Source of the DNA: Ilumatobacter coccineus YM16-304
Lineage (GTDB): Bacteria > Actinomycetota > Acidimicrobiia > Acidimicrobiales > Ilumatobacteraceae
DNA length: 64,000 nt
Direction of reading: 5' to 3'
NCBI RefSeq assembly: GCF_000348785.1
Contig: NC_020520.1
Span: 1,736,001-1,800,000, forward strand
The notes beneath the pieces are model-generated. The model ran no database searches and was not told the origin of the DNA. It saw nothing but the letters and a program-made list of their open reading frames with translations. The translations under genes were made by a program, and so were the position numbers. Shown in pieces: positions 1 through 64,000 of this stretch (the first letter of the stretch is position 1; the number at the start of each line of letters is the position of its first letter).

Positions 1-508
1 ACGCGTGGTGGATGCGCACGTAGGCCCGACTGAGTGCCACGATCGACCCGGCGCCGTACCAGGCGGTGCTGAGCAGGGGGCCGTCGCGGTCGCTCATGAC
101 CGTGGAGGCGAAGGCGGCTGCGCTCGCATGGCCCGACGGGAACGACGAGGTGACGGGCGCGCGAACCTGGAGGCGCTCGTCGCCCGACGTGGTCGGCCGT
201 GTGCGTTTGAACAGGCGTTTGAGGCCCTGATTGACGATGAGGCTCTCGAGCCCGATGCCGATCGCGAGCGCCACCACACGGCGCGGTTCACGCCGGATCG
301 TCCCGCGCGTGAGGCTGATCGCGTGCCAGACGAGGCTGAACTCGGCGACGTGGCTCGCCGTGGTGAACACCTTGTCGGCGACCGGGTTGCCGCGGACGCG
401 TTCGAGGAGTTCGTCGGCAGCCTGGTCGAAGCGCTCGACGGCCGGGCCCAACGCATTGCGGCCTGGCGGATGCTCGGGAAGTGGACTGGTGTCGTCGATG
501 GTCGTCAT
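1..508 (-). CDS. PAP2-family lipid phosphatase (3' part cut by window edge)
   Basis: I read this frame directly from the minus strand. It starts at an ATG at 508 and runs off the window, so the C-terminus is missing. About 169 residues are visible. They hold the three signature stretches of the PAP2 acid phosphatase superfamily: KRTRP near residue 100, SFPSGHAS near 124 with the catalytic His, and SRAYVRIHH at the edge. Members dephosphorylate phosphatidic acid, undecaprenyl pyrophosphate or similar lipid phosphates at the membrane. The substrate cannot be told from the sequence. The start lies 4 bases after the stop of the nuclease gene, so the two are probably co-transcribed. Confidence 0.85.
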   Translation of the reverse strand, partial: MTTIDDTSPLPEHPPGRNALGPAVERFDQAADELLERVRGNPVADKVFTTASHVAEFSLVWHAISLTRGTIRREPRRVVALAIGIGLESLIVNQGLKRLFKRTRPTTSGDERLQVRAPVTSSFPSGHASAAAFASTVMSDRDGPLLSTAWYGAGSIVALSRAYVRIHHA

Positions 509-512
509 GGAG

Positions 513-1403
513 TCAGCTCGCCGTCGACGCGCCGAGTTCGACGGGCACCGGGGTCATCAGCGCTTCGTAGCGCTCGACCGCTTCGGTGGCGGCGAGGTCG
601 GGGTCGCCGTCGAACGCCGGGCACCACTGCTGGAACCGACACCAGTCGCACAGGCGGCTCTTGTTCGGCCGGAAGTCGCCGGTGGTGCACGCACGCTCGA
701 CGGCCTTCCACACGGCAGCGGTGCGCGTGTCGATGAACTTGACCGACTGCGCGGTCGGGGTGGTCTCGATCGTTTCGCCGCTCGACAGGTACATGAGGCG
801 GATCTTCGACGGCCGTTTGCCGAGCACGGCTTCACACAGGAACGAGTAGAAGTGCACGCCCGACAGGCTCTTCTGCTCGAAGTTGCCGGAGGGAGCGCGG
901 CCCGTCTTGTAGTCGGTGACCACCAATTCGCCGTCGTCGTCGAGTTCGAGCCGGTCGATGATGCCGCGCAGCTCCAGCGAGCCGACCTTGGCGGCCAGGC
1001 GGATCTCGAGCCCGATCGCGTCGATCTGGCGCGGGTCTTCCATGTCGAAATACCGCTCGATCAGCTTGTTGCAGTCGTGCTCGAACTTGGTGGCGCCTGC
1101 CTCGTCGAGTTGCAGCCCGACGTAGTCGGGGTCGGTGGCGTAGTCGGCCAACGCTTCGCTCAGCTTGGTGGCCAACATGTCGGGCGTGCGCTGCTCGTTG
1201 GGGAGTTCGAACAGCTTCTCGAGCGCGAGGTGCACCACCGAACCCTTGGTGGTGGCCACGCCGGGCGGCTCGGGAAGGCGTTGCACCGACGAGAAGCGGA
1301 ACTGCATCGGACACGACGTGAACGACGACACCCGCGACGGCGACAGGGAACTCGGCACCGGCCACACGGGCTCGACAACCGTTTGATCCACCGTGTCAGT
1401 CAT
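513..1403 (-). CDS. RecB/Cas4-like PD-(D/E)XK nuclease with Fe-S cysteines
   Basis: The 296-residue protein is a stand-alone RecB-family nuclease domain (PDDEXK_1 type). Counted from the ATG at 1403, active-site motifs are IID (D150), then VVTDYKTG with D164 and K166. Cysteines C31 (in SSCPMQFRF), C252, C255 and C261 (CDWCRFQQWC) match the split four-Cys pattern that binds a 4Fe-4S cluster in Cas4 and AddB. No helicase domain is present. A GTG at 1412 would add three residues, but the ATG is the simpler choice. The protein probably acts as a 5' or single-strand exonuclease in repair. No cas genes lie nearby, so a CRISPR role has no support. Confidence 0.85.
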   Translation of the reverse strand: MTDTVDQTVVEPVWPVPSSLSPSRVSSFTSCPMQFRFSSVQRLPEPPGVATTKGSVVHLALEKLFELPNEQRTPDMLATKLSEALADYATDPDYVGLQLDEAGATKFEHDCNKLIERYFDMEDPRQIDAIGLEIRLAAKVGSLELRGIIDRLELDDDGELVVTDYKTGRAPSGNFEQKSLSGVHFYSFLCEAVLGKRPSKIRLMYLSSGETIETTPTAQSVKFIDTRTAAVWKAVERACTTGDFRPNKSRLCDWCRFQQWCPAFDGDPDLAATEAVERYEALMTPVPVELGASTAS

Positions 1404-1453
1404 GCCCGACACTGTACGGACACCGTGTCACAACGTTCACGATCTCGGCAGCG

Positions 1454-2278
1454 TCAGAGCGTCGACGACAGGTCGGCGATGAGATCGGCCGCGCCCTGCG
1501 GATCGACGAACGGGCCGAAGTGCGTGGAGTCGGGCTGATGGATGAACAAGCTGTTGGGCAACCGCTCGGCGATGGGGCCGGCGACCGCAGCGGGGCCCTG
1601 GCCATCGCCGCCACCGACCACCACGACCCGCGTCTCGATCTGGGGGAGTGCATCCCACGTGCGATGCGATGCGCCGTTCTCGAAGGTCGTCGCCTCGTGC
1701 TCGGGGTCGCACTTGAGTCGCACCCCTTCCGGTGCCGGGCGAAACCCGTGGGCGACGTAGAGGCGCAGCATGTCGGGGTCGACGAAGCTGAACGGCGGCT
1801 TCGACGCGTAGTTGTCGACCGCGTCTTCGAAGGAGTCGAACGACGGACGGCGACGGCGCGCTCCGTCGATGAGCGACGGTGCGTCGCTGGGCCGATCGGC
1901 CGGCTCGGGTTCCGGGAACACGATCGGCTCGAAGCCGATGATCAGGTCGAACAGGTCGGGTTCGCGCAGCGCAGCCATCAGCAGGCCGGTCGCACCCATC
2001 GAGTGTCCGAAGCCGATCAGGCCGCCATCGGGAGCGATCGCACGTGCGGCGGCCACCGCGTCGTCGCCGTATCGCTCCCAGTCGCCGTCCCACTCGGCAT
2101 TCGACGCCGTGTCACCGTGGCCTCGATAGTCGAGTGCGTACGACGTGAACCGGTCGTCGAGGCGGTCGGCGATCGGGAGATAGCAGTAGCCGTGGAACCC
2201 GGTCGCGTGGGAGAACAACAGCGGTCGGCCGTTGCCTCCGAACTCGTGGATCGCAACGCTCACATGGTCTGACGACAT
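1454..2278 (-). CDS. alpha/beta hydrolase
   Basis: This 274-residue protein has the alpha/beta-hydrolase fold. An oxyanion stretch reads LLFSHATGFHG near residue 20, and the nucleophile elbow GFGHSMGA (Ser at about residue 94) follows a YALDYRGHGD strand. A late STHFGPF supplies the catalytic His near the C-terminus. Family members hydrolyse esters, lactones or amides; the substrate is unknown. The frame stays open far upstream, but homology begins at MSSDHVS, so the ATG at 2278 was chosen. The gene reads the same way as the genes on both sides, with larger gaps, so an operon is uncertain. Confidence 0.85.
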   Translation of the reverse strand: MSSDHVSVAIHEFGGNGRPLLFSHATGFHGYCYLPIADRLDDRFTSYALDYRGHGDTASNAEWDGDWERYGDDAVAAARAIAPDGGLIGFGHSMGATGLLMAALREPDLFDLIIGFEPIVFPEPEPADRPSDAPSLIDGARRRRPSFDSFEDAVDNYASKPPFSFVDPDMLRLYVAHGFRPAPEGVRLKCDPEHEATTFENGASHRTWDALPQIETRVVVVGGGDGQGPAAVAGPIAERLPNSLFIHQPDSTHFGPFVDPQGAADLIADLSSTL

Positions 2279-2367
2279 CGCACGCACGGCAACATCATCG
2301 CCGCGACGACCCGCCCGGCCCAATCCGGAGCGAACTCCGCTCGCCGCCTCGCTCGTCGTGATGATCG

Positions 2368-2640
2368 TCAGTCCTTGTCGCGACGCGCTCGGCGCCACCA
2401 CATCAGGATCGCCCGGTCGAGGAGCACGCCGAGCAGAATCGCGAACGCGATCGCCGTCCACACGCGGAACGTGCCGTCGAAGAACAGGAACTGGATCTGT
2501 GCCTCTTCGCGGTTCTGCAGGATGAACACCCCGGCGATGATCGCGATGACCGCCACGAGGATCAGGAACACCGACGGACCGTTGCGTCCTTCGGGCCCCG
2601 GCTGCTCGTCGTAGCGCTCGGCCTCGTCGTTTCTCGCCAT
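2368..2640 (-). CDS. LapA-domain (DUF1049) small membrane protein
   Basis: This 90-residue protein has a charged N-terminus and two predicted membrane helices, about residues 23-41 and 62-80. The sequence after the first helix (FILQNREEAQIQFLFF) is the hallmark of the lipopolysaccharide assembly protein A domain. In actinobacteria, which lack LPS, the role of these proteins is unknown and likely envelope-related. It ends in a basic tail (WWRRARRDKD), which suggests a cytoplasmic C-terminus. It lies between the hydrolase and acyl-CoA dehydrogenase genes on the same strand. Confidence 0.8.
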   Translation of the reverse strand: MARNDEAERYDEQPGPEGRNGPSVFLILVAVIAIIAGVFILQNREEAQIQFLFFDGTFRVWTAIAFAILLGVLLDRAILMWWRRARRDKD

Positions 2641-2703
2641 GTCGGTGCTCCTTCTCGATCCTGAAACTGATCCTGATGTCGATCCTGATGGGGATCGCTG
2701 TGA

Positions 2704-3831
2704 CTACTGGGGGCGTGGTTCTCGGGGGAGACCGAGGAGCCGTTCGCCGATGATGTTGCGTTGAACCTGGCTGCTTCCGCCCGCAATTCTGCCGCCGGGA
2801 GCAGACAGCATGCCAGAAACTTCGGGGCCTTCGAGCATGCCGTCGGCGCCGGCGAAATCGCCGCGCAGCATGGCCACGTCGAACATCATCTCGGTGATGC
2901 CGAGCTTCATCAGCGACGCCGCCGTCGAGGCCACCGGACCCTGGCGCTGAGCCATCGCCTTGTAGGAGTTGCCGCGGCTCAGCAGCTCGGTGAGTTGCTG
3001 GCGCTCGATGGCGCCGAGGTCGCGACCTTCGGCGATGCGAGCGGCCTGATCGAGCCGCCGTTCGAGCGAGATCACCGACGTGCCGATGTGTCCGCGTTCG
3101 CTGGTGAGGACGGCCATCCCGACGCCCCAACCGCCGTGGAGTGGGCCGAGCAGGTGATCGGTGGGGAGTTCGACGTCGGTGAAGAACACCTCGTCGAACT
3201 CGGCCTCGCCCGTCATTTGTTCGAGCGGTCGGACTTCGACACCCGGCAGGTCCATCGGGAACACGAAGAACGAGATGCCGTCGTGCTTCTTCGCCTCGTC
3301 GAGTGAGCGCGTGCGGGCCATCAGGATGCCCCAGTTGCTGTAGCGCCCGCCCGAACACCACACCTTTTGCCCGTTGATGATGTAGCGGTCGCCGTCGAGT
3401 TCTGCCTTCGTCGAGAGCGAGGCGAGGTCGGAGCCAGCGCCGGGTTCGGAGAACAGCTGGCACCAGACGTGGTCGGCGTCGAGGGTGGCGCGCAGATGTC
3501 GGGCCTGCTGTTCAGGGGTGCCGTAGCGGAGCAGCGCCCCGCCGGCGAGGACGAGCCCGACCATGTTGAGCACCGGTGGCACGCCGGCCTTCGCGCATTC
3601 GAGCAGCCACACGCCGTTGTGCTCGACGCTCAGCCCGCGGCCGCCGAACTCGGTCGGCCAGTGGATACCGGCATACCCGGCGTCGCGGATGGTGCGCTGC
3701 CAGGCGATGCCCTGCTCGATCTGATCGGGCGGGCAGATGGCGCCGTAGTCGCGTGGCGCCGCGTCGGCGTGGTCGGCCAGCCATGCGGCGACCTCCTGCT
3801 GGAAGGCCTCGACCGAGATCGTGTCGCTCAT
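2704..3831 (-). CDS. acyl-CoA dehydrogenase (FadE-like)
   Basis: The 375-residue protein is a full-length acyl-CoA dehydrogenase, an FAD enzyme that introduces the alpha-beta double bond in acyl-CoA thioesters. Visible landmarks are HWPTEFGGRG early, QLFSEPGAGSDLA in the middle (flavin and substrate binding), KVWCSGGRYSNW, and a C-terminal GGSSQVQRNIIGERLLGLPR. These are typical of the actinobacterial FadE group used on fatty acids and sterol side chains. The start overlaps no other gene. It is divergent from the hydrolase at 3984, and a 13-base tandem repeat lies between them that could serve as a shared operator. Confidence 0.9.
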   Translation of the reverse strand: MSDTISVEAFQQEVAAWLADHADAAPRDYGAICPPDQIEQGIAWQRTIRDAGYAGIHWPTEFGGRGLSVEHNGVWLLECAKAGVPPVLNMVGLVLAGGALLRYGTPEQQARHLRATLDADHVWCQLFSEPGAGSDLASLSTKAELDGDRYIINGQKVWCSGGRYSNWGILMARTRSLDEAKKHDGISFFVFPMDLPGVEVRPLEQMTGEAEFDEVFFTDVELPTDHLLGPLHGGWGVGMAVLTSERGHIGTSVISLERRLDQAARIAEGRDLGAIERQQLTELLSRGNSYKAMAQRQGPVASTAASLMKLGITEMMFDVAMLRGDFAGADGMLEGPEVSGMLSAPGGRIAGGSSQVQRNIIGERLLGLPREPRPQ

Positions 3832-3909
3832 CGGGCCAGTGTTGCGCTTCGGTCGTGCGCGTCGCGAACCGGATGCATCGGGTGGTCACGGCACACACGC
3901 GCCACGGGG

Positions 3910-3935
3910 TTCGTACACTCACTTCGTACACTCAC
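3910..3935. promoter_or_regulatory. 13-bp tandem direct repeat in a divergent promoter region
   Basis: TTCGTACACTCAC occurs twice, head to tail and without mismatch, between the divergent acyl-CoA dehydrogenase (start 3831) and hydrolase (start 3984). Position and spacing fit a regulator binding site, with the second copy 48 bases before the hydrolase ATG. The regulator is unknown. Confidence 0.4.
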
Positions 3936-3983
3936 AAGGTCCGAACGCTCCCCGAATCCGAGAAAGCCGAGTCGACGACCGCT

Positions 3984-4709
3984 ATGCCCGCAACACCGTT
4001 GACGCCCGCCGACCTCGACCGCATTCCGGCGCCGACGGGCCCGCCGAACCGAGCCGGACTCATCGGTGAGGTCAGCACCGTGCTCCAGCCGGGTCGCCTG
4101 TTGCTCAAGTCGCCTCGGCTGCGATCGGCACCGCGGGGAGACGGCCGCATCGCGCTGTTCCTGCCCGGTTGGAAGGCGCCCGACGTGTCGACGCTGCCGA
4201 TCCGCGGCTATCTCGGTCGGCTCGGACACGATGCTCGGAGCTGGGGCCTCGGCGTCAACCAGGGTGATGTCGAAGCGAAGCGTGACGAGATGATCGGCAT
4301 CGTCGAGCGCCTGGCCGAGTCGTCGGGGCGCCCGGTCAACCTCGTCGGGTGGAGCCTCGGCGGCGTGGTCTCACGTGAGATCGCCCGCAACACGCCCGAC
4401 GCCGTGCATCGAGTCGTCACGTATGGCACGCCGGTCGTGGGCGGACCGACCCACACGGCAGGAGCGTCGACCTACGCCGAATCGGAGTTGGCTCGGATTC
4501 GCGCGTTGCAGGAGCACCTCGATGCCACCGATCCGATCGCCACGCCGATCACCGCCATCTTCACGCGCAACGACTCCGCCGTCGACTGGCGGGCGTGCAT
4601 CGACCGCAGTTCGACCGCCGTGACGATGATCGAGGTCGGCTCGACGCACGTCGGGCTCGGCATCGACCCCGACGTCTGGCTCGTCGTCGCCAACGCGCTC
4701 GCCGAGTAA
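3984..4709 (+). CDS. alpha/beta hydrolase, lipase/PGAP1-like
   Basis: The 241-residue protein has an alpha/beta-hydrolase core. IALFLPGWKAPD forms the oxyanion strand, NLVGWSLGGVVSREIA is the nucleophile elbow (GWSLGG), VTYGTPVVGG follows, then an Asp-containing FTRNDSAVDW strand and a late STHVGLG His. This arrangement resembles esterase/lipase and PGAP1-like proteins. No signal peptide is visible, so it is probably cytoplasmic. The ATG at 3984 opens the homologous region; the frame upstream is open but not protein-like. A perfect palindrome starts 4 bases after the stop. Confidence 0.8.
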   Translation: MPATPLTPADLDRIPAPTGPPNRAGLIGEVSTVLQPGRLLLKSPRLRSAPRGDGRIALFLPGWKAPDVSTLPIRGYLGRLGHDARSWGLGVNQGDVEAKRDEMIGIVERLAESSGRPVNLVGWSLGGVVSREIARNTPDAVHRVVTYGTPVVGGPTHTAGASTYAESELARIRALQEHLDATDPIATPITAIFTRNDSAVDWRACIDRSSTAVTMIEVGSTHVGLGIDPDVWLVVANALAE

Positions 4710-4712
4710 TCG

Positions 4713-4751
4713 AACCTGGTTATTTCCATCCCGGATGGAAATAACCAGGTT
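4713..4751. repeat. palindrome family A, copy 1 (bidirectional terminator or REP-like)
   Basis: This is a perfect 39-base palindrome with 19-base arms (AACCTGGTTATTTCCATCC and its complement) around a single C. It sits between convergent genes ending at 4709 and 4843. Near-identical copies lie at 26608 and 34313. The arms hold A/T runs but there is no classical T-tract, so it may be a bidirectional terminator, a REP-type element, or both. Confidence 0.85.
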
Positions 4752-4842
4752 GCGGGCGAGGGCCGAAAACGACGAACGGTGAGCCCGCCGCGCCGAGATC
4801 AGCGCGGAGGACTCACCGTGTCGAGCGGTGGCGTTCGGTTGG

Positions 4843-5736
4843 TTACGAGAGTGCCTTGAGGAACATCGCCGTTTCCTGAGCGAGTGCCGCGGGAACCTCG
4901 TAGTCGGTCTGATCGGTGACCGTGTCCCAGTTGTCGCGCAGGCTCTCGGGGGTGAGGGCGTCGGACGTGTAGCCCTGGCACTCGGCGATGAACACTTCGG
5001 CCACACGACCGCCGCCGACCGAGTACACCCGGCCGGTCGATTCGCACGACTCGTGCGCGAGGTAGGTGACGAGCGGCGACACGAGCTCGGGCTGCAGCTT
5101 CTCGCCGAGCGGGCCGAGGAGGTCTTCGGTCATGCGGGTGAAGGCCAGCGGGGCGATCGCGTTGGCCCGCACGTTGTACTTGGCGCCTTCGACGGCGAGC
5201 ACGTTGGTGAAGCCGACGAGGCCCATCTTGGCGGCGCCGTAGTTGGCCTGACCGAAGTTGCCGAAGATGCCGGCGGCCGACGAGGTCGACACGATGCGGC
5301 CGTAGCTCTTCTCACGCATGATCTTCCAGGCCGGGCCGGTGACGTTGAACGCGCCGCGCAGGTGCACGTCGAGGACCGGGTCGACGAGGTCGGGCGTCAT
5401 GTTGTGGAACGACTTGTCACGCAGGATGCCGGCGTTGTTGACGACGATGTCGACCGTGCCGAACGCGTCGACAGCGGTCTGCACGATGCTCTCGCCGCCT
5501 TCGGCGGTGGCCACCGAGTCGGTGTTCGCGACGGCGTCGCCGCCTGCGGCCTTGATCTCGTCGACGACGAGCTGGGCGGCACCCTTGTCGGAACCCGAAC
5601 CGTCGACGGCGCCGCCGAGGTCGTTCACGACGATGAGCGCACCGCGTGCCGCCATCATCAGCGCATGCTGCCTGCCGAGACCGCCACCTGCACCGGTGAT
5701 GATCGCTACCTTGCCGTCAAATCCGAGATCACTCAT
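4843..5736 (-). CDS. short-chain dehydrogenase, 3-hydroxyacyl-CoA dehydrogenase type
   Basis: The 297-residue SDR opens with the Rossmann motif TGAGGGLGRQHA, followed by VVNDLGGAVDGSG, NNAGILRDKSFHNM, a TSSAAG Ser and a YGAAK Tyr/Lys catalytic pair. The DLGGAVDGSG stretch is typical of the dehydrogenase part of multifunctional beta-oxidation enzymes (HSD17B4-like). It probably oxidises 3-hydroxyacyl-CoA with NAD. The ATG at 5736 was chosen because TGAGGG should lie about 15 residues from the start. A related SDR lies at 40091, next to a MaoC hydratase. Confidence 0.87.
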   Translation of the reverse strand: MSDLGFDGKVAIITGAGGGLGRQHALMMAARGALIVVNDLGGAVDGSGSDKGAAQLVVDEIKAAGGDAVANTDSVATAEGGESIVQTAVDAFGTVDIVVNNAGILRDKSFHNMTPDLVDPVLDVHLRGAFNVTGPAWKIMREKSYGRIVSTSSAAGIFGNFGQANYGAAKMGLVGFTNVLAVEGAKYNVRANAIAPLAFTRMTEDLLGPLGEKLQPELVSPLVTYLAHESCESTGRVYSVGGGRVAEVFIAECQGYTSDALTPESLRDNWDTVTDQTDYEVPAALAQETAMFLKALS

Positions 5737-5948
5737 AAGGCCTTGAAAGCTACCGGCGGGCCATCCGCGACCAGAAATCAGGACGGGTGGTGCAGGTGTC
5801 ACACGTCATCGCTCGGTCTCGACCGGCGGTTCGAACCGTCGCGACCCGTGGCGCGGACCGTCGAACGAGTGAGGGTCGGCGGGTGACACTTGTCGGGCGA
5901 CGACGATGATTCACGCGTGGGTCACGCCGACGTGGTTGATTGTGTGTC

Positions 5949-6497
5949 ATGAACGCAACACGAATCGCTCGAAGCGTGGCCCTCGCCGGTGTCGGGGCAC
6001 TCGCACTCGCCGCATGTGGCGGCGATGCCACCGAGACCGCCGAAGCTCTCATCGAATCCGAGATCGCCGAACAGGTCGGCCTGGGTGACCTCGACGCGAC
6101 GTGTGACGACCCGCCGAACAACGACGTCGGCACCACCTACGACTGCACGGCGACCACCGCCGACGGCCAGACGCTCACGTTCCTCACGCGCTTCACCGCG
6201 GAGGACGAGATCTTCGTGCAGCCGAGCAACGTGCTCGTCGCGTCCGAGATCCCGGTGATCGAGGCCGAAGCGGCGCGCGTGCTCGGGCCGGAGATCGGTG
6301 TCGAGATCGACCCGGAGACGATCGAGTGCCCCACGGCCGATGCGATCGTGCTTCCCGAGGACGGAACCATCGACTGCACCATCGTGCGTCCCGACGACGG
6401 AGCGGTCTTCCCGCTGACCATCACGCTCGAGAACTTCGACTTCGACTCCGGGTTCCAGAACCTGTTCGTCCAGGTCGGCGAGGAGCCCATCGGCTGA
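5949..6497 (+). CDS. lipoprotein with DUF4333-like domains
   Basis: The 182-residue protein has a lipoprotein signal: basic MNATRIARS, a hydrophobic core, then the lipobox LAAC with the lipidated Cys at residue 23. The mature part resembles tandem DUF4333-type modules, with Cys pairs about residues 57/68 and 126/140 and a repeated pattern of Cys, about 10 residues, DCT. Such proteins are anchored outside the actinobacterial membrane and their function is unknown. A 16-base tandem repeat covers its stop codon. It is convergent with the GH65 gene, with a 49-base gap. Confidence 0.7.
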   Translation: MNATRIARSVALAGVGALALAACGGDATETAEALIESEIAEQVGLGDLDATCDDPPNNDVGTTYDCTATTADGQTLTFLTRFTAEDEIFVQPSNVLVASEIPVIEAEAARVLGPEIGVEIDPETIECPTADAIVLPEDGTIDCTIVRPDDGAVFPLTITLENFDFDSGFQNLFVQVGEEPIG

Positions 6498-6529
6498 CGA
6501 ACTACTCGGCTGACGAACTACTCGGCTGA
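6491..6529. repeat. 16-bp tandem repeat across a stop codon
   Basis: CGGCTGACGAACTACT is present twice exactly (6491-6506 and 6507-6522), followed by CGGCTGA. The TGA at 6495-6497 ends the DUF4333 lipoprotein gene, and the same TGA recurs in later units. Slippage expansion at the gene end is likely. Confidence 0.8.
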
Positions 6530-6546
6530 GATCGGCCGGGTCGTCG

Positions 6547-9006
6547 TCAGCGACGAACCGACGCGACCCGGTACGGCGCGTCGGGCGTGACGACGAGATG
6601 TTCGTCGCCGTCGACGATCGGCACACCGGGCCCGTCGAGCACCGTCAACTCGGCACCGTCGGCGGTGAGTTCGACACGCATCGTCGAGCCGTGCCGGGTG
6701 ATCGTGAACCGCGTCGCCGTCCAACTCTCGGGAAGGCGCGGTGCGAACTTGAGCGCTTTGCCGGTCTCGACCATGCCGGCGAAACCGTGCACGATGCCGG
6801 CCCAGACGCCACCGCTCGACGCGATGTGCACGCCGTCGGCCGTGTTGGCGTGGAGGTCGCACAGGTCGAGATAGAGCGCTCGGCGGAAGTAGTCGAAGGC
6901 GAGGTCGTCGTGGCCGACCTGGGCCGCCACGATCCCTTGCACGCACGCCGACAGCGACGAGTCGCCCGTGGTGATCGGGTCGTAGAAGTCGAAGTTGCGG
7001 AGCTTTTGCTCGTCGGAGAAGTGGTCGCTGCGCAGGTACATCGCGAGCACGACGTCGGCCTGCTTGAGCACCTGGTGGCGGTAGATCACCAGCGGGTGGA
7101 AATTGAGCAGCAGCGGGTACTTCTCGGCCGGGGTGCCCTCCCAGTCCCACGGTTCGAGGTCGAGGAACGCCGTGTCTTGCGGATGGACTTCGCGTTCCTC
7201 GTCGAACGGGATGTACATCGCATCGGCAGCGGCATCCCAGGCGTCGAGTTCGTCGAGTTCGAGTTCGGTGCGTCGCTGGAGTGACTCGAACGCCGTCGGG
7301 TTCCACTGGGCGAGAAAGCGCACGGTGCGCGCCGCATAGCGCAGGTTGAACCTCGCCATGATGTTCGTGTAGCAGTTGTCGTTGACGACGGTGGTGTACT
7401 CGTCGGGCCCGGTGACGCGGTGGATGTGGAACGTGTTGCCGTGCCCGTTGGCGTAGAAGCCGAGGTCGGCCCAGAGGCGGGCGGTCTCGACCAGGATCTC
7501 CGAACCCTCGTCGGCGAGGAAGTCGACGTCTCCGGTCGCGTCGAGGTAGCGGGCGAGGGCGAAGACGACCGCGGCGTTGATGTGGTACTGCGCGGTCCCG
7601 GCTGCGTAGTAGGCCGACGCCTCCTCGCCGTTGATGGTCCGCCAGGGATACAGCGCGCCGGCTTCCGACATGATCCGAGCGCGGCGGCGCGCCGCGTCGA
7701 GCATGCTCCACCTGAAGCGCAACAGCTTCCGTGCGGCGACCGGGTCGGTGTAGGCGAGGAAGGGGACGACGTAGACCTCGGTGTCCCAGAAGTAGTGGCC
7801 GTCGTAGCCGCCGGCGGTCACGCCCTTGGCCGCGATGCCCTGCTCCTGTGTGCGCCGCGATGCCTGCGCGAGCTGGAACAGGTTCCAGCGGATGGCCTGC
7901 TGCGCCGAGTCGTCGCCGTCGATCTCGATGTCGGCGGCCGCCCAGAACGCGTCGAGCTCGGCTCGCTGTTCGTCGAGGAGGACGTCGACGCCGGTCTCGT
8001 GAGCCCGCTGGATCGTGCGGACGCAGCGTTCGGTGAGCTCCTCGCACGGCACGCCTGTCGACGTGTGGTAGCTGACGAACTTGGTGATGACGATCGGCTT
8101 GTCGGGTTCGGCGTTGACCTGGACGACGGTCTTGGCGAGGTCGGCGTCGACGGTGGTCTCGACGCTGAACGGTGAGGTGCTCCCGACGTGATGGCTGGCG
8201 CCGCACGCCAACGTCATGGCGCTGTTGGTGCACGTGTAGCCCAGCACCACGGTGCCGAGACCGTCGTCGCCGCTCTCGTCGAGCTGCGACGTGGGTTGGA
8301 GCACCCGGTGATCGAACTGGCGCGCCTGGCGCGGGTCGTGCTGCTCCTCGCCTTCACCGAGCGACGCGTCGGGGACGTGGTACTCGTCGACGCCGTCCTG
8401 GCGGTTGAGGAGTTGCGACGAGATCACGACGGGCGCTGTCGCGTCGAGCATCGTCACCTCGAACGTCATGACCGCGAGATGGCGTTCGGCCATCGACACC
8501 ATCCGCGTCGAGCGGATGCGCACGCGTTTTCCGCCCGGCGTGCGCCAGACGATGTTGCGTTCGAGCACGCCGGTCCGGAAGTCGATCGATCGTTCGTAGC
8601 TGTCGAGATCGGCCTGCGACACGATGAACGGTTCGTCGTCGACGTAGAGCTTGATCAGCTTGGCGTCGGGCACGTTGACGATGGTCTGTCCGACCTTCGC
8701 GAAGCCGAAGGCGTTCTCGGCGTGCTGGATCTCCCACGTCTCGTGGAATCCGTTGATGTACGTGCCGTGCGTGTGCGCGTCTCGGCCTTCTTCGGGATTG
8801 GCGCGCATGCCGAGGTAGCCGTTGCCGACGCCGAAGAGGGTCTCGGTGTAGCCGAGGTCGTCGGCCGAGTGCTCGGTCTCGACGAGTCGCCACGGGTCGA
8901 GAGGAAAGCGGTGCGATGCCAGGCCGGTCGGTGGCGGCTGGTGGTTGGGAGACACCTGGTCGGCCGGTGCGGGCATGGGCGTGCGATGTCGCTGTGTGGT
9001 GTCCAT
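6547..9006 (-). CDS. glycoside hydrolase family 65 disaccharide phosphorylase
   Basis: The 819-residue protein is a full-length GH65 enzyme. An N-terminal beta-sandwich begins near LFGVGNGYLGMRA, followed by the (alpha/alpha)6 barrel with GYDGHYFWDTEVYVVPF and GPDEYTTVVNDNCYTN. E536 in GPDEY is the expected general acid. A C-terminal domain ends near residue 819. Family members split trehalose, maltose, kojibiose or nigerose with phosphate and release beta-glucose 1-phosphate. The upstream gene encodes the matching beta-phosphoglucomutase, only 4 bases before this ATG, so the pair forms an operon. Which disaccharide is used is not decided. The protein is probably cytoplasmic, as no signal peptide is seen. 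Confidence 0.92.
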   Translation of the reverse strand: MDTTQRHRTPMPAPADQVSPNHQPPPTGLASHRFPLDPWRLVETEHSADDLGYTETLFGVGNGYLGMRANPEEGRDAHTHGTYINGFHETWEIQHAENAFGFAKVGQTIVNVPDAKLIKLYVDDEPFIVSQADLDSYERSIDFRTGVLERNIVWRTPGGKRVRIRSTRMVSMAERHLAVMTFEVTMLDATAPVVISSQLLNRQDGVDEYHVPDASLGEGEEQHDPRQARQFDHRVLQPTSQLDESGDDGLGTVVLGYTCTNSAMTLACGASHHVGSTSPFSVETTVDADLAKTVVQVNAEPDKPIVITKFVSYHTSTGVPCEELTERCVRTIQRAHETGVDVLLDEQRAELDAFWAAADIEIDGDDSAQQAIRWNLFQLAQASRRTQEQGIAAKGVTAGGYDGHYFWDTEVYVVPFLAYTDPVAARKLLRFRWSMLDAARRRARIMSEAGALYPWRTINGEEASAYYAAGTAQYHINAAVVFALARYLDATGDVDFLADEGSEILVETARLWADLGFYANGHGNTFHIHRVTGPDEYTTVVNDNCYTNIMARFNLRYAARTVRFLAQWNPTAFESLQRRTELELDELDAWDAAADAMYIPFDEEREVHPQDTAFLDLEPWDWEGTPAEKYPLLLNFHPLVIYRHQVLKQADVVLAMYLRSDHFSDEQKLRNFDFYDPITTGDSSLSACVQGIVAAQVGHDDLAFDYFRRALYLDLCDLHANTADGVHIASSGGVWAGIVHGFAGMVETGKALKFAPRLPESWTATRFTITRHGSTMRVELTADGAELTVLDGPGVPIVDGDEHLVVTPDAPYRVASVRR

Positions 9007-9010
9007 GTCG

Positions 9011-9739
9011 TCAGCTTTCGGAGTCGCCGGGCAGGAGTTCGGACAGGTCGTCGACGACGAACGTCGCACCGTGCTCGAGGAGCGTGGCGTGACCGGCTCC
9101 GCGATCGACGCCGATCGTCACGGCGAACCCACCGTTGCGGCCGGCGGCCACGCCCGACGTGGCGTCTTCGACCACGACGGTTCGTCGCGGATCGACACCG
9201 AGGCGCTGGGCGCCCAACAGGTAGCCGTCGGGCGCTGGTTTGCCGGCGAGGCCGAGGTCGGCGGCGACGATGCCGTCGATCACGATGTCGAATCGGTCGG
9301 CGAGCCCAGCGGCCGCGAGGACCGGGACGGCGTTCTTCGACGACGAGACGATCGCCGAGGGGATCCCGGCGTCGGCGAGCAGGTCGAGCGTCCGCTGCGA
9401 ACCGGGGTACGGGGCGATGCCGTCACGTTCGAGGATGTGGTTGAACAGGGCGTTCTTCCGGTTGCCGAGCGCCGACACCGTCGAGTCGCCGGGAGCATCG
9501 AGCGGGTCGCCGTCGGGCAGCACGATGTCGCGGCTGGCGAGAAACGAGCGCACACCGTCGTACCGAGGCTTGCCGTCGATGTAACGGAGGTAGTCGGCTT
9601 CGGTGTAGTCGAAGGCGGCGAAGAGTTCGCCCCAGGCGTGTTCGTGGATCTCGGCGGTGGGGGTGATGACCCCGTCGAGGTCGAACAACACCCCCTCGTA
9701 GTCGTGCCAGGCAAACGTCGTGGCGGAGATCTCGTCCAT
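9011..9739 (-). CDS. beta-phosphoglucomutase (HAD superfamily)
   Basis: The 242-residue HAD protein has the nucleophile motif LFDLDGVITP (D20, D22), VSSSKNA as motif II, GKPAPDGYL with the motif III Lys, and VVEDATSGVAAG as motif IV. The order and the cap insertion between motifs I and II match beta-phosphoglucomutase. It converts beta-glucose 1-phosphate to glucose 6-phosphate. Its stop is followed after 4 bases by the GH65 phosphorylase, whose product would be its substrate. It is slightly longer at the N-terminus than usual (about 15 extra residues before the first motif). Confidence 0.9.
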   Translation of the reverse strand: MDEISATTFAWHDYEGVLFDLDGVITPTAEIHEHAWGELFAAFDYTEADYLRYIDGKPRYDGVRSFLASRDIVLPDGDPLDAPGDSTVSALGNRKNALFNHILERDGIAPYPGSQRTLDLLADAGIPSAIVSSSKNAVPVLAAAGLADRFDIVIDGIVAADLGLAGKPAPDGYLLGAQRLGVDPRRTVVVEDATSGVAAGRNGGFAVTIGVDRGAGHATLLEHGATFVVDDLSELLPGDSES

Positions 9740-9794
9740 CGGCGCGAGGTTACGACGCTCACCCGCTCGCGCCGCGCCGTCAACACGCTGTTCA

Positions 9795-9845
9795 CGGTTT
9801 CTGTGACCGATGGTGGGGGAGGGGCGCGCTTTCGGTCACACGAAC
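9795..9845. repeat. palindrome family D, copy 1
   Basis: About 50 bases with imperfect inverted arms (TTTCTGTGACCGA and TCGGTCACACGAA) around a G/C-rich centre containing GGGGCGCGCTT. It pairs with copy 2 (start to start 74 bases), and the same arrangement is found on the far side of the DUF559 gene. No promoter is evident. Confidence 0.8.
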
Positions 9846-9868
9846 TCGACGCCCGCCACCCGTCCTCG

Positions 9869-9918
9869 GTTTGTGTGACCGAATGTGGCGGAGGCTCGCG
9901 CTTTCGGTCACACAAATC
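9869..9918. repeat. palindrome family D, copy 2
   Basis: The arms are GGTTTGTGTGACCGA and TCGGTCACACAAA, a near-perfect inverted repeat with a roughly 20-base centre ending in CGCGCTT. It lies 41 bases beyond the stop of the AbiEi/DUF559 gene and has the same orientation as the other three copies. Confidence 0.85.
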
Positions 9919-9958
9919 GGCGATGGGGAAAGAGCGGATGGGGCGTACGGAGCGGAGA

Positions 9959-10876
9959 TCAGGCCGCGGCGAGGAGGGAGCGGAGTTCGCTCACGACGAC
10001 GGCGGGTCGAGCCACGACTTGCTCGTAGGTGTACTGGAAGGGGAGGAAGCCGTTGCGGAGCAACGCGTTGTATCGCTCTGCGTCGCGACTCATCGCCGCC
10101 TTCGAGCGGTGATACCGGTAGCCGAGGACCTCGACCACGATGTTCGTTTCGGGGAACACGAAGTCGACGCGGACGATGCGGTCGTTGGCACGCGAGAGCA
10201 CCTGCTGCGTCTGCGGCGCCGGGAGCCCAGCTGCGGCAGCGAGCCGGAGGAACTCCCGTTCGAGCCAACTGTGCCCGCCGGCGGTGACCTCGGCCCCTTC
10301 GATCACCTTGATGAGTTTCGGGATGCCGTATCGCCCGCTTCGTCGGAGCGCCACGATCCGGCGATGCAGTAGCGATTCGTTGTAGATGCCGTCGCGCAAT
10401 CCGCTGTCGAGCGCGGTGGTGAGCGGAACCGGGTCGAGGGTGCGGGCCAGGTCGATCATCGTCCGAGCGCCGCTGAGCGAGGCGCAGTCCTGCACCACGG
10501 CGCGATCGACGAGATCGAGTTCGGTGGCGGTGTGGATGCGGTGGCCGATGCGGCGGAGGTTTCGGCCTCTGAGCACGGTGACATCGAACGGAGCACGCAG
10601 GTCGAATCCGTCGAAGCCGTGCAGCGCAGCAGCGGTGGGTCCGCTGGCGAACGCTTCGGGCCCGAGGTCGACGAGCAATGCTCGCAGTTCGTAGATCGGT
10701 GTGTCGTGCGCACCGAAGAGGCGGAATGAGTGAGGTCCGGTCTGGACGAGGGAGCCGCTCTTGACCCGGCTCCGGAGCTGGTGATCGGTCACGCCGCTGG
10801 CATGTGCTTCGCGGCGGTGGATGATCCCATGCTGACCTGTCGCAATCGCCGCAAGTCGGCGGTCGGTGGTGGTCAT
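9959..10876 (-). CDS. AbiEi-like winged-helix plus DUF559 endonuclease-fold protein
   Basis: The 305-residue protein starts with an AbiEi-type helix-turn-helix region (GQHGIIHRREAHASGVTDHQ, residues 14-33), continues with the AbiEi-like middle part (SGPTAAALHGFDGF), and ends in a DUF559/Vsr-like nuclease fold. Candidate metal ligands are E206 or E208 in SWLEREFL, D238 in VRVDFVF and E249 in VVEVLGYRYH. Such fused proteins are common in actinobacteria, often described as type IV antitoxin-like. No AbiEii-type toxin gene is adjacent. The frame stays open to 10996, but the extra stretch is only translated palindrome, so the ATG at 10876 was chosen. Paired palindromes bracket the gene. Confidence 0.8.
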   Translation of the reverse strand: MTTTDRRLAAIATGQHGIIHRREAHASGVTDHQLRSRVKSGSLVQTGPHSFRLFGAHDTPIYELRALLVDLGPEAFASGPTAAALHGFDGFDLRAPFDVTVLRGRNLRRIGHRIHTATELDLVDRAVVQDCASLSGARTMIDLARTLDPVPLTTALDSGLRDGIYNESLLHRRIVALRRSGRYGIPKLIKVIEGAEVTAGGHSWLEREFLRLAAAAGLPAPQTQQVLSRANDRIVRVDFVFPETNIVVEVLGYRYHRSKAAMSRDAERYNALLRNGFLPFQYTYEQVVARPAVVVSELRSLLAAA

Positions 10877-10948
10877 GTCACCATCGTCGCGACGCCCTGT
10901 CACAGAGTTCGGGTGGTTCGCCGGTCGGCGTCCAGCGACGCATCCCCC

Positions 10949-10999
10949 GTTTTGCGTGACCGATTGTGACCGAGGTTCGCGCTTTCGGTCACACAAACC
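10949..10999. repeat. palindrome family D, copy 3
   Basis: It has arms TTTTGCGTGACCGA and TCGGTCACACAAAC, and a centre with an additional TGTGACCGA, giving a partial internal duplication. It lies 73 bases upstream of the DUF559 start and pairs with copy 4 (start to start 72 bases). Confidence 0.8.
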
Positions 11000-11020
11000 G
11001 ACGAGCGCGCGGATTGCTGG

Positions 11021-11072
11021 GGTTTGTGTGACCGATCGTGCGGGAGGGGCGCGCTTTCGGTCACACGAACCG
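11021..11072. repeat. palindrome family D, copy 4
   Basis: The arms GGTTTGTGTGACCGA and TCGGTCACACGAACC are 15 bases long with one mismatch, with centre GGGAGGGGCGCGCTT. It lies 21 bases past the stop of the minus-strand acyl-CoA synthetase (11093) and could also act as its terminator. Confidence 0.85.
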
Positions 11073-11092
11073 GGGAGCGAGCGACGGTCGGG

Positions 11093-12712
11093 TCAGTGGG
11101 TTTCGGCGAAGGCTTTCAGGGCCTTGTAGTCGAGCTTGCCGTTGGCGGCTCGGCCGATGGTGTCGATCACCACGATGTGCTTCGGCGCCTTGTAGGCGGC
11201 GAGACGATCCTTCACGTGTTGACGCAGCGCAGCTTCGTCGAATTCGGCTCCGTGCTCGAGTTCGACGAGCGCGTTGATCGCCTCGCCCCACTTGTCGTCG
11301 GGGAGCCCGACCACGGCGGCGTCGGCAACGCTCGGGTGCAGCTTGAGGGCTTCTTCGACCTCTTCGGGGTACACCTTCTCGCCGCCGGTGTTGATGCACT
11401 GGCTGCCGCGGCCCTTGAGGCTCACGGTGCCGTCGAGCTCGACGGTGGCGAAGTCGCCGGGAATCGAGTAGCGGTGCCCGTCGATCGTGACGAAGGTCTT
11501 CGCAGACTTCTCCTCGTCCTTGTAGTACCCGATCGGCGTGCGGCCACGGATCGCCACCTGGCCGAGTTCGCCCGAGCCCGGCTCGACGTCGCGCCCGTCT
11601 TCGGTGACCACGCGAGTGTTGGGGCCGAGCTCGAACTTCGCGGTGCCGCCACCCGACTCGGACGTGGTCGTGTTCGTGGCCATGCCGATGGCCTCGGAGG
11701 AGCCGAGGGCGTCGACCATGATCAGCCGCGGGTTGTGACGGAGCAGGCCGTCCTTCGACTCCTTCGACCAGATCACTCCGGACGACACGATGACCCGCAG
11801 CGACGAGATGTCCCAGCGGTCGGGTTCGGCGTCGAGCGCTTTGAGGATCGGCTTGGCGAAGGCGTCACCGACGATCGACGTGGAGTTGATCCCGAAGGTC
11901 TCGATCGTGTCGAGGAACTCCTCGGCGGAGAACGAGCGGCCCTGCATCGACGTGATCGAGCCGCCGATCATGAGGTTGCTGATCGCGTTGAACAGCCCGG
12001 TGCCGTGCATGAGCGGGGCCGACGGCATGTTGCGCGGGCCGGCACGCTGCACTCGTTGACTGACCAGATCGAGGTCTTGCTCGGGCGGCATCCGCTTGCG
12101 GTTGTTCGCGTCGAGCACGCCGAAGAGATCGTCTTGGCGCCACATGACGCCCTTGGGCATGCCGGTCGTGCCGCCCGTGTAGAGCAACAGCAGGTGATCG
12201 CCGGATCGGCCCCACGGTCCCGAGACGTTGTCATCGGTGCCGGCGGCTGCGGCCGATTCGTACGGCGTCGCCCACTCCGGGCAGGTGCCCGAACCGTCGT
12301 CGACCCACAGCCACGTGGTGATCCGCGGGACGCGTGCCCGCACGGCCTCGATCTGGTCGACGAACGCTCCGTGGAAGACCACCGTGGTGACGTCGCCGTT
12401 GTCCCACAGGTAGACGAGTTCGTCGGAGGCGTAGCGGTAGTTGGTGTTGACGACCGCCATGCCGGCCTTGAAGGCGGCGAAGACCGACTCGACGTACTCG
12501 GGGCAGTTGTAGAGGTACTGCGCCACCTTGTCCTGCTCGGCGGCGTTCGGTGCGGCGAGCAGTGCGGCGGCGATGCCGTTGGCCCGCCGGTTGAACGACG
12601 CCCAGTCGATCTGCCGGTCGCCCTGCTGTTGGCACAGCGCGTCGGGGATCTGGGCGGCGATCGTCTCCCAGAGATCAGCGAAGTTCCAGCCGGAGTCAGA
12701 TGGTTGCGTCAT
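11093..12712 (-). CDS. acyl-CoA synthetase (AMP-binding, FadD-like)
   Basis: The 539-residue protein is a complete ANL-superfamily ligase. The P-loop LLLLYTGGTTGMPKGVMW falls near residues 170-187, LGSSEAIGM follows, then the adenylate motif YRTD-like region YSIPGDFA, GRGSQCINTGGEKVYPEEVE, and the C-terminal catalytic Lys in AANGKLDYKAL. It activates a carboxylic acid as an acyl-adenylate and transfers it to CoA; chain length is not predictable. The frame is open a few codons further, but MTQPSD at 12712 is the natural start. Four other acyl-CoA synthetase genes or parts lie in the window, none adjacent. Confidence 0.9.
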   Translation of the reverse strand: MTQPSDSGWNFADLWETIAAQIPDALCQQQGDRQIDWASFNRRANGIAAALLAAPNAAEQDKVAQYLYNCPEYVESVFAAFKAGMAVVNTNYRYASDELVYLWDNGDVTTVVFHGAFVDQIEAVRARVPRITTWLWVDDGSGTCPEWATPYESAAAAGTDDNVSGPWGRSGDHLLLLYTGGTTGMPKGVMWRQDDLFGVLDANNRKRMPPEQDLDLVSQRVQRAGPRNMPSAPLMHGTGLFNAISNLMIGGSITSMQGRSFSAEEFLDTIETFGINSTSIVGDAFAKPILKALDAEPDRWDISSLRVIVSSGVIWSKESKDGLLRHNPRLIMVDALGSSEAIGMATNTTTSESGGGTAKFELGPNTRVVTEDGRDVEPGSGELGQVAIRGRTPIGYYKDEEKSAKTFVTIDGHRYSIPGDFATVELDGTVSLKGRGSQCINTGGEKVYPEEVEEALKLHPSVADAAVVGLPDDKWGEAINALVELEHGAEFDEAALRQHVKDRLAAYKAPKHIVVIDTIGRAANGKLDYKALKAFAETH

Positions 12713-12936
12713 CGCCTTGCAACGTAGCAACCCGAACCACTCCGAAACGCAGCCCCGGACAGCGCTCGACCGGGGCCGATGCGGCTCGTCACCCGTGGTC
12801 GAACTTTCTTGAGAGAAGTTTGATCCATTGTGACATGGGGTACGAACAACTGTGCGGGTCGGCTCTCGCCCTCCGCTTCACGAGTGGGTGGTGCACGCCG
12901 ATCGGCAACATCAATCCACATGAAGGGGATCTCACC
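12713..12936. other. divergent intergenic region without a gene
   Basis: 224 bases between the divergent acyl-CoA synthetase and the DUF4331 gene. It must hold promoters for both. AAGGGGA at about 12922-12928 is a good ribosome binding site 8 bases before the ATG at 12937. An imperfect inverted repeat, AACTTTCT and AGAAGTT, lies near 12800. I cannot place a convincing -35/-10 pair. Confidence 0.4.
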
Positions 12937-15642
12937 ATGACAGGAACATCACCGAAGGCGAGGAGGTGGAAGCAGACCGTTGCAGTCGGAGCAGGATTTG
13001 CCGCGCTCGCTTCCGTCGTCGCCGTACAGGCGGGCCCGACCGGGCTGTCGGCCTCGAGTCACCGCGAGGCCCCGCTCATCGCTGGAGACCCACGCGCCGA
13101 CAACACCGACGTCTACGCGTTCGTCAGCCCAGACGACCCCGACACCGTCACCGTGATCGCCAACTGGCTTCCATTCGAGGAGCCCAACGGCGGACCGAAC
13201 TTCTACCCATGGGCCACCGGTACTCCGACGGAGGGGGCTCGTTACAACATCAAGATCGACAACGATGGCGACGCGTTCCCCGACCTCACCTACGAATGGA
13301 CCTTCGAGACGATCATCAAAGACGCTGGTCAGTTCTTGTACAACACCGGTCCGTTCGATTCCGTGACCGACCCGGAACTCAACGTGTACCAGACGTACGA
13401 CCTGACGGTCATCACCGACCCGTTCGACACCCCGGGCGACCCGTCCGACGACCTCGAACAGCTCCTGCTCGACGATGCCATCGCGGCACCGTCGATCGCT
13501 GGCGCAACGTCGACACCCGACTATCAACCGCTCGTCGACGAAGCCGTTGCGTCCGGACAGATTCCGGGCGGCGGTCAGTCGTTCGTCGGCCAGGCCGATG
13601 ATCCGTTCTTCCTCGACCTACGCGTCTTCGACCTCCTCTACGGCGCAGACGCCACCGAGGTCGGCGAGGACACGCTGGCCGGCTACAACGTGAACTCCAT
13701 CGCGTTGCAGCTCCCGAAGGATGCGCTCGCGCTCAACGGATCGGCGACCGACAACCCGGTCATCGGTATCTGGAGCACGACCGACCGGTCCAAGCTCGTC
13801 GAAGACGAGGGAACGGCCCTGCCGGGCGACGAGACCGTGGTCTCCGAGTTCCAGCAGGTGTCACGTCTGGGTAACCCACTCGTCAACGAAGTGGTGCTCC
13901 CACTCGCGTTGAAGGACGCATTCAACTCGATTCCGCCGACTGCCGACGCGACCATCCCCGAGGCGGTCGACGCGGTGCAGAATCCGATCCTTCCTCCGAT
14001 CGTGGAGGCCGTGTACGGCGTCCCCGCTCCGGAAGGCGAACGAAGCGACCTGGTGGAGATCTTCCTCCAGGGCATCAGCATCGAGAACGACGGCCTGTCG
14101 GGCGATCCCGACGAGAACCCGGCGTTGAAGGCTGATCTCAACAGCCTCGCCCTCAACGCCGATGTCTCGACGATCACTCCGTCGGAAATGCTGCGACTCA
14201 ACATGGCCGTGCCCGTCACGCCCGAGGCGAACGCCAGCACAGCCGGAGTGATCGGGGGCGACTTCCAGGGCTTCCCGAACGGTCGCCGTCTCGAAGACGA
14301 CATCCTCGACGCGGCCTTCCAGGTCACCGAGGGCATCGTCTTCAAGGATGGCGCCGACCTCAGTGCCCTCGCTGTCGTCGACTCCGTCGACCGCAACGAC
14401 CGGGAGTTCAGCGATGTCTTCCCGTACCTGGCACTCCCGCATGTCGACAGCGTCGTCAACGGAACCGAGCGCACACCTCGTGCGCCCGAGTTCGTGTCGG
14501 TCGAGGCAGAGCGTGTGCTCGAGACTCGTACGACGACGCCCGGTGGGCAGATCGGCTACAACGGCACCAAGCCGGTGGCCGATCAGAAGATCGACGTCGA
14601 CGTCTCAGGCGTTGTTCCTGACGATGCCGCTGCGGTGTTCGTCACAGTGAGCGCCATCCAGCCCGACGTGCAGGGATACGTCACGGTCTACGCCGACTGC
14701 GACAACGAGCACCCGACCGCAGCGAGCTTGAACCCGTTGGTCGACACCAACGTGAGCAACCTCGTCGCTGCAGAACTCGACGACGATGGCAGCATCTGCC
14801 TGTACACGTCGGGTTCGACGCACTTGGCGGTCGACGTGAACGGCTACCAGCCGAGCACCTCGTCGTACCTTCCCAACGCTCCGGAGCGTGTCCTCGAGAC
14901 ACGTGCGAATGCCGAGGGCGGACAGGTCGGCTACGCCGGCCCGACTCCTGCAGCCGACGACGTCATCACCGTGAAAGTGACCGAAACACCGGGTGCCGGC
15001 CTCGCTGCCGACACCGCCGCGGTGGTTCTGAACGTGACGTCGATCAGGGCAGCGGGCAATGGCTTCGTCACGGCGTATCCATGCGACGAGGAGCAGCCGG
15101 TGACGGCGAACCTCAACCTGGAGGCGAGCACGGTGCGGGGAAATCTGCTCGTGTCGAAGGTCAGCGCCGCAGGCACCGTGTGTCTGTACACCAGCTCGGG
15201 CACCGAGCTGACCGCTGATCTCCAAGGCTCCTACCCGGCTGGTACGTCATACGTGCCGATCGTTCCCGAGCGCCTGCTCGAGACTCGGCAGGGAGTGCCC
15301 GGCGGCCGTATCGGCCACACCGGTGACAAGCCGATCGACGGCGAGATCATCGAACTGAAGGTGATCGGTGTCGGCACGAACCCGGCGCCGGAGGGTTCCG
15401 GAACCGTGATGCTGAACATCGCAGCCATCCAGGCTGAGTCGAACGGCTACATCACGGTGTTCGAGTGCGGCACCACCATGCCGCTCGCAGCGAACGGTGT
15501 GTATGCACCCGGTGCGAACACCTCGACCCTCGTGGCTGCCCCGGTGAACGAAGACGGCCGTACGTGCGTCTTCACCTCCGGCTCGGCTCACATCACCGCC
15601 GACATCTCGGGCTATTTCCCGGGAACACAGCTGGTCGGCTGA
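12937..15642 (+). CDS. secreted DUF4331 protein with three C-terminal VLETR repeats
   Basis: The 901-residue protein has a signal peptide (basic start, hydrophobic VAVGAGFAALASVVAVQA). The DUF4331 domain begins at SSHREAPLIAGDPRADNTDVYAF and runs to about residue 510. Three repeats of 125-128 residues follow, starting at E525, E650 and E778 with ERVLETR or ERLLETR, then GG-IGY-G-KP, a stretch like VxLNVxxIxxxxxGxVTxY, two Cys per repeat and a closing D-GY. Such repeats recur in secreted proteins of this actinobacterial group, probably as beta-rich surface or binding modules. DUF4331 has no known function. TPR and metal-transporter genes follow on the same strand. The ATG at 12937 has a strong ribosome binding site; upstream codons are not protein-like. 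Confidence 0.88.
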   Translation: MTGTSPKARRWKQTVAVGAGFAALASVVAVQAGPTGLSASSHREAPLIAGDPRADNTDVYAFVSPDDPDTVTVIANWLPFEEPNGGPNFYPWATGTPTEGARYNIKIDNDGDAFPDLTYEWTFETIIKDAGQFLYNTGPFDSVTDPELNVYQTYDLTVITDPFDTPGDPSDDLEQLLLDDAIAAPSIAGATSTPDYQPLVDEAVASGQIPGGGQSFVGQADDPFFLDLRVFDLLYGADATEVGEDTLAGYNVNSIALQLPKDALALNGSATDNPVIGIWSTTDRSKLVEDEGTALPGDETVVSEFQQVSRLGNPLVNEVVLPLALKDAFNSIPPTADATIPEAVDAVQNPILPPIVEAVYGVPAPEGERSDLVEIFLQGISIENDGLSGDPDENPALKADLNSLALNADVSTITPSEMLRLNMAVPVTPEANASTAGVIGGDFQGFPNGRRLEDDILDAAFQVTEGIVFKDGADLSALAVVDSVDRNDREFSDVFPYLALPHVDSVVNGTERTPRAPEFVSVEAERVLETRTTTPGGQIGYNGTKPVADQKIDVDVSGVVPDDAAAVFVTVSAIQPDVQGYVTVYADCDNEHPTAASLNPLVDTNVSNLVAAELDDDGSICLYTSGSTHLAVDVNGYQPSTSSYLPNAPERVLETRANAEGGQVGYAGPTPAADDVITVKVTETPGAGLAADTAAVVLNVTSIRAAGNGFVTAYPCDEEQPVTANLNLEASTVRGNLLVSKVSAAGTVCLYTSSGTELTADLQGSYPAGTSYVPIVPERLLETRQGVPGGRIGHTGDKPIDGEIIELKVIGVGTNPAPEGSGTVMLNIAAIQAESNGYITVFECGTTMPLAANGVYAPGANTSTLVAAPVNEDGRTCVFTSGSAHITADISGYFPGTQLVG

Positions 15643-15666
15643 TCACCGCTGACCGCCCCGTGTCGA

Positions 15667-15732
15667 CGGTGACGATCACCGTTTGACGCGAGGCTCGACG
15701 GGTGCCGGGAGCGCTGCACGCAGCGCTCCCGG
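15667..15732. terminator. two hairpins between the DUF4331 and TPR genes
   Basis: A small hairpin (CGGTGA and TCACCG, 15667-15681) is followed by a perfect 13-base stem (CCGGGAGCGCTGC, loop AC, 15705-15732). No T-tract follows, so termination may be partial and separate DUF4331 expression from the downstream genes. Confidence 0.5.
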
Positions 15733-15774
15733 TTCCCGCCCGCCTCACCCGACACTCGCTCCAGGAAGCATCGC

Positions 15775-17241
15775 ATGACCTCGACGATGACCAATGACTC
15801 CACCGGCCACGAGCCGGACCACGAATCGCATGCCGAACGTCCAGGATCCGACGGCTCATCGAACCCCGTCACGGCACGCCCCCGTCGACGCCGGCCGACA
15901 CGTCTCGTCGTGATCGGCGCCGCGCTCGCTATCACGCTGATCGTCGCAGCGTCGATCGGTGTGGCCCGCGATCGGTCAGGCGACGACGTCGAGACCACCG
16001 CCGACGAAGGCGTCGTCGACGTCGACATCGTCGCGAGCCAACAGAACCCCAATCCCGAGTCGCTCGACGAACTCATCGCCGGCCTCCAGACCCGCCTCGC
16101 CGGCATCCCGAACGATCACACCGCGTGGGCGGCGCTCGGACTCGCCTACGTGCAGCAGGCGAAGGCCACGGCCAACCCGGCCTTCTATCCGCGAGCCGAC
16201 GGCGCACTCGCCGAGTCGATCGCGCTCGATGCCGACAGCAACTTCCTCGCCTACGCGGGCCGCTCGGCGCTCGCATCGGCCCGTCACGACTTTGCTGCGG
16301 CGAAGGAGCACGCAGAGGCCGGACTCGCGATCAACGCGTTCAGTGCTCCACTCCACGGCGCGCTGGGTGACGCCGAACTCCAACTCGGCAACTACGACGG
16401 AGCGATCGAAGCGGTCGGGCGGATGAGTGAGCTCCGGCCCGACACCGCGTCGTTCGCTCGTGAGTCGTACCTGTGGGAACTGCGGGGGAACGTCGATCTC
16501 GCAACGCGGTTCATGGAGAGCGCTCGCGAGGCGGCGCCCACGCCCGCCGACGAAGCGTTCGCCGTGTTCCATCTCGGAGAGTTGGCCTTCGACCAAGGCG
16601 ATCCCACCACCGCGCTCGACCTGTACAACGTCGCGCAGTCACTGGTTCCCGGCGACCCGGCATCGTTGGCAGGCAAGGCCAAGGCAGAGGCAGCCCTCGG
16701 CCAGGTCGAGACCGCGCTCGACCACTACGCACGCGTCGTCACGATCGCCCCGGAGCCCGCATACGTCACCGCCTACGCCGAACTACTCGACTCGCTCGGT
16801 CGTGACGATGCCGCCGCAGAGCAGTACGCCGTCGTCGCCGCGACCGAGGCGTTGTTCGCAGAGAACGGCGTCGCCCCGGATGCGGGCCCGCTGTTGTTCC
16901 TCGCCGAGCACGGCGACCCGGCCGCAGCGCTCGCTGGCGCCGAAGCAGCCATCGCCGAGCGCCCGTTCCTCGCGATGTACGACGCGTACGCCTGGGCGCT
17001 CCACAAGAACGGCCGTCACGACGAGGCCTTGGTCGCCATCGACGAGGCACTCGCGCTCGGAACTCGCAACGCGTCGTATCTCTATCACTCGGGAATGATC
17101 AAACACGCGCTCGGCGACATGCCGGGAGCGGTCGCCGATCTCACCGCAGCGCTCGAGACCAACCCGCACTTCGACCCGCTTGCCGCTCCGATCGCCTCGG
17201 AGACGCTGGCTGAACTCGTCGAGCAAGGAGTCGGCTCGTGA
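15775..17241 (+). CDS. membrane-anchored TPR protein
   Basis: The 488-residue protein has a cytoplasmic basic stretch (RPRRRRPTR), one membrane helix at about residues 44-62, and a long extracytoplasmic region of tetratricopeptide repeats. Patterns such as AWAALGLAYVQQAK, APLHGALGDAELQLGNYDGAIEA, AKAEAALGQVETALDHYARV and YAWALHKNGRHDEALVAIDEAL are clear. It has no catalytic motif and probably scaffolds a surface complex. It ends in a GTGA overlap with the metal-transporter gene and follows the DUF4331 gene, so these genes very likely act together. Function beyond that is unknown. Confidence 0.82.
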   Translation: MTSTMTNDSTGHEPDHESHAERPGSDGSSNPVTARPRRRRPTRLVVIGAALAITLIVAASIGVARDRSGDDVETTADEGVVDVDIVASQQNPNPESLDELIAGLQTRLAGIPNDHTAWAALGLAYVQQAKATANPAFYPRADGALAESIALDADSNFLAYAGRSALASARHDFAAAKEHAEAGLAINAFSAPLHGALGDAELQLGNYDGAIEAVGRMSELRPDTASFARESYLWELRGNVDLATRFMESAREAAPTPADEAFAVFHLGELAFDQGDPTTALDLYNVAQSLVPGDPASLAGKAKAEAALGQVETALDHYARVVTIAPEPAYVTAYAELLDSLGRDDAAAEQYAVVAATEALFAENGVAPDAGPLLFLAEHGDPAAALAGAEAAIAERPFLAMYDAYAWALHKNGRHDEALVAIDEALALGTRNASYLYHSGMIKHALGDMPGAVADLTAALETNPHFDPLAAPIASETLAELVEQGVGS

Positions 17242-18995
17242 GCGCTCGTACCACCAGCCGCACGGGCCGTGCTCGTGCACTCGTCGGGCTGTCGATCGGC
17301 CTGGTCGTCGTCGGCCTCGGTCCGGCCTCGGCGTCGGCGCACCCGCTCGGCAACTTCAGCGTCAACCGCCTGCACACCTTGACGATCACGGCCGACAGCG
17401 TCGTCGATGATCTCGTCGTCGACGCCGCCGAGATCCCCACGACACAGTCGAGGGGGAGCATCGACTCGAACAACGACGGGTCGATCGACGCGTCTGAGCG
17501 TGAGCAGCACGCTGCGCAGTCATGCGACGCGATCGTCGATGAGCTCTCGCTCACCGTCGGCGGTGCACCGACGCAGTTCGCTGTCACGGCCTCGTCGTTC
17601 GGCTTCGAGCCAGGTCAGGCCGGGCTCGAGACGAGTCGCCTGCAGTGCCGGCTCGAAGCGCCGGCATCGCTCGGCACGGCTCCGACCGAGTTGCGGTTCG
17701 ACGATGCCGAGCGCAGCGGACGCGTCGGATGGAACGAGATCAACGCCATCGGTGACGGTGTCGGAATCGTCGACGCACCCGTTCCGGCCACCAGTGTGAC
17801 GAACGGGTTGACCGACTACCCCGTCGACCTGTTGTCGTCGCCGCTCGACGTTCGTTCGGTGACGCTGCAGATCGATCCCGACGCGGAACTCGATGCGTCG
17901 TCCTCGCCGGTTGCGCCGAGTGATGACGGTGAGAACCGCGCCGACGGTGCGGCCGCCGCTCGCGACGATCTCGTCGAAGCTCGGCCGGGCTTCATCGAGG
18001 GCACGGTCGGGCGCGTGCAAGAGGCGTTCGACGACTTGGTCGGCCGCCGCGACCTCACGCTGCAAGTCGGGCTGCTCGCAATGGCGCTCGCGCTCGTGCT
18101 CGGCGCGTCACACGCGATGTTGCCGGGGCACGGCAAGACCGTGATGGCGGCGTACATCGCCGGTCGGCAGGGCTCGACCCGCGACGCTGTCGTGGTCGGG
18201 GCGACTGTGACGGCGACGCACACCGGTGGCGTGCTGATTCTCGGGCTCGCCTTGACGGTGTCGAGCTCATTGGCGGGGGAGTCGATCCTTGGTTGGCTCG
18301 GCGTCGCGAGCGGTCTGTTGATTGCAGCGCTCGGCCTCGGTCTGCTGGTCAGTGCGATCCGCCACCGCGACGATGGCTTCTTCGGCCACGGACACTCGCA
18401 CGGCCCACACGGGCATTCACACGGCCCGCACGGGCATTCGCACGGCCCGCACGGGCATTCGCACGGCGATCACGGACACTCCCATGCTCGTCAGTCGGAA
18501 CGCGTCGCGGCGACGGCGGCGTACACCGCTCCCGGCCGTGTCGCGGTCCTCGAACCCGAGCTCGACCCGCTGAATCACGACCATCACTCGCATCACGACC
18601 ACGACCACGACCACGACCACGATCACGATCACGATCACGATCACGACCCGGCGCGGTCGAGAGTCTCGCGGCGCGGGCTGGTCGGCATGGGCATCGCCGG
18701 TGGATTGGTGCCGAGTCCGTCGGCGCTCATCATCCTGCTGTCGGCGATCGCCCTTGGCCGGACGTGGTTCGGTGTGCTCCTCGTGATCGGATATGGCTTC
18801 GGCATGGCCGGCACCCTGACGCTCGCCGGCGTACTGCTCGTCAGGGTTCGTGACCGGCTGCAAGGCCGACTCGGGTCGTCAGGGCGGCTCGCCGCGATCG
18901 GCCGACGTTGGTCGACCGCGATGCCCTACGCCACGGCTGCGCTGGTGTTCATCGTCGGAGTCGGGCTAGCGATACGGGGTCTCGCCGACGTGTGA
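17238..18995 (+). CDS. NicO-type nickel/cobalt transporter with EF-hand-like and His-rich segments
   Basis: The 585-residue protein starts with GTG overlapping the preceding stop. A signal or first helix (ALVGLSIGLVVVGLG) leads to AHPLGNFSVNRLH, the N-terminal motif of a known group of high-affinity Ni/Co transporters with a periplasmic domain. Residues 76-87 (DSNNDGSIDASE) form a canonical EF-hand-type Ca loop. The membrane part begins near residue 273 with HAMLPGHGKTVMAAYIAG, a NicO/RcnA hallmark. Two cytoplasmic or loop His clusters, GHSHGPHGHSHG repeats (about residues 382-415) and (HD)n (about 448-470), should bind metal. It probably moves Ni or Co across the membrane, and direction is not determined. 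Confidence 0.87.
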   Translation: MSARTTSRTGRARALVGLSIGLVVVGLGPASASAHPLGNFSVNRLHTLTITADSVVDDLVVDAAEIPTTQSRGSIDSNNDGSIDASEREQHAAQSCDAIVDELSLTVGGAPTQFAVTASSFGFEPGQAGLETSRLQCRLEAPASLGTAPTELRFDDAERSGRVGWNEINAIGDGVGIVDAPVPATSVTNGLTDYPVDLLSSPLDVRSVTLQIDPDAELDASSSPVAPSDDGENRADGAAAARDDLVEARPGFIEGTVGRVQEAFDDLVGRRDLTLQVGLLAMALALVLGASHAMLPGHGKTVMAAYIAGRQGSTRDAVVVGATVTATHTGGVLILGLALTVSSSLAGESILGWLGVASGLLIAALGLGLLVSAIRHRDDGFFGHGHSHGPHGHSHGPHGHSHGPHGHSHGDHGHSHARQSERVAATAAYTAPGRVAVLEPELDPLNHDHHSHHDHDHDHDHDHDHDHDHDPARSRVSRRGLVGMGIAGGLVPSPSALIILLSAIALGRTWFGVLLVIGYGFGMAGTLTLAGVLLVRVRDRLQGRLGSSGRLAAIGRRWSTAMPYATAALVFIVGVGLAIRGLADV

Positions 18996-19018
18996 GTCGG
19001 CTGCAGGATCGCTGATCG

Positions 19019-19822
19019 TCAGGCGGGCGGGCCCTGGCGCAACCGGTCGTAGGCGGCGGTGACCGGTGAGTGTTCCGACATCGCACCCCACATCGACTCG
19101 ATCCACCACGAGGCGCCAGCGGTTCGATAGGCGGCAGGGGAGTGCTGGGTCCACTGCCCTTCGACGATGATGTCGGCGTTCGGATTGGGTCCGGCTTCGA
19201 TGTCGAGGCGGAGCTGCTCGACTTCGTCGAGGTGCGCCTGCCGGGCGCCCATCTCGGTGCCGTCGAGCACCTGGGGGATGACCCCATCCCACTGCAGCGC
19301 TCGCTGCATCGACCGCGGTCGGCCGAGTGCTCCGACGCACCAGATCGGCACCCGCGGCTGCTGGACCACGTCGCCGATGGTCGGAAACTCGGTCGGTTCG
19401 ACCGTGTAGTGCTTGCCGTCGTAGCCGAACGGTTGGCCGGCCCACAGGCCGCACATGATGTCGAGGCATTCGTCCATGAGTTCGGCGCGGGTCTTGCGGT
19501 CGCACTCCTCGCCGAACGTCTGGAAGCCGGAGTCGACCGCCCCGAGTCCGACCGACAGGGTGACCCGGCCGTCGGAGATCCGGTCGACGGTGGCGACCTG
19601 ACTGGCGAGTTCCCACGGTCGGCGGCGCGACGGCGGCGTGAGCATCGTGCCGAGTCTGATCTTCGACGTGCGGACGGCCGCGAGACCGAGCGAGATCCAG
19701 GCGTCGACCCCCCACACCGGTTCCCAGACGAACAGCCCGTCCCAGCCCGACTCCTCTGCTGCCTCGGCGAGATCACCGATGTCGGTGGCGTCGCCCCACG
19801 GGACAACGAAACCGAACTTCAT
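19019..19822 (-). CDS. LLM-class F420-dependent oxidoreductase
   Basis: The 267-residue protein has the bacterial luciferase-like fold: MKFGFVVPWGDATDIGDLAE at the start, WDGLFVWEPVWG, LGTMLTPPSRRRPWELASQVATVDRISDGR and a late PIWCVGALGRP stretch. In actinobacteria such proteins usually use coenzyme F420 for hydride transfer, but FMN use is also possible. The frame continues well upstream without protein-like content; the ATG at 19822 fits the conserved N-terminal strand. It is convergent with the metal transporter gene, with only 23 bases between them. Confidence 0.85.
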   Translation of the reverse strand: MKFGFVVPWGDATDIGDLAEAAEESGWDGLFVWEPVWGVDAWISLGLAAVRTSKIRLGTMLTPPSRRRPWELASQVATVDRISDGRVTLSVGLGAVDSGFQTFGEECDRKTRAELMDECLDIMCGLWAGQPFGYDGKHYTVEPTEFPTIGDVVQQPRVPIWCVGALGRPRSMQRALQWDGVIPQVLDGTEMGARQAHLDEVEQLRLDIEAGPNPNADIIVEGQWTQHSPAAYRTAGASWWIESMWGAMSEHSPVTAAYDRLRQGPPA

Positions 19823-19937
19823 GTTCCGACCGTAGCGCACCTCCGGGCGGGCTGCCTCCGGACCGATCGGGCGGCGGTGGCGGCAATCGTTCGTCGAGCG
19901 ACCGAAAGTCGCTCGTCGGCGGTCCGGCGTGCGAGCG

Positions 19938-20507
19938 ATGCTTGGGCGCGTGAAGAGCGACATCGACCCATCGAGCCAGCAACCCGAGCACGACGACAAG
20001 GACTGGACGTGGGTGCTCGAGCGCCGGTGCCCCGAATGCGATTTCGACGCGGCGGGATACGAACCGAGCGCGGTCGGGGCCGACATCCGACGAAACGCTG
20101 CAGCGTGGGCCGATGTGCTCGACGGCGACGTCGAGCAACTCCGTTCTCGCCGCCGCCCGGACCGGTGGAGCGACCTCGAGTACGCGGCGCACGTGCGCGA
20201 CGTGTACGGGTTGTACCACGAACGCCTGCGCATGATGCTCGACAGCGACGATCCCCTGTACCCGAACTGGGACCAGAACGAGACCGCCATCGCCGAGGCC
20301 TACAACGAACAGTCGCCGACCGATGTACGACGCGACCTCCTGTCGGCGGCCGACGTCCTGGCCGACGCATTCGATCGGCTCGGCGCCGACCAGTGGACGC
20401 GGGTGGGTCGCCGCAGCGACGGTGCTTCGTTCACCGTCGACTCGTTCGCTCGCTACCTGATCCACGATCCGGTGCACCACCTGTGGGACGTCCGCTCCGC
20501 GACCTGA
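19938..20507 (+). CDS. DinB-superfamily protein with N-terminal CPEC motif
   Basis: The 189-residue protein has a short N-terminal motif RRCPECDFDA and then a DinB-like four-helix bundle. Expected metal-binding His residues lie in EYAAHVRDVYGLYHERL and in the C-terminal LIHDPVHHLWDV. DinB proteins are metal-dependent and in actinobacteria some act as thiol-S-transferases (mycothiol or bacillithiol); the CPEC motif is often found in this subgroup. The start could be ATG 19938 or the later GTG 19950. The gene is divergent from the F420-type oxidoreductase at 19822. Confidence 0.75.
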   Translation: MLGRVKSDIDPSSQQPEHDDKDWTWVLERRCPECDFDAAGYEPSAVGADIRRNAAAWADVLDGDVEQLRSRRRPDRWSDLEYAAHVRDVYGLYHERLRMMLDSDDPLYPNWDQNETAIAEAYNEQSPTDVRRDLLSAADVLADAFDRLGADQWTRVGRRSDGASFTVDSFARYLIHDPVHHLWDVRSAT

Positions 20508-20605
20508 TCAGCGCGAGGGCGCTGTCCTGGGACGATGTCGGCGCTGTGAGTCGACGGTGAGTGGCGTGTGAGGAGCGCACGAACCACGACGTCTACGCTC
20601 CTCAG

Positions 20606-21739
20606 ATGCCTGTCGACGTTCTCGCCGCCGCTGCCGACATCGCCGAGTTGATCGAGGCTCACGCCGACGACGCCGAAGCACAGCGGCGACTGCCGATGCC
20701 GACGGTGGATGCACTGACCAGCGCCGGTCTGATGCGCATGTGCGTGCCCGAGGCGTACGGCGGCCCCGAGGTCGATCCGCCGACCATGCTCGAAGCGATC
20801 AGCACGCTCGCGCACGCCGACGGTGCCGCCGGATGGTGCTCGATGATCGCATCGACCACGTCATACATGTCGGCGTTCCTCCCCGAAGAGGGCGCGCTCG
20901 AGATCTACAGCGATCCCTCGACCGTGACCGGTGGCGTGTTCGCCCCGAACGGCCAGGGCACGGCGACGGTCCGACCCGGCGAGCCCGGCTTCGACGTGTC
21001 GGGGCGATGGGCGTGGGGGAGTGGCACACAGCACTGCGACTGGGTGATGGGTGGCACGATGTGCGACGACGGCACGTTCCGTCTCTGCTGGTTTCCCCGT
21101 GACGACGTCAGCTATCACGACACCTGGTACACGAGCGGGATGCGCGGATCGGGCTCGCTCGACTACTCGGTCGCCGAGGCGTTCGCACCGGAGCGACGGA
21201 CCACCCAGCCGGGCGTCACCAAACCGATCGTCGACTGCGCGCTCGCACGCTTCCCCAACTTCTCGTTCCTCGCGTCGTGCGTGGCCGCTGTCGGACTCGG
21301 CATCGCTCGCCGGGCGCTCGACGAACTGAACGACACGGCCGAGGGCAAGCGTCCGCAGTACTCGAAGCGCACGTTGGCGCAGAGCGCCTTCACCCAGATC
21401 GAGTACGCACGCGCCGAGGCGTCGTGGCGGTCGGCGCGAGCGTTCCTGTTCGACGAGATCGAATCGGCGTGGGCGGTGGTGGCGTCGGACGGGCGGGCGA
21501 CCCTCGAACACCGCACCGGCATCCGCCTGGCAGCGGTCCACGCCGCCACCACGTGTGCGGCGGTCACCGACGCCGCGTTCACGCTGGCCGGGGGCACAGC
21601 GGTGTACGACACGAGCGTGCTCGGCCGCTGCCAGCGTGACGCCCACGTCGTGACGCAACACATCCAGACCGCACCGAAGCTCAACGAGACGATCGGCAAG
21701 CTCCTGCTCGGCCTCGACGCCGACACCGCAATGTTCTAG
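20606..21739 (+). CDS. acyl-CoA dehydrogenase-like flavoprotein (group D monooxygenase type)
   Basis: The 377-residue protein resembles the acyl-CoA dehydrogenase fold used by two-component monooxygenases such as HsaA, HpaH and DszC. Seen are LMRMCVPEAYGGPEVDPPTMLEAI early, GWCSMIASTT, DVSGRWAWGSGTQHCDWVMGG in the beta domain, and a C-terminal helical part with GGTAVYDTSVLGRCQRDAHVVTQH, where the His-rich end is typical. Likely role: FADH2/FMNH2-dependent oxygenation of an aromatic or related acyl compound with a separate reductase not seen here. The ATG at 20606 begins the homologous part. The gene end is a 15-base tandem repeat. Confidence 0.8.
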   Translation: MPVDVLAAAADIAELIEAHADDAEAQRRLPMPTVDALTSAGLMRMCVPEAYGGPEVDPPTMLEAISTLAHADGAAGWCSMIASTTSYMSAFLPEEGALEIYSDPSTVTGGVFAPNGQGTATVRPGEPGFDVSGRWAWGSGTQHCDWVMGGTMCDDGTFRLCWFPRDDVSYHDTWYTSGMRGSGSLDYSVAEAFAPERRTTQPGVTKPIVDCALARFPNFSFLASCVAAVGLGIARRALDELNDTAEGKRPQYSKRTLAQSAFTQIEYARAEASWRSARAFLFDEIESAWAVVASDGRATLEHRTGIRLAAVHAATTCAAVTDAAFTLAGGTAVYDTSVLGRCQRDAHVVTQHIQTAPKLNETIGKLLLGLDADTAMF

Positions 21740-21799
21740 AGCGTCATGTTCTCGAGCGTCATGTTCTCGAGCGTCATGTTCGAGAGCGTCATGTTCTGA
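21731..21799. repeat. 15-bp tandem repeat spanning a stop codon
   Basis: Four units of the type ATGTTCTCGAGCGTC and a partial fifth, starting inside the last codons of the flavoprotein gene. The first unit carries the TAG stop (21737-21739). All units keep the reading frame, and the array ends with a TGA at 21797. Read-through or loss of TAG would add 19 residues in repeats of SSVMF. Confidence 0.9.
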
Positions 21800-21837
21800 A
21801 CGATGGCGAGCCGGTCCGCCTCTGCAACGATGGGGCG

Positions 21838-23022
21838 ATGAGCGACCGCTTGATCGTCGACCTCCTCGACCCGAACTTCTACCAACGCAATCCGCACGAC
21901 GCCTGGTCGTGGATGCGCGACAACGAACCGGTCTACCGCGACGAACGCAACGGGCTGTGGGGTGTGACGAAGCACGCCGATCTGATGGACGTCGAGCGTC
22001 GGTCGTCGGTGTTCGTGTCGGGCCAGGGATACCGCGCGGTCTGGTCGCCGTCGGAGATCAACATGATCGCCCAGGACGATCCGCGCCACCGTCAACAGCG
22101 CATGCTCGTCCAGGGCAACTTCACGAAGAAGTCGGTGGAGCAACGCCAAGCCGACCTCGAAACGCTGACCACCGAGATCATCGACGCCGCGCTCGCCGAC
22201 GGCGCCACCGAGATGGAAGTCGTCGACGCCGTGGCCGGACAGCTCCCGGCTCGGGTCACGGCGCAGCTGCTCGGCTACCCCGACGATCGCTGGCGTGACC
22301 TCAAGTCGTGGTCGGAGCGGTTGATGCGCACCGACATGCGTGAACGCGACGGCCTCGTCTTCCGCGAGTTCGAGGCCGCCAACCACGAGTTCGTCGGCGC
22401 GCTCTCCGAGATCGCGAAGGCAAAGATGGCCGAGCCGGGCGACGACCTGATCTCGACGTGGCTGCACTCGACGATCGACGGCGAACCGCTGCCGCCGGCG
22501 GCCATCGCCCACGAGGTCGGTCTGTTCATCTCCGGCGGCGCCGAGACCACGCGCACCGCGATCAGCCACGGACTGCGCACCTTCGTCGACCATCCAGACC
22601 AATGGGATGCGATGGGCGCCGATCCCGATCTGGTGCCCGGTGCCGTCGAGGAAGTGCTGCGCTGGGTCACGCCATTGAACAACATGTTCCGACGCGCCGC
22701 CGCCGACGACGTCATCGGTGACCAGCCCGTCGAGCGCGGCGACCGGATCGTGCTGCTCTACCCTGCCGCCAACCGCGACGCCGACGTGTTCGACGATCCC
22801 GACACCTTCGACATCCGTCGGAGCCCGAACAAGCACGTCGCGTTCGGCTTCGGAACGCACCTGTGCATCGGTACCCACGTCGCCCGCGGGTCGCTGTCGG
22901 CGGTGTTCGGACAGCTGAGCCGGCGCATCACCGACCTGTCGGTCGTGACCGAACCAGAGGTCGAGGCCAACATCTTCGCGAGGGCGGTTGCCTCGTTCCG
23001 CCTCGGCTTCGCTCAGCGCTGA
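21838..23022 (+). CDS. cytochrome P450
   Basis: The 394-residue protein is a class I bacterial P450. The I-helix motif is ISGGAETTR (A235, E236, T237), the K-helix ExxR is E272-R275, and the heme ligand C343 sits in FGFGTHLCIGTHVAR. It oxidises an unknown substrate with electrons from a ferredoxin system not encoded nearby. The motif AETT in place of AGxDT is common in actinobacterial sterol and fatty-acid hydroxylases such as the CYP125/CYP142 group. Neighbours include a monooxygenase-like flavoprotein and an F420-type oxidoreductase. The ATG at 21838 immediately follows the tandem repeat. Confidence 0.92.
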   Translation: MSDRLIVDLLDPNFYQRNPHDAWSWMRDNEPVYRDERNGLWGVTKHADLMDVERRSSVFVSGQGYRAVWSPSEINMIAQDDPRHRQQRMLVQGNFTKKSVEQRQADLETLTTEIIDAALADGATEMEVVDAVAGQLPARVTAQLLGYPDDRWRDLKSWSERLMRTDMRERDGLVFREFEAANHEFVGALSEIAKAKMAEPGDDLISTWLHSTIDGEPLPPAAIAHEVGLFISGGAETTRTAISHGLRTFVDHPDQWDAMGADPDLVPGAVEEVLRWVTPLNNMFRRAAADDVIGDQPVERGDRIVLLYPAANRDADVFDDPDTFDIRRSPNKHVAFGFGTHLCIGTHVARGSLSAVFGQLSRRITDLSVVTEPEVEANIFARAVASFRLGFAQR

Positions 23023-23045
23023 CCCGACCGAGCATTCTGTACGGA

Positions 23046-24026
23046 ATGAGCCAGCGCCCCTTCCGTTTCGCCGTCCAGTCCTACAGCGCAGAGTCGCCTC
23101 AGGGGTGGCGGGATCAAGCCCGCAAGATCGAGGAGCTCGGCTACTCGGCACTGCACCTCGCCGACCACTACCTCGGAGCCGGACCCGCGCTCGACGCCAC
23201 GTCGCACCCCCATCAGCAGTTCGCCGCGCTGCCGATGATGGTGGCCGCCGCCGAGGCCACCTCGACGCTCAAGATCGGTGCCCGCGTCTTCTGCATCGAC
23301 TACCGGCCGCTCGCGGTCCTGGTCAAGGAAGCCGCCACGCTCGACTGGTTGAGCGGCGGCCGCGTCGAGTTCGGTCTGGGTGCCGGCTGGCTCGCGGGTG
23401 AGTACGACGCACTCGGCATCCCGATGGACCGGGCCGGCGTGCGTGTGTCACGGCTGGAGGAGTACGTCAAGGCGGCCAAGGTGCTGCTGTCGGGTGAGCC
23501 GGTCGACATCGACGGCGAGCACGTCTCGTTGCACGGCTTCACCGCCTCGCCGAAGCCCGAGTCGGCCATCCCGATCATGATCGGCGGCGGTGCACCGCGT
23601 GTGCTCGGCATCGCCGGGCGAGAGGCCGACATCGTCAGCCTCAACTTCGACAACTCGTCGGGCAAGATCGGGCCGCAGGGTGTCCAGTCGTCGACCGCCG
23701 AGAAGATCGACGAGAAGGTGCGGTGGGTGCGCGAGGGCGCCGAGTCGGTCGGCCGCGAACTGCCCGAGATCGAGATCGCCGGCTACTTCACCGTCGTCAC
23801 GCCCGACGAAGCATCGGGCGCGGCGACCGCAGAGCAGTTCGGCAAGATGTTCGGCCTCGAACCGTCGGCGATCATCGAGCACCCCAACTGCCTGATCGGC
23901 ACACTCGATCAGATCGCCGAGCGGCTGATCGAGCGGCGCGAGCGGTACGGCATCAGCTACATCACGGTCGGCGACTCGGCCATGGAAGCGTTCGCCCCGG
24001 TGGTCGAGCGCCTCGCCGGAACCTGA
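23046..24026 (+). CDS. LLM-class F420-dependent oxidoreductase
   Basis: The 326-residue luciferase-like protein shows RFAVQSYSAESPQGWRDQARKIEELGYSALHLADHY, RVFCIDYRPLAVLVKEAATLDWLSGGR, FGLGAGWLAGEYDALGI and PIMIGGGAPRVLGIAGREADIV. These are typical of the TIGR03621-type F420 enzymes of mycobacteria and relatives. It probably reduces an electrophilic or ketone substrate. It starts 24 bases after the P450 stop on the same strand, so a shared transcript is likely. The ATG at 23046 is supported by the position of the first conserved strand. Confidence 0.87.
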   Translation: MSQRPFRFAVQSYSAESPQGWRDQARKIEELGYSALHLADHYLGAGPALDATSHPHQQFAALPMMVAAAEATSTLKIGARVFCIDYRPLAVLVKEAATLDWLSGGRVEFGLGAGWLAGEYDALGIPMDRAGVRVSRLEEYVKAAKVLLSGEPVDIDGEHVSLHGFTASPKPESAIPIMIGGGAPRVLGIAGREADIVSLNFDNSSGKIGPQGVQSSTAEKIDEKVRWVREGAESVGRELPEIEIAGYFTVVTPDEASGAATAEQFGKMFGLEPSAIIEHPNCLIGTLDQIAERLIERRERYGISYITVGDSAMEAFAPVVERLAGT

Positions 24027-24033
24027 CAGCGAC

Positions 24034-24867
24034 TCAGAAGATGAGGCTCTGATCGATGCCGCAGGTGCCGGCAGCGGTGATCATCGCGTCGATCACGATC
24101 TGACGATCGGCGCCCGACGAGGCGTTGTTCTGGCCGGCCCCGATCGCGTCGACGCCGATGAGCCCGATGATCTCGGTGCCGAAGCAGGTGCTGGCCTCTT
24201 GGCCGAGCCGGCTCGAACCGCTCGACGACGAGAGCAGCTCGCCGACCCACCGAGCGAAGCCCGGGGTCGCGGCGGCGTCGAACTCGGCCGGCGTGGCCGG
24301 GGCCGGGTCGACGGCGAGCGCGTCGAGTTCTTCCTTCAGGCGAAGGTTCTCGCTCGCCGCCGACGTGGCAGCGGCTTCGAGTTCGCTGAGCTGAGCTTCG
24401 AGTCGGGCGATCTCGGCGTCGGTCGCGGACGGGGCCTCGTCGATCCGGCCCTCGGCGGCTCGGAGCGCGTCGAGCGTCTCCTGCAGTTCGTCTTCGGTGG
24501 TCGCGAGTGTGTCGGAGGTGCCGGCGAGATCGGTCTGCACCGCGTCGAGCGACTCGACCGCCGCATCGCGTTCGGCGACGGCGAGATCTCGCTCTGTCGC
24601 CGCCTCGTCGACGTCGCCCTTGGTGCCGAGCCAGAGGATCGTCATGATCACGCCGACGGCCAGGCCGGCGAGTGCGAGCAGGGTGAGCAGCCCAGTGGTG
24701 CGACGGCGGGCCGCCGCTTCGGCGGACGGGTCGGGCGGCGGGAACGCCGGCGGCGCGCTGTGCGCCACGGGTGTCTCGCCGTTCGGGGCGTCGGGTCCGG
24801 GCGCGTCAGCGGTCGGGAACTCGACGGGGGCGTCGACGTGGGAATCGGTTGCGAGCAGGTCCGACAT
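24034..24867 (-). CDS. membrane-anchored coiled-coil protein, function unknown
   Basis: I do not recognise a family. The 277-residue protein has a Pro/Ala-rich cytoplasmic N-terminus, one membrane helix (LLTLLALAGLAVGVIMTILWLG, about residues 60-80), then a heptad-rich acidic coiled coil of roughly 100 residues (VDEAATERDLAVAERDAAVESLDAVQ and on), and a compact C-terminal domain with two Cys (STCFGTEII and TCGIDQSLIF). Topology suggests the coiled coil lies outside the membrane. An upstream ATG at 24933 would add 22 residues. It is convergent with the F420 oxidoreductase gene (7-base gap) and divergent from the acyl-CoA synthetase. Confidence 0.65.
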   Translation of the reverse strand: MSDLLATDSHVDAPVEFPTADAPGPDAPNGETPVAHSAPPAFPPPDPSAEAAARRRTTGLLTLLALAGLAVGVIMTILWLGTKGDVDEAATERDLAVAERDAAVESLDAVQTDLAGTSDTLATTEDELQETLDALRAAEGRIDEAPSATDAEIARLEAQLSELEAAATSAASENLRLKEELDALAVDPAPATPAEFDAAATPGFARWVGELLSSSSGSSRLGQEASTCFGTEIIGLIGVDAIGAGQNNASSGADRQIVIDAMITAAGTCGIDQSLIF

Positions 24868-24981
24868 GCGTCCGAGCGTAGGTTCGCGGCGGTCGGCGGA
24901 CGGGGATCCCTCGAGGCTGGTCATGGTCTCCATGTCGGTGTATCGGCGATTTCTCGCCACCGCGAGAGGTCTGATTTCGCC

Positions 24982-25001
24982 GGAGTGACTATGGTCACTC
25001 C
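24982..25001 (+). promoter_or_regulatory. hairpin enclosing the RBS and start codon of the acyl-CoA synthetase
   Basis: GGAGTGAC and GTCACTCC are perfect 8-base arms around TATG. The left arm contains the GGAG ribosome binding site, and the loop plus first base of the right arm holds the ATG at 24991. It may hide the initiation site in mRNA, or be an operator with the true start at ATG 25003. Confidence 0.55.
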
Positions 25002-26595
25002 GATGTCGACGACGAGTGCTCCATCCATCACCAATGTCGCCGGGATCGTGCGGGTCCACGGCGTCGAACGCCCCGACCACATCGCACTGATCGAAGGCGA
25101 CCGCCAGCTGTCGTGGAGTGCGCTGCTCGAACGCTCTGCCCAGATGGCGCAAGCGCTGGCCGACGCGGGAGTCGGCGCCGAGGATCGTGTGGCGTTTCTC
25201 GACAAGAACGGCATCGAGCACTTCGAGGTGTTCTTCGGTGCGGCCATGCTCAACGCGGTGTGTGTCGACGTCAACTGGCGTCTCGCCGCACCGGAGGTGC
25301 GATTCATCGTCGACGACGCCGACGCCAAGGTGCTCGTGGTCGGTCCCGACTTCGTGCCGATGCTCGACGAGATCGCCGCCGAACTCCCGAAGGTCGCCAA
25401 GTTCGTGGTGATCGGTGGCGAACATGCCGTCGCCGAGTCGTACGACGCGTGGGTCGACCGCTACCCAGCCGACGATCCCGGCGTCGTCGCCGACGACGGA
25501 GACATCGCGTTCCAGCTCTATTCATCGGGCACGACCGGTCGGCCGAAGGGCGTGATGCTGAGCAACCACAACTTCTTCAGCCTGCTCCCGATGGTGAAGG
25601 AGATCTGGGAGCTCGACGGCGACTCGATCAACCTGGCAGCCATGCCGCTCTTCCACATCGGTGGTGGTGGCTGGGCGACGGCCGGCATGTACCAGGGTTG
25701 CACCACGGTGATCTTCCGCGAACTCGATCCGGTCGCGCTGATCGAGATGATCGAGCGGCACCGGATCACACACGCGTTCCTCGTGCCCGCGGTCCTGCAG
25801 TTCATGCTCATGGTGCCGGGCGTCGAGGACGCCGACTACTCGAGCCTCCAGGTGTTCGTCTACGGAGCGTCCCCGATCAGCGAGGACGTGCTCGCCAAGT
25901 GCGTCGAGATGTTCAAGCCGTGCAAGTTCTGGCAGGCGTACGGGCTCACCGAGACCACCGGGGCCGTCGTCAACCTGCCGCCCGACGATCACGATCCGAG
26001 TGGACCGAACCGTCACCGACTCCGCTCGTGCGGAGTTGCCGGACCCGGGGTCGAACTGCGCATCGTCGGCGACGACGGTGAGGCGCTCGCGCCGAACGAG
26101 GTGGGGGAGATCTGGATCCGCTCGCAGCAGAACATGGTGGGCTACTGGCGGATGCCCGACGAGACGGCGAAGGCGCTGACCGACGACGGCTGGTTCAAAT
26201 CGGGTGACGCCGGTTACCTCGACGCCGACGGCTACCTCTACATCCACGACCGCGTGAAGGACATGATCGTGTCGGGCGGCGAGAATGTGTACCCGGCCGA
26301 GGTCGAGAACGTGTTGATGAAGCACGACGCGGTCGCCGACGTCGCGGTCATCGGCGTACCGCACGAGAAGTGGGGCGAGACGGCCAAGGCGATGGTGGTG
26401 GTCGCCGACGGCGCCTCGGCCGACGACGAGACCGCTGCCGACATCATCGCGTTCGCGAAGACGCAGTTGGCCACGTTCAAGTGTCCGACGAGCGTCGACT
26501 GGCTCGATGCGCTCCCACGCAATCCGACCGGCAAGATCCTCAAGAAGGACCTCCGCGAGCCGTTCTGGGAAGGAAAGTCCCGCCGAGTCGGCTGA
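24991..26595 (+). CDS. acyl-CoA synthetase (AMP-binding)
   Basis: The 534-residue ANL-superfamily ligase is complete. The P-loop AFQLYSSGTTGRPKGVMLS is near residue 175, AYGLTETTG follows, GWFKSGDAGYLDADGYLYIHDRVKDMIVSGGENVYPAEVE forms the hinge region, and PRNPTGKILKKDLRE carries the catalytic Lys. It activates an acid to its CoA thioester, in the FadD/FadD3-like range. Translation may start at ATG 24991, which follows GGAG by 5 bases, or at ATG 25003; the first lies in a perfect hairpin. Palindrome family A (copy 2) is 13 bases beyond the stop. Confidence 0.9.
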   Translation: MVTPMSTTSAPSITNVAGIVRVHGVERPDHIALIEGDRQLSWSALLERSAQMAQALADAGVGAEDRVAFLDKNGIEHFEVFFGAAMLNAVCVDVNWRLAAPEVRFIVDDADAKVLVVGPDFVPMLDEIAAELPKVAKFVVIGGEHAVAESYDAWVDRYPADDPGVVADDGDIAFQLYSSGTTGRPKGVMLSNHNFFSLLPMVKEIWELDGDSINLAAMPLFHIGGGGWATAGMYQGCTTVIFRELDPVALIEMIERHRITHAFLVPAVLQFMLMVPGVEDADYSSLQVFVYGASPISEDVLAKCVEMFKPCKFWQAYGLTETTGAVVNLPPDDHDPSGPNRHRLRSCGVAGPGVELRIVGDDGEALAPNEVGEIWIRSQQNMVGYWRMPDETAKALTDDGWFKSGDAGYLDADGYLYIHDRVKDMIVSGGENVYPAEVENVLMKHDAVADVAVIGVPHEKWGETAKAMVVVADGASADDETAADIIAFAKTQLATFKCPTSVDWLDALPRNPTGKILKKDLREPFWEGKSRRVG

Positions 26596-26607
26596 GGTTC
26601 AGCCCGC

Positions 26608-26646
26608 AACCTGGTTATTTCCATCCGGGATGCGAATAACCAGGTT
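26608..26646. repeat. palindrome family A, copy 2
   Basis: A 39-base palindrome with AACCTGGTTATTTCCATCC as left arm and two substitutions in the right arm (GGATGCGAATAACC). It lies between the acyl-CoA synthetase and typA, both on the plus strand, so here it would act as a one-way terminator or a REP-like element. Confidence 0.85.
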
Positions 26647-26741
26647 GGTGCGGGCGCAGTGAGTTTGCGGTGAGGACCGGCACGTCATAACGTGACGAGC
26701 GGCGCGGTCGATCGGATGCACTGCTCCGATAGCGTCGTCGC

Positions 26742-28631
26742 GTGACTCAATCGGACACCCTCTGCAAGCGAGACGATCTTCGCAACCTCGCGATCGTCGC
26801 GCACGTCGACCATGGCAAGACGACGCTGGTCGACTCGATGCTCCATCAGTCGGGCGCTTTTCGTGCCAACGAAGAAGTGGCCGAGCGGGTCATGGACTCC
26901 GGTGACCTCGAACGCGAGAAGGGCATCACCATCCTCGCCAAGAACACGTCGCTCGTGTGGCGTGACAAGCGCACCGACACCGACGTCACGCTCAACATCG
27001 TCGACACGCCGGGTCACGCCGACTTCGGCGGCGAGGTCGAGCGTGCGCTCACCATGGTCGACGGCATCGTGCTGTTGGTCGACGCGGCCGAAGGTCCGCT
27101 GCCGCAGACCCGTTTCGTGCTGCGCAAGGCCCTCGCTCGCCACCTCCCGGTGATCCTCGCGGTCAACAAGATCGACCGCCCCGACGCACGCGTCGAAGAG
27201 GTCGTCGACGAGGTCTACGAACTGTTCTTCGATCTCGGCGCCGAAGATCACCACATCGAGTTCCCGATCGTCTACTGCTCGGGCCGTGACGGCTGGTCGA
27301 CACAAGACCTCGACGAAGCCAAGGCGATCGTCGCCGGCACGGTCACCGGCAAAGACCTCACCACGCTCGGCGAAGTGCTGCTCGATTCCATCCCGGCTCC
27401 GACGTACCACGAGGGTGCGCCGTTGCAGGCGTGGGTCACCAACCTCGACGCATCGCCGTACCTCGGCCGCCTCGCGCTGCTGCGCATCATGGAAGGCGTC
27501 ATCACCAAGGGCTCGTCGGTCGCCTGGTGCAAGCGTGACGGCACCGTCAGCCGCGCCAAGGTCGCCGAGCTGTTCCTCACCGAGCACCTCACCCGTGTGC
27601 CGGTCGACTCCGCGCGCCAGGGCGACCTCGTCGCCGTGGCCGGTATCGAAGACATCTTCATCGGGGAGACGCTGGCCGACCCCGAGAACCCGGTGGCTCT
27701 GCCGATCATCGAGGTCGACGAGCCCGCGCTGTCGATGACGATCGGCATCAACACGTCGCCGCTCGCGGGGCGTGAAGGCAAGAAGCTCACGGCTCGTCTC
27801 GTCAAGGCTCGGCTCGATCAGGAACTCGTCGGCAACGTGTCGATGCGCGTGCTGCCGACCGAGCGTCCCGACGCCTGGGAAGTCCAGGGCCGTGGCGAAC
27901 TCCAGCTGGCGATCCTCGTCGAACAGATGCGTCGGGAGGGCTTCGAGCTCACGATCGGCAAGCCCGTCGTGCTGACGAAGAAGATCGACGGCAAGGTCCA
28001 CGAGCCGGTCGAGCGGGTGACCATCGACGTTCCCGACGAGTACATGGGCGCGGTCACGCAACTCCTCGCCACCCGCAAGGGCCGCATGCAGAACATGACC
28101 GGCACCGGCTGGAAGCGTCTCGATTATCTCGTCCCGGCTCGCGGGCTCATCGGTTTCCGCACCGAGTTCATGACCGAGACCCGCGGCACCGGCGTGCTGT
28201 CGCACACCTCCGAGGGCTACGAGCCGTGGGCCGGCGAGATCCGGGCACGCGCCCAGGGTGTGCTCGTCGCCGACCGCACCGGGCCGGTCACCAACTACTC
28301 GATGATCAACCTGCAGGAGCGCTCGACCCTCATGGTGACGGCCGGTCAAGAGGTCTACAGCGGCATGATCGTCGGCGAGAACTCGCGCTCGGGCGACATG
28401 GACGTCAACATCTGCAAGGAGAAGAAGCAGACCAACGTTCGTGCGTCGTCGTCCGACCAGACGGTCAACGTCACGCCGCCGAAGCTGCTCTCCCTCGAAG
28501 GTGCGCTCGAGTTCATCAGCATCGACGAGTGCGTCGAGGTGACCCCGTCGAACGTTCGCATCCGCAAGGTCGAACTCGACGCGACAATCCGCAACCGCGC
28601 TGCCAAGAAGGCCGCGCACGCCGACGACTGA
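26742..28631 (+). CDS. typA: GTPase TypA/BipA
   Basis: The 629-residue translational GTPase has G1 HVDHGKTT (residues 21-28), a switch I threonine in [11 protein letters not shown]3 [14 protein letters not shown], and G4 NKID, followed by EF-G-like beta-barrel and domain V elements and the BipA-specific C-terminal domain ending near [20 protein letters not shown]. TypA binds the ribosome and helps 50S assembly and stress adaptation. It starts with GTG at 26742. The length of 629 is slightly longer than the roughly 610 residues of E. coli BipA. It stands alone upstream of a convergent c-di-GMP protein gene. Confidence 0.95.
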
Positions 28632-28643
28632 GAAGCGCTGCGC

Positions 28644-30869
28644 TCAGAAGTGGCGGAGCAGGTTGCGGGCAGCCGCCTCGACCTCGCTCGGCCTCGTGAT
28701 GATCTCGTAGCTGAAGCGGCGATCATCGCCATCGTCGGTGTCGAGTTCGGTCGCCAACAGTCCGATCGACCCGTCTGGCGAGAGGGCGATCACCTGCCAC
28801 GAGCGGGCCATCGGGTCGTGCGCGTCGATGTCGGCGAGCCGCACGCCTCGGAGTTGGACGTCGTCGAGCTCGGAGAGGCGGTGCCCGATCATGCCGACGA
28901 ACCCGCAGCGACGTGCAATGCCTTCGTACTGGCGTCGCGTCCGTTCGGTGACGTGGTCGCGGTGTTGCACGCTCGCGAGCAGGACGCAGTCCGACGATTG
29001 TGCTGAGGCTTCGACTTGGCGGCTCAACCGGACGAGTTCGTCCTTGGTCGCCGTCCGGTCGCCGTCGACTCGCTGCGGCTGAGGGAGCGTCGCTCCCCAC
29101 TGCTCGACGGCGTCGATGTCGAGTCGATCGGGCGATGTGGGTCTGGCGAAGAGATGTCCCTGGAGCAGGTCGGCACCGAGCACGTCGGCGGCACGTGTGT
29201 GCTCGATGGTCTCGACGCCTTCCGCGATGATCGTGACGTCGCGTCGGCGGTCGGCCGACCGGAACGCCGAGACCGACGCGACGACGTGGGCAGCGTGAGC
29301 CGGATTGTCGTTGCCGACGAGACCCATGTCGATCTTGACGACGTCGGGATCGATCCAGCGCAGTGCTGCAAGGTTCTCCGAGCGGCCCCCGACGTCGTCG
29401 AGCGCGATCTTCCAGCCGAGCGAGCGACAGGCGTCGACTGCGGCGAGCAGCCGACCGGGTGACTGCAACACGGAGCGTTCGGCGATCTCGACCGTGATCG
29501 AAGCGCGTTGATCGCTGGCGTGCCAGGCCTGACGCAGCTGGGCCATCCACGACTCGCTTGCCGGGAGCATCGGTTCGACGTTGAGGTACAGGTCGACGCC
29601 CGGGTCGAGTTCGAGGTCGAACGCGAGTCGTTTCGATGCGAGTTCGAGGTCGCCGAGTCGGGAGAAGGTCGTCGCCGCAGCGAAGAGGCGGTCGGGCGAC
29701 TCGAGCAGGTGGCCGTCAGGCCCGCGGGTGAGGGCCTCGACGGCGCGGACGCGCTTGGTGCGAGCATCGACGACCGGCTGCACCACGATGGTGAGACCGG
29801 CGATGGCCTCCTCGACGTCGTCGAGCGTGGGAACGGGGTCGTCGCTGCGACGCGCCGGAGCGAGTGACACGGGCCTCGGGTCGACGATGACATCGTTGTG
29901 TGCTTGGCCGCGCCCGTGCGACTTAGCGGTGTACATGAGTCGGTCGGCCCGTTCGAGGAGACCGGTGGCGTCGTCACCGACCCGGCGCCGTGCGACGCCG
30001 ATCGACGCGGAGAGTTGCACCGTCGAGTCCTGAACCGCCATGAGCTCCTCGGCATGTCCGATGAGCTGGCCGGCGAGGGTCTCGCCGTCGCTGTCGTGAA
30101 CGATTGCGAGGAACTCGTCGCCACCGATGCGCCCGAGCTTGCCGCGAGCGCCCATGCACCGCTCGAACCGTTTCGCGATCGTCTTCAACGCCTGATCGCC
30201 GGCACCGTGGCCGTACAGGTCGTTGACCGTCTTGAAGCCATCGAGGTCGATGAGCAGTACGGCCACGGGTGACCCGGACTCGAGCGATTCGTCGAGGTGA
30301 CGCATGATCGTCGCCCGATTCATCAGCCGAGTCAGCGGGTCGTAGATCGCCGAGAGCGCCAGCTCGTCACTGCGACGCAGGCGGGCGAGCGCGGAGCCGA
30401 ACACGGCGATGAGCGACCGGAGCGCGTCGACGTCGGCGTCGTCGAAGTGGTCGAGTCGACGCGAGTGCACGCCGATCATCGCGACCTGGTCGTCGGGGAG
30501 GTCGACCGTGATCGACACCGAACTCCGGATGCCTTCGCGCACGAGGAAGCCGCTGGGCGTGAAGCGAGTTTCGGTGGGGAGATCACCCGAGACGCAGATG
30601 CCACCCTGGCGGTGGGCGTACGCAGCCTGGGAGTCGGGGGCGATCGGGATCACGAGCCCTGGTGTGAGCACCTCGAAACCGATGCCGGCGCGCACGACGG
30701 CCCGTTCGTGCTGGGTGAACTCGATCGCCACCACGATGTCGACGTCGAGCAGGTCGTGAGCGATCTCGACGCACTGGATCCAGCCGGCACGCTCGGTGGC
30801 GCAGTCGATCAGCGGCGTCAGCACGTCGAGCGTCGTCTTCGACATCCGCTCTCTGATGGGGGTGTTCAC
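28644..30869 (-). CDS. GAF-GGDEF-EAL-DICT c-di-GMP signalling protein
   Basis: The 741-residue protein has a GAF-like sensor (about 25-165), a diguanylate cyclase domain with intact GGDEF (249-253) and DPLTRLMNR, and a phosphodiesterase domain with EAL (378-380). EAL-domain ligands N430, E461, D491-D492, K512 and E550/E553 are all kept, but loop 6 reads DDVGGRSEN in place of the usual DDFGTGYSS. No RxxD inhibitory site precedes GGDEF. A DICT domain (about 621-741) closes the protein; DICT is known from cyclases and two-component systems. Net activity cannot be predicted. It has no membrane helix and probably senses a cytoplasmic signal. Confidence 0.88.
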   Translation of the reverse strand: MNTPIRERMSKTTLDVLTPLIDCATERAGWIQCVEIAHDLLDVDIVVAIEFTQHERAVVRAGIGFEVLTPGLVIPIAPDSQAAYAHRQGGICVSGDLPTETRFTPSGFLVREGIRSSVSITVDLPDDQVAMIGVHSRRLDHFDDADVDALRSLIAVFGSALARLRRSDELALSAIYDPLTRLMNRATIMRHLDESLESGSPVAVLLIDLDGFKTVNDLYGHGAGDQALKTIAKRFERCMGARGKLGRIGGDEFLAIVHDSDGETLAGQLIGHAEELMAVQDSTVQLSASIGVARRRVGDDATGLLERADRLMYTAKSHGRGQAHNDVIVDPRPVSLAPARRSDDPVPTLDDVEEAIAGLTIVVQPVVDARTKRVRAVEALTRGPDGHLLESPDRLFAAATTFSRLGDLELASKRLAFDLELDPGVDLYLNVEPMLPASESWMAQLRQAWHASDQRASITVEIAERSVLQSPGRLLAAVDACRSLGWKIALDDVGGRSENLAALRWIDPDVVKIDMGLVGNDNPAHAAHVVASVSAFRSADRRRDVTIIAEGVETIEHTRAADVLGADLLQGHLFARPTSPDRLDIDAVEQWGATLPQPQRVDGDRTATKDELVRLSRQVEASAQSSDCVLLASVQHRDHVTERTRRQYEGIARRCGFVGMIGHRLSELDDVQLRGVRLADIDAHDPMARSWQVIALSPDGSIGLLATELDTDDGDDRRFSYEIITRPSEVEAAARNLLRHF

Positions 30870-30927
30870 GATGTTCGCCTCGACGTCACCCCCTCCTATC
30901 GACAGAAAAGAGTCACGCCTTGAGTCA

Positions 30928-33123
30928 CTACGGGCCGTCGACGACGGCGCCGTCGGTCTGGTGGAGGTCGACGCCGATGTTGTCGTGATGCGTCAGGTCG
31001 GGTGAGTCCCACACGACGAGCCCGACGCGGCAGTCCTCCCAGTGGTTGCCGCCGACGTGGCACCGTGCGGCACCGGCCTGGACGAGGCAGCCGGAGTCGC
31101 CGCCGAGTGCCGCGTTGCCGTCGATCACCGCGCCGACGCCGCCGTCGACGTCGACGGCACGCATGGTCGATCGGAGGTGGTTGGCGTGGACGTGTGCGTC
31201 TTCGGTCCGGTCGAGGTGCACGCCCCACCAGCGTGCCGTCATCGTGTTGCCGCGGATCACGGTGCCGGTCGATTCGGTGGCGCGGACGGCGCAGAGATGA
31301 CCGCCGAATCGAGTCGATTCGATCGTCTGGCCTCCGCCACCGACGAGTTCGACGCCGACGTCCCACCCGTTGCCGGTGAAGGCGCATCGCGAGACCGAGA
31401 GGCGGTCGGCGTTGTGAGCGACCACACCGCGGCCGGTGACCGCCCGCAGCATCACGTCGTCACCGGTGACCACGACGTGGCCGCCGACGCTGCACCCGAG
31501 GATGGTGGCGAACGTGCCGGTGACCTCGACGAGCACGGGTGCGACCGGTTCGGATCGGGCGCCGGAGGCGTCGCTGACCACGGCGAGGTGCTCGATGCGG
31601 GCCGACCGTTCGACGGTGAGCGCCGGTGCCGGCGCGACGATGCCGTGTCGCGTCGCTCGGATGATCGTGCGATTGCTGCCGAGGCCGCGCATCACCACGC
31701 CGCTCGGCACGACCGCCGGGCCGAGGTATTCGCCTTCACCGAGTTGCACGATGTCGCCGGGTCGGGCACCGGCGAGGAGCGGGGCCAACTCGATCGGCGC
31801 CGCCTCGGCAGGAGTGAACAGTTCGATCGGACGGTCGGCCGGTTCGATCGAGAGTCGATACACGGCGACGCCGATCGCGTCGTCGTCGAACCGTTCGGAC
31901 GGATGCAACGGCGGTTCGGTGATGCGGAGCCCGTCGTGGCGCTGCTCGAACCGCACGTCGACGTCGCCGCCACCATCGAGGCCGCCCAAACGGTGTGCAG
32001 CGGTGATGCGATGCGCCCCCGCGTCGATCGTGGCGAACCGCCCGGCACCGGCGAGGTCGACGGCGTACACGGTGCCCGGCGTCGGGCCCGCCACGAGCCG
32101 TGTGGTGGCGTCGCCCCACGTCGCCCACGGTGCCGACGTCGCGAGCACGTGGTCGTATCGGCGAATCCACGTGCCGGCGTCTCGCATCGGAGCGGTCTGC
32201 AGCCCGGGAACCGTGCCATCTGCGGTGGGGCCGACGGCCAGCACCAGGTTGCCGCCCTTGGCCACGACCTCGGTGTAGAGCGAGACGATGTCGAGACCGC
32301 TCAGGTGGTGTTGGCGGCGTTCGTTGCGGTTGTGGCCGAGACCGAGGCCGATGGTGCGTGTGAGTTCCCACGGGCCGGGTGTGATGTCGTCGGGACAGTC
32401 GTTGTCGAACGTGCGAACCAGTTCGGGTCCGCCGTCGGGAACGTCGGCCTTCGACGCTCTCCAGCGGTCGTCGACGATGACCGACGGGTTGATCGCCCGA
32501 ACCGCTCGCAGCAGGTCGGCGGTTCGCCAGTGCCCGGCGTCGTGGCCCCAGTGTCCGTCGCCGCGCAGTCGGCTGCTGCCGTACCGGTCGACGAGGTCGA
32601 GCACATCGCGATGGAGGACGTCGGTCACGTAGTCGTCGCTCGGATACCGCTGGTCACCCCAGTCGAGGAGCGAGTACGACGTGCCGAACGTGAGGTCGTT
32701 TCGTTCGCAGGCGGCGGCGAACTCGGCGAGCACGTTGCGTGCCGGCCCGTGCTCGGTCATCCGACGCGAGGAGTTCGGTGCATCCCACCACGACCAACCG
32801 TCGTGGTGTTTGGCGACGATCATCGAGTACCCGGCACCGGTGTCGCGGGCGAGGCGTGCCCAGTGCTCGGCGTCGAAGCGCTCGAAGGTGAGCAGCGGAA
32901 CGAAGTCGTCGTAGTGCTCGATGTGACCCCAACGGTCGCGGTGATGGGCGAGCACCTCCACCATCGGCTGCGGGTGCAACACGACGTCGTCGAGTTCGTC
33001 GCCGAGGTGGGCGCGGTACCACGCCGGGTCCTGGCCGATCGGTGCCCACGCGGGAACGGCCGCCGCCGTGGTGTGGACGAGCATCCCGAGCCGTTTCGTG
33101 TTCCACCAGTCGGGCATGCCCAT
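30928..33123 (-). CDS. GH29 alpha-L-fucosidase-like domain fused to a right-handed beta-helix
   Basis: The 731-residue protein starts like GH29 enzymes (MPDWWNTKRLGMLVH), with KHHDGWSWWDAPNSSRR (105-121), a nucleophile-region RLRGDGHW (D189 at the expected position) and VIVDDRWRAS. From about residue 400 it changes into a Pectate-lyase/NosD-like parallel beta-helix (GDIVQLGEGEYLGPAVVPSGVVMRGLGSNRTII and then many rung-like HVVVTGDD, GTVIRGNTM and VIDGNAAL motifs). No signal peptide is seen, although an export route is not excluded. The start is uncertain: ATG 33123 or 33117 fits the family, and GTG 33144 is possible. It probably cleaves fucosylated glycans, with the helix binding polysaccharide. 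Confidence 0.8.
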   Translation of the reverse strand: MGMPDWWNTKRLGMLVHTTAAAVPAWAPIGQDPAWYRAHLGDELDDVVLHPQPMVEVLAHHRDRWGHIEHYDDFVPLLTFERFDAEHWARLARDTGAGYSMIVAKHHDGWSWWDAPNSSRRMTEHGPARNVLAEFAAACERNDLTFGTSYSLLDWGDQRYPSDDYVTDVLHRDVLDLVDRYGSSRLRGDGHWGHDAGHWRTADLLRAVRAINPSVIVDDRWRASKADVPDGGPELVRTFDNDCPDDITPGPWELTRTIGLGLGHNRNERRQHHLSGLDIVSLYTEVVAKGGNLVLAVGPTADGTVPGLQTAPMRDAGTWIRRYDHVLATSAPWATWGDATTRLVAGPTPGTVYAVDLAGAGRFATIDAGAHRITAAHRLGGLDGGGDVDVRFEQRHDGLRITEPPLHPSERFDDDAIGVAVYRLSIEPADRPIELFTPAEAAPIELAPLLAGARPGDIVQLGEGEYLGPAVVPSGVVMRGLGSNRTIIRATRHGIVAPAPALTVERSARIEHLAVVSDASGARSEPVAPVLVEVTGTFATILGCSVGGHVVVTGDDVMLRAVTGRGVVAHNADRLSVSRCAFTGNGWDVGVELVGGGGQTIESTRFGGHLCAVRATESTGTVIRGNTMTARWWGVHLDRTEDAHVHANHLRSTMRAVDVDGGVGAVIDGNAALGGDSGCLVQAGAARCHVGGNHWEDCRVGLVVWDSPDLTHHDNIGVDLHQTDGAVVDGP

Positions 33124-33236
33124 CGGAGAGACAGTCTCGCGCACCTCGACGAGTCGCGCTGCTTCCCAGATCCCGACGACGAAGTCCTGCCTCGATTGAT
33201 GTCGGAGTGCCCCGGTGTGATTAACGTCAGACCCCT

Positions 33237-34280
33237 ATGAAGCTCTCGATGATGATCAACTACTCCGGCGACTTCCATGCCGACGTCGCGAAGGTCGTGG
33301 AACTGGAGAAGGCCGGCCTCGACGTCGTGTGGGTGCCGGAGGCCTACAGCTTCGACGCCGTGTCGCAGATGGGGTACCTCGCGGCGAAGACCGACACGAT
33401 CGAGATCGGCTCGGCGATCATGAACGTGTTCTCTCGCACGGCGACGTGCATGGCGCAGACCGCTGCCGGTCTCGACTTCGTGTCGAACGGACGGTTCATC
33501 CTCGGCCTCGGCGCATCCGGCCCGCAGGTCATCGAAGGCTTCCACGGCGTGCCGTACGAGAAGCCGATGCCGCGCATCCGTGACTACATCAACGTGTGCC
33601 GGATGACGCTCAAGCGTGAGAAGGTCGTGTACGACGGCCCGACCGTGCAGGTGCCGCTGCCCGAAGGCCAGGGCACGGGCATGGGCAAGCCGCTCAAGAT
33701 CATCAACCACCCGGTCCGCGACAACGTCCCGATCTTCTGGGCCAGCCTGATGGGGCTGTCGGTCAAGGCGACGGCGCAGCACGCCGACGGCTGGCTGCCG
33801 ATCTTCTTCGACCCCGAGAAGTACCACGACGTGTGGGGCGACGAGATCAAGGCCGGCAACGCCGAGCGTGATCCCGAACTCGGCAAGCTGCAGATCTCGG
33901 CTGGCGGCATGGTGGCCATCGGCGACGACCTCGTCGGCGACAAGGCCAACGCGATCCTCGACTTCGCTCGTCCGAGCACGGCGCTGTACGTCGGTGGCAT
34001 GGGCGCCCGCGACAAGAACTTCTACAACACGATCATGCAGAAGTACGGCTACGTCGACGAAGCGATCGCCATCCAAGACAACTACCTCGCTGGTGAGAAG
34101 GAGAAGGCGGCGTCGCTGGTTCCGGCTGAGATGCTGTCGAACACCAACCTGGTCGGTCCGGCCGGTTTCGTGAAGGAACGTCTGGCGGCCTACAAGGAAG
34201 CCGGTGTCACGCACCTCAGCGTCAACGCCGTCGGTGCCGACCCGGTGAGCACCATCGAGCAACTCAAGTCGATGCTCTGA
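33237..34280 (+). CDS. LLM-class F420-dependent oxidoreductase
   Basis: The 347-residue protein has MKLSMMINYSGDFHADVAKVVELEKAGLDVVWVPEAYSFD, QTAAGLDFVSNGRFILGLGASGPQVIEGFHGVPYEKP and PIFWASLMGLSVKATAQHADGWLPIFF. This set is typical of the TIGR03559-like F420 enzymes of actinobacteria. It probably reduces a steroid-like or other lipophilic ketone or alkene. The ATG at 33237 matches the conserved first strand. It is divergent from the GH29 gene and convergent with the VWA gene; palindrome family A (copy 3) lies between the convergent ends. Confidence 0.88.
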   Translation: MKLSMMINYSGDFHADVAKVVELEKAGLDVVWVPEAYSFDAVSQMGYLAAKTDTIEIGSAIMNVFSRTATCMAQTAAGLDFVSNGRFILGLGASGPQVIEGFHGVPYEKPMPRIRDYINVCRMTLKREKVVYDGPTVQVPLPEGQGTGMGKPLKIINHPVRDNVPIFWASLMGLSVKATAQHADGWLPIFFDPEKYHDVWGDEIKAGNAERDPELGKLQISAGGMVAIGDDLVGDKANAILDFARPSTALYVGGMGARDKNFYNTIMQKYGYVDEAIAIQDNYLAGEKEKAASLVPAEMLSNTNLVGPAGFVKERLAAYKEAGVTHLSVNAVGADPVSTIEQLKSML

Positions 34281-34312
34281 GTCGAGCCAGCTCGAACACC
34301 AACCTGATTCAG

Positions 34313-34347
34313 CCTGGTTATTTCCATCCCGGATGGAAATAACCAGG
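34313..34347. repeat. palindrome family A, copy 3
   Basis: A perfect 35-base palindrome (17-base arms starting CCTGGTTATTTCCATCC around one C). It differs from copy 1 only at the outer bases. It lies between convergent genes ending at 34280 and 34367 and is suited to stop transcription from both sides. Confidence 0.85.
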
Positions 34348-34366
34348 TTCGGTCAGACGATGCCTC

Positions 34367-35356
34367 TCAGACCATGCCTCGGAGCCACCACAGGCTCATC
34401 GCGTAGGCGATCACGAGGAGGAGGAACGAGGCCAGCGCATAGCGCCAGGTCAGTTCCTTCACGATCTCGATCTCCTCGCCGAGCGTGTCGCCGAGCGATT
34501 CGCGGATCTCGTCGTACGCGTCGGCGAGTTCGTTGCCGGTCTGTGCTTCGAACGACTCGCCACCGGTGAGTTCGGCGACGAGCTCGAGTTCGGCTGGTCG
34601 CACCGGCACCTCGACCCGCTCGCCCGACACCGGGTCGATGATCGAACCGCTGTCGGTGCCGAACGCGATGGTGAACACGGGGATGCCGCCGTCGGCGGCC
34701 AGCTGGGCTCCCTCGGGGGTGCTGCGGCCGACGGTGGTCTCGCCGTCGGTGAGCAACACGATCACGCCGGGTGCGAGGTCGGGGTCGCGGTTCTCGTCGT
34801 CTTCGACGGCGTTGAGCAACAGGTTGGTCCCGGCCGACAGCGCGTCGCCGATCGCCGTCGACAGGTCGAGTTCGAGATCGTCGATGTGGCGGGTGACGAT
34901 GCTCCGGTCGAGCGTCGGGTTGACCTCGATGGTCACCACGCCGGCAAACGAGATGAGGCCGACCTCGACGTCGTCGTCGACCTCGTCGATGAAGTTCTGC
35001 GCGGCGATCTTCGCCGCCTCGAGCCGGTTCGGGTCGACGTCTTCGGCTTCCATCGACAGCGACACGTCGAACAGCACCAGGATTCGGCCGTCGCTGTTGG
35101 TGCGTTCGGTCGAGCGATCGACGGGGCGGGCGATGGCCACCACGGCAGCGGCGAGGCCGAGCAGTTGGACGGCGGCGATGAGGTGTCGCCGCCACCGGGG
35201 CCGCTTGGGGGCGACCTTGTCGAGCAGATCGACCTGGGTGAACCGAACCTGTGCAGCCCGTCGCCAGCGCAGTGACGCGACGTACGCAGCAGCCAGGAGC
35301 GCGACGACGAGCAGGAGCCAGAGGCGGCCGCCGGCGAGGAAGTCTCCGGGGATCAT
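34367..35356 (-). CDS. VWA-domain membrane protein (BatA-like)
   Basis: The 329-residue protein has an N-terminal membrane helix (RLWLLLVVALLAAAYVASL), a second hydrophobic stretch around residue 60-76, a von Willebrand factor A domain and a C-terminal helix (YALASFLLLVIAYAMSLWW). The MIDAS motif is complete: D97-x-S99-x-S101 (VLFDVSLSM), a Thr/Asp pair in VLLTDGETT. Together with the MoxR ATPase and DUF58 protein upstream it forms a MoxR-DUF58-BatA unit, associated with chaperone-type assembly and stress tolerance. The VWA gene starts 7 bases after the DUF58 stop. Its partner proteins are unknown. Confidence 0.9.
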   Translation of the reverse strand: MIPGDFLAGGRLWLLLVVALLAAAYVASLRWRRAAQVRFTQVDLLDKVAPKRPRWRRHLIAAVQLLGLAAAVVAIARPVDRSTERTNSDGRILVLFDVSLSMEAEDVDPNRLEAAKIAAQNFIDEVDDDVEVGLISFAGVVTIEVNPTLDRSIVTRHIDDLELDLSTAIGDALSAGTNLLLNAVEDDENRDPDLAPGVIVLLTDGETTVGRSTPEGAQLAADGGIPVFTIAFGTDSGSIIDPVSGERVEVPVRPAELELVAELTGGESFEAQTGNELADAYDEIRESLGDTLGEEIEIVKELTWRYALASFLLLVIAYAMSLWWLRGMV

Positions 35357-35363
35357 CGTGCGG

Positions 35364-36338
35364 TCACCGTTTCAACACTCCGCCGCGAACGGCTTGGACC
35401 CGACGATTCTGAACGTGCTCGATGATCGAACCGAGCCAGTCGTCGGCCGTCGAGATCTCGATCAACTCGGCGCCCGACCGCCCGAGTGCATCGTTTCGAC
35501 GGTGTCGTTCGGTGGCGGCGGCCTCGCGATAGCGATCCTGCACCTTCTTGGTGACGCGGATCTCGCGGCTGAGTCCGGTCGCCGGGTCGACGAGTTCGAC
35601 CAGCCCGATGGGCGGGACGTCCATCTCGCGCGGATCGTGCACGCTGATGGCGAGCAGGTCGTGGCGCAAGCCGAGCCGACCGAGCGGGCCCTGCCAGTCG
35701 TCGCCGGTGAAGTCGGAGATCACCGCGACGAACCCGCGGCGCTTGGCGATCGCACCGACCCGTTCGAGCGCTCCGGCGAGATCGGCCCGGCCGGCGCCTT
35801 CGGCCGACGGCGCCGAGGCCAGCGACGACAGGATGGCCCGCACCTGGTTCTTGCCGGCACGCGGCTGCATCACTCGAATGTTCGGCCCGGCGACGAGCAC
35901 CGCTCCGAGACGGTTCTGGTTGCGGGCGGTCAGGAATCCGACCGTTGCGGCAGCGGCCATCGCCGTCTGCGCCTTGTCGTTCTCGGTGGTGCCGAACCGC
36001 ATCGTCGCCGACACGTCGATCACGACCCAGGCGAGGAGATCGCGGTCGGCGATCTGTTCGCGCACGTACGTCTCGTTGGTGCGAGCGGTGACGTTCCAGT
36101 CGATCCGGCGGACGTCGTCGCCAGGCTGGTACGGGCGTGACTCGCCCGGCTCGGAGCCGTGGCCCGGGGTGAGTCCCTGGTAGTTGCCGTGCAGCACGCC
36201 GTCGAGTCGGCGGTTGATCATGAGCTCCATCGAACGCAGCATCTCGGCGGTGGCGTCGGGCGTCGGTCCGCTGACCCACGCGTGGATCGGAGCAGGCGGG
36301 GGAGTCGTCGGAGCGGTTGTCGGCGGTGAATCGACCAC
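35364..36338 (-). CDS. DUF58-domain protein
   Basis: The 324-residue protein has the DUF58 hallmark YQPGDDVRRIDWNVTARTNETYVRE and a VWA-like fold behind it, with WVVIDVSATMRFG replacing a classic MIDAS DxSxS (D-V-S-A-T) and VAVISDF. DUF58 proteins work with MoxR AAA+ ATPases, probably as substrate adaptors. The start is GTG at 36338, 4 bases after the moxR stop; no nearby ATG gives a full domain. The N-terminal 15 residues are Pro/Thr-rich and not conserved. The gene is followed directly by the VWA gene. Confidence 0.88.
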   Translation of the reverse strand: MVDSPPTTAPTTPPPAPIHAWVSGPTPDATAEMLRSMELMINRRLDGVLHGNYQGLTPGHGSEPGESRPYQPGDDVRRIDWNVTARTNETYVREQIADRDLLAWVVIDVSATMRFGTTENDKAQTAMAAAATVGFLTARNQNRLGAVLVAGPNIRVMQPRAGKNQVRAILSSLASAPSAEGAGRADLAGALERVGAIAKRRGFVAVISDFTGDDWQGPLGRLGLRHDLLAISVHDPREMDVPPIGLVELVDPATGLSREIRVTKKVQDRYREAAATERHRRNDALGRSGAELIEISTADDWLGSIIEHVQNRRVQAVRGGVLKR

Positions 36339-36342
36339 CGCG

Positions 36343-37395
36343 TCAGCTCCGCTCGAACGCGTCGTTCGGCTTCGGCGACACCCAGTTCGCCGGCACGCTC
36401 GCGAGGATGCGCTGCACCACCTGGTCGGCGGTGATGTCACGAGCCAGCGCGTCGTAGGTGAGCAGCAGGCGGTGCCGCATGATCTCGGGTGCGAGGTCGA
36501 ACACGTCCTGCGGAGTGGCGTACGTGCGGCCTCGCAGCATGGCGAGTGCTCGTGCGCCGCGGATCAGATTGATCGTGGCGCGGGGACTCGCTCCGAGGCC
36601 GATGATCTCGCCGAGGTCGCCGAGATTGAAACGGTCGGGGTGCCGCGTGCACTGGACGAGGTCGACCGCGTACTGGCTCACCGAGCGGTCGACGAACACC
36701 CGATCGGCACGCGCCTGGAGTTCGAGGAGTTCGTCGAGGGTGATCACCTGCTGCGGCGACGGAGCATCGGTGGTGACGCCCATGCGATCGAGGATCGCCA
36801 TCTCCTCGTCGGCGGTGGGATGGTCGAGCGTGATCTTCATCATGAAGCGGTCACGCTGCGCGTCGGGCAGGTTGTAGACGCCTTCCGACTCGATCGGGTT
36901 CTGCGTCGCGACGACGAAGAACGGTGTCGGGACGGGATGGGTCACGCCGCCGATCGTGACCTGCTGCTCCGCCATCACTTCGAGCAGCGCCGACTGGACC
37001 TTGGCCGGAGCACGGTTGATCTCGTCGGTGAGGAGGAAGTTGACGAAGACCGGGCCGAACTCGACGTCGAAGGTCTCGGTCGAGCCGCGGTAGATGCGGG
37101 TGCCGACGATGTCGGACGGCAACAGGTCGGGCGTGAACTGGATGCGAGCGAACGACCCGCCGACGACGTTCGCGAGCGTCTCGGCCGCCAGCGTCTTGGC
37201 CAGACCCGGTACCGATTCGAGCAGGCAGTGCCCTCGGCAGAGCACGCCGACGAGGAGTCGCTCGAGCAGTCGGGTCTGTCCGACGATGACCTTGCGGAGT
37301 TCGAAGAAGATCTTCTCGAACGTCTCCGCGGTCGCCCGGTCGTCCATGGGAGTCGCCGGTGCCGCCGGTGTCGGAGTGAAATTGTTGTCCGTCAT
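36343..37395 (-). CDS. MoxR-family AAA+ ATPase
   Basis: The 350-residue protein has the MoxR AAA+ core. Walker A is ESVPGLAKT (60-68; the family usually has EGVPGLAKT, so here Ser replaces Gly), Walker B is LLTDEINRAP (D124, E125), VATQNPIE is sensor I, and LPDAQRDRF with LGASPRATINL follow. MoxR ATPases remodel or insert cofactors into client proteins together with VWA partners. The ATG at 37395 gives the standard length; a longer frame to 37509 is not protein-like. The gene heads the MoxR-DUF58-VWA operon on the minus strand. Confidence 0.93.
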   Translation of the reverse strand: MTDNNFTPTPAAPATPMDDRATAETFEKIFFELRKVIVGQTRLLERLLVGVLCRGHCLLESVPGLAKTLAAETLANVVGGSFARIQFTPDLLPSDIVGTRIYRGSTETFDVEFGPVFVNFLLTDEINRAPAKVQSALLEVMAEQQVTIGGVTHPVPTPFFVVATQNPIESEGVYNLPDAQRDRFMMKITLDHPTADEEMAILDRMGVTTDAPSPQQVITLDELLELQARADRVFVDRSVSQYAVDLVQCTRHPDRFNLGDLGEIIGLGASPRATINLIRGARALAMLRGRTYATPQDVFDLAPEIMRHRLLLTYDALARDITADQVVQRILASVPANWVSPKPNDAFERS

Positions 37396-37515
37396 GCCAC
37401 GGTCGAAGATAGTGGTTGCCAGGCGCGATGTGCCGTCGACCGGCGTGTGCGCGAGCGGTTCGCCACGATGTTCTCCACCTGTTTCCGAGTGGCGTGACCG
37501 CCGGCTCATAGCCTG

Positions 37516-37881
37516 GTGCGTGTGACGAGCGAGGTGAGCGACCCAGGCGAGTTCGACGATCCCGGCGTCGACGTCATCACCGCCGAGGAAACGATCACCG
37601 CCAAGGAAGCCGTCACCGCCGAGGAAGCCGCTGCGGAGCGACGAGCGTCATCGATCGAGGCGGGCCGGCGCAAGGGCGGCGCCGCAGGCGCAGCCATGGC
37701 TGGGGCGATGCTCGCGATCAGCGAGATCTACGAAGGTCCCAAGCGCGACGAGATCGTCGCCGTGTCGGAATCGCCCGACGAGCCCGGCGACATCGACAAG
37801 GACGGCATGCGCATCGACGTCGGCGACGTCAGCGTCGAATCGATCCTCCCCGACGACCAACCCCCGTCATCCGGTGTCTGA
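37516..37881 (+). CDS. small acidic protein of unknown function
   Basis: I do not recognise this 121-residue protein. It starts with GTG (37516 or 37522), has a Glu/Thr/Ala-rich stretch with repeats such as TAEETITAKEAVTAEEAA, a short hydrophobic patch GGAAGAAMAGAMLAIS, and a very acidic C-terminal half (SPDEPGDIDKDGMRIDVGDVSVES). Codon use and start context look like a real gene, and it is divergent from moxR by about 120 bases. Its last residues PSSGV and stop are written by a palindromic repeat shared with the convergent neighbour. Function is not predictable. Confidence 0.55.
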   Translation: MRVTSEVSDPGEFDDPGVDVITAEETITAKEAVTAEEAAAERRASSIEAGRRKGGAAGAAMAGAMLAISEIYEGPKRDEIVAVSESPDEPGDIDKDGMRIDVGDVSVESILPDDQPPSSGV

Positions 37882-37940
37882 CACCATTTGACCGACACCG
37901 CTTGACCGGTGCGTCATCGGGTGTCAGACACCGGATGATG
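37866..37940. repeat. palindrome family C, copies 1 and 2 (inverted pair)
   Basis: CATCCGGTGTCTGACACC (37868-37885) and its exact complement (37919-37936) face each other across 33 bases. Each arm holds an inner palindrome, GGTGTC-T-GACACC. The pair carries both stop codons of the convergent genes: TGA 37879-37881 and, on the minus strand, TGA at 37926-37924. It should work as a two-way terminator. Confidence 0.85.
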
Positions 37941-39162
37941 CGGATCGGGTGAGGTAGGCGCCGGGGCGGTCGAGGAACTTGCGGTGCCAGCGGCTCGGGG
38001 TGAGCACGAGGGCGCGCGGCTCGTCTTCGAACATCCAGCGGGCGAAGTTTCGCTTGCCCCAGTTGCCGCTGTTGGCCACCACGCGCAGCGCTCCGCGAGC
38101 ACCCCACGGTTTGGCGAGCACCGAGCCCAGCGCCAGCGACATCTTGTGGTCGGCCAGCAGGTGATGCTTCACCTCGCGCTCGTACAGGTCCGCTGCTTCG
38201 CGAGGTTGGAGCGCCCCGGCGGCGATGATCGCTTCGGCGGCGAGGCGTCCGGTGAGGAGTGCCTGGCCGATGCCTTCGCCCGTCATCACGTCGGTCGCAG
38301 CAGCAGCGTCGCCGACGAAGAACACCCGGTCGCCGGTGAGCGGGAGTTGATCGACACGCGCCGGGATCGGCCACGCGGTGTGCCGTTGCTCCATCTCGAA
38401 ACCTGCGCCGAGCGCCTCGACGATGTGCGGCCGCTCGAGTAGATCGGGCCAGATCGCTTTGATCTCCTTGCCCGTCCGTTCGCCGTCGCGCAGTACGCCG
38501 AACCCGATGTTGGCGCGGTTGCCAGGCAGCGGGAACGACCACGCGTAACCGGGCAGCAGGTCGGGCTCGAACCACACGAACAGTTGCTGTGCGGCGGGCC
38601 CGGTGACGTTCGACGCGTACTGCCGGAACCCGTGCCATTCACCGAGGTAGCCGGGCTCGTTGAGCGCGAGCGACTTGCGGATCGGGCTCCACATGCCGTC
38701 GGCGGCGATGACGTAGCGGCTCGTGATGGTGTGGTCGTCGGCCTCGATGGTGACGGTTGCGTCGTCGACGGCGATGCCGGTGTAGCCGACGCCGTCGAGC
38801 ACCGTCGCACCGGCGACGCGGGCCAACTCCACGAGGGCGTTGTCGAGTTGGAGCCGCGGCGCGACGGCGGCGTACTTGCCGGCGTCGGGGAGCGGGATCT
38901 CGACCTGGCGGCCCGAGGGCGAGCGCAGCGCGACGCCGGACACGTCGAACCAGTCGTCGACGGTGTCGGGCCGGAAGTCGAGGTGTTCGAGTTCTCGGAG
39001 CGCCAGCGTGGTGAGCCCGTCGCCGCAGCACTTGTCGCGCGGGAAGCTCGCCTTGTCGATGACGATCACCGATCGACCGGCTCGTGCGAGTTCGATCGCT
39101 GCGGCGGTCCCGGCCGGACCTGCGCCGACGATGGTGACGTCGGCGGTCAACTGGTTCGTCAT
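37924..39162 (-). CDS. geranylgeranyl reductase-family FAD oxidoreductase
   Basis: The 412-residue flavoprotein has a Rossmann dinucleotide motif VTIVGAGPAGTAAAIELARAG (GAGPAG, 13-18), KCCGDGLT, an IAADGMWS stretch and FFVGDAAAATDVMTGEGIGQALL, the pattern of the geranylgeranyl reductase and FixC-like group. It probably reduces isoprenoid double bonds, for example in menaquinone or lipid chains, but hydroxylation is also possible. The ATG at 39162 lies directly before the first beta strand. Its stop codon and last residues (SSGV) come from palindrome family C, which is shared with the convergent acidic-protein gene. Confidence 0.87.
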   Translation of the reverse strand: MTNQLTADVTIVGAGPAGTAAAIELARAGRSVIVIDKASFPRDKCCGDGLTTLALRELEHLDFRPDTVDDWFDVSGVALRSPSGRQVEIPLPDAGKYAAVAPRLQLDNALVELARVAGATVLDGVGYTGIAVDDATVTIEADDHTITSRYVIAADGMWSPIRKSLALNEPGYLGEWHGFRQYASNVTGPAAQQLFVWFEPDLLPGYAWSFPLPGNRANIGFGVLRDGERTGKEIKAIWPDLLERPHIVEALGAGFEMEQRHTAWPIPARVDQLPLTGDRVFFVGDAAAATDVMTGEGIGQALLTGRLAAEAIIAAGALQPREAADLYEREVKHHLLADHKMSLALGSVLAKPWGARGALRVVANSGNWGKRNFARWMFEDEPRALVLTPSRWHRKFLDRPGAYLTRSASSGV

Positions 39163-39241
39163 TGCCCGGCAGGATAGGAGCTGGATCGACGGGTGCGGAA
39201 GGGTTTGGTGCGAGCGCTCGACGGTCGGCGAGGTGATTTCG

Positions 39242-40066
39242 TCAGGGAGCCTGGAGCTGGACGCGTCGAGCAGGCTGCATGCCGTCGCGCTCCCAGGTCG
39301 TTGCCAGCGTCTGGTGAACCCGACGTCGCCACTCCGGGAGCAGCGCGACGGCGGCGTCGCCGGGGCACGCGGTGTAGGTGACGGCTCGGTGCGGCGAGAT
39401 GACCGGTGTGGTGATCGTCGCTCCCGCCGGGAACTTGTCGGAGCCGCGTGACACGAACGTCGTCGAGGCGTCGCGGAACGTCCCGAGGTCGTAGCGCCCG
39501 GCGAGCCACGCGAGCGTGCGTACGAGACTGTCCTGCGCGGCAGCGGTCGGTGGCTCGGCCACATGGTTGCCGAGCAGGCAGACCAGCTGGGAGTAGCCCT
39601 GGTTGCCACCGGTGGCGCTCGCCTCGACCGGACCGTCGAGCGATCCGGCTCGCCCCTCCCAGACCGAGCCGTCGGGAGCGACGAAGAAGTTGTAGGCGAC
39701 GTCCTGCCAGCGCTTCTCCGGGCCGGTGTGAAACGCGTAGATGCTGCGGATGACCGAGCGCGGATCGGACGTGTTGAAGCTGGATGCGCTGTGGTGCACG
39801 AGGAGGAACTTCACCTCCTCCGGCGGGATGTGGGCCGTCGGCGGGAGGTCGGCACCCCACTCGTCGCGCCGATGGATGCTGAGCCCGTCGGCCACGGTGA
39901 GCGCTGCGGCGGCCGGGCGTGCTCGGCTCGGCGTGGCGGTGGTCGGAGATCGGTCGTCGGTGTCGAGCGCGAGGGCGTCGGTCACGTGGTCGCCGCAGCA
40001 GATCGCCGCAGCGGTCGCGGCGGCCCCGGCGAGCATCTGCCGTCGCGTCGACTTCGATCCACCCAT
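39242..40066 (-). CDS. secreted PGRP-type N-acetylmuramoyl-L-alanine amidase
   Basis: The 274-residue protein has a twin-arginine-like start (STRRQMLAGAAATAAA) followed by two Cys, so Tat export with possible lipidation. The peptidoglycan-recognition/amidase_2 domain keeps zinc ligands H91 or H92 in LLVHHSAS, H226 in ISPHRAVTYTA and C234 in ACPGD, with Y125 in AYNFFV and WEGR typical of active amidases. It should cleave the lactyl-peptide bond in peptidoglycan outside the cell. It is divergent from the SDR gene at 40091, with a gap of only 24 bases, so promoters must overlap coding sequence. Confidence 0.88.
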   Translation of the reverse strand: MGGSKSTRRQMLAGAAATAAAICCGDHVTDALALDTDDRSPTTATPSRARPAAAALTVADGLSIHRRDEWGADLPPTAHIPPEEVKFLLVHHSASSFNTSDPRSVIRSIYAFHTGPEKRWQDVAYNFFVAPDGSVWEGRAGSLDGPVEASATGGNQGYSQLVCLLGNHVAEPPTAAAQDSLVRTLAWLAGRYDLGTFRDASTTFVSRGSDKFPAGATITTPVISPHRAVTYTACPGDAAVALLPEWRRRVHQTLATTWERDGMQPARRVQLQAP

Positions 40067-40090
40067 CGCTCACAGCCTACGGTCGGGCCC

Positions 40091-41020
40091 ATGACTGGAT
40101 TGTGTGAAGGGCGTGTCGTCATCGTGACCGGAGCGGGTCGAGGGATCGGGCGCGAGCACGCGCTCAGCCTCGCTCGCCACGGCGCGAAGGTGGTCGTGAA
40201 CGACCTCGGTGGAGCGGTCGACGGTTCGGGTGGCGACTTGTCGCCGGCCGGTCAGGTCGTCGCCGAGATCACCGAGATGGGTGGCGAAGCGGTGGCGAAC
40301 GGTGAAAGCGTCTCCGACTGGGAGGGCGCCAAGCGCATGGTCGATCAGGCGATCGACACATGGGGACGCCTCGATGGTCTGGTCAACAACGCCGGCATCC
40401 TGCGCGACCGCATGCTGGCGAACATGAGTGAAGAAGAATGGGATGCCGTCATCGACGTGCATCTCAAGGGCACGTTCGCTCCGGCACGCCACGCCGCGGC
40501 CTACTGGCGTGAGCAGTCGAAGGCGGGCAAGGAGGTGTCGGGTCGCATCGTCAACACGACGTCGGTGTCGGGCATCTACGGCAACATCGGCCAGACCAAC
40601 TACGGCGCCGCCAAGGCCGGCATCGCGTCGTTCACCAACATCGCCGCGCTCGAACTGGCGCGCTACGGCGTCACGGTCAACGCGGTCGCTCCCGTCGCCC
40701 TCACCCGCATGACCGAAGGTCTGGGCCCGGCACCCGAGACCGACGAAGACCGTGAGGCGCAGGCCCCGAGGTGGATCGCACCGATCGTCACGTGGCTGTG
40801 CTCGGAAGAAGCAGCTGGTGTGACCGGCCGCGTGTTCGAGGCGTCGGGTCGATTCCTCGCTGTGGCCGAACCGTGGGTGCGCGGACCGTCGATCGACCCG
40901 ATCGACGACCCGACACTGCTCGGTGCCGCAGTCGAAGGACTGCTCGCCGAGGCACGCGGCAACACGGGGATGAACGGCGTGACCGGAGGCCCGCCGCAGA
41001 ACCTGCTCGGCGGTTCGTGA
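40091..41020 (+). CDS. short-chain dehydrogenase, 3-hydroxyacyl-CoA dehydrogenase type
   Basis: The 309-residue SDR has VTGAGRGIGREHALSLARHGAKVVVNDLGGAVDGSG, NNAGILRDRMLANM, a NTTSVSGIYGN Ser and YGAAKAG with the catalytic Tyr/Lys. It resembles the SDR at 4843 and the dehydrogenase part of multifunctional beta-oxidation enzymes. It ends in a C-terminal extension with PPQNLLGG. The MaoC hydratase follows 64 bases later on the same strand; hydratase plus dehydrogenase would supply two successive beta-oxidation steps. The ATG at 40091 fits the first strand. Confidence 0.9.
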   Translation: MTGLCEGRVVIVTGAGRGIGREHALSLARHGAKVVVNDLGGAVDGSGGDLSPAGQVVAEITEMGGEAVANGESVSDWEGAKRMVDQAIDTWGRLDGLVNNAGILRDRMLANMSEEEWDAVIDVHLKGTFAPARHAAAYWREQSKAGKEVSGRIVNTTSVSGIYGNIGQTNYGAAKAGIASFTNIAALELARYGVTVNAVAPVALTRMTEGLGPAPETDEDREAQAPRWIAPIVTWLCSEEAAGVTGRVFEASGRFLAVAEPWVRGPSIDPIDDPTLLGAAVEGLLAEARGNTGMNGVTGGPPQNLLGGS

Positions 41021-41084
41021 CGCCGGGCGTCGAACGGCGCCGTCCGATTCGCCGCGATCGTCGCGTCGTGCTTACCGTCGGGTC

Positions 41085-41933
41085 ATGCCCTTGAACCCAG
41101 ATGCCGTCGGCGCCACCTCCGATCCGATCGAGGTCTCGTGGACCTCCAAAGATGCGCTGCTCTACGCGGTCGGCATCGGCGCAGGCCACGAAGAGCTCCC
41201 GTTCACGACCGAGAACTCGGCCGACATCGAACAGGCTGTGTTCCCGACGTTCCCCGTGGTCATCGGGTACGGCCGCGGCTCGGCGATGGGCAAGATCGGC
41301 ACGTTCAACCCGGCCATGCTCGTCCACGGTCAGCAGGCGATCACGCTGCATCGCCCGATCCCGGTCGAGGGGACCGTCACGATCAGCGGCGAGATCATCG
41401 GCATGTACGACAAGGGCAAGGCGGCCGTCGTCGAGTCTCGCAACACCGCGGTGATGGACGGCGAACCGCTCTACACGACCACGATGTCGGCGTTCATCCG
41501 CGGCGAAGGTGGTTGGGGCGGCGAGCGCGGCCCGTCGGGTCCGAAGAACGTGCCGCCCGAATCGGCTCCCGATCACACCGTCGGCTACCAGACCTCTCGC
41601 GATCAGGCGTTCGTGTATCGGCTGTCGGGTGACCGCAACCCGTTGCACACCGACCCGAAGTTCGCGGCGATGGGCGGGTTCGACACGCCGATCCTCCACG
41701 GCCTCTGCACCTACGGCTTCACCGGTCGCGCGTTGCTCCACACGGTGTGCGACAGCGACCCGTCGAAGTTCCGCCACATCGAAGGTCGCTTCGCCTCCCC
41801 GGTGTTCCCCGGCGAAGCGCTCACCATCCGCATGTGGTCGGACGGACCGGGCAAGACGCTGTTCACCACGAGCGCCGGCGAGGGCGACACCGAGCGCATC
41901 GTCATCGACCAAGGCCTCCTCGAACACTCCTGA
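41085..41933 (+). CDS. MaoC-type enoyl-CoA hydratase 2
   Basis: The 282-residue protein is a double hot-dog hydratase 2. The catalytic motif YRLSGDRNPLHTDPKFA holds D183, N185 and H188, followed by FDTPILHGLCTYGFTGRAL, which is typical of active (R)-specific hydratases. The N-terminal half is the degenerate hot-dog with substrate-binding residues. It hydrates trans-2-enoyl-CoA to (R)-3-hydroxyacyl-CoA in fatty-acid or sterol side-chain degradation. It fits the SDR upstream. The ATG at 41085 was chosen by length; a hairpin of family B begins 8 bases after the stop. Confidence 0.92.
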   Translation: MPLNPDAVGATSDPIEVSWTSKDALLYAVGIGAGHEELPFTTENSADIEQAVFPTFPVVIGYGRGSAMGKIGTFNPAMLVHGQQAITLHRPIPVEGTVTISGEIIGMYDKGKAAVVESRNTAVMDGEPLYTTTMSAFIRGEGGWGGERGPSGPKNVPPESAPDHTVGYQTSRDQAFVYRLSGDRNPLHTDPKFAAMGGFDTPILHGLCTYGFTGRALLHTVCDSDPSKFRHIEGRFASPVFPGEALTIRMWSDGPGKTLFTTSAGEGDTERIVIDQGLLEHS

Positions 41934-41940
41934 CCTGTCG

Positions 41941-41986
41941 TTTTACCCCTGCGATCCGTCACGGGTGACGGATCGCAGGGGCAAAA
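41941..41986. terminator. hairpin family B, copy 1 (bidirectional terminator)
   Basis: A 16-base perfect stem (CCCCTGCGATCCGTCA and complement, loop CGGG) is flanked by TTTTA on the left and CAAAAA on the right, so it reads as a terminator in both directions. It lies between the convergent MaoC gene (ends 41933) and acyl-CoA synthetase (ends 41994). Confidence 0.9.
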
Positions 41987-41993
41987 ACGTGAG

Positions 41994-43562
41994 TCAGCCG
42001 AGGATCTTGTTCTCGTGGCCCTCCCAGTACGGGTCGCGGAGCTTGCGCTTGTAGAGCTTGCCGGTCGGAAGTCGCGGCAGTTCGGCGGCGAAGTCGATCG
42101 AGCGCGGCACCTTCTGGCGTGAGAGGTGCTCGGCGCAGAACTCGGTGAGTTCGGCGGCGAGGTCGTCGTTCGGCTCGAACTCCGGCATCGGCTGCACCAC
42201 GGCCTTCACCTCCTCGCCCAGGTCGGCGTTGGGGACGCCGAAGACCGCCGCGTCGGCGACCTTCGGGTGCGTGATGAGTAGGTTCTCGGTCTCCTGCGGA
42301 TAGATGTTCACGCCGCCCGAGATGATCATGAACGTCGCCCGGTCGGTCAGGTACAGGAACCCGTCGGCGTCGACGTAGCCGACGTCGTTGACCGTGGTCA
42401 TCGAACCGTCGCTCGACGTCGCCTCGTCGGTCTTGTCGGGGTCGTTGTGGTACTCGAACTCGGTCGCGGTCTTGAACCAGATCGTCCCCGGCTCGCCCTG
42501 GGGAAGTTCGTTCATCTCGTCGTCGGCGATGAACAGGTCGCCGAGCACGATCTTGCCGACCGTGCCCTTGTGCGCGAGCCACTCCTCGGAATTGCACGCC
42601 GCGAAGCCCAGCCCCTCGGTGGCGCCGTAGTACTCGTGGATGATCGGGCCCCACCACTCGATCATCTGCTCCTTCACCTGCACCGGGCACGGCGCCGCCG
42701 CGTGCACCGCGATCTCGAGCGACGACAAGTCGTAGCGGTGGCGGTCCTCCTCGGGCAGCTTCAGCATCCGGCTGAACATGGTCGGCACGAGCTGCGTGTG
42801 GGTCACCGAGTACTGCTCGATCAGCCGCAGGTACTCCAACGGGTCGAAGCGTTCCATGATGACGACGGTGCCACCGACGCGCAGGGTGAGGTTGACCGCC
42901 GCCTGCGGAGCGGAGTGGTACAGCGGAGCGGGCGACAGGTACACCATGTCTTCGCGGTAGTGCCACAGGTTGGAGAGGAACGTGAAGAGCGGCATCTGCT
43001 CGCTCGGTGGCTGCTCGGGGAGCGGTCGGATGATCCCCTTCGGTCGTCCGGTCGTGCCCGACGAGTAGAGCATCGCGGTGCCGAGGAACTCGTCGTCGAT
43101 CGGTGTGCCCGGGTGCTCGGCGACCGCCGTGGCGAAGTCGACGACGCGAGCCGAGCCGACATCGGTGTCGGGTTCACCACCGTCGACGACGAGGACGAGC
43201 GACACACGAGGACACTGGGGGAGTGCGTCGAGCACGACATCACGTTTCGCTGCCGAGGTGATCACGACCTGCGATTCGGAGTGGTCGACGATGTACGCGA
43301 CCTCGTCGGCGGTCAGGTACGAGTTGACGCACGTGTAGTAGAGCCCCGACCGCTCGCCCGCCGCGCACGACTCGAGGTACCGGTCGTTGTTCTCCATGAA
43401 CACCGAGTAGTGGTCGAGGCGTCGCAACCCGTGAGCCCGGAGCAGGTGCGCGAGTCGGTTGGCCCGCCCTTCGAACTCGGCGAGGGTGACGGTCGCGCCG
43501 GTCGACGCCATGACGAAGGCCGGCCGGTCGGGATGCTGTGCGGCGTACTGGGTTGCGTACAT
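41994..43562 (-). CDS. acyl-CoA synthetase (AMP-binding)
   Basis: The 522-residue ANL ligase has LGTAMLYSSGTTGRPKGIIRPL as P-loop, YYGATEGLGF, GYVDADGFLYLTDRATFMIISGGVNIYPQETE and a C-terminal LPRLPTGKLYKRKLRDPYWEGH with the catalytic Lys. It belongs to the FadD13/long-chain group in style; the substrate cannot be told. The ATG at 43562 starts the homologous part; an open stretch to 43604 is not protein-like. The MaoC gene downstream is convergent, with the family B hairpin between, and palindrome family C lies upstream. Confidence 0.9.
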   Translation of the reverse strand: MYATQYAAQHPDRPAFVMASTGATVTLAEFEGRANRLAHLLRAHGLRRLDHYSVFMENNDRYLESCAAGERSGLYYTCVNSYLTADEVAYIVDHSESQVVITSAAKRDVVLDALPQCPRVSLVLVVDGGEPDTDVGSARVVDFATAVAEHPGTPIDDEFLGTAMLYSSGTTGRPKGIIRPLPEQPPSEQMPLFTFLSNLWHYREDMVYLSPAPLYHSAPQAAVNLTLRVGGTVVIMERFDPLEYLRLIEQYSVTHTQLVPTMFSRMLKLPEEDRHRYDLSSLEIAVHAAAPCPVQVKEQMIEWWGPIIHEYYGATEGLGFAACNSEEWLAHKGTVGKIVLGDLFIADDEMNELPQGEPGTIWFKTATEFEYHNDPDKTDEATSSDGSMTTVNDVGYVDADGFLYLTDRATFMIISGGVNIYPQETENLLITHPKVADAAVFGVPNADLGEEVKAVVQPMPEFEPNDDLAAELTEFCAEHLSRQKVPRSIDFAAELPRLPTGKLYKRKLRDPYWEGHENKILG

Positions 43563-43604
43563 GCCGCGACCGTAATCGCCCGCTCCGAGCCACCCGGACG
43601 CCAC

Positions 43605-43643
43605 CGCTGCGTCATTCGGTGTCTGACACCGAATGACGCAGCG
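43605..43643. repeat. palindrome family C, copy 3
   Basis: A perfect 39-base palindrome: 19-base arms (CGCTGCGTCATTCGGTGTC and complement) around a single T. It lies 3 bases past the proS stop (minus strand, 43647) and 43 bases before the acyl-CoA synthetase start (43562). It shares TCAT-CGGTGTCTGACACC with the copies at 37866 and 37913. Confidence 0.88.
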
Positions 43644-43646
43644 GGG

Positions 43647-45413
43647 TCAGGGCGTGCAGGTCTGGACGAGGTGGGCGACCGCGTCGGCGAGCGCGATGTC
43701 GGCGCTGTCGCCGGACTTGCGGTCCTTGACCTCGATGGTCGGCTCGTCGGCGGCGATGCCGCGGCCGCACACGGCGATGGTCGGCACGCCGATCAGTTCG
43801 GCGTCTTTGAACCGCACCCCCGGCGAGACCTTGACGCGGTCGTCGAACAGCACGCGGAGTCCGGCGGCTTCGAGTTCGGCCGCCAGTTGCTCGGCTGCGG
43901 GCCGCTGCGGGCCGTCTTCCTTGCCCGCCATGATGAGGTGGACGTCGGCGGGAGCCAGCTCGCGCGGCCAGCACAGCCCGATGTCGTCGACGGTGGCTTC
44001 GGCGACCGCGGCCAGGCAGCGGGTGACGCCGACGCCGTACGAGCCCATCGTGGGCGTGGCCGGTTTGCCGTCTTCGCCCTGCACCCACAGGTCGAGCGAT
44101 TCGGCGTACTTGCGGCCGAGCTGGAAGATGTGACCGATCTCGATGCCTCGCGCGATCTCGACCTCGGACGAGCACGCCGGGCACGTGTCGCCAGGCAGGA
44201 TCTCGGCGGCTTCGATCACGCCGTCGGGCGTGAAGTCGCGGCCGGCGGTGAGGCCGATGACGTGACGGTTGTAGGCGTCGGCGCCGGTGATCCACGTGGT
44301 GCCGGTGACCACCCGCGGGTCGACCAGGTAACGGATGCCGGTGGCGTTGTCGAGGCCGAGCACACCCGGTCCGATGTAGCCCTTGGCGAGCGCGGGGTAC
44401 TGCTTGAAATCGTCGTCGCCGAACGGCACGGCCTCGGCCGGGGCGACCACGGCCTCGAGTCGCTTCATGTCGACATCCCGGTTGCCCGGAATGCCGATCG
44501 CCAACGGCTCGACCGTGCCGTCGGGGTGCTTGAGGTTGACGACGAGGTTCTTGAGCGTGTCGGCGGCCGTCCAGTCGCGGTCGGAATGGCGCAGCGCCGG
44601 ATCGGCGTTGACGAAGTCGACGAGCGTCTCGATGGTCGGCGTCTTCGGCGTGTCGTGCACGACCGCGTCGGGAAGACCGGCGAGGTCGATGTCGTCGGGC
44701 ACCGGAGTGGTGACCGCTTCGACGTTGGCCGCGTAGTCGCAGTTGGTGCAGCGGATGTAGGTGTCTTCCCCCACCTCCATGGGCGACAGGAACTCCTCCG
44801 ACTGCGATCCGCCCATCGCTCCCGACATGGCCGACACGATGACGTAGGGGAGTCCGAGGCGTTCGAACAGCGAGATGTACGCGTTGCGGTGCATCTCGTA
44901 CGACTCGTCGAGACCCTCGTCGGTGAGGTCGAAGCTGTACGAGTCCTTCATCACGAACTCGCGCGTGCGCAGCAGGCCGGCGCGCGGCCGGGCCTCGTCG
45001 CGGTACTTCGTCTGGATCTGGTAGATGCTCAGCGGCAGATCCTTGTACGACCCGATGATGTCCTTGACCATCAGGGTGAACATCTCCTCGTGCGTCGGAG
45101 CGAGCAGGAAGTCGGCACCGCGCCGGTCCTGCAACCGGAAGAGGTTGTCGCCGTACTCGGTCCAGCGGCCGGTCTGCTCGTACGGTTCGCGGGGGAGCAG
45201 CGCGGGGAAGTGGACCTCCTGGGCGCCCGCCGCGTTCATCTCCTCTCGGACGACGCGTTCGATGTTGCGGTACACCTCCCAGCCGAGCGGCAGCCAGGCG
45301 AAACCACCAGGGGCGACGCGGCGGATGTATCCCGCACGGACGAGCAGCCGGTGGCTCGGAACCTCGGCGTCGGCCGGGTTGTCGCGCAGGGTCTTCAGGA
45401 GCAGTTTCGACAT
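43647..45413 (-). CDS. proS: prolyl-tRNA synthetase
   Basis: The 588-residue protein is a bacterial-type class II ProRS. It starts with [43 protein letters not shown], carries motif 2 in [19 protein letters not shown], an insertion domain of about 190 residues (editing INS domain, with the YxxG-like [12 protein letters not shown] zinc-like Cys pair), a second Cys pair CPAC, and motif 3 GSYGVGVTR. The anticodon-binding domain closes the protein. It charges tRNA-Pro and clears mis-charged Ala. ATG 45413 was preferred to 45422 for spacing. Confidence 0.95.
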
Positions 45414-45466
45414 GCGGAGCACGCCGAGAACCTATCTGCCGAGAGGGCGCGCCGACCGGAGGGTTG

Positions 45467-45988
45467 TCAGCCTGCGGTGTCGCCGTCGATCGATTCGCGG
45501 ATGAGGTCGGCGTGGCCGCAGTGGCGGGCGTACTCCTCGATCATGTGGACCATGATCCAGCGGAGGCTGTAGCGCTCGCCGCTCGGGCTGGTGGCCGTCG
45601 ACAGTTGGTCGAGCGAGTCGGCAGCGGCGGCGCGGCGTCGAGCGTCGTTGCACGCCTCGTCGAACTCGGCGAGCAGTTGGTCGACGGGCAGTGTTTCGGC
45701 TCGCGTCATCTCGGCGTCGGGGTCGGCTTCCCAGTCGAGTGCGGCGGCGTACGCCGGTTCGGGCTGCCCGTCGAAGCGTTCGAGGAACCAGCAGTTCTCG
45801 ACGCCGGTCATGTGGCCGATGAGCCGGGCGAGTGAGAGTGACGACGGTGGCAACGTGATGTTGAGTTGCGTCGAGTCGAGGCCCCAGGCGCGATCGAGGA
45901 ACGCGGCCCGGTACTGGTCGAGGAACGCGTTCAACGTGGTCCGTTCGTCGGCGGCGAACGGAATCGGGGGAACGGGCGGGCGAGTCAT
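45467..45988 (-). CDS. DinB-superfamily (DUF664) protein
   Basis: The 173-residue protein has the DUF664/DinB bundle: FLDQYRAAFLDRAWGLD, LSLARLIGHMTGVENCWFLERF (His ligand) and SLRWIMVHMIEEYARHCGHADLIRE with the second and third His. These proteins bind a metal and are proposed thiol transferases or detoxification enzymes. It lies on the minus strand between proS and the MFS gene, with gaps of about 53 and 64 bases. Start ATG 45988. Confidence 0.85.
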   Translation of the reverse strand: MTRPPVPPIPFAADERTTLNAFLDQYRAAFLDRAWGLDSTQLNITLPPSSLSLARLIGHMTGVENCWFLERFDGQPEPAYAAALDWEADPDAEMTRAETLPVDQLLAEFDEACNDARRRAAAADSLDQLSTATSPSGERYSLRWIMVHMIEEYARHCGHADLIRESIDGDTAG

Positions 45989-46052
45989 GTGGCGACCGTA
46001 GGCGACCCGGCGTTCGCCAAGACGACGAGTTGCGTGCCGTCGAGGTTCGTGT

Positions 46053-47309
46053 CTAGGCCGTCGTGTGCGCGATCAGTTCGAGGCGACGCCAGATCCAGAC
46101 GAGGATGAGCACCGAGCCGACGAGGCCGAACCAGAACGGGCCGGTCACGCCCCACACACGGGCGATCACGCCGCCGATGGCTGCGCCGACGACGAGGCCG
46201 CCGTACCCGCCGGTCATGTAGACGGCGCCGACGCGACCTTGGAACCGGGTGGGAACGGCGCGTTGGCGCACCGACGTCGCCACCGTGCCCCAGATCGCTT
46301 CGTGCATGCCGAACGCGAAGAAGATCGGCATCGCAGTCCACGGCGACGTCGACAGCGCGAGCCCGAGGTGGGTGAAGGTCTCGATGAGCAAGCCCGCACG
46401 CATGATCTGCCCGATCGAGAAGCGGCGTTCGAGCCGGCCGTAGATGCCGGCGCCGAGGAGCCCGCCGAGCGCTCCGACCGTCGTCAACAATCCGAAACCG
46501 ACGGCCCCCAGCCCCAGCCGTTCGAGCGCGTACAGCACCAGGATCGACCACGCGGCGCCGAAGGTGACGTTGAACGACACGGCCATGATCGTGAGCGTGC
46601 GCACCGGCGGGTGGTTCCACAGCCACCGGACACCTTCGACGATGTCGGTGCGAACCCGAAACCGAACACCGGGCGCGTCCGGGTCGATGCCGTCGACGGC
46701 ATCGTCGGTCGGCACCATCGACGTGGCGATCCGGAGCGTGAGCACACTGCCGAAAACGAACAGCAGCGTGCTGGCGGCGAAGGGCCAGGCGGCGCCGACC
46801 GTGAACAGCAACGCCCCGAGCGGCGGCCCGACGAGACGGTTGATCGTGATCTGACCGAAGATGAGCCGCGAGTTCCCGGTGCCGATGTCGGCGTGATCGA
46901 CCACCATCGGGAGCAACGTGTTCGAGGTGCTGTCGACGAACGCTTCGGCGACGCCGGCCAGGAACAGTGCGACCAGCACCACCCACACGCTGACGGCGTC
47001 GAACGCGACCGTGGCGGCGAGCGCGGCCACGACGGCGCCCCGCGCGAGGTTGGCCACGACGATGAGCCGCTTGCGGTCGACGCGGTCGGCGAGCACGCCG
47101 GCGTAGAGCCCGAACGCGAGAAACGGGATCCACTGCAGGGCGGTGGCGAGTGCGATCAGCTGCGGATTGCGCGTCTGCGACGCGACGAGCAGCGGCCCCG
47201 CTGCCAGCGAGACACCGTCACCGAGGTTCGAGATCCACTGCGATCCGACGAGCCACCGGTAGTCGCGGCCCATCCGAGACGGGAACGCCGCCTCGAGAGC
47301 CCGTTGCAC
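46053..47309 (-). CDS. MFS transporter (MFS_3/enterobactin-exporter-like)
   Basis: The 418-residue protein has about 12 membrane helices. Typical features are RWLVGSQWISNLGDGVSLAAGPLLVASQT at the start, GVLADRVDRKRLIVVANLARGAVVA (loop 2-3 motif), a central cytoplasmic loop and ATSVRQRAVPTRFQGRVGAVYMTGGYGGLVVG near the end. This is the MFS_3-type arrangement of enterobactin and drug exporters. The substrate is unknown. It is divergent from the rimP operon, so its promoter lies in the roughly 190-base region with the leader hairpin. Confidence 0.88.
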   Translation of the reverse strand: MQRALEAAFPSRMGRDYRWLVGSQWISNLGDGVSLAAGPLLVASQTRNPQLIALATALQWIPFLAFGLYAGVLADRVDRKRLIVVANLARGAVVAALAATVAFDAVSVWVVLVALFLAGVAEAFVDSTSNTLLPMVVDHADIGTGNSRLIFGQITINRLVGPPLGALLFTVGAAWPFAASTLLFVFGSVLTLRIATSMVPTDDAVDGIDPDAPGVRFRVRTDIVEGVRWLWNHPPVRTLTIMAVSFNVTFGAAWSILVLYALERLGLGAVGFGLLTTVGALGGLLGAGIYGRLERRFSIGQIMRAGLLIETFTHLGLALSTSPWTAMPIFFAFGMHEAIWGTVATSVRQRAVPTRFQGRVGAVYMTGGYGGLVVGAAIGGVIARVWGVTGPFWFGLVGSVLILVWIWRRLELIAHTTA

Positions 47310-47495
47310 CGCTCGGACGGTACCCGGAAGATCCCCTCCCGACGGCCCGTTTCCGCTGCTATCATCGGATTCCGCAAATTGGTTCGTTTGACCAAGGCGT
47401 GGGGCTCAGCCTCACGCCTTGTTTGTTGAATGGACCCTGAATCCGTCCAGAACAACCGCATCTCGAACACCCGAAGCTCGAAAGGAGGCAGATCG
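47310..47495. other. divergent intergenic region and rimP leader
   Basis: 186 bases between the divergent MFS and rimP genes. It contains TATCAT at 47360-47365 (possible -10 of the rimP promoter), a hairpin at 47393-47421, and the strong ribosome binding site AAAGGAGG at 47481-47488. No gene is seen. Confidence 0.5.
47393..47421 (+). promoter_or_regulatory. hairpin in the rimP leader (attenuator-like)
   Basis: CAAGGCGTGGGGCT and AGCCTCACGCCTTG pair with one G-T wobble, followed by TTTGTTG. A terminator-like hairpin this close upstream of the rimP operon (ATG 47496) suggests attenuation. Confidence 0.5.
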
Positions 47496-48038
47496 ATGGC
47501 AGCAACAGAACTCGAACGTGTGCGAGCGCTCGTCGAACCGATCGCCTCCGACCTCGAACTCGACCTGTACGACGTCGAGCGTCGCAGCAACGTCGTGCGC
47601 ATCACGCTCGACACGCCGCCGGGCTCCGACGGCGGCATCAGCCTCGACACGCTGTCGCTCGTCACGCGGCTCATCTCTCGCGAGATCGACCACGAGGATC
47701 CGATCGCCGGTCAGTTCACCCTCGAGGTCACGAGCCCGGGCCTCGAACGTCCGCTGCGCACCGCCGAGCACTTCCAGCGGGAAGTCGGCAAAGAGATCAC
47801 GGTTCGGCTCGCCGGTCACGCCGTGGTCGAGGGCGAAGACCGACGCATCGACGGCGAGCTCGTCGCCGCCGACGACACCACCGCCACGATCCGCACCGGT
47901 GACGGCGTCGAACGGGTCATCGAGATCAGCGGGGTCGACAAGGCACGCACGATCTTCGAGTGGGGTCCCAAGCCCAAGCCGGGCGGCTCCAAGAAATCAT
48001 CCGCATCGCGAGAAAAAAGGGAGAAGCAACAGTCGTGA
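47496..48038 (+). CDS. rimP: ribosome maturation factor RimP
   Basis: The 180-residue protein has the RimP N-terminal domain ([24 protein letters not shown]) and the central [22 protein letters not shown] motif, followed by the SH3-like C-terminal part. It helps 30S subunit maturation. A perfect ribosome binding site AAAGGAGG precedes the ATG at 47496 by 7 bases, so an earlier frame from 47430 is not used. It heads rimP-nusA-ylxR-infB, and its stop overlaps the nusA start (GTGA). Confidence 0.95.
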
Positions 48039-49426
48039 CGAATCTCGACATGAGCGAAGCCATCTCATTGCTGGCCCAGGAGAAGGGGCTGTCGGAAGAC
48101 GCCCTGTTGCACGTCCTCGTCGACGCGCTCGCCTCCGCCTACAAGCGTCGTCCCGACGCGGCCGACGAGGTCGTCGTCGAGGTCAACCCGGAGACGATGG
48201 ACTTCACGTTCATCGGCTACGACGTCGACGAAGACGGCAACTGGGTGAACGAGCGTGACGACACGCCGAAGAAGGAAGAGATGGGTCGCATCGCGGCGCA
48301 GACCTTCCGTCAGGTGATGAGCCAACGCATCCGCGAGGTCGAATCCGACCGCAAGTTCGAGGAATACGCGAACCGCGAAGGCGACATCGTCACCGGCATC
48401 ATCCAGCGCACCGACGCTCGCTACACCCTCCTCGACCTCGGTCGCGCCGAAGCGCTGCTCCCGCAGGCCGAGCAGGTGCCGTTCGAGCGTCCCGACCAGG
48501 GTGAGCGTCAGAAGGCGTACATCGTCGAAGTGCGTCGTACGCCGAAGGGCCCGCAGATCGTGGTCTCGCGCACGCACCCCGGCCTCATCAAGCGGCTCTT
48601 CGAACTCGAAGTGCCCGAGATCGCCGACGGCATCGTCGAGATCAAGGCCTGCGCTCGCGAACCCGGACACCGCACGAAGATCGCCGTCTGGTCGAACGAC
48701 CACAACGTCGATCCGGTCGGCGCCTGCGTCGGCGCCCGTGGCGGCCGTGTGCGCATGGTCGTCAACGAGATGCGTGGCGAGAAGATCGACATCGTTCCCT
48801 TCTCCGAAGACATCAACGACTTCGTGGCCAAGGCGCTCTCGCCGGCGAAGGTGACGCAGGTCATCATCTCCGACGACGGCACGCAGGCCGACGTGATCGT
48901 GCCCGACCACCAGCTCAGCCTGGCGATCGGCCGTGAAGGTCAGAACGCCCGTCTCGCCGCCCGCCTCACCGGCGTGCGCGTCGACATCCGCTCCGAGACG
49001 CAGCTGGCCGAAGGCATCCCCTCCGGCGGTCGCGACGAGGAGAACGTCGAGTACGCCGACGGCCAGTGGGTCGCCAACAAGGAGACCGGCGAGATGGAGT
49101 GGCACGCCAGCGATGGCTCGGTCATCAGCGAGTCGGCGTGGCAAGACCAGGCCGCTGCCGAGGCTGCCGCTCAACGCCAGGCCAACCGCGACGCCGAAGA
49201 CGCCGCTGCGGCAGCAGGCGAGAGCGAGCTTCCCGCCGGCGCTCACGCACCGCTCGAAGATCCGAACGAAGCTCCCGAGGGGTACCCCATCAAGGGGAAC
49301 ACCGATTCGATGAAGTTCCACATGCCCGATGGCCGTTACTACAAGGTGACGGTTGCCGAAGTCTGGTTCGACACCGAGGAGTCGGCCGCTGCGGCCGGGT
49401 ACCAGAAGGTGGGCTCGCCAGGTTGA
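48035..49426 (+). CDS. nusA: transcription elongation factor NusA with extra C-terminal domain
   Basis: The 463-residue protein has the NusA N-terminal domain, an S1 domain ([21 protein letters not shown]), KH1 ([28 protein letters not shown]) and KH2 ([25 protein letters not shown]). After an Ala/Glu-rich linker a further domain appears ([20 protein letters not shown], then [19 protein letters not shown]), which matches the small sunset-like module of actinobacterial proteins. It acts in pausing, termination and antitermination. The start is GTG at 48035, overlapping the rimP stop, with AAGGGAG about 11 bases upstream; ATG 48050 is too far. Confidence 0.93.
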
Positions 49427-49433
49427 TCGTCTC

Positions 49434-49727
49434 ATGCCCATCCGCAGCTGCATCGGCTGTCGCCAACGCCGACCGTCGCACGAACTCGTTCGTGTCACGC
49501 GGTCGTTCGACGACGACGGCAACTCGATCATCACGGTCGACGGTGCCAGCAACGGACGTGGGGCATGGCTGTGCCGGTCGAGCGATGGGCTCGTCGAACA
49601 CGGCTGCCGAGACATGGCGATCACTCGAAAACAGTTCGCTCGAGCATGGCGCTCGACACTTACATCAGACGACGTCCAACGAATCCGCCAGGCAACTGGC
49701 AATTCGCCATGCGACGTGAGGGAATGA
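49434..49727 (+). CDS. ylxR: YlxR/RnpM family protein
   Basis: The 97-residue protein opens with the YlxR signature MPIRSCIGCRQRRPSHELVRV and has GRGAWLCRSSDGLVEHG. YlxR is usually encoded between nusA and infB, as here; it has been linked to RNase P modulation and transcription. The ATG at 49434 is 7 bases after the nusA stop. It is slightly longer than the usual roughly 90 residues because of an irregular C-terminal tail. Confidence 0.9.
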   Translation: MPIRSCIGCRQRRPSHELVRVTRSFDDDGNSIITVDGASNGRGAWLCRSSDGLVEHGCRDMAITRKQFARAWRSTLTSDDVQRIRQATGNSPCDVRE

Positions 49728-49752
49728 CGACAGGGAAAGGTTGAATCGAAAC

Positions 49753-52659
49753 GTGCCTGCGAAGAAGATCCGTATCCACGAGCTCGCGAAAGAGCTCGGG
49801 ATGACCAATGGAGAGCTGCTCGACTTGGCGAAAGCTGCGAGCGTGGCTGCCAAGGGCCCCTCATCGTCCCTGCAAGAGGCGTACGCCGACATGCTCCGCC
49901 GCCGCGCGGAGCGTGAGGGCCTGACTCGAGACGAGCAGCCCGAAGAGCCGAAGCCGGTCAAGAAGGCTGCCAAGAAGAAGGCTGCCAAGAAGACCGCGGC
50001 CAAGAAGACGGCCGCCAAGAAGACCGCGGCCACCAAGTCGTCGGCTGCGAAGAAGACGGTGTCGTCGAAGAAGGCTGCTGCCTCGACCGACGACAGCGCC
50101 GAGACGCCAGACGCGCCCGTCGCCGACGAGCCCGCAGCAGCCGCCCCCGCAGCCGAGGCACCGGCTGCCAAGCCGGCACCTCGCGGTCCCGACAGTCTCC
50201 CGTCGAAGCCGCCGCCGCCCGCGCCGCCGTCACCGGTGTCGAAGCCGGCCGCTCCGGCCACGCCGCCGCCGGCACCCGCACCTGCTCCGGCCTCAGCTCC
50301 CGAGACCCCGTCGGGTCCTTCTGCGGCCGACCTCGTCGTGCTCGCTGCCGAAGGCAAGCCGATTCCGAAGACCGCTGCGACGAAGCCGGCTCCCGCGCCG
50401 GAACCCGCGCCCGAACCGCCGGCGCCCGAGCCGCGTCGTGTCATCTCGAGCGCTCGTCCGAGCGCCGACGGCACCCCGCCGCCCGAGACGACCACGGCGC
50501 TTCCCGCCGACGTGTCGGCGACGCCCGAAGCAAAAGCACCGCTGAGCCCGTCGGGCAAGGCCGTGCCGCCGCCTCCCGGTGCCGCCAAGCCGCTGTCGCC
50601 GTCCGGCAAGCCGATTCCGCCGCCTCCCGGTTCGTCGCGTCCCGCGCCGGCCAACCGTGGCGCCCGCCCCGGTGGCGGTGGCGGCTACAACCGTCCTGGT
50701 GGCGGTGGTGGCCCCCGTCCTGGTGGCGGCCCCGGTGGCGGTCCGCGTCCCGGTGGCGCAGGTCGCCCTGGCGGCGGTCGCAGACCGCCTCGTCGTACCG
50801 GTCGCCGTCGGCGCCGTCGCGACCAAGACGAGCTGCAGCCCCAGCTCACGCAGTACACGTCGTCCGATGTTCCCGTCCCCGAGGGCGAGATCATCATCGA
50901 ACGTGGCGTGTCGGCGCAGGAGTTCGGCCCGAAGCTGAACCGCACGTCGGCCGACGTGTTGCGCTTCCTGCTCACCAACGGCGAGATGGTCACCGCGACC
51001 ATGGCACTCGCCGACGAGCAGATGGAGCTCTTCGCGCTCGAAGTCGGCGCCGAGATCCTGATGGTCGAGCCCGGCCAGCAGGAAGAGGTCGAGCTGCAGA
51101 AGTTGTTCGACGATGCCGACGACGACGAGGACTTGGAGCCGCGCGCCCCGGTCATCACCGTCATGGGCCACGTCGACCACGGCAAGACCACGCTGCTCGA
51201 CCGCATCCGCGGTGCCAACGTCGTCGACGGTGAAGCCGGCGGCATTACGCAGCACATCGGTGCCTACACCGTCGAGAACGAGCACGGCTCGGTCACCTTC
51301 CTCGACACGCCGGGCCACGCAGCGTTCACGCAGATGCGTGCACGTGGTGCCGACGCCACCGACATCGTCGTGTTGATGGTGGCGGCCGACGACGGTCTCA
51401 TGCCGCAGACGATCGAAGCGATCAACCACGCACGGGCGGCAGAGGTGCCGATCGTCGTGGCGGTCAACAAGATCGACAAGCCCAACGCCGATCCGCAGCG
51501 CGTGCTCACACAGCTCGCCGAGTACGAACTCGTTCCCGAGTCGTGGGGCGGCGACACGATCGTCGTCGAGATGTCGGCGCTCAACGGCGACGGCGTCGAC
51601 GAGATGATCGAACAGCTCCAGTTGGTCGCCGAGCTCGAAGAGCTCCAGGCCAACCCGAACGGCCGGGCCAAGGGCATCGTCATCGAAGCGCAGCTCGACA
51701 AGGGTCGTGGCCCCGTGGCCACGGTGCTCGTCGACAAGGGCACGCTCAAGGTCGGCGATCCGATCGTCGCCGGTGGTGCCTGGGGCAAGGTCCGAGCGAT
51801 GATCAACGACAAGGGCGAGCAGATCAAGTCCGCCGGCCCCTCGACGCCGGTCCAGGTGCTCGGTCTGTCCGACGTGCCCGAAGCGGGCGACGAGTTCCGT
51901 GCAGCTCCCGACAACAAGATCGCCCAGACCGTGGGCGAGGCTCGGGCACTGCGCCTCAAGGCCCGTCACCTGCGTGAGGATTCGCGAGTCAAGACCGGCA
52001 CCAAGCTGGAAGACATCTTCGCTCAGATCCAGGCCGGCGAGAAGGCCGAACTCAACCTGTTGCTGAAAGCCGACGTGCAGGGATCGCTCGAAGCCGTCAC
52101 CGGTTCGCTGCGTCAGCTCGACACCGACGAAGTCGAGTTGTCGTTCGTGCACCGTGCCGTCGGTGGCATCACCGAGAACGACATCACGCTGGCCGAGGCG
52201 ACCAACGCCACGATCATCGGCTTCAACGTCCGTCCCGACGGCAAGGCTCGCAAGGCCGCCGATCAGGCCGACGTCGAGATCCGCACCTACGAGATCATCT
52301 ACAAGCTGCTCGAAGACATCGAGCTGTCGATGGTCGGCATGCTCGATCCCGAGTTCGAGGAGCAGGTCACCGGCGAAGCCGAGGTCCGCGAGATCTTCCG
52401 GGTGCCCAAGCAGGGTGCGATCGCCGGTTGCATGGTCACGTCGGGTGTCATCACCCGCGGTTCCAAGGTTCGCTTCATCCGCGACGGAACGATCATCTGG
52501 AAGGGCGCGATCGAATCGCTGCGTCGCTTCAAGGACGATGCCAAGGAAGTCCGCGAGGGCTTCGAGTGCGGTATCGGCCTCGACGACTTCCAGGATCTCA
52601 AGCCGGGTGACGTCATCGAGACCTACGAAGACGTCGCGGTCGAGCGCACCGCGCTGTAA
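49753..52659 (+). CDS. infB: translation initiation factor IF-2
   Basis: The 968-residue protein starts [26 protein letters not shown] (IF2 N-domain) and has Ala/Lys repeats ([14 protein letters not shown] type), a long Pro/Ala-rich stretch and a Gly/Arg-rich region (about residues 298-360), then a second IF2_N domain. The G domain begins near residue 472 with [21 protein letters not shown] and NKIDK, followed by domains II-IV. It brings fMet-tRNA to the ribosome. The start is GTG 49753, preceded by GGGAAAGG 12 bases upstream; TTG 49741 would put the site too close. Confidence 0.95.
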
Positions 52660-52664
52660 CCGTC

Positions 52665-52705
52665 TCGGCGCTCGCGCCGTGATCTGGTCGGCGCTCGCGC
52701 CGTGA
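52665..52705. repeat. 23-bp tandem repeat after infB
   Basis: TCGGCGCTCGCGCCGTGA occurs at 52665-52682 and 52688-52705. Each copy holds the small inverted repeat GGCGC-TC-GCGCC. It lies just after the infB stop. Confidence 0.75.
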
Positions 52706-52711
52706 CCTCGA

Positions 52712-52759
52712 GTTCTGCCCCTCAGATCCGTCAGCGATGACGGATCTGAGGGGCAGAAC
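52712..52759 (+). terminator. hairpin family B, copy 2 (terminator of the infB operon)
   Basis: A perfect 22-base stem (GTTCTGCCCCTCAGATCC continuing to GTCA, loop GCGA) followed by CTGTTTTC. It lies 53 bases after infB and is related to the hairpin at 41941 by the core GATCCGTCA. Confidence 0.9.
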
Positions 52760-52823
52760 CTGTTTTCGGGGGTCGGTTCGGCTGTGATTTTCTTCTCGGG
52801 CGCTCGCGTGGGAAGCTCCAGAA

Positions 52824-54593
52824 ATGAAGAGCTCGCTGGTCCGTTTCTGGGCACTGTCAGGTTCGATCGGACTCGTCGCGGCGGGGTGCGCCGGATCTGA
52901 CGAGGCGCCCACCGCCGAGCCGGTCTCGACCGATGTCGCCGCCCCCACCACCGAGCCGTCGACCACCGAGCCGTCCACGACCGACGCGCCACCCGAGACG
53001 ACCAGCGAGACCAGCGTCGCGCCCGAACCAGAACCCGAGCCCGAATCGGAGCCCCAACCCGAGCCCGAGATCGAGCCGGAGTTACAACCGGTTCGGGGTG
53101 GCACGCTGACCATGCTGCTCGACGCCGAGACCGACACCTGGGACATCCCGAACTCGAACTGCGCCACCTCGTGCATGACGATCATGAAGCAGGTCGCCGA
53201 TCCGCTGCTCGCACTCGACGAAGACGGCGCACTCGAGCCGTTCCTCCTGGAGTCGTTCGACGTCGACGCCGACTTCACCGAGTGGACGCTCACCATGCGC
53301 GACGGGGTGGTCTTCCACGACGGCACGCCCGCCGACGGTGCTGCACTGCAGCGCAGCCTCACCGAGATGGCCAACGGCGCCGTTCAGGGACAGGTCTACG
53401 TCAAGCTGCTCGACGGGACCAACAGCATCGAGCTCGTCGACGACATGACCGTGCGGGTCACCTTCCGCGAGCCGACCGCGAGCTACGGGCACCAGCTGAC
53501 CGAATGGACCGGTTGGCTGCTCGCTCCGTCGTTCTGGGACGCCCCCGACAAGGCATCGGCGTTCCCGGTCTCGACCGGTCCGTTCGCCATGACCGAGTGG
53601 ACGAGAGGCGAACGAACCGCGCTGGCGGCGAACGACGAGTACTGGCGGACCGACGCAGCGGGGGAGGCCCTGCCGTACCTCGACGAGGTGATCTTCCGGC
53701 CGGTACCCGACGTGTCGACCCGGCGCACGATCATGGAGTCGGGCGACGCCGACGTCAACGCCGACTCGTTCCCGGAGAACCTCGAGTTCTGGGAGACCGA
53801 CTGGGTCGACCAGGGCAACGGCCTCGCCGAGCGGTCTCCCGATCGCGACGTCGAGTTCTTGATGTTCAACTCGTCGGCGCCGCCGTTCGACGACGTCGAC
53901 GTGCGTCGTGGGCTCGCGCTGTGCACCGACCGAGACGAGTACATCACGTTCCGGGCGCCGGGCACCGCGAGGGCCGATGGGCCGTTCGCGCCCGGCTCGA
54001 TCGGCCACCTCGACGACACGGGACTTCCCGACTTCGACGCCGCGGCGGGCACTGCGCTGTTCGACGAGATCGGACGGCCCGACCTGCTCGTGAGCGTCAC
54101 CAACGTCCCTGCTCAACTGCTCACCGCCGAACTGTTCGCCGATCAGTGGAGTCGCAACTGCGGTCTCGACGTCGGTATCGACGCGTTCGAACAGACCGAG
54201 TTCATCACGAAGGCACTCACGGCCGACTACCAGATGCTGTTGTTCCGCAACCACGGCAGCGGCAACCCGGCGCTCGAGACCGTCTGGTGGCACAGTCGAC
54301 ACGCCGAGGGGTTGGCGACGAACTTCGGACGCATCATCGACCCGGAGATGGACCGCCTGATGGAGGCGCTCGACGCCACCGACGACGTCGACGAACTCGA
54401 CGCCATCGCCCAGGACGTCAACCGACTGTTCGGAGCGCAGGTCTACAACCTCTGGCTCAACACGGGGGAGTGGGCGCTCCCGTATCGCAGCGGTGTGCAC
54501 GGCGTCGGCGAGATCTCGCTCGAATCCGGAAACACCCAGCGTGGGGCCGTCGGTGGTCGAGTCTGGCTCCACGAAGCATGGATCGAGTCGTGA
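52824..54593 (+). CDS. peptide ABC transporter substrate-binding lipoprotein (family 5), paralogue 1
   Basis: The 589-residue protein has a lipoprotein signal with Cys at residue 22 (VAAGC), then a long Thr/Glu/Pro-rich linker (TTEPSTTEPS, EPEPEPESEPQPEPE), and a family 5 extracellular solute-binding domain (RGGTLTMLLDAETDTWDIP, FTEWTLTMRDGVVFHDGTPADG, TGPFAMTEW). Cys pair NCATSC near residue 111-116 is shared with the next gene. It presumably feeds the permeases downstream with oligopeptides or similar ligands. It is the first gene of the insertion between infB and rbfA. Confidence 0.9.
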   Translation: MKSSLVRFWALSGSIGLVAAGCAGSDEAPTAEPVSTDVAAPTTEPSTTEPSTTDAPPETTSETSVAPEPEPEPESEPQPEPEIEPELQPVRGGTLTMLLDAETDTWDIPNSNCATSCMTIMKQVADPLLALDEDGALEPFLLESFDVDADFTEWTLTMRDGVVFHDGTPADGAALQRSLTEMANGAVQGQVYVKLLDGTNSIELVDDMTVRVTFREPTASYGHQLTEWTGWLLAPSFWDAPDKASAFPVSTGPFAMTEWTRGERTALAANDEYWRTDAAGEALPYLDEVIFRPVPDVSTRRTIMESGDADVNADSFPENLEFWETDWVDQGNGLAERSPDRDVEFLMFNSSAPPFDDVDVRRGLALCTDRDEYITFRAPGTARADGPFAPGSIGHLDDTGLPDFDAAAGTALFDEIGRPDLLVSVTNVPAQLLTAELFADQWSRNCGLDVGIDAFEQTEFITKALTADYQMLLFRNHGSGNPALETVWWHSRHAEGLATNFGRIIDPEMDRLMEALDATDDVDELDAIAQDVNRLFGAQVYNLWLNTGEWALPYRSGVHGVGEISLESGNTQRGAVGGRVWLHEAWIES

Positions 54594-54716
54594 ACGAATA
54601 TCTCCGAGCAACGATCGCGTGACTCTTTCCGAGGATGATTTCGCTCCCCGTGTGACGGGTGACATACTCTGCTGCAAGACAACGAACCCATCCGGGGTTC
54701 GGTGAAGGGGGAACTC

Positions 54717-56519
54717 ATGAAACGATCGATACGTCTCGTGGTCGCTCCGCTCGTTGCGGGTGCGATGATCGCCGCCGCATGTGGCGGCAGTGATGATGAA
54801 GGGAGCGACAGCTCCGACGCGCCGGCCGAAACGCCTGCCGACGAACCGGCAGACGAGCCGACAGACGAACCGGCAGGTGAACCGACAGACGAGCCTGCCG
54901 ATGAACCGGCGGACGAGCCGTCCGACGAACCTGCCGACGAGCCCGCCGACGAACCGGCGATGGAAGAAGAGATGGCCATCCAGCGCGGTGGCATCCTCAC
55001 CTTCCTGCTCGAAGCAGAATCCGACACGTGGGACATCCCGGGCGCGAACTGCGCCGTGTCGTGCATCACCGTGATGAACGCGGTCGCCGACCCGCTCACC
55101 ATCGTGACCGACACGGGCGAGATCGAGCCGTTCCTGCTCGAATCGTTCGAGCCCAACGACGACTTCACCGAGTTCACGCTCGTGATGCGCGATGGCGTGA
55201 CCTTCCACGACGGAACCCCGGCCGACGGCGCCGCCGTTCACCGCAACCTCATCGAGATGGCCAGCGGTCTGCTCCAGGGCCAGGTCTTCTTCGACCTGCT
55301 CAACGGCACGCCGCTCAACGCTGCGAACCCCGGTGCGGTCGAGGACAGCATCGTGCTCAACGACGATCAGTCGGTCACGGTCAGCTTCAACAAGCCGTTC
55401 GCCACGTTCGGCAACAACCTCGCCGGCCGCACCGGCTGGTTGATCGCCCCGAGCTTCTGGGACAGCGAGAGCCGCGCCGGTGACCTCATGATCGCCACCG
55501 GCCCGTTCACCATGGAGAACCAGGTCCGTGGCGAAGTGACCGAGCTTCGTGCCAACCCGAACTACTGGCGTACCGGCCAGGACGGCCAGCCGCTCCCGTA
55601 CCTCGACGGTGTCGACTTCCGTCCGGTGCCCGACGTGTCGACACGTCGCGCCACGATGGAGGCGGGTGACGCCGACGTCAACGCCGACAGCTTCGGTGAG
55701 AACCAGGAGTTCTGGAACACCGAGTGGGTCGAGGCCGGCAACGGTGTGGTCGAGGAGGACCCGGCACGTGAAGTCGGGTACCTGATGTTCAACAACTCCA
55801 AGCCGCCGTTCGACGATCCCGACGTTCGTCGTGCGCTCACGCTGTGCACCGACCGCAACGAGTACCTGACGTTCCGTGCGCCGGGCAACGCGTTGGCCAA
55901 CGGACCGTTCGCGGAGGGCTCGCTCGGCTACATCGAGGACCCGGGCTTCCCGCAGTTCGATGCCGATGCCGGTAACGCACTGTTCGACGAGATCGGTCGC
56001 CCCGACACCATCGTGTACGGCACGACCAACGTCCCGTCGAACCTGCTGACGGCCGAGCTGTTCGCCGACATGTGGAACCGCAACTGCGGTCTCAACGTCG
56101 AGATCGACCAGTTCGAGCAGGCCGAGCTGATCACCAAGGCGATCACCGGTGACTTCGAAGTGTTCGCGTGGCGCAACCACGGTCAGGGTCACCCGGGCCT
56201 CGAGCTCGTCTGGTGGCACAGCCGTCACGCCGAAGGCCTCGCACTGAACTTCGGTCGCCTGGTGAGCCCCGAGATGGACGAACTGCTGCTGCAGTCGTGG
56301 ACCACGGTCGACCCGGCCGAACTCGACACGATTGCCCAGGACATCAACAAGCTGTTCGCCGAGGGCGTGTTCAACATGTGGCTCAACACCACCGAGTGGG
56401 CGAACCCGTACCGCGCCGGTGTCCACGGTCTCCAGCACATCACGCTGGAATCCGGCAACCGCAACCAGCAATCGCTCGCAGGCCGCGTCGAAGTCGACGA
56501 AGCCTGGATCGAGAGCTGA
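54717..56519 (+). CDS. peptide ABC transporter substrate-binding lipoprotein (family 5), paralogue 2
   Basis: The 600-residue protein is a clear paralogue of the preceding gene: same Cys22 lipobox (IAAAC), same NCAVSC pair, same DTWDIP, TLVMRDGVTFHDGTPADGAAV and late WHSRHAEGLALNFGR. Its linker is different, with about 15 DEPA/DEPT-type units. The ATG at 54717 follows AAGGGGGA by 5 bases. Close duplication with divergent linkers suggests two ligand specificities served by one pair of permeases. A 16-base hairpin follows the stop. Confidence 0.92.
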   Translation: MKRSIRLVVAPLVAGAMIAAACGGSDDEGSDSSDAPAETPADEPADEPTDEPAGEPTDEPADEPADEPSDEPADEPADEPAMEEEMAIQRGGILTFLLEAESDTWDIPGANCAVSCITVMNAVADPLTIVTDTGEIEPFLLESFEPNDDFTEFTLVMRDGVTFHDGTPADGAAVHRNLIEMASGLLQGQVFFDLLNGTPLNAANPGAVEDSIVLNDDQSVTVSFNKPFATFGNNLAGRTGWLIAPSFWDSESRAGDLMIATGPFTMENQVRGEVTELRANPNYWRTGQDGQPLPYLDGVDFRPVPDVSTRRATMEAGDADVNADSFGENQEFWNTEWVEAGNGVVEEDPAREVGYLMFNNSKPPFDDPDVRRALTLCTDRNEYLTFRAPGNALANGPFAEGSLGYIEDPGFPQFDADAGNALFDEIGRPDTIVYGTTNVPSNLLTAELFADMWNRNCGLNVEIDQFEQAELITKAITGDFEVFAWRNHGQGHPGLELVWWHSRHAEGLALNFGRLVSPEMDELLLQSWTTVDPAELDTIAQDINKLFAEGVFNMWLNTTEWANPYRAGVHGLQHITLESGNRNQQSLAGRVEVDEAWIES

Positions 56520-56535
56520 TTCATCCCTAGCGCAG

Positions 56536-56573
56536 CGGAGGTGACGTCGACACCGATCGACGTCACCTCCGCC
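56536..56573 (+). terminator. hairpin between binding protein and permease genes
   Basis: A perfect 16-base stem (GCGGAGGTGACGTCGA and complement, loop CACCGA), without a T-tract. It lies between the second binding protein (ends 56519) and the first permease (56616). It could be a partial terminator or an mRNA 3'-stabilising element that raises binding-protein levels. Confidence 0.6.
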
Positions 56574-56615
56574 AGCGTTCCGCACCGCTGACTCTCCACG
56601 TCGACGAGGAATCAC

Positions 56616-57788
56616 ATGATCCTGACCCTGCTGCTGGCCATCCTGGTCGGCCTCTTCTTCATACTGCGCTGGCGCATCGACACGCGCTACGCCGCACAGC
56701 GCGTCGGAGGCGCAGCCATCGTGCTGATCCTCGTCACGCTCGGCACGTCGGTCCTGATCCGTCAGGTCCCCGGTGAGCCGTGTGAGATCGCGCTGGGTAC
56801 CGCCGGTTCGCCGGAGGCCGTGGCCGAGTGCATCGAGGAGCAGGGCCTCGACGAGAACGTGCTCGCTCAATACGGCACTTGGAGCAAGCAGGTGCTCATC
56901 GACAGCGATCTGGGGTACGCCTTCTACAAGAACAAAGAACCGCTGTCCGACACGATCAAGCAGCGCCTTCCGCGTACCGCGTTTCTCTTCCTCTACAGCC
57001 AGTTGATCGCACTGTTCCTGGCGGTACCCCTCGGCATCTGGTCGGCGTATCAGGCCGGCAAGGCCTCGAGGAAGATACCGATCTGGGCGTTGGGGGTGAT
57101 CGTGTTGCCCCTCTACATCATCGCCGAGTTCATGCTCGGTTGGCTCCTCACCAGCGTGCTCGCCGTCGCGTTCATCATGCCGGTGTTGATCTTCAACTTC
57201 TTCCGAGGCGGCGTCGGCGGTGACACCACCGTCAACTTCTCGGCGTTCGTGCTGTTGTCGATGCCGGTCTTCGTGATCGGCGAGACGCTGCGCTACGCCT
57301 TCGCCGTCGAGCGCGACGTCTACCAGCTCACGGGATATGCGCCGCTGAGCGACGGCATCTTCGAACATATCAAGTCGATCTGGCTCCCGGCGGTCGTGCT
57401 CGGCCTCGCCGCCACACCGGTGTACCTGCGCCTGCTGCGCGCCGACATGATCCAGAACCTCCAGCAGGACTTCGTGTCGGTCGCCAAGGCCAAGGGCATG
57501 TCGAACACGCACATCCTGCTGCGCCACGTGCTGCGGCCCTCGACGGTGACGCTCATGACGGTGCTCGGGCTCAACATCGCACAGCTGGTCAACGGTGCGA
57601 TCGTGGTCGAGTTCATCTTCGACTTCGACGGCATGGGTGGCTATCTGATCGAGGCGGTGGCTCGACAAGAGTTCTTCGCCGTGCAGACCATCGTCGCCCT
57701 CGTGGCGATCATCTTCGTGGTGACCAACATGATCATCGACGCCCTCTACAACGTCGTCGATCCTCGAGTGAAGGCGGCTGAAGGATGA
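56616..57788 (+). CDS. peptide ABC transporter permease (DppB-like)
   Basis: The 390-residue protein has about seven membrane helices. The first (LTLLLAILVGLFFILRW) lies before the usual DppB start, giving an N-terminal extension of roughly 25 residues. VTLGTSVLIRQVPGEPC matches the standard DppB opening. The inner-membrane EAA loop reads YLRLLRADMIQNLQQDFVSVAKAKGMSNTHILLRHVLRPS. It forms the channel with the next gene, whose ATG overlaps its stop (ATGA). Confidence 0.92.
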   Translation: MILTLLLAILVGLFFILRWRIDTRYAAQRVGGAAIVLILVTLGTSVLIRQVPGEPCEIALGTAGSPEAVAECIEEQGLDENVLAQYGTWSKQVLIDSDLGYAFYKNKEPLSDTIKQRLPRTAFLFLYSQLIALFLAVPLGIWSAYQAGKASRKIPIWALGVIVLPLYIIAEFMLGWLLTSVLAVAFIMPVLIFNFFRGGVGGDTTVNFSAFVLLSMPVFVIGETLRYAFAVERDVYQLTGYAPLSDGIFEHIKSIWLPAVVLGLAATPVYLRLLRADMIQNLQQDFVSVAKAKGMSNTHILLRHVLRPSTVTLMTVLGLNIAQLVNGAIVVEFIFDFDGMGGYLIEAVARQEFFAVQTIVALVAIIFVVTNMIIDALYNVVDPRVKAAEG

Positions 57789-58729
57789 CCAACGTCGCAG
57801 AGCAACTGTCGACCACCTCGACGAAGGTCGTCGACCAGAAGGTCGGCGGCAAGCGCGAGAGCAACATCGTGTTCTGGGCGTCGGCGTCGTGGTTGATCGT
57901 CGTGGTCGGGTTCGTGCTCCTCGGTGAGCTCAACCCGCTCGTCAAGGACCCGACGCTGCGCGACGCAGCCAACATCAACGCTCAACCGATCCTGACCAAT
58001 CTGTTCAAGACCGATTGTCTCAACGCTGAGGCGGGCGAGTCCTGCGTCGAGATCGGCGGCCTGATGGGCAACACCGGTCTCGGACAGGACGTGTTCTCTC
58101 AGATCGTCGTCGGCGGTCGCATCTCGATCTTCGTGGCGCTCATGGTCACGGCGATCGGCATCGGCGTCGGCGGCACGATGGGGCTGCTCGCCGGCTACCT
58201 GAAGGGCAAGGTCGACATCGTCGTCCAGATGATCATCAACACGACGCTGTCGGTTCCGGCGCTGCTGCTCGTGATCTTCATCGTCACGGTGCGCGGCAAG
58301 ACGCTGACCAACGTGATCCTCGCGGTGAGCCTGCTCGCCATACCGGCCCTCGCCCGCATCGTGCGGGCCAGCACCCTGCAGGTCGCCGATCGAGAGTTCG
58401 TCAAAGCGGCCGAAGTGCTCGGCGTCAAGAAGATGTCGATCCTGTTCCGCGAAGTGCTGCCCAACGTCATGCCGACGCTGGTGTCGTTCGCGTTCCTCAC
58501 GACCGGCATCATCCTCGTGGTCGAGAGTTCGCTCGCCTTTCTCGGGCTGAGCGTCCCGCCACCCGACATCACCTGGGGGTCGATCATCGCCAACGGTCGA
58601 CCGAAGTTCCAGGACGCACCGCACGTGGTGTTCGCCCCGGCGATCATCCTGTTCCTGACCGTGTTGGCGCTCAACCTGGTGGGTGACCGATTGCTCAAGC
58701 GCTTCGACATCCGGGAGGCAAGCCTGTGA
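57785..58729 (+). CDS. peptide ABC transporter permease (DppC-like)
   Basis: The 314-residue protein has an N-terminal helix (NIVFWASASWLIVVVGFVLLG), a large periplasmic segment with two Cys (DCLNAEAGESC), and five further helices. Its EAA loop is ADREFVKAAEVLGVKKMSILFREVLPN, which couples to the ATPases. GNTGLGQDVFSQIVVGGRISI is the usual DppC motif. It is translationally coupled to the permease before it. Confidence 0.92.
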   Translation: MTNVAEQLSTTSTKVVDQKVGGKRESNIVFWASASWLIVVVGFVLLGELNPLVKDPTLRDAANINAQPILTNLFKTDCLNAEAGESCVEIGGLMGNTGLGQDVFSQIVVGGRISIFVALMVTAIGIGVGGTMGLLAGYLKGKVDIVVQMIINTTLSVPALLLVIFIVTVRGKTLTNVILAVSLLAIPALARIVRASTLQVADREFVKAAEVLGVKKMSILFREVLPNVMPTLVSFAFLTTGIILVVESSLAFLGLSVPPPDITWGSIIANGRPKFQDAPHVVFAPAIILFLTVLALNLVGDRLLKRFDIREASL

Positions 58730-58790
58730 GGTTCTGCAGCGTTCCCCGGCCACGCATGCCGCGTGTCCACGATCGAAACGGGGTGTCCGC

Positions 58791-59852
58791 ATGACCGCCA
58801 CGATGCTCAAGGTCGACGATCTGACCGTCGACTTCTCCACTCCCGCCGGCAACCTGCGTGCCGTCGACGGCGTCACCCTCGAACTCAAGGAAGGCGAGAG
58901 CTACGCGATCGTCGGCGAGTCCGGGTCCGGCAAATCGGTGTTCTCCCGAACGCTGATCAACCTGCTGGCCGGCAACGGCACGCGCACGGGCCGGATCGAG
59001 ATCGGCGGACGTGACATCGACACGCTGACCAAAGCCGAACGCAAGCACTTCTTCGGCGTCGAGGTCGCCATGGTCTTCCAAGACCCGATGACCTCGCTCA
59101 ACCCGGTGAAGCGCATCGACGCGCAACTCACCGAGGCGATGCGCTACCACCTCGACATCTCGAAGTCGGAAGCCAACGAACGAGCGATCGCGCTGCTCAA
59201 GCAAGTGCACATCCCGTCGCCCGAACAGCGCATGCGGCAGTACCCGCACGAGCTCTCGGGCGGCATGCGTCAGCGCGTGGTCATCGCCATGGCGCTCGCC
59301 TGCGAACCGCGCCTGCTCATCGCCGACGAGCCCACCACCGCCCTCGACGTCACCGTGCAGAAGTCGATCCTCGACCTGCTCGACGAGCTGCGCGTCGAGC
59401 GCAAGATGTCGATGATCCTGATCACCCACGACCTCGGCGTCGCCCGAGGCCGGGCGGATCGTGTGGGCGTCATGTACGCCGGTCGCCTCCTCGAGGTCGG
59501 ACGCACACAGCGTCTGTTCGACGACATGCGTCACCCGTACACGCAGGCGCTGCTGCAGTCGATTCCGAACCCGGCCAGGCCGAGTCACTCGCGCCTCCAG
59601 CCGATCCCCGGTCGACCGCCGAACCTGCTCGATCCGCCACAGGGCTGCGCGTTCGCCGCCCGCTGTCGCCATGCACGGCCTGACTGCCTCAACGCCAAAC
59701 CGCCGCTCGAAGGCGAGTTCGGCGAGCACCAGTTCGCCTGCTACCACCCGGTCGGCACCCCCGACGGTGACGCAGCGCTTCGAGCGAACCTCGACGCTGG
59801 AGAGAATGCCGCCGGCTTGCCGATGGCCGAAGTCGTGGGAGAACTCGTCTGA
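58791..59852 (+). CDS. peptide ABC transporter ATP-binding protein (DppD-like)
   Basis: The 353-residue ATPase has Walker A GESGSGKS (42-49), Q-loop VFQDPMTSLNP, signature LSGGMRQRV, Walker B LLIADEPTTALD and the switch His in ILITHDLG. The C-terminal oligopeptide-transporter extension has a Cys cluster (GCAFAARCRHARPDCLNAKP and a last FACYHPVG), which in DppD/OppD holds an Fe-S cluster. It powers import with the next gene. The ATG at 58791 was chosen; the upstream open frame lies in the 61-base spacer. Confidence 0.93.
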   Translation: MTATMLKVDDLTVDFSTPAGNLRAVDGVTLELKEGESYAIVGESGSGKSVFSRTLINLLAGNGTRTGRIEIGGRDIDTLTKAERKHFFGVEVAMVFQDPMTSLNPVKRIDAQLTEAMRYHLDISKSEANERAIALLKQVHIPSPEQRMRQYPHELSGGMRQRVVIAMALACEPRLLIADEPTTALDVTVQKSILDLLDELRVERKMSMILITHDLGVARGRADRVGVMYAGRLLEVGRTQRLFDDMRHPYTQALLQSIPNPARPSHSRLQPIPGRPPNLLDPPQGCAFAARCRHARPDCLNAKPPLEGEFGEHQFACYHPVGTPDGDAALRANLDAGENAAGLPMAEVVGELV

Positions 59853-60829
59853 TGGCCGGCTCAGGAACCGCACACCTCCGTGACACCGACGACGTGCTCG
59901 TGCGCGTCGAGAACATGGTCGTCGAATTCCCGATCTCGGGTGGCACGGTGCACGCCGTGTCCGACGTCAGCTTCGACCTCGTCGAAGGCGAGACGCTCGG
60001 CATCGTCGGCGAGTCCGGCTGTGGCAAGTCGACCACCGCTCGCGCCACGATCCAGCTGCCGAAGCCGACCTCCGGCTCGGTCTGGTTCAAGGGTCGCGAC
60101 ATCAGCAAGCTCAGCGACGAAGAGATGCGCCGGGTGCGCCCCGAGTTCCAGATGATCTTCCAGGACCCGATCAGTTCGCTCAACCCGCGACGCACGGTCA
60201 CCGAGATCATCTCCGAAGGTCTCCGGGTGTGGGGCCCGAACGACTCGTGGTCGCTCGACACCGTTCCGGAACTGATGGAATCGGTCGGCATCGACCCGCG
60301 ATACGGCGAACGCAAACCGCACCAGTTCTCGGGCGGCCAGTGTCAGCGCATCTCGATCGCTCGGGCGCTCGTCCTCGACCCGAAGGTCATCATCTGTGAC
60401 GAGCCGGTGTCGGCGCTCGACGTGTCGGTGCAGGCCCAGATCCTGAACCTGCTCGAAGACATGAAGGCGCGCTACGGCGTCAGCCTCATGTTCATCAGCC
60501 ACGACCTGTCGGTGGTGAAGAACATCTCCGACCGCGTGATGGTCATGTACATGGGCAAGACCTGCGAGATCGCCGGCTCCGACGAACTGTTCGACAAGCC
60601 GGTGCACCACTACACGCGGGCGCTCATGGCGGCGATCCCCGGTGCCGAGGTCAACGTCGAAGAGCAGACGCTCGACGGCGAACTCCCCTCGGCGATCAAC
60701 CCGCCTGCAGGCTGCCGCTTCAACACGCGGTGCCCGGCCGCCACCGACCGGTGCCGAACCGAAGAACCCCAGATCACCGAGGTGTCGGTCAACCACTACG
60801 TGGCGTGCCATCACCCGGTTCTCGGATAG
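59852..60829 (+). CDS. peptide ABC transporter ATP-binding protein (DppF-like)
   Basis: The 325-residue ATPase has Walker A GESGCGKST, QMIFQDPISSLNPRRTV, signature FSGGQCQRIS, Walker B VIICDEPVSALDVSVQ and FISHDLSVV. Its C-terminal Cys cluster (GCRFNTRCPAATDRC and VACHHP) again fits the DppD/OppF Fe-S pattern. It overlaps the stop of the preceding gene by one base (TGATG). It closes the transporter operon. Confidence 0.93.
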   Translation: MAGSGTAHLRDTDDVLVRVENMVVEFPISGGTVHAVSDVSFDLVEGETLGIVGESGCGKSTTARATIQLPKPTSGSVWFKGRDISKLSDEEMRRVRPEFQMIFQDPISSLNPRRTVTEIISEGLRVWGPNDSWSLDTVPELMESVGIDPRYGERKPHQFSGGQCQRISIARALVLDPKVIICDEPVSALDVSVQAQILNLLEDMKARYGVSLMFISHDLSVVKNISDRVMVMYMGKTCEIAGSDELFDKPVHHYTRALMAAIPGAEVNVEEQTLDGELPSAINPPAGCRFNTRCPAATDRCRTEEPQITEVSVNHYVACHHPVLG

Positions 60830-60840
60830 CTTTCGGCCGT

Positions 60841-61485
60841 ATGGCGTCACCTGATCTCGAGTTCTTCTTCGACCCGGTCTGCCCGTTCGCGTGGGTCACG
60901 TCACGCTGGGTCGTCGAAGTGCAGCAGCAACGCTCGTACGACGTCGAGTGGCGGTTCATCTCGCTGTGGATGCTCAACGACGACAACACGCAGGACTGGT
61001 ACACACCGCAGTACCGAGCGGGGCATTTCCTGGGGCACAAGGCGTTGCGCATCGCCGATCAGATTCGACTGACCCACCCCGACCCGACGGCGGTCGGCCG
61101 CTGGTACACCGCGCTCGGCGAAGCACTCCACCGTGACGACCGCCGAGCCGAAGCCCGCGACGACAACGAGGCGTTTCTCTCGGCGATCCTCGCATCGGCC
61201 GGATTCGATGCGGCGCTCATCGAGCACGCGAACGACGAATCGCACGACGAGTGGCTCCGCGCCGACACCGAACGGTGCCTGGCTCGAACCGGCCGCGACG
61301 TCGGTACCCCGATCCTCACGTTCCGACCCGGCACCGACCGCGAGGGCAGCTTCTTCGGGCCCGTGATCTCCAAGGCCCCGACCGGTGCCGAGGCCGTCGA
61401 GCTGTGGGACGCCGTCGAGAAGTTGGCGACCAGCGGCGTCTCCGAACTCAAACGCTCCAATCGCGAACCGCTCGACTTCAGTTAG
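60841..61485 (+). CDS. DsbA-family protein, mycothiol-dependent nitroreductase type
   Basis: The 214-residue protein has a thioredoxin/DsbA fold with ADPVCPFAW-type active site (FFDPVCPFAWVTSRW, C14, only one Cys, in the motif CPFA) and late PILTFRP cis-Pro loop. The one-Cys active site and DPVCP start match the Rv2466c type, which uses mycothiol. It lies 11 bases after the ATPase gene and 10 bases before rbfA, so it shares the operon. Its part in peptide uptake, if any, is unknown. Confidence 0.8.
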   Translation: MASPDLEFFFDPVCPFAWVTSRWVVEVQQQRSYDVEWRFISLWMLNDDNTQDWYTPQYRAGHFLGHKALRIADQIRLTHPDPTAVGRWYTALGEALHRDDRRAEARDDNEAFLSAILASAGFDAALIEHANDESHDEWLRADTERCLARTGRDVGTPILTFRPGTDREGSFFGPVISKAPTGAEAVELWDAVEKLATSGVSELKRSNREPLDFS

Positions 61486-61495
61486 GTTGCGGGCC

Positions 61496-61882
61496 ATGGC
61501 CCGGAATCAGTCACGAAACGGTGGTGGCAAGCGCTACCCGCGCTCGGCACGCGTCGGCGAGACGCTGCGCGAGATCATCGCCGAAGACCTCGTCCGTTTC
61601 GACGACGAGCGGCTCGCGTTCGTCACGGTCACCGGCATCGACGTCGACCCCGAACTCAACCGGGCGATCGTGTTCTTCGACTCGTTGGCCGGAGAAGACG
61701 GCGACGAAGAGATCATCGAGGCGCTCGCCGAGTACCGGATCCGGCTCCAGTCGTCGGTCGCCAAGCAGATCCGGGCCAAGAAGACGCCGATCCTCGAGTT
61801 CAAGCCCGACATGGCGATTCGGTCGGCCGAACGGATCGACGAGATCCTGCGCGCCGATCGCGAGCGTCACGGCAAGTCGTAA
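61496..61882 (+). CDS. rbfA: ribosome-binding factor A
   Basis: The 128-residue protein has the RbfA KH-like core: RYPRSARVGETLREIIAEDL, FVTVTGIDVDPELNRAIVFF and RIRLQSSVAKQIRAKKTPILEFKPDMAI. It helps 30S maturation at the 5' end of 16S rRNA. It normally follows infB directly, but here the transporter operon intervenes. The ATG at 61496 gives the standard length. Its stop overlaps the truB start by one base. Confidence 0.95.
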   Translation: MARNQSRNGGGKRYPRSARVGETLREIIAEDLVRFDDERLAFVTVTGIDVDPELNRAIVFFDSLAGEDGDEEIIEALAEYRIRLQSSVAKQIRAKKTPILEFKPDMAIRSAERIDEILRADRERHGKS

Positions 61883-62754
61883 TGGGTCGCAAGAAGCGTC
61901 CGGCGACGACGCACGGCATCGCCGTCGTCGACAAACCCACGGGCGTCACGAGCCATGACGTGGTGGCGATGCTTCGCAAGCGCTTCGACGAACGCCAGGT
62001 CGGTCACGGCGGCACCCTCGATCCGAGCGCCACCGGTGTGCTGGTCGTGGCGGTCGGCAAGGCCACCAAGCTGTTGCGTTTCGTCGAGAAGACGCGCAAG
62101 GCCTACATCGGCGAGATCGTGCTCGGCACCGAGACCGATTCGCTCGACGCCGATGGTGAGGTCACCGTCACCCACGACATGCCCGAGGTGTCGCTGGCCG
62201 ACGCACAGGCGATGGTCGACGAGCACCTCACGGGTGACATCGAACAGGTGCCGCCGATGGTGTCGGCGATCAAGATCGACGGGAAGCGTCTGCACGAACT
62301 CGCTCGCGAGGGCATCGAGGTCGAACGGCCGCCCCGCCCGGTCACCATCTACTCGTTCCAGTTGATGCCGACCGACGAGCCGAACGTGTTCCTCGCTGCG
62401 GTCGAGTGCACCCCCGGCACCTACATCCGCACGCTCGCCGCCGACCTCGGTCATCTGCTCGGTGGGGGAGCGCACTTGCGCAACCTGCGCCGAACCGCCG
62501 TCGGCCGGTTCACGATCGGCGAAGCGAAGTCTCCCGACGAGTGCGAGCTGCTCCCGGTGGAGGAGGCGGTTCGCACGCTCGACCGCGTCGACATGACCGA
62601 ACAGCTCGACGACTTCGTGTCCAACGGCCGTGTCCTCCCGGCATGGGAGGGCGAGGGGCCGTGGGCACTGTTCCGCACCGATGGCACGCTCGCCGCGGTG
62701 TACGAACGCCACGGCAGCACCGAAGCGAAGCCGATGGTGGTCGTCCCGCGCTGA
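61882..62754 (+). CDS. truB: tRNA pseudouridine-55 synthase
   Basis: The 290-residue protein has GIAVVDKPTGVTSHDVV, the catalytic D47 in GHGGTLDPSATGVL, KAYIGEIVLGTETDSLDADG, PPMVSAIKIDGKRLHELAREG and GTYIRTLAADLGHLLGGGAHLRNLRRTAVG. It makes pseudouridine at position 55 of tRNA. A PUA-like C-terminal end is present. It ends the translation cluster; the gene beyond is on the opposite strand, and ribF is not seen in the window. Confidence 0.95.
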   Translation: MGRKKRPATTHGIAVVDKPTGVTSHDVVAMLRKRFDERQVGHGGTLDPSATGVLVVAVGKATKLLRFVEKTRKAYIGEIVLGTETDSLDADGEVTVTHDMPEVSLADAQAMVDEHLTGDIEQVPPMVSAIKIDGKRLHELAREGIEVERPPRPVTIYSFQLMPTDEPNVFLAAVECTPGTYIRTLAADLGHLLGGGAHLRNLRRTAVGRFTIGEAKSPDECELLPVEEAVRTLDRVDMTEQLDDFVSNGRVLPAWEGEGPWALFRTDGTLAAVYERHGSTEAKPMVVVPR

Positions 62755-62766
62755 GTTCAGCGCAGC

Positions 62767-64000
62767 TCAGGTCGACGCGTTGCGCAGCGCCTTCTTGTCG
62801 ATCTTGCCGAACACCGTGGTCGGGAGCTCGGCGACCACGTGGACCTGCTTGGGCACCTTGTACTTCGCGAGATCGGTGCGGCAGGCGGCGATCACTCGAT
62901 CGACGATGCCGGCATCGTGCTCGTCGGCCACCACGTAGGCGATGACCGCTTCGCCCCAGTCGGGGTGCGGCACGCCGACGACGGCGACCTGCTGCACGCC
63001 GGGCACGTCGACGATCGCGCCTTCGACCTCGGACGTGTAGACGTTCATGCCACCCGAGATGATCATGTCGTTCTTGCGGTCGAGCAGGTAGAGGTAGCCG
63101 TCGGCGTCGAGGCGCCCGATGTCGCCCGTGAACAACCAACCGTTGCGCAACGTGGTGGCGGTTGCGTCCGGGCGATTGTTGTAGCCGACCATCGTGTACG
63201 GGGTGAGTGCGGCGACCTCACCGATCTCTCCGACGGCGACGTCTTCGCCGTCGTCGCCGACGATGCGGACCTCGGCGAGCGCAACGGCCTGGCCGCAACT
63301 CGACAGCCGGTGGACGACGTCGGGGTCGGTCGAGTGGTCTTCGCGCCGGAGCCTGGTGATGAAGTTCGGCGCTTCGGACTGGGCGTAGAGCTGCATGAAC
63401 ACCGGGCCGAAGATCTCGAGCCCCTGGCGCAGACGGTCGACCGTGATCGGCGCAGCGCCGTACAGGATGGTGCGGAGCGAGCCGAGGTCGAGCGTGCGAC
63501 CCTCGACGGCATCGAGCACCCGGTAGATCATCGTCGGCACCATGAACGTGTAGGTGACGCGGTCGTCGGCAATCCGTTGCACGACGAGCTCCGGGTCGAA
63601 CTTCTGCTCGAGGAACACGGTGGCGCCACGCAGGAACGCCGTCTGCAGGAGGAATCCGGCGCTGTGCGGCAGCGGTGACATGAGGAGCAGCCGCTCGTCG
63701 TCCTGCATGCCCGTTTCGATCACGTGCGAGCACAGGTTGAGCGCTAGTTGCCGCTGGAGGTGCATCACACCCTTCGGCTTGCCGGTGGTGCCACCGGTGT
63801 AGATGATCAATCCGAGGTCGTCTTCGGTTGGATCGCTGTCGGGGACGGTGGTCGGCAGCTGTTCGACCGCGGCGTCGAGGGCGACGACGGTGACCCCCGA
63901 GGGGATGGCGACCTCGGAGCGCTGCGCGGCGTCGTCGACCGTCACGATCGCTCGCAGGTCGTCGGAGCCGGCCGCGGCGGCCGCGTCGAACATGCTGGCA
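62767..64000 (-). CDS. acyl-CoA synthetase (5' part cut by window edge)
   Basis: The frame runs off the window, so the N-terminus is missing; about 411 residues are present. The ANL motifs are LGLIIYTGGTTGKPKGVMH (P-loop), LYAQSEAPNF, GWLFTGDIGRLDADGYLYLLDRKNDMIISGGMNVYTSEVE and LPTTVFGKIDKKALRN with the catalytic Lys. It would activate a carboxylic acid to CoA thioester. It is convergent with truB, separated by 12 bases. Confidence 0.9.
   Translation of the reverse strand, partial: ASMFDAAAAAGSDDLRAIVTVDDAAQRSEVAIPSGVTVVALDAAVEQLPTTVPDSDPTEDDLGLIIYTGGTTGKPKGVMHLQRQLALNLCSHVIETGMQDDERLLLMSPLPHSAGFLLQTAFLRGATVFLEQKFDPELVVQRIADDRVTYTFMVPTMIYRVLDAVEGRTLDLGSLRTILYGAAPITVDRLRQGLEIFGPVFMQLYAQSEAPNFITRLRREDHSTDPDVVHRLSSCGQAVALAEVRIVGDDGEDVAVGEIGEVAALTPYTMVGYNNRPDATATTLRNGWLFTGDIGRLDADGYLYLLDRKNDMIISGGMNVYTSEVEGAIVDVPGVQQVAVVGVPHPDWGEAVIAYVVADEHDAGIVDRVIAACRTDLAKYKVPKQVHVVAELPTTVFGKIDKKALRNAST

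Follow-up and report, generated by a model that had tools for sequence, protein, structure and literature searches.

The window analysed here is a stretch of 64,000 nucleotides from Ilumatobacter coccineus YM16-304 (G000 in the comparisons below). Its exact copies of a 13-base palindromic core, GGTGTCTGACACC, number three, two of which lie in the 3' ends of two convergent genes, at 37873 on the plus and at 37920 on the minus strand. The features concerned, with genes as called by our own simple caller, are:

37522-37881, plus strand: gene of 119 amino acids ending QPPSSGV-stop, no Pfam or NCBIfam match
37865-37893, plus strand: palindrome copy 1 with its T-centre on this strand, core GGTGTCTGACACC at 37873-37885
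37867-37881, plus strand: codons TCA TCC GGT GTC TGA (SSGV-stop) of the plus-strand gene, within copy 1
37894-37906, plus strand: lone half-repeat GACACCGCTTGAC between copies 1 and 2, which by eye fits the half-site consensus GACACCNNNTGAC
37912-37940, minus strand: palindrome copy 2 in the orientation opposite to copy 1, core at 37920-37932
37924-37941, minus strand: ASSGV-stop codons of the minus-strand gene, within copy 2
37924-39162, minus strand: FAD-dependent oxidoreductase of 412 amino acids, geranylgeranyl reductase family (TIGR02032 over cut-off)
41994-43604, minus strand: AMP-binding enzyme gene, longest open reading frame, start within copy 3
43604-43644, plus strand: palindrome copy 3, perfect, 41 nucleotides, arms of 20, one-base centre, core at 43618-43630
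43647-45422, minus strand: prolyl-tRNA synthetase proS (tRNA-synt_2b, tRNA_edit, HGTP_anticodon)

The TGA codons of both convergent genes lie at the palindrome centre. CATCCGGTGTCTGACACC begins at 37868, and its exact reverse complement follows from 37920, so that the initial annotation was right in describing two facing complementary repeats and placed the second one base off, at 37919. It had also correctly read both gene ends, PSSGV-stop on the plus strand and ASSGV-stop on the minus strand (RSASSGV-stop in the gene running from 39162 to 37924), as encoded by the repeat. The third copy, two bases from the proS stop codon (43647-43649), is perfect with a one-base centre as had been noted, but it comprises 41 nucleotides from 43604 and not 39 from 43605. 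Each of the two junction copies is imperfect on its own outside the 13-base core, and relative to each other they are near-perfect complements with 36-nucleotide arms (81% complementary). The predicted hairpins reach -58/-59 and -40/-41 kcal/mol, with z values of -7.8 to -10.2. A search of positions 33000-46000 against Rfam gave no match to a known element at gathering scores.

Within the window there are 14 palindromes with arms of at least nine bases, where eight Markov shuffles gave 3-8; for palindromes with a one-base centre the figures are three and 0-3, so that counts of such palindromes alone are no proof. With two mismatches allowed, the core is found seven times (mean of 2.7 in shuffles, at least seven in 2 of 100), which alone is weak evidence against chance. 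Chance is excluded by the whole genome, because the pattern occurs there in 79 exact copies at 61 sites and the same pattern read backwards, as a control, not once. The consensus of the element is CGTCA-NNN-GGTGTC-T-GACACC-NNN-TGACG. Among the 79 copies the left end is conserved as C in 67, G in 66, T in 72, C in 77 and A in 77, and the right end GACG as G in 79, A in 76, C in 65 and G in 64; perfect arms of at least 11 bases are present in 17 of them. Outside the core we found no convincing covariation of the arms, positions 7-9 pairing in 46, 57 and 71% of cases versus 52, 48 and 62% when shuffled. Lone half-sites, considered as possible footprints of cleavage, are not abundant, as only about seven of the 100 half-site matches listed (112 in total) lie outside the 79 copies as judged by eye. 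None of the open-access papers listed in our literature search contains the 13-mer core.

The copies are dispersed and mainly extragenic. A search for the repeat near stop codons, which had been proposed from the window alone, revealed 45 of the 61 sites within 15 nucleotides of, or across, a called 3' end of a gene. Between co-directional genes, 34 of 37 sites are closer to the 3' end (p 1.2e-7), and only 3 of 42 sites lie within 15 nucleotides of a 5' end. Convergent gene pairs account for 19 of the 61 sites, but for 28 of the remaining 192 gene pairs of the DNA examined (p 0.007). Nine called stop codons, including that of the transposase gene described below, fall within a copy, whereas 1.9 are expected for randomly placed boxes (at least nine in 1 of 1000 trials). 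The repeat offers an in-frame stop in three of six frames (SSGV-stop, and RHPVSDTG-stop on either strand), and the nine genes whose ends it writes show two tails, SSGV/SGV in five and VSDTx in four, which correspond to these two stop frames.

A comparison of orthologues supports insertion of the repeat at both gene ends in the window, which had initially been suggested beside evolution of the ends out of the repeat. Native SSGV ends are rejected, as this ending occurs in none of 29 orthologues of the minus-strand gene and in none of 16 orthologues of the plus-strand gene, and the exact palindrome is absent from all 29 loci of the former. Given orthologues with neither the exact repeat nor an SSGV end, we regard the insertion at both ends as well supported by the sequence comparison. 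The minus-strand protein ends RPGAYLTRS followed by ASSGV, and in its relatives RPGAY is often followed by 0-4 residues and the stop, for example RPGAYTRS-stop (L086) and RPGAYRS-stop (L077). The 119-amino acid gene has a 3' end that is conserved in relatives as the convergent neighbour. For three further written genes the repeat is absent from all 21 homologues of the genus (2, 6 and 13), and the written gene at 353937-355133 has no homologue beyond E 1e-20; this search covered the written genes other than the transposase gene, whose end was compared with relatives separately, and those at 2457969-2460500 and 4272768-4273448.

At the same junction a palindrome-like cousin is found in 2 of 15 relatives, namely a different perfect palindrome in G034 (GTTGGTGACTGTCACCAAC, by script) and, one base short of the core, GGGTGTCTGACCC in G012 (by eye); thus the junction of these two genes is free of such a palindrome in 14 of 15 relatives by script and in 13 when G012 is counted. 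The junction may have been occupied earlier, given these cousins. It is even conceivable, though we consider it unlikely, that the repeat is ancestral at this place in the genus and was lost or decayed in most relatives, in which case the SSGV ends would be old: GGGTGTCTGACCC of G012 and GGTGACTGTCACC of G034 lie within the same interval, and the transposase locus is common to G000 and G034. However, none of the orthologues of either gene has the SSGV end and repeat sites are mostly not shared between species, since none of the G034 repeat loci examined (21 of 23), the transposase locus excepted, has a G000 repeat site within 200 bp and only 2 of 17 loci in G064 match one.

The likely source of the repeat is a transposase, which lies outside the window and was not visible to the initial annotation:

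G000:2039216-2040061, outside the window: Y1/HUH transposase gene (PF01797 over cut-off)

The gene is bracketed by inverted copies of the repeat, at 2039128/2039157 on the minus and 2040053/2040117 on the plus strand, and the protein itself ends in ASSGV-stop. It contains the HuH motif and one catalytic tyrosine within NHFH and YIHANP, and H60, H62 and Y119 are invariant in 19 aligned relatives. The structure model (pLDDT 86) has a helical C-terminal extension, and its best fold match in the PDB is 4er8, a REP-associated tyrosine transposase with hairpin; phmmer against PDB sequences gave no matches. With the NCBI model for REP-associated transposases the protein scores 56.4 bits, below the cut-off of 80, which does not define the wider RAYT/TnpA-REP class. 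A search of genome contigs with the transposase retrieved 21 loci with 24-35% identity, mostly from other phyla. Related transposases often have palindromes of their own beside them, upstream at 8 and downstream at 10 of 27 matches, the centre being CAG in seven of the eight upstream palindromes and CTG in all 11 of those downstream. Among 101 genomes of the family only four carry at least eight copies of the repeat (79, 80, 22 and 8), three of them together with a relative of the transposase; G024 (63% complete) has eight copies and no transposase match.

The strong predicted hairpins, the crowding of copies at 3' ends and in convergent pairs, and the different perfect palindrome at the G034 junction would also fit host 3'-end signals, that is bidirectional terminators or mRNA protectors without U-tract, which were multiplied by selection or gene conversion with the transposase being incidental. 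We judge this slightly less probable still than ancestral presence, as the core is exact in 36 of 37 places with full arms, far beyond the needs of a hairpin, inverted copies flank the HUH transposase and members of its family flank other palindromes, and 13 of 15 relatives do without such a palindrome between the same genes. A function at 3' ends and mobility do not exclude each other. That the gene ends are older and became palindromic by drift, with a secondary match to the repeat family, is highly improbable, for although one homologue of another written gene (L173) ends in ...AESSP, close to ...AASSGV, the 13-base core is present 79 times in the genome and the shared tails of the nine genes, being the stop frames of the repeat, already contradict it.

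We therefore consider it probable, with good confidence, that this is a REP-like palindrome of the TIR type, which belongs to a resident Y1/HUH transposase of the RAYT/TIRYT kind bracketed by inverted copies and supplies stop codons to genes. The family is of the REP/RAYT kind and nearest to the TIR/TIRYT branch. As described in the searched parts of PMC3733652 (Di Nocera 2013), TIRYTs are tyrosine transposases that lie between inverted repeats, which are partly self-complementary and have no GTAG tag; these terminal inverted repeats contain GGGGWSAS in most cases, and some form moderate genome-wide families of singles, dimers and groups. The system of I. coccineus likewise has its own transposase flanked by inverted repeats without GTAG tag, and GGGGWSAS is matched exactly by the palindrome GGGGTCAGACCCC of the relative G052. 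In contrast, our own motif, GGTGTCAG, deviates from GGGGWSAS by one base, the stop codon and the tail of the transposase lie in the palindrome centre here, and no Actinobacteria are named in those parts of the source. TIRYT has been equated with TnpA subclass 2.1, which is stated to lack REP-like repeats in its vicinity (Quentin 2018, PMC6006769). Of the features listed for this subclass, NH[YF]H, Y[IV]HxNP, SS and an HTH-like C-terminal extension, our protein, a candidate member, shows the motifs and a helical extension without match to an HTH model.

With RAYT/TnpA-REP the transposase shares Y1_Tnp (PF01797), HuH plus one tyrosine and the fold of 4er8, and with GTAG REP/RAYT systems its dedicated nature and few copies. 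The 79-80 repeat copies, mostly intergenic, at 3' ends or in convergent pairs and partly as doublets, resemble GTAG REPs and REPINs. Membership is rejected, as a GT[AG]G foot is lacking, the outer consensus of the 79 copies being CGTCA/TGACG; moreover, the element is near-symmetric with a polarity given by the central base, and its stop is a TGA at the centre and not a TAG at the tip. According to the published description, neighbouring ORFs frequently obtain their stop codon (TAG) from the ends of GTAG REPs; the supply of stop codons by REPs is thus not new. The start with CGTC-AT and the 5-base centre agree with CGTC REPs, in which a CGTC tag precedes a stem beginning with AT and a loop of 4-5 bases, and which were reported without transposase. 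Strict membership is rejected here too, because the tag, in CGTC REPs unpaired and confined to one end, is paired, GACG being equally conserved at the other end, and the arms of relatives differ (TGCC in G034, GTCAGGCA in G064), so that CGTC is not kept.

If this probable reading holds, the transposase would process single-stranded copies and spread them, which we infer, and copies would persist mainly beside stop codons because they presumably do little harm there. A copy inserted a few bases ahead of a native stop would replace it, because the repeat has an in-frame stop in three of six frames, and leave a short tail. In the window, both convergent genes would have been ended in this way by two inverted copies, which form a REPIN-like doublet and enclose a lone half, and a hairpin would have been placed at or across each mRNA 3' end. 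By analogy to E. coli REPs, protection of this end, or an effect against read-through and termination, is the probable role of the hairpin. REPs near stop codons in E. coli are reported to stall ribosomes (Liang 2015, as cited in part of PMC12306157), and there too the hairpin lies within 15 nucleotides of the stop; in the written genes described here the stop lies inside the hairpin.

The shared SSGV and VSDTx tails can be read as traces left by a mobile palindrome, a reading that aids the annotation of this genome, and REP-like systems with transposase are extended to this actinobacterial-looking group. If the enzyme belongs to subclass 2.1, the statement of Quentin (2018) on the lack of REP-like repeats would be called into question. 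More tentatively, it seems possible that subclass 2.1/TIRYT transposases maintain REP-like, near-symmetric palindromes with one central base as polarity and the centre as stop codon, and that gene ends receive such a mobile 3'-end cassette of tail, stop and hairpin from a transposase that is stably inherited and perhaps domesticated, and whose own gene end is among the recipients. The single central base is proposed as a testable polarity rule. The AMP-binding enzyme gene probably has its true start further inside the open reading frame.

Both convergent genes of the junction stop at a TGA in the middle of GGTGTC-TGA-CACC. The initial annotation had placed two facing repeat copies there and a third behind proS, which was borne out, although its coordinates were off by one and the third copy, a perfect palindrome as described, is 41 nt long and not 39 nt. 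The features are as follows:

37522-37881, plus strand: gene of 119 aa ending SSGV-stop
37894-37906: lone half unit GACACCGCTTGAC between copies 1 and 2, recognized by eye
37924-39162, minus strand: gene of 412 aa (FAD-dependent oxidoreductase) ending ASSGV-stop
43604-43644: copy 3, beyond the proS stop
4713-4751 and 34313-34347: two near-identical copies of a separate family of palindromes with the core CCTGGTTATTTCCATCC-C-GGATGGAAATAACCAGG

The genome-wide search suggested at the outset, performed on the single contig of 4,830,181 bases, returned 79 exact copies of the 13-base core (38 forward, 41 reverse), whereas the pattern read backwards did not occur. Merging copies at most 120 bp apart left 61 sites, of which 44 contain one copy, 16 contain two and 1 contains three, and alignment of all copies on the core gave the consensus CGTCA-NNN-GGTGTC-T-GACACC-NNN-TGACG. 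With fixed arms and a free centre, the exact core was kept at 36 of 37 places without mismatch. The exact core also represents almost all matches to GGTGNCTGNCACC, as the genome contains 84 of these compared with 79 exact copies. Three of the six frames of the repeat carry a stop codon.

To place the sites relative to genes we used a simple codon-usage caller made for this analysis, whose calls were compared with ORFs only by eye. The neighbouring genes are co-directional at 37 sites, convergent at 19 and divergent at 5, and the 3′ end of the upstream gene is nearer in 34 of the 37 co-directional cases (p 1.2e-7). For 45 of the 61 sites, the repeat overlaps the nearest 3′ end or lies at most 15 nt from it; a 5′ end lies within this distance in 3 of 42. 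Convergent gaps are enriched (19/61 versus 28 of 192 other gene pairs, p 0.007), the baseline being taken from the fetched DNA and not genome-wide. Among the 270 stops called, nine fall inside a copy, five as SSGV- or SGV-stop and four as VSDTx-stop; random boxes contained 1.9 on average and reached nine in 1 of 1000 trials. With copies lying so close to 3′ ends in any case, the excess can be explained without a dedicated mechanism for writing stops. The crowding probably reflects tolerance and not aiming. Passages of PMC3733652 likewise describe REPs hugging 3′ ends, with GTAG REPs often supplying the stop codon of flanking ORFs.

The proposal that the repeat was inserted into both gene ends, or that these grew out of it, was supported when orthologues lacking it were compared: none of 29 for the minus-strand gene ends in SSGV and none of 16 for the plus-strand gene, the latter found among the minus-strand gene loci at E 1e-20 or better. 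The exact palindrome is absent from all 29 orthologous loci. The two stops are -10 to 43 nt apart in the 15 relatives with both placed, and 42 nt apart here; in one of these 15, G034, a palindrome with 9-bp arms lies between them, and the junction of G012 holds a sequence one base short of the core. For three other genes with a stop inside a copy, the repeat is missing from all 2, 6 and 13 homologues; one homologue of such a gene ends in ...AESSP, and in the G076 homologue of one of these genes the stop is closely followed by another palindrome, GGTGCCAGGCACC.

The likely source is the Y1/HUH transposase gene at 2039216-2040061, one of five PF01797 hits in the genome, which is bracketed by repeat copies in inverted orientation, two per side. 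The 281-aa protein itself ends ASSGV-stop, its tail being written by the first downstream copy. All 19 relatives in the alignment conserve HuH and Tyr. The structural model (pLDDT 86, final seven residues disordered) matches 4er8 best (E 2.9e-5, TM 0.43/0.70); a sequence search against PDB chains gave no match, and the sequence scores below the cut-off of NCBI's model for REP-associated transposases. Judging from this arrangement and from the behaviour of TnpA-REP, described in part in PMC6006769, the enzyme probably inserts the repeat copies. PMC3733652 reports self-complementary repeats accompanying TIRYT transposases as well as CGTC REPs without a transposase, and according to PMC6006769 subclass 2.1, probably equivalent to TIRYT, has no REP-like repeats nearby.

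The locus, flanked by what we take by eye to be folC and ndk, is common to our strain and G034, with an identity of 81-85% in the adjacent DNA and of 50-51% in the transposase. Close matches to repeat sites of our strain were found at 2 of 23 fetched G034 loci, both flanking the transposase locus, and at 2 of 17 in G064; because the database consisted of DNA around our strain's copies only, the other sites count as unshared by absence of a match. Besides the transposase tail, a single palindrome out of 26 at the fetched G034 loci writes EASSGV-stop, and none of 20 in those of G064 writes such a stop.

The 13-mer occurs in 17 of 101 family genomes, four of them with at least eight copies (79, 80, 22 and 8) and 13 with one or two, the level of the reversed control. 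A transposase relative is likewise present in 17 of 101, including three of the four rich genomes; G024, 63% complete and with eight copies, gave no hit. G034 and G064 combine the same core with other arms, GCCATC...GATGGC and GTCAGGCA...TGCCTGAC, respectively, and unlike our strain, G064 has many one-armed copies with only the TGCCTGAC arm full (L155-L170). Many contigs of the G034 draft begin or finish in a palindrome, and copies are therefore under- or double-counted there.

Among 27 transposase hits, fragments included and one gene listed twice, a palindrome of at least 8 paired bases lies upstream of 8, centred 44-55 nt ahead of the mapped start, and downstream of 10. Its sequence varies between enzymes (GGTGTCTGACACC, TTGTGTCTGACACAA, GGGGTCAGACCCC, GGTGCCTGGCACC, TTTGTCTCTGAGACAAA), whereas the centre is CAG in 7 of the 8 upstream palindromes and CTG in all 11 downstream ones. 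By eye, the downstream palindrome encodes the transposase tail in our strain and in G076 (QSCV-stop). In three other genomes the frame continues across the palindrome, giving VKVVPGTTLT in G064, EIVPGTIS in G007 and RVSDTGW in G034, the last at a contig end.

As RNA, the convergent junction folds with -58/-59 kcal/mol and the third copy with -40/-41 (z -7.8 to -10.2), and no U-tract follows these hairpins. It seems likely that they affect mRNA ends or termination. Long hairpins with GATCCGTCA...TGACGGATC arms at 41946-41981, between convergent genes whose ends lie at 41933 and 41994, and at 52712-52759 are perhaps ordinary terminators.

For the CCTGGTTATTTCCATCC-C-GGATGGAAATAACCAGG family no transposase was found; one copy lies in locus L072 near 479 and a related match at 26615 of the window. 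The transposase family has a second member in our strain (L122, 3756494-3757294), with CCGGACGGTTTGTCTCAGAGACAAACCGTCCGG and the corresponding CTG form on its flanks; further pieces lie near other repeat sites (L046, L057, L064, L065). A further Y1 transposase (L130, 1023635-1024453) has the upstream palindrome AAGTTGATTACATCGCTCCGGGAGCGATGTAATCAACTT, with a matching piece in L068.
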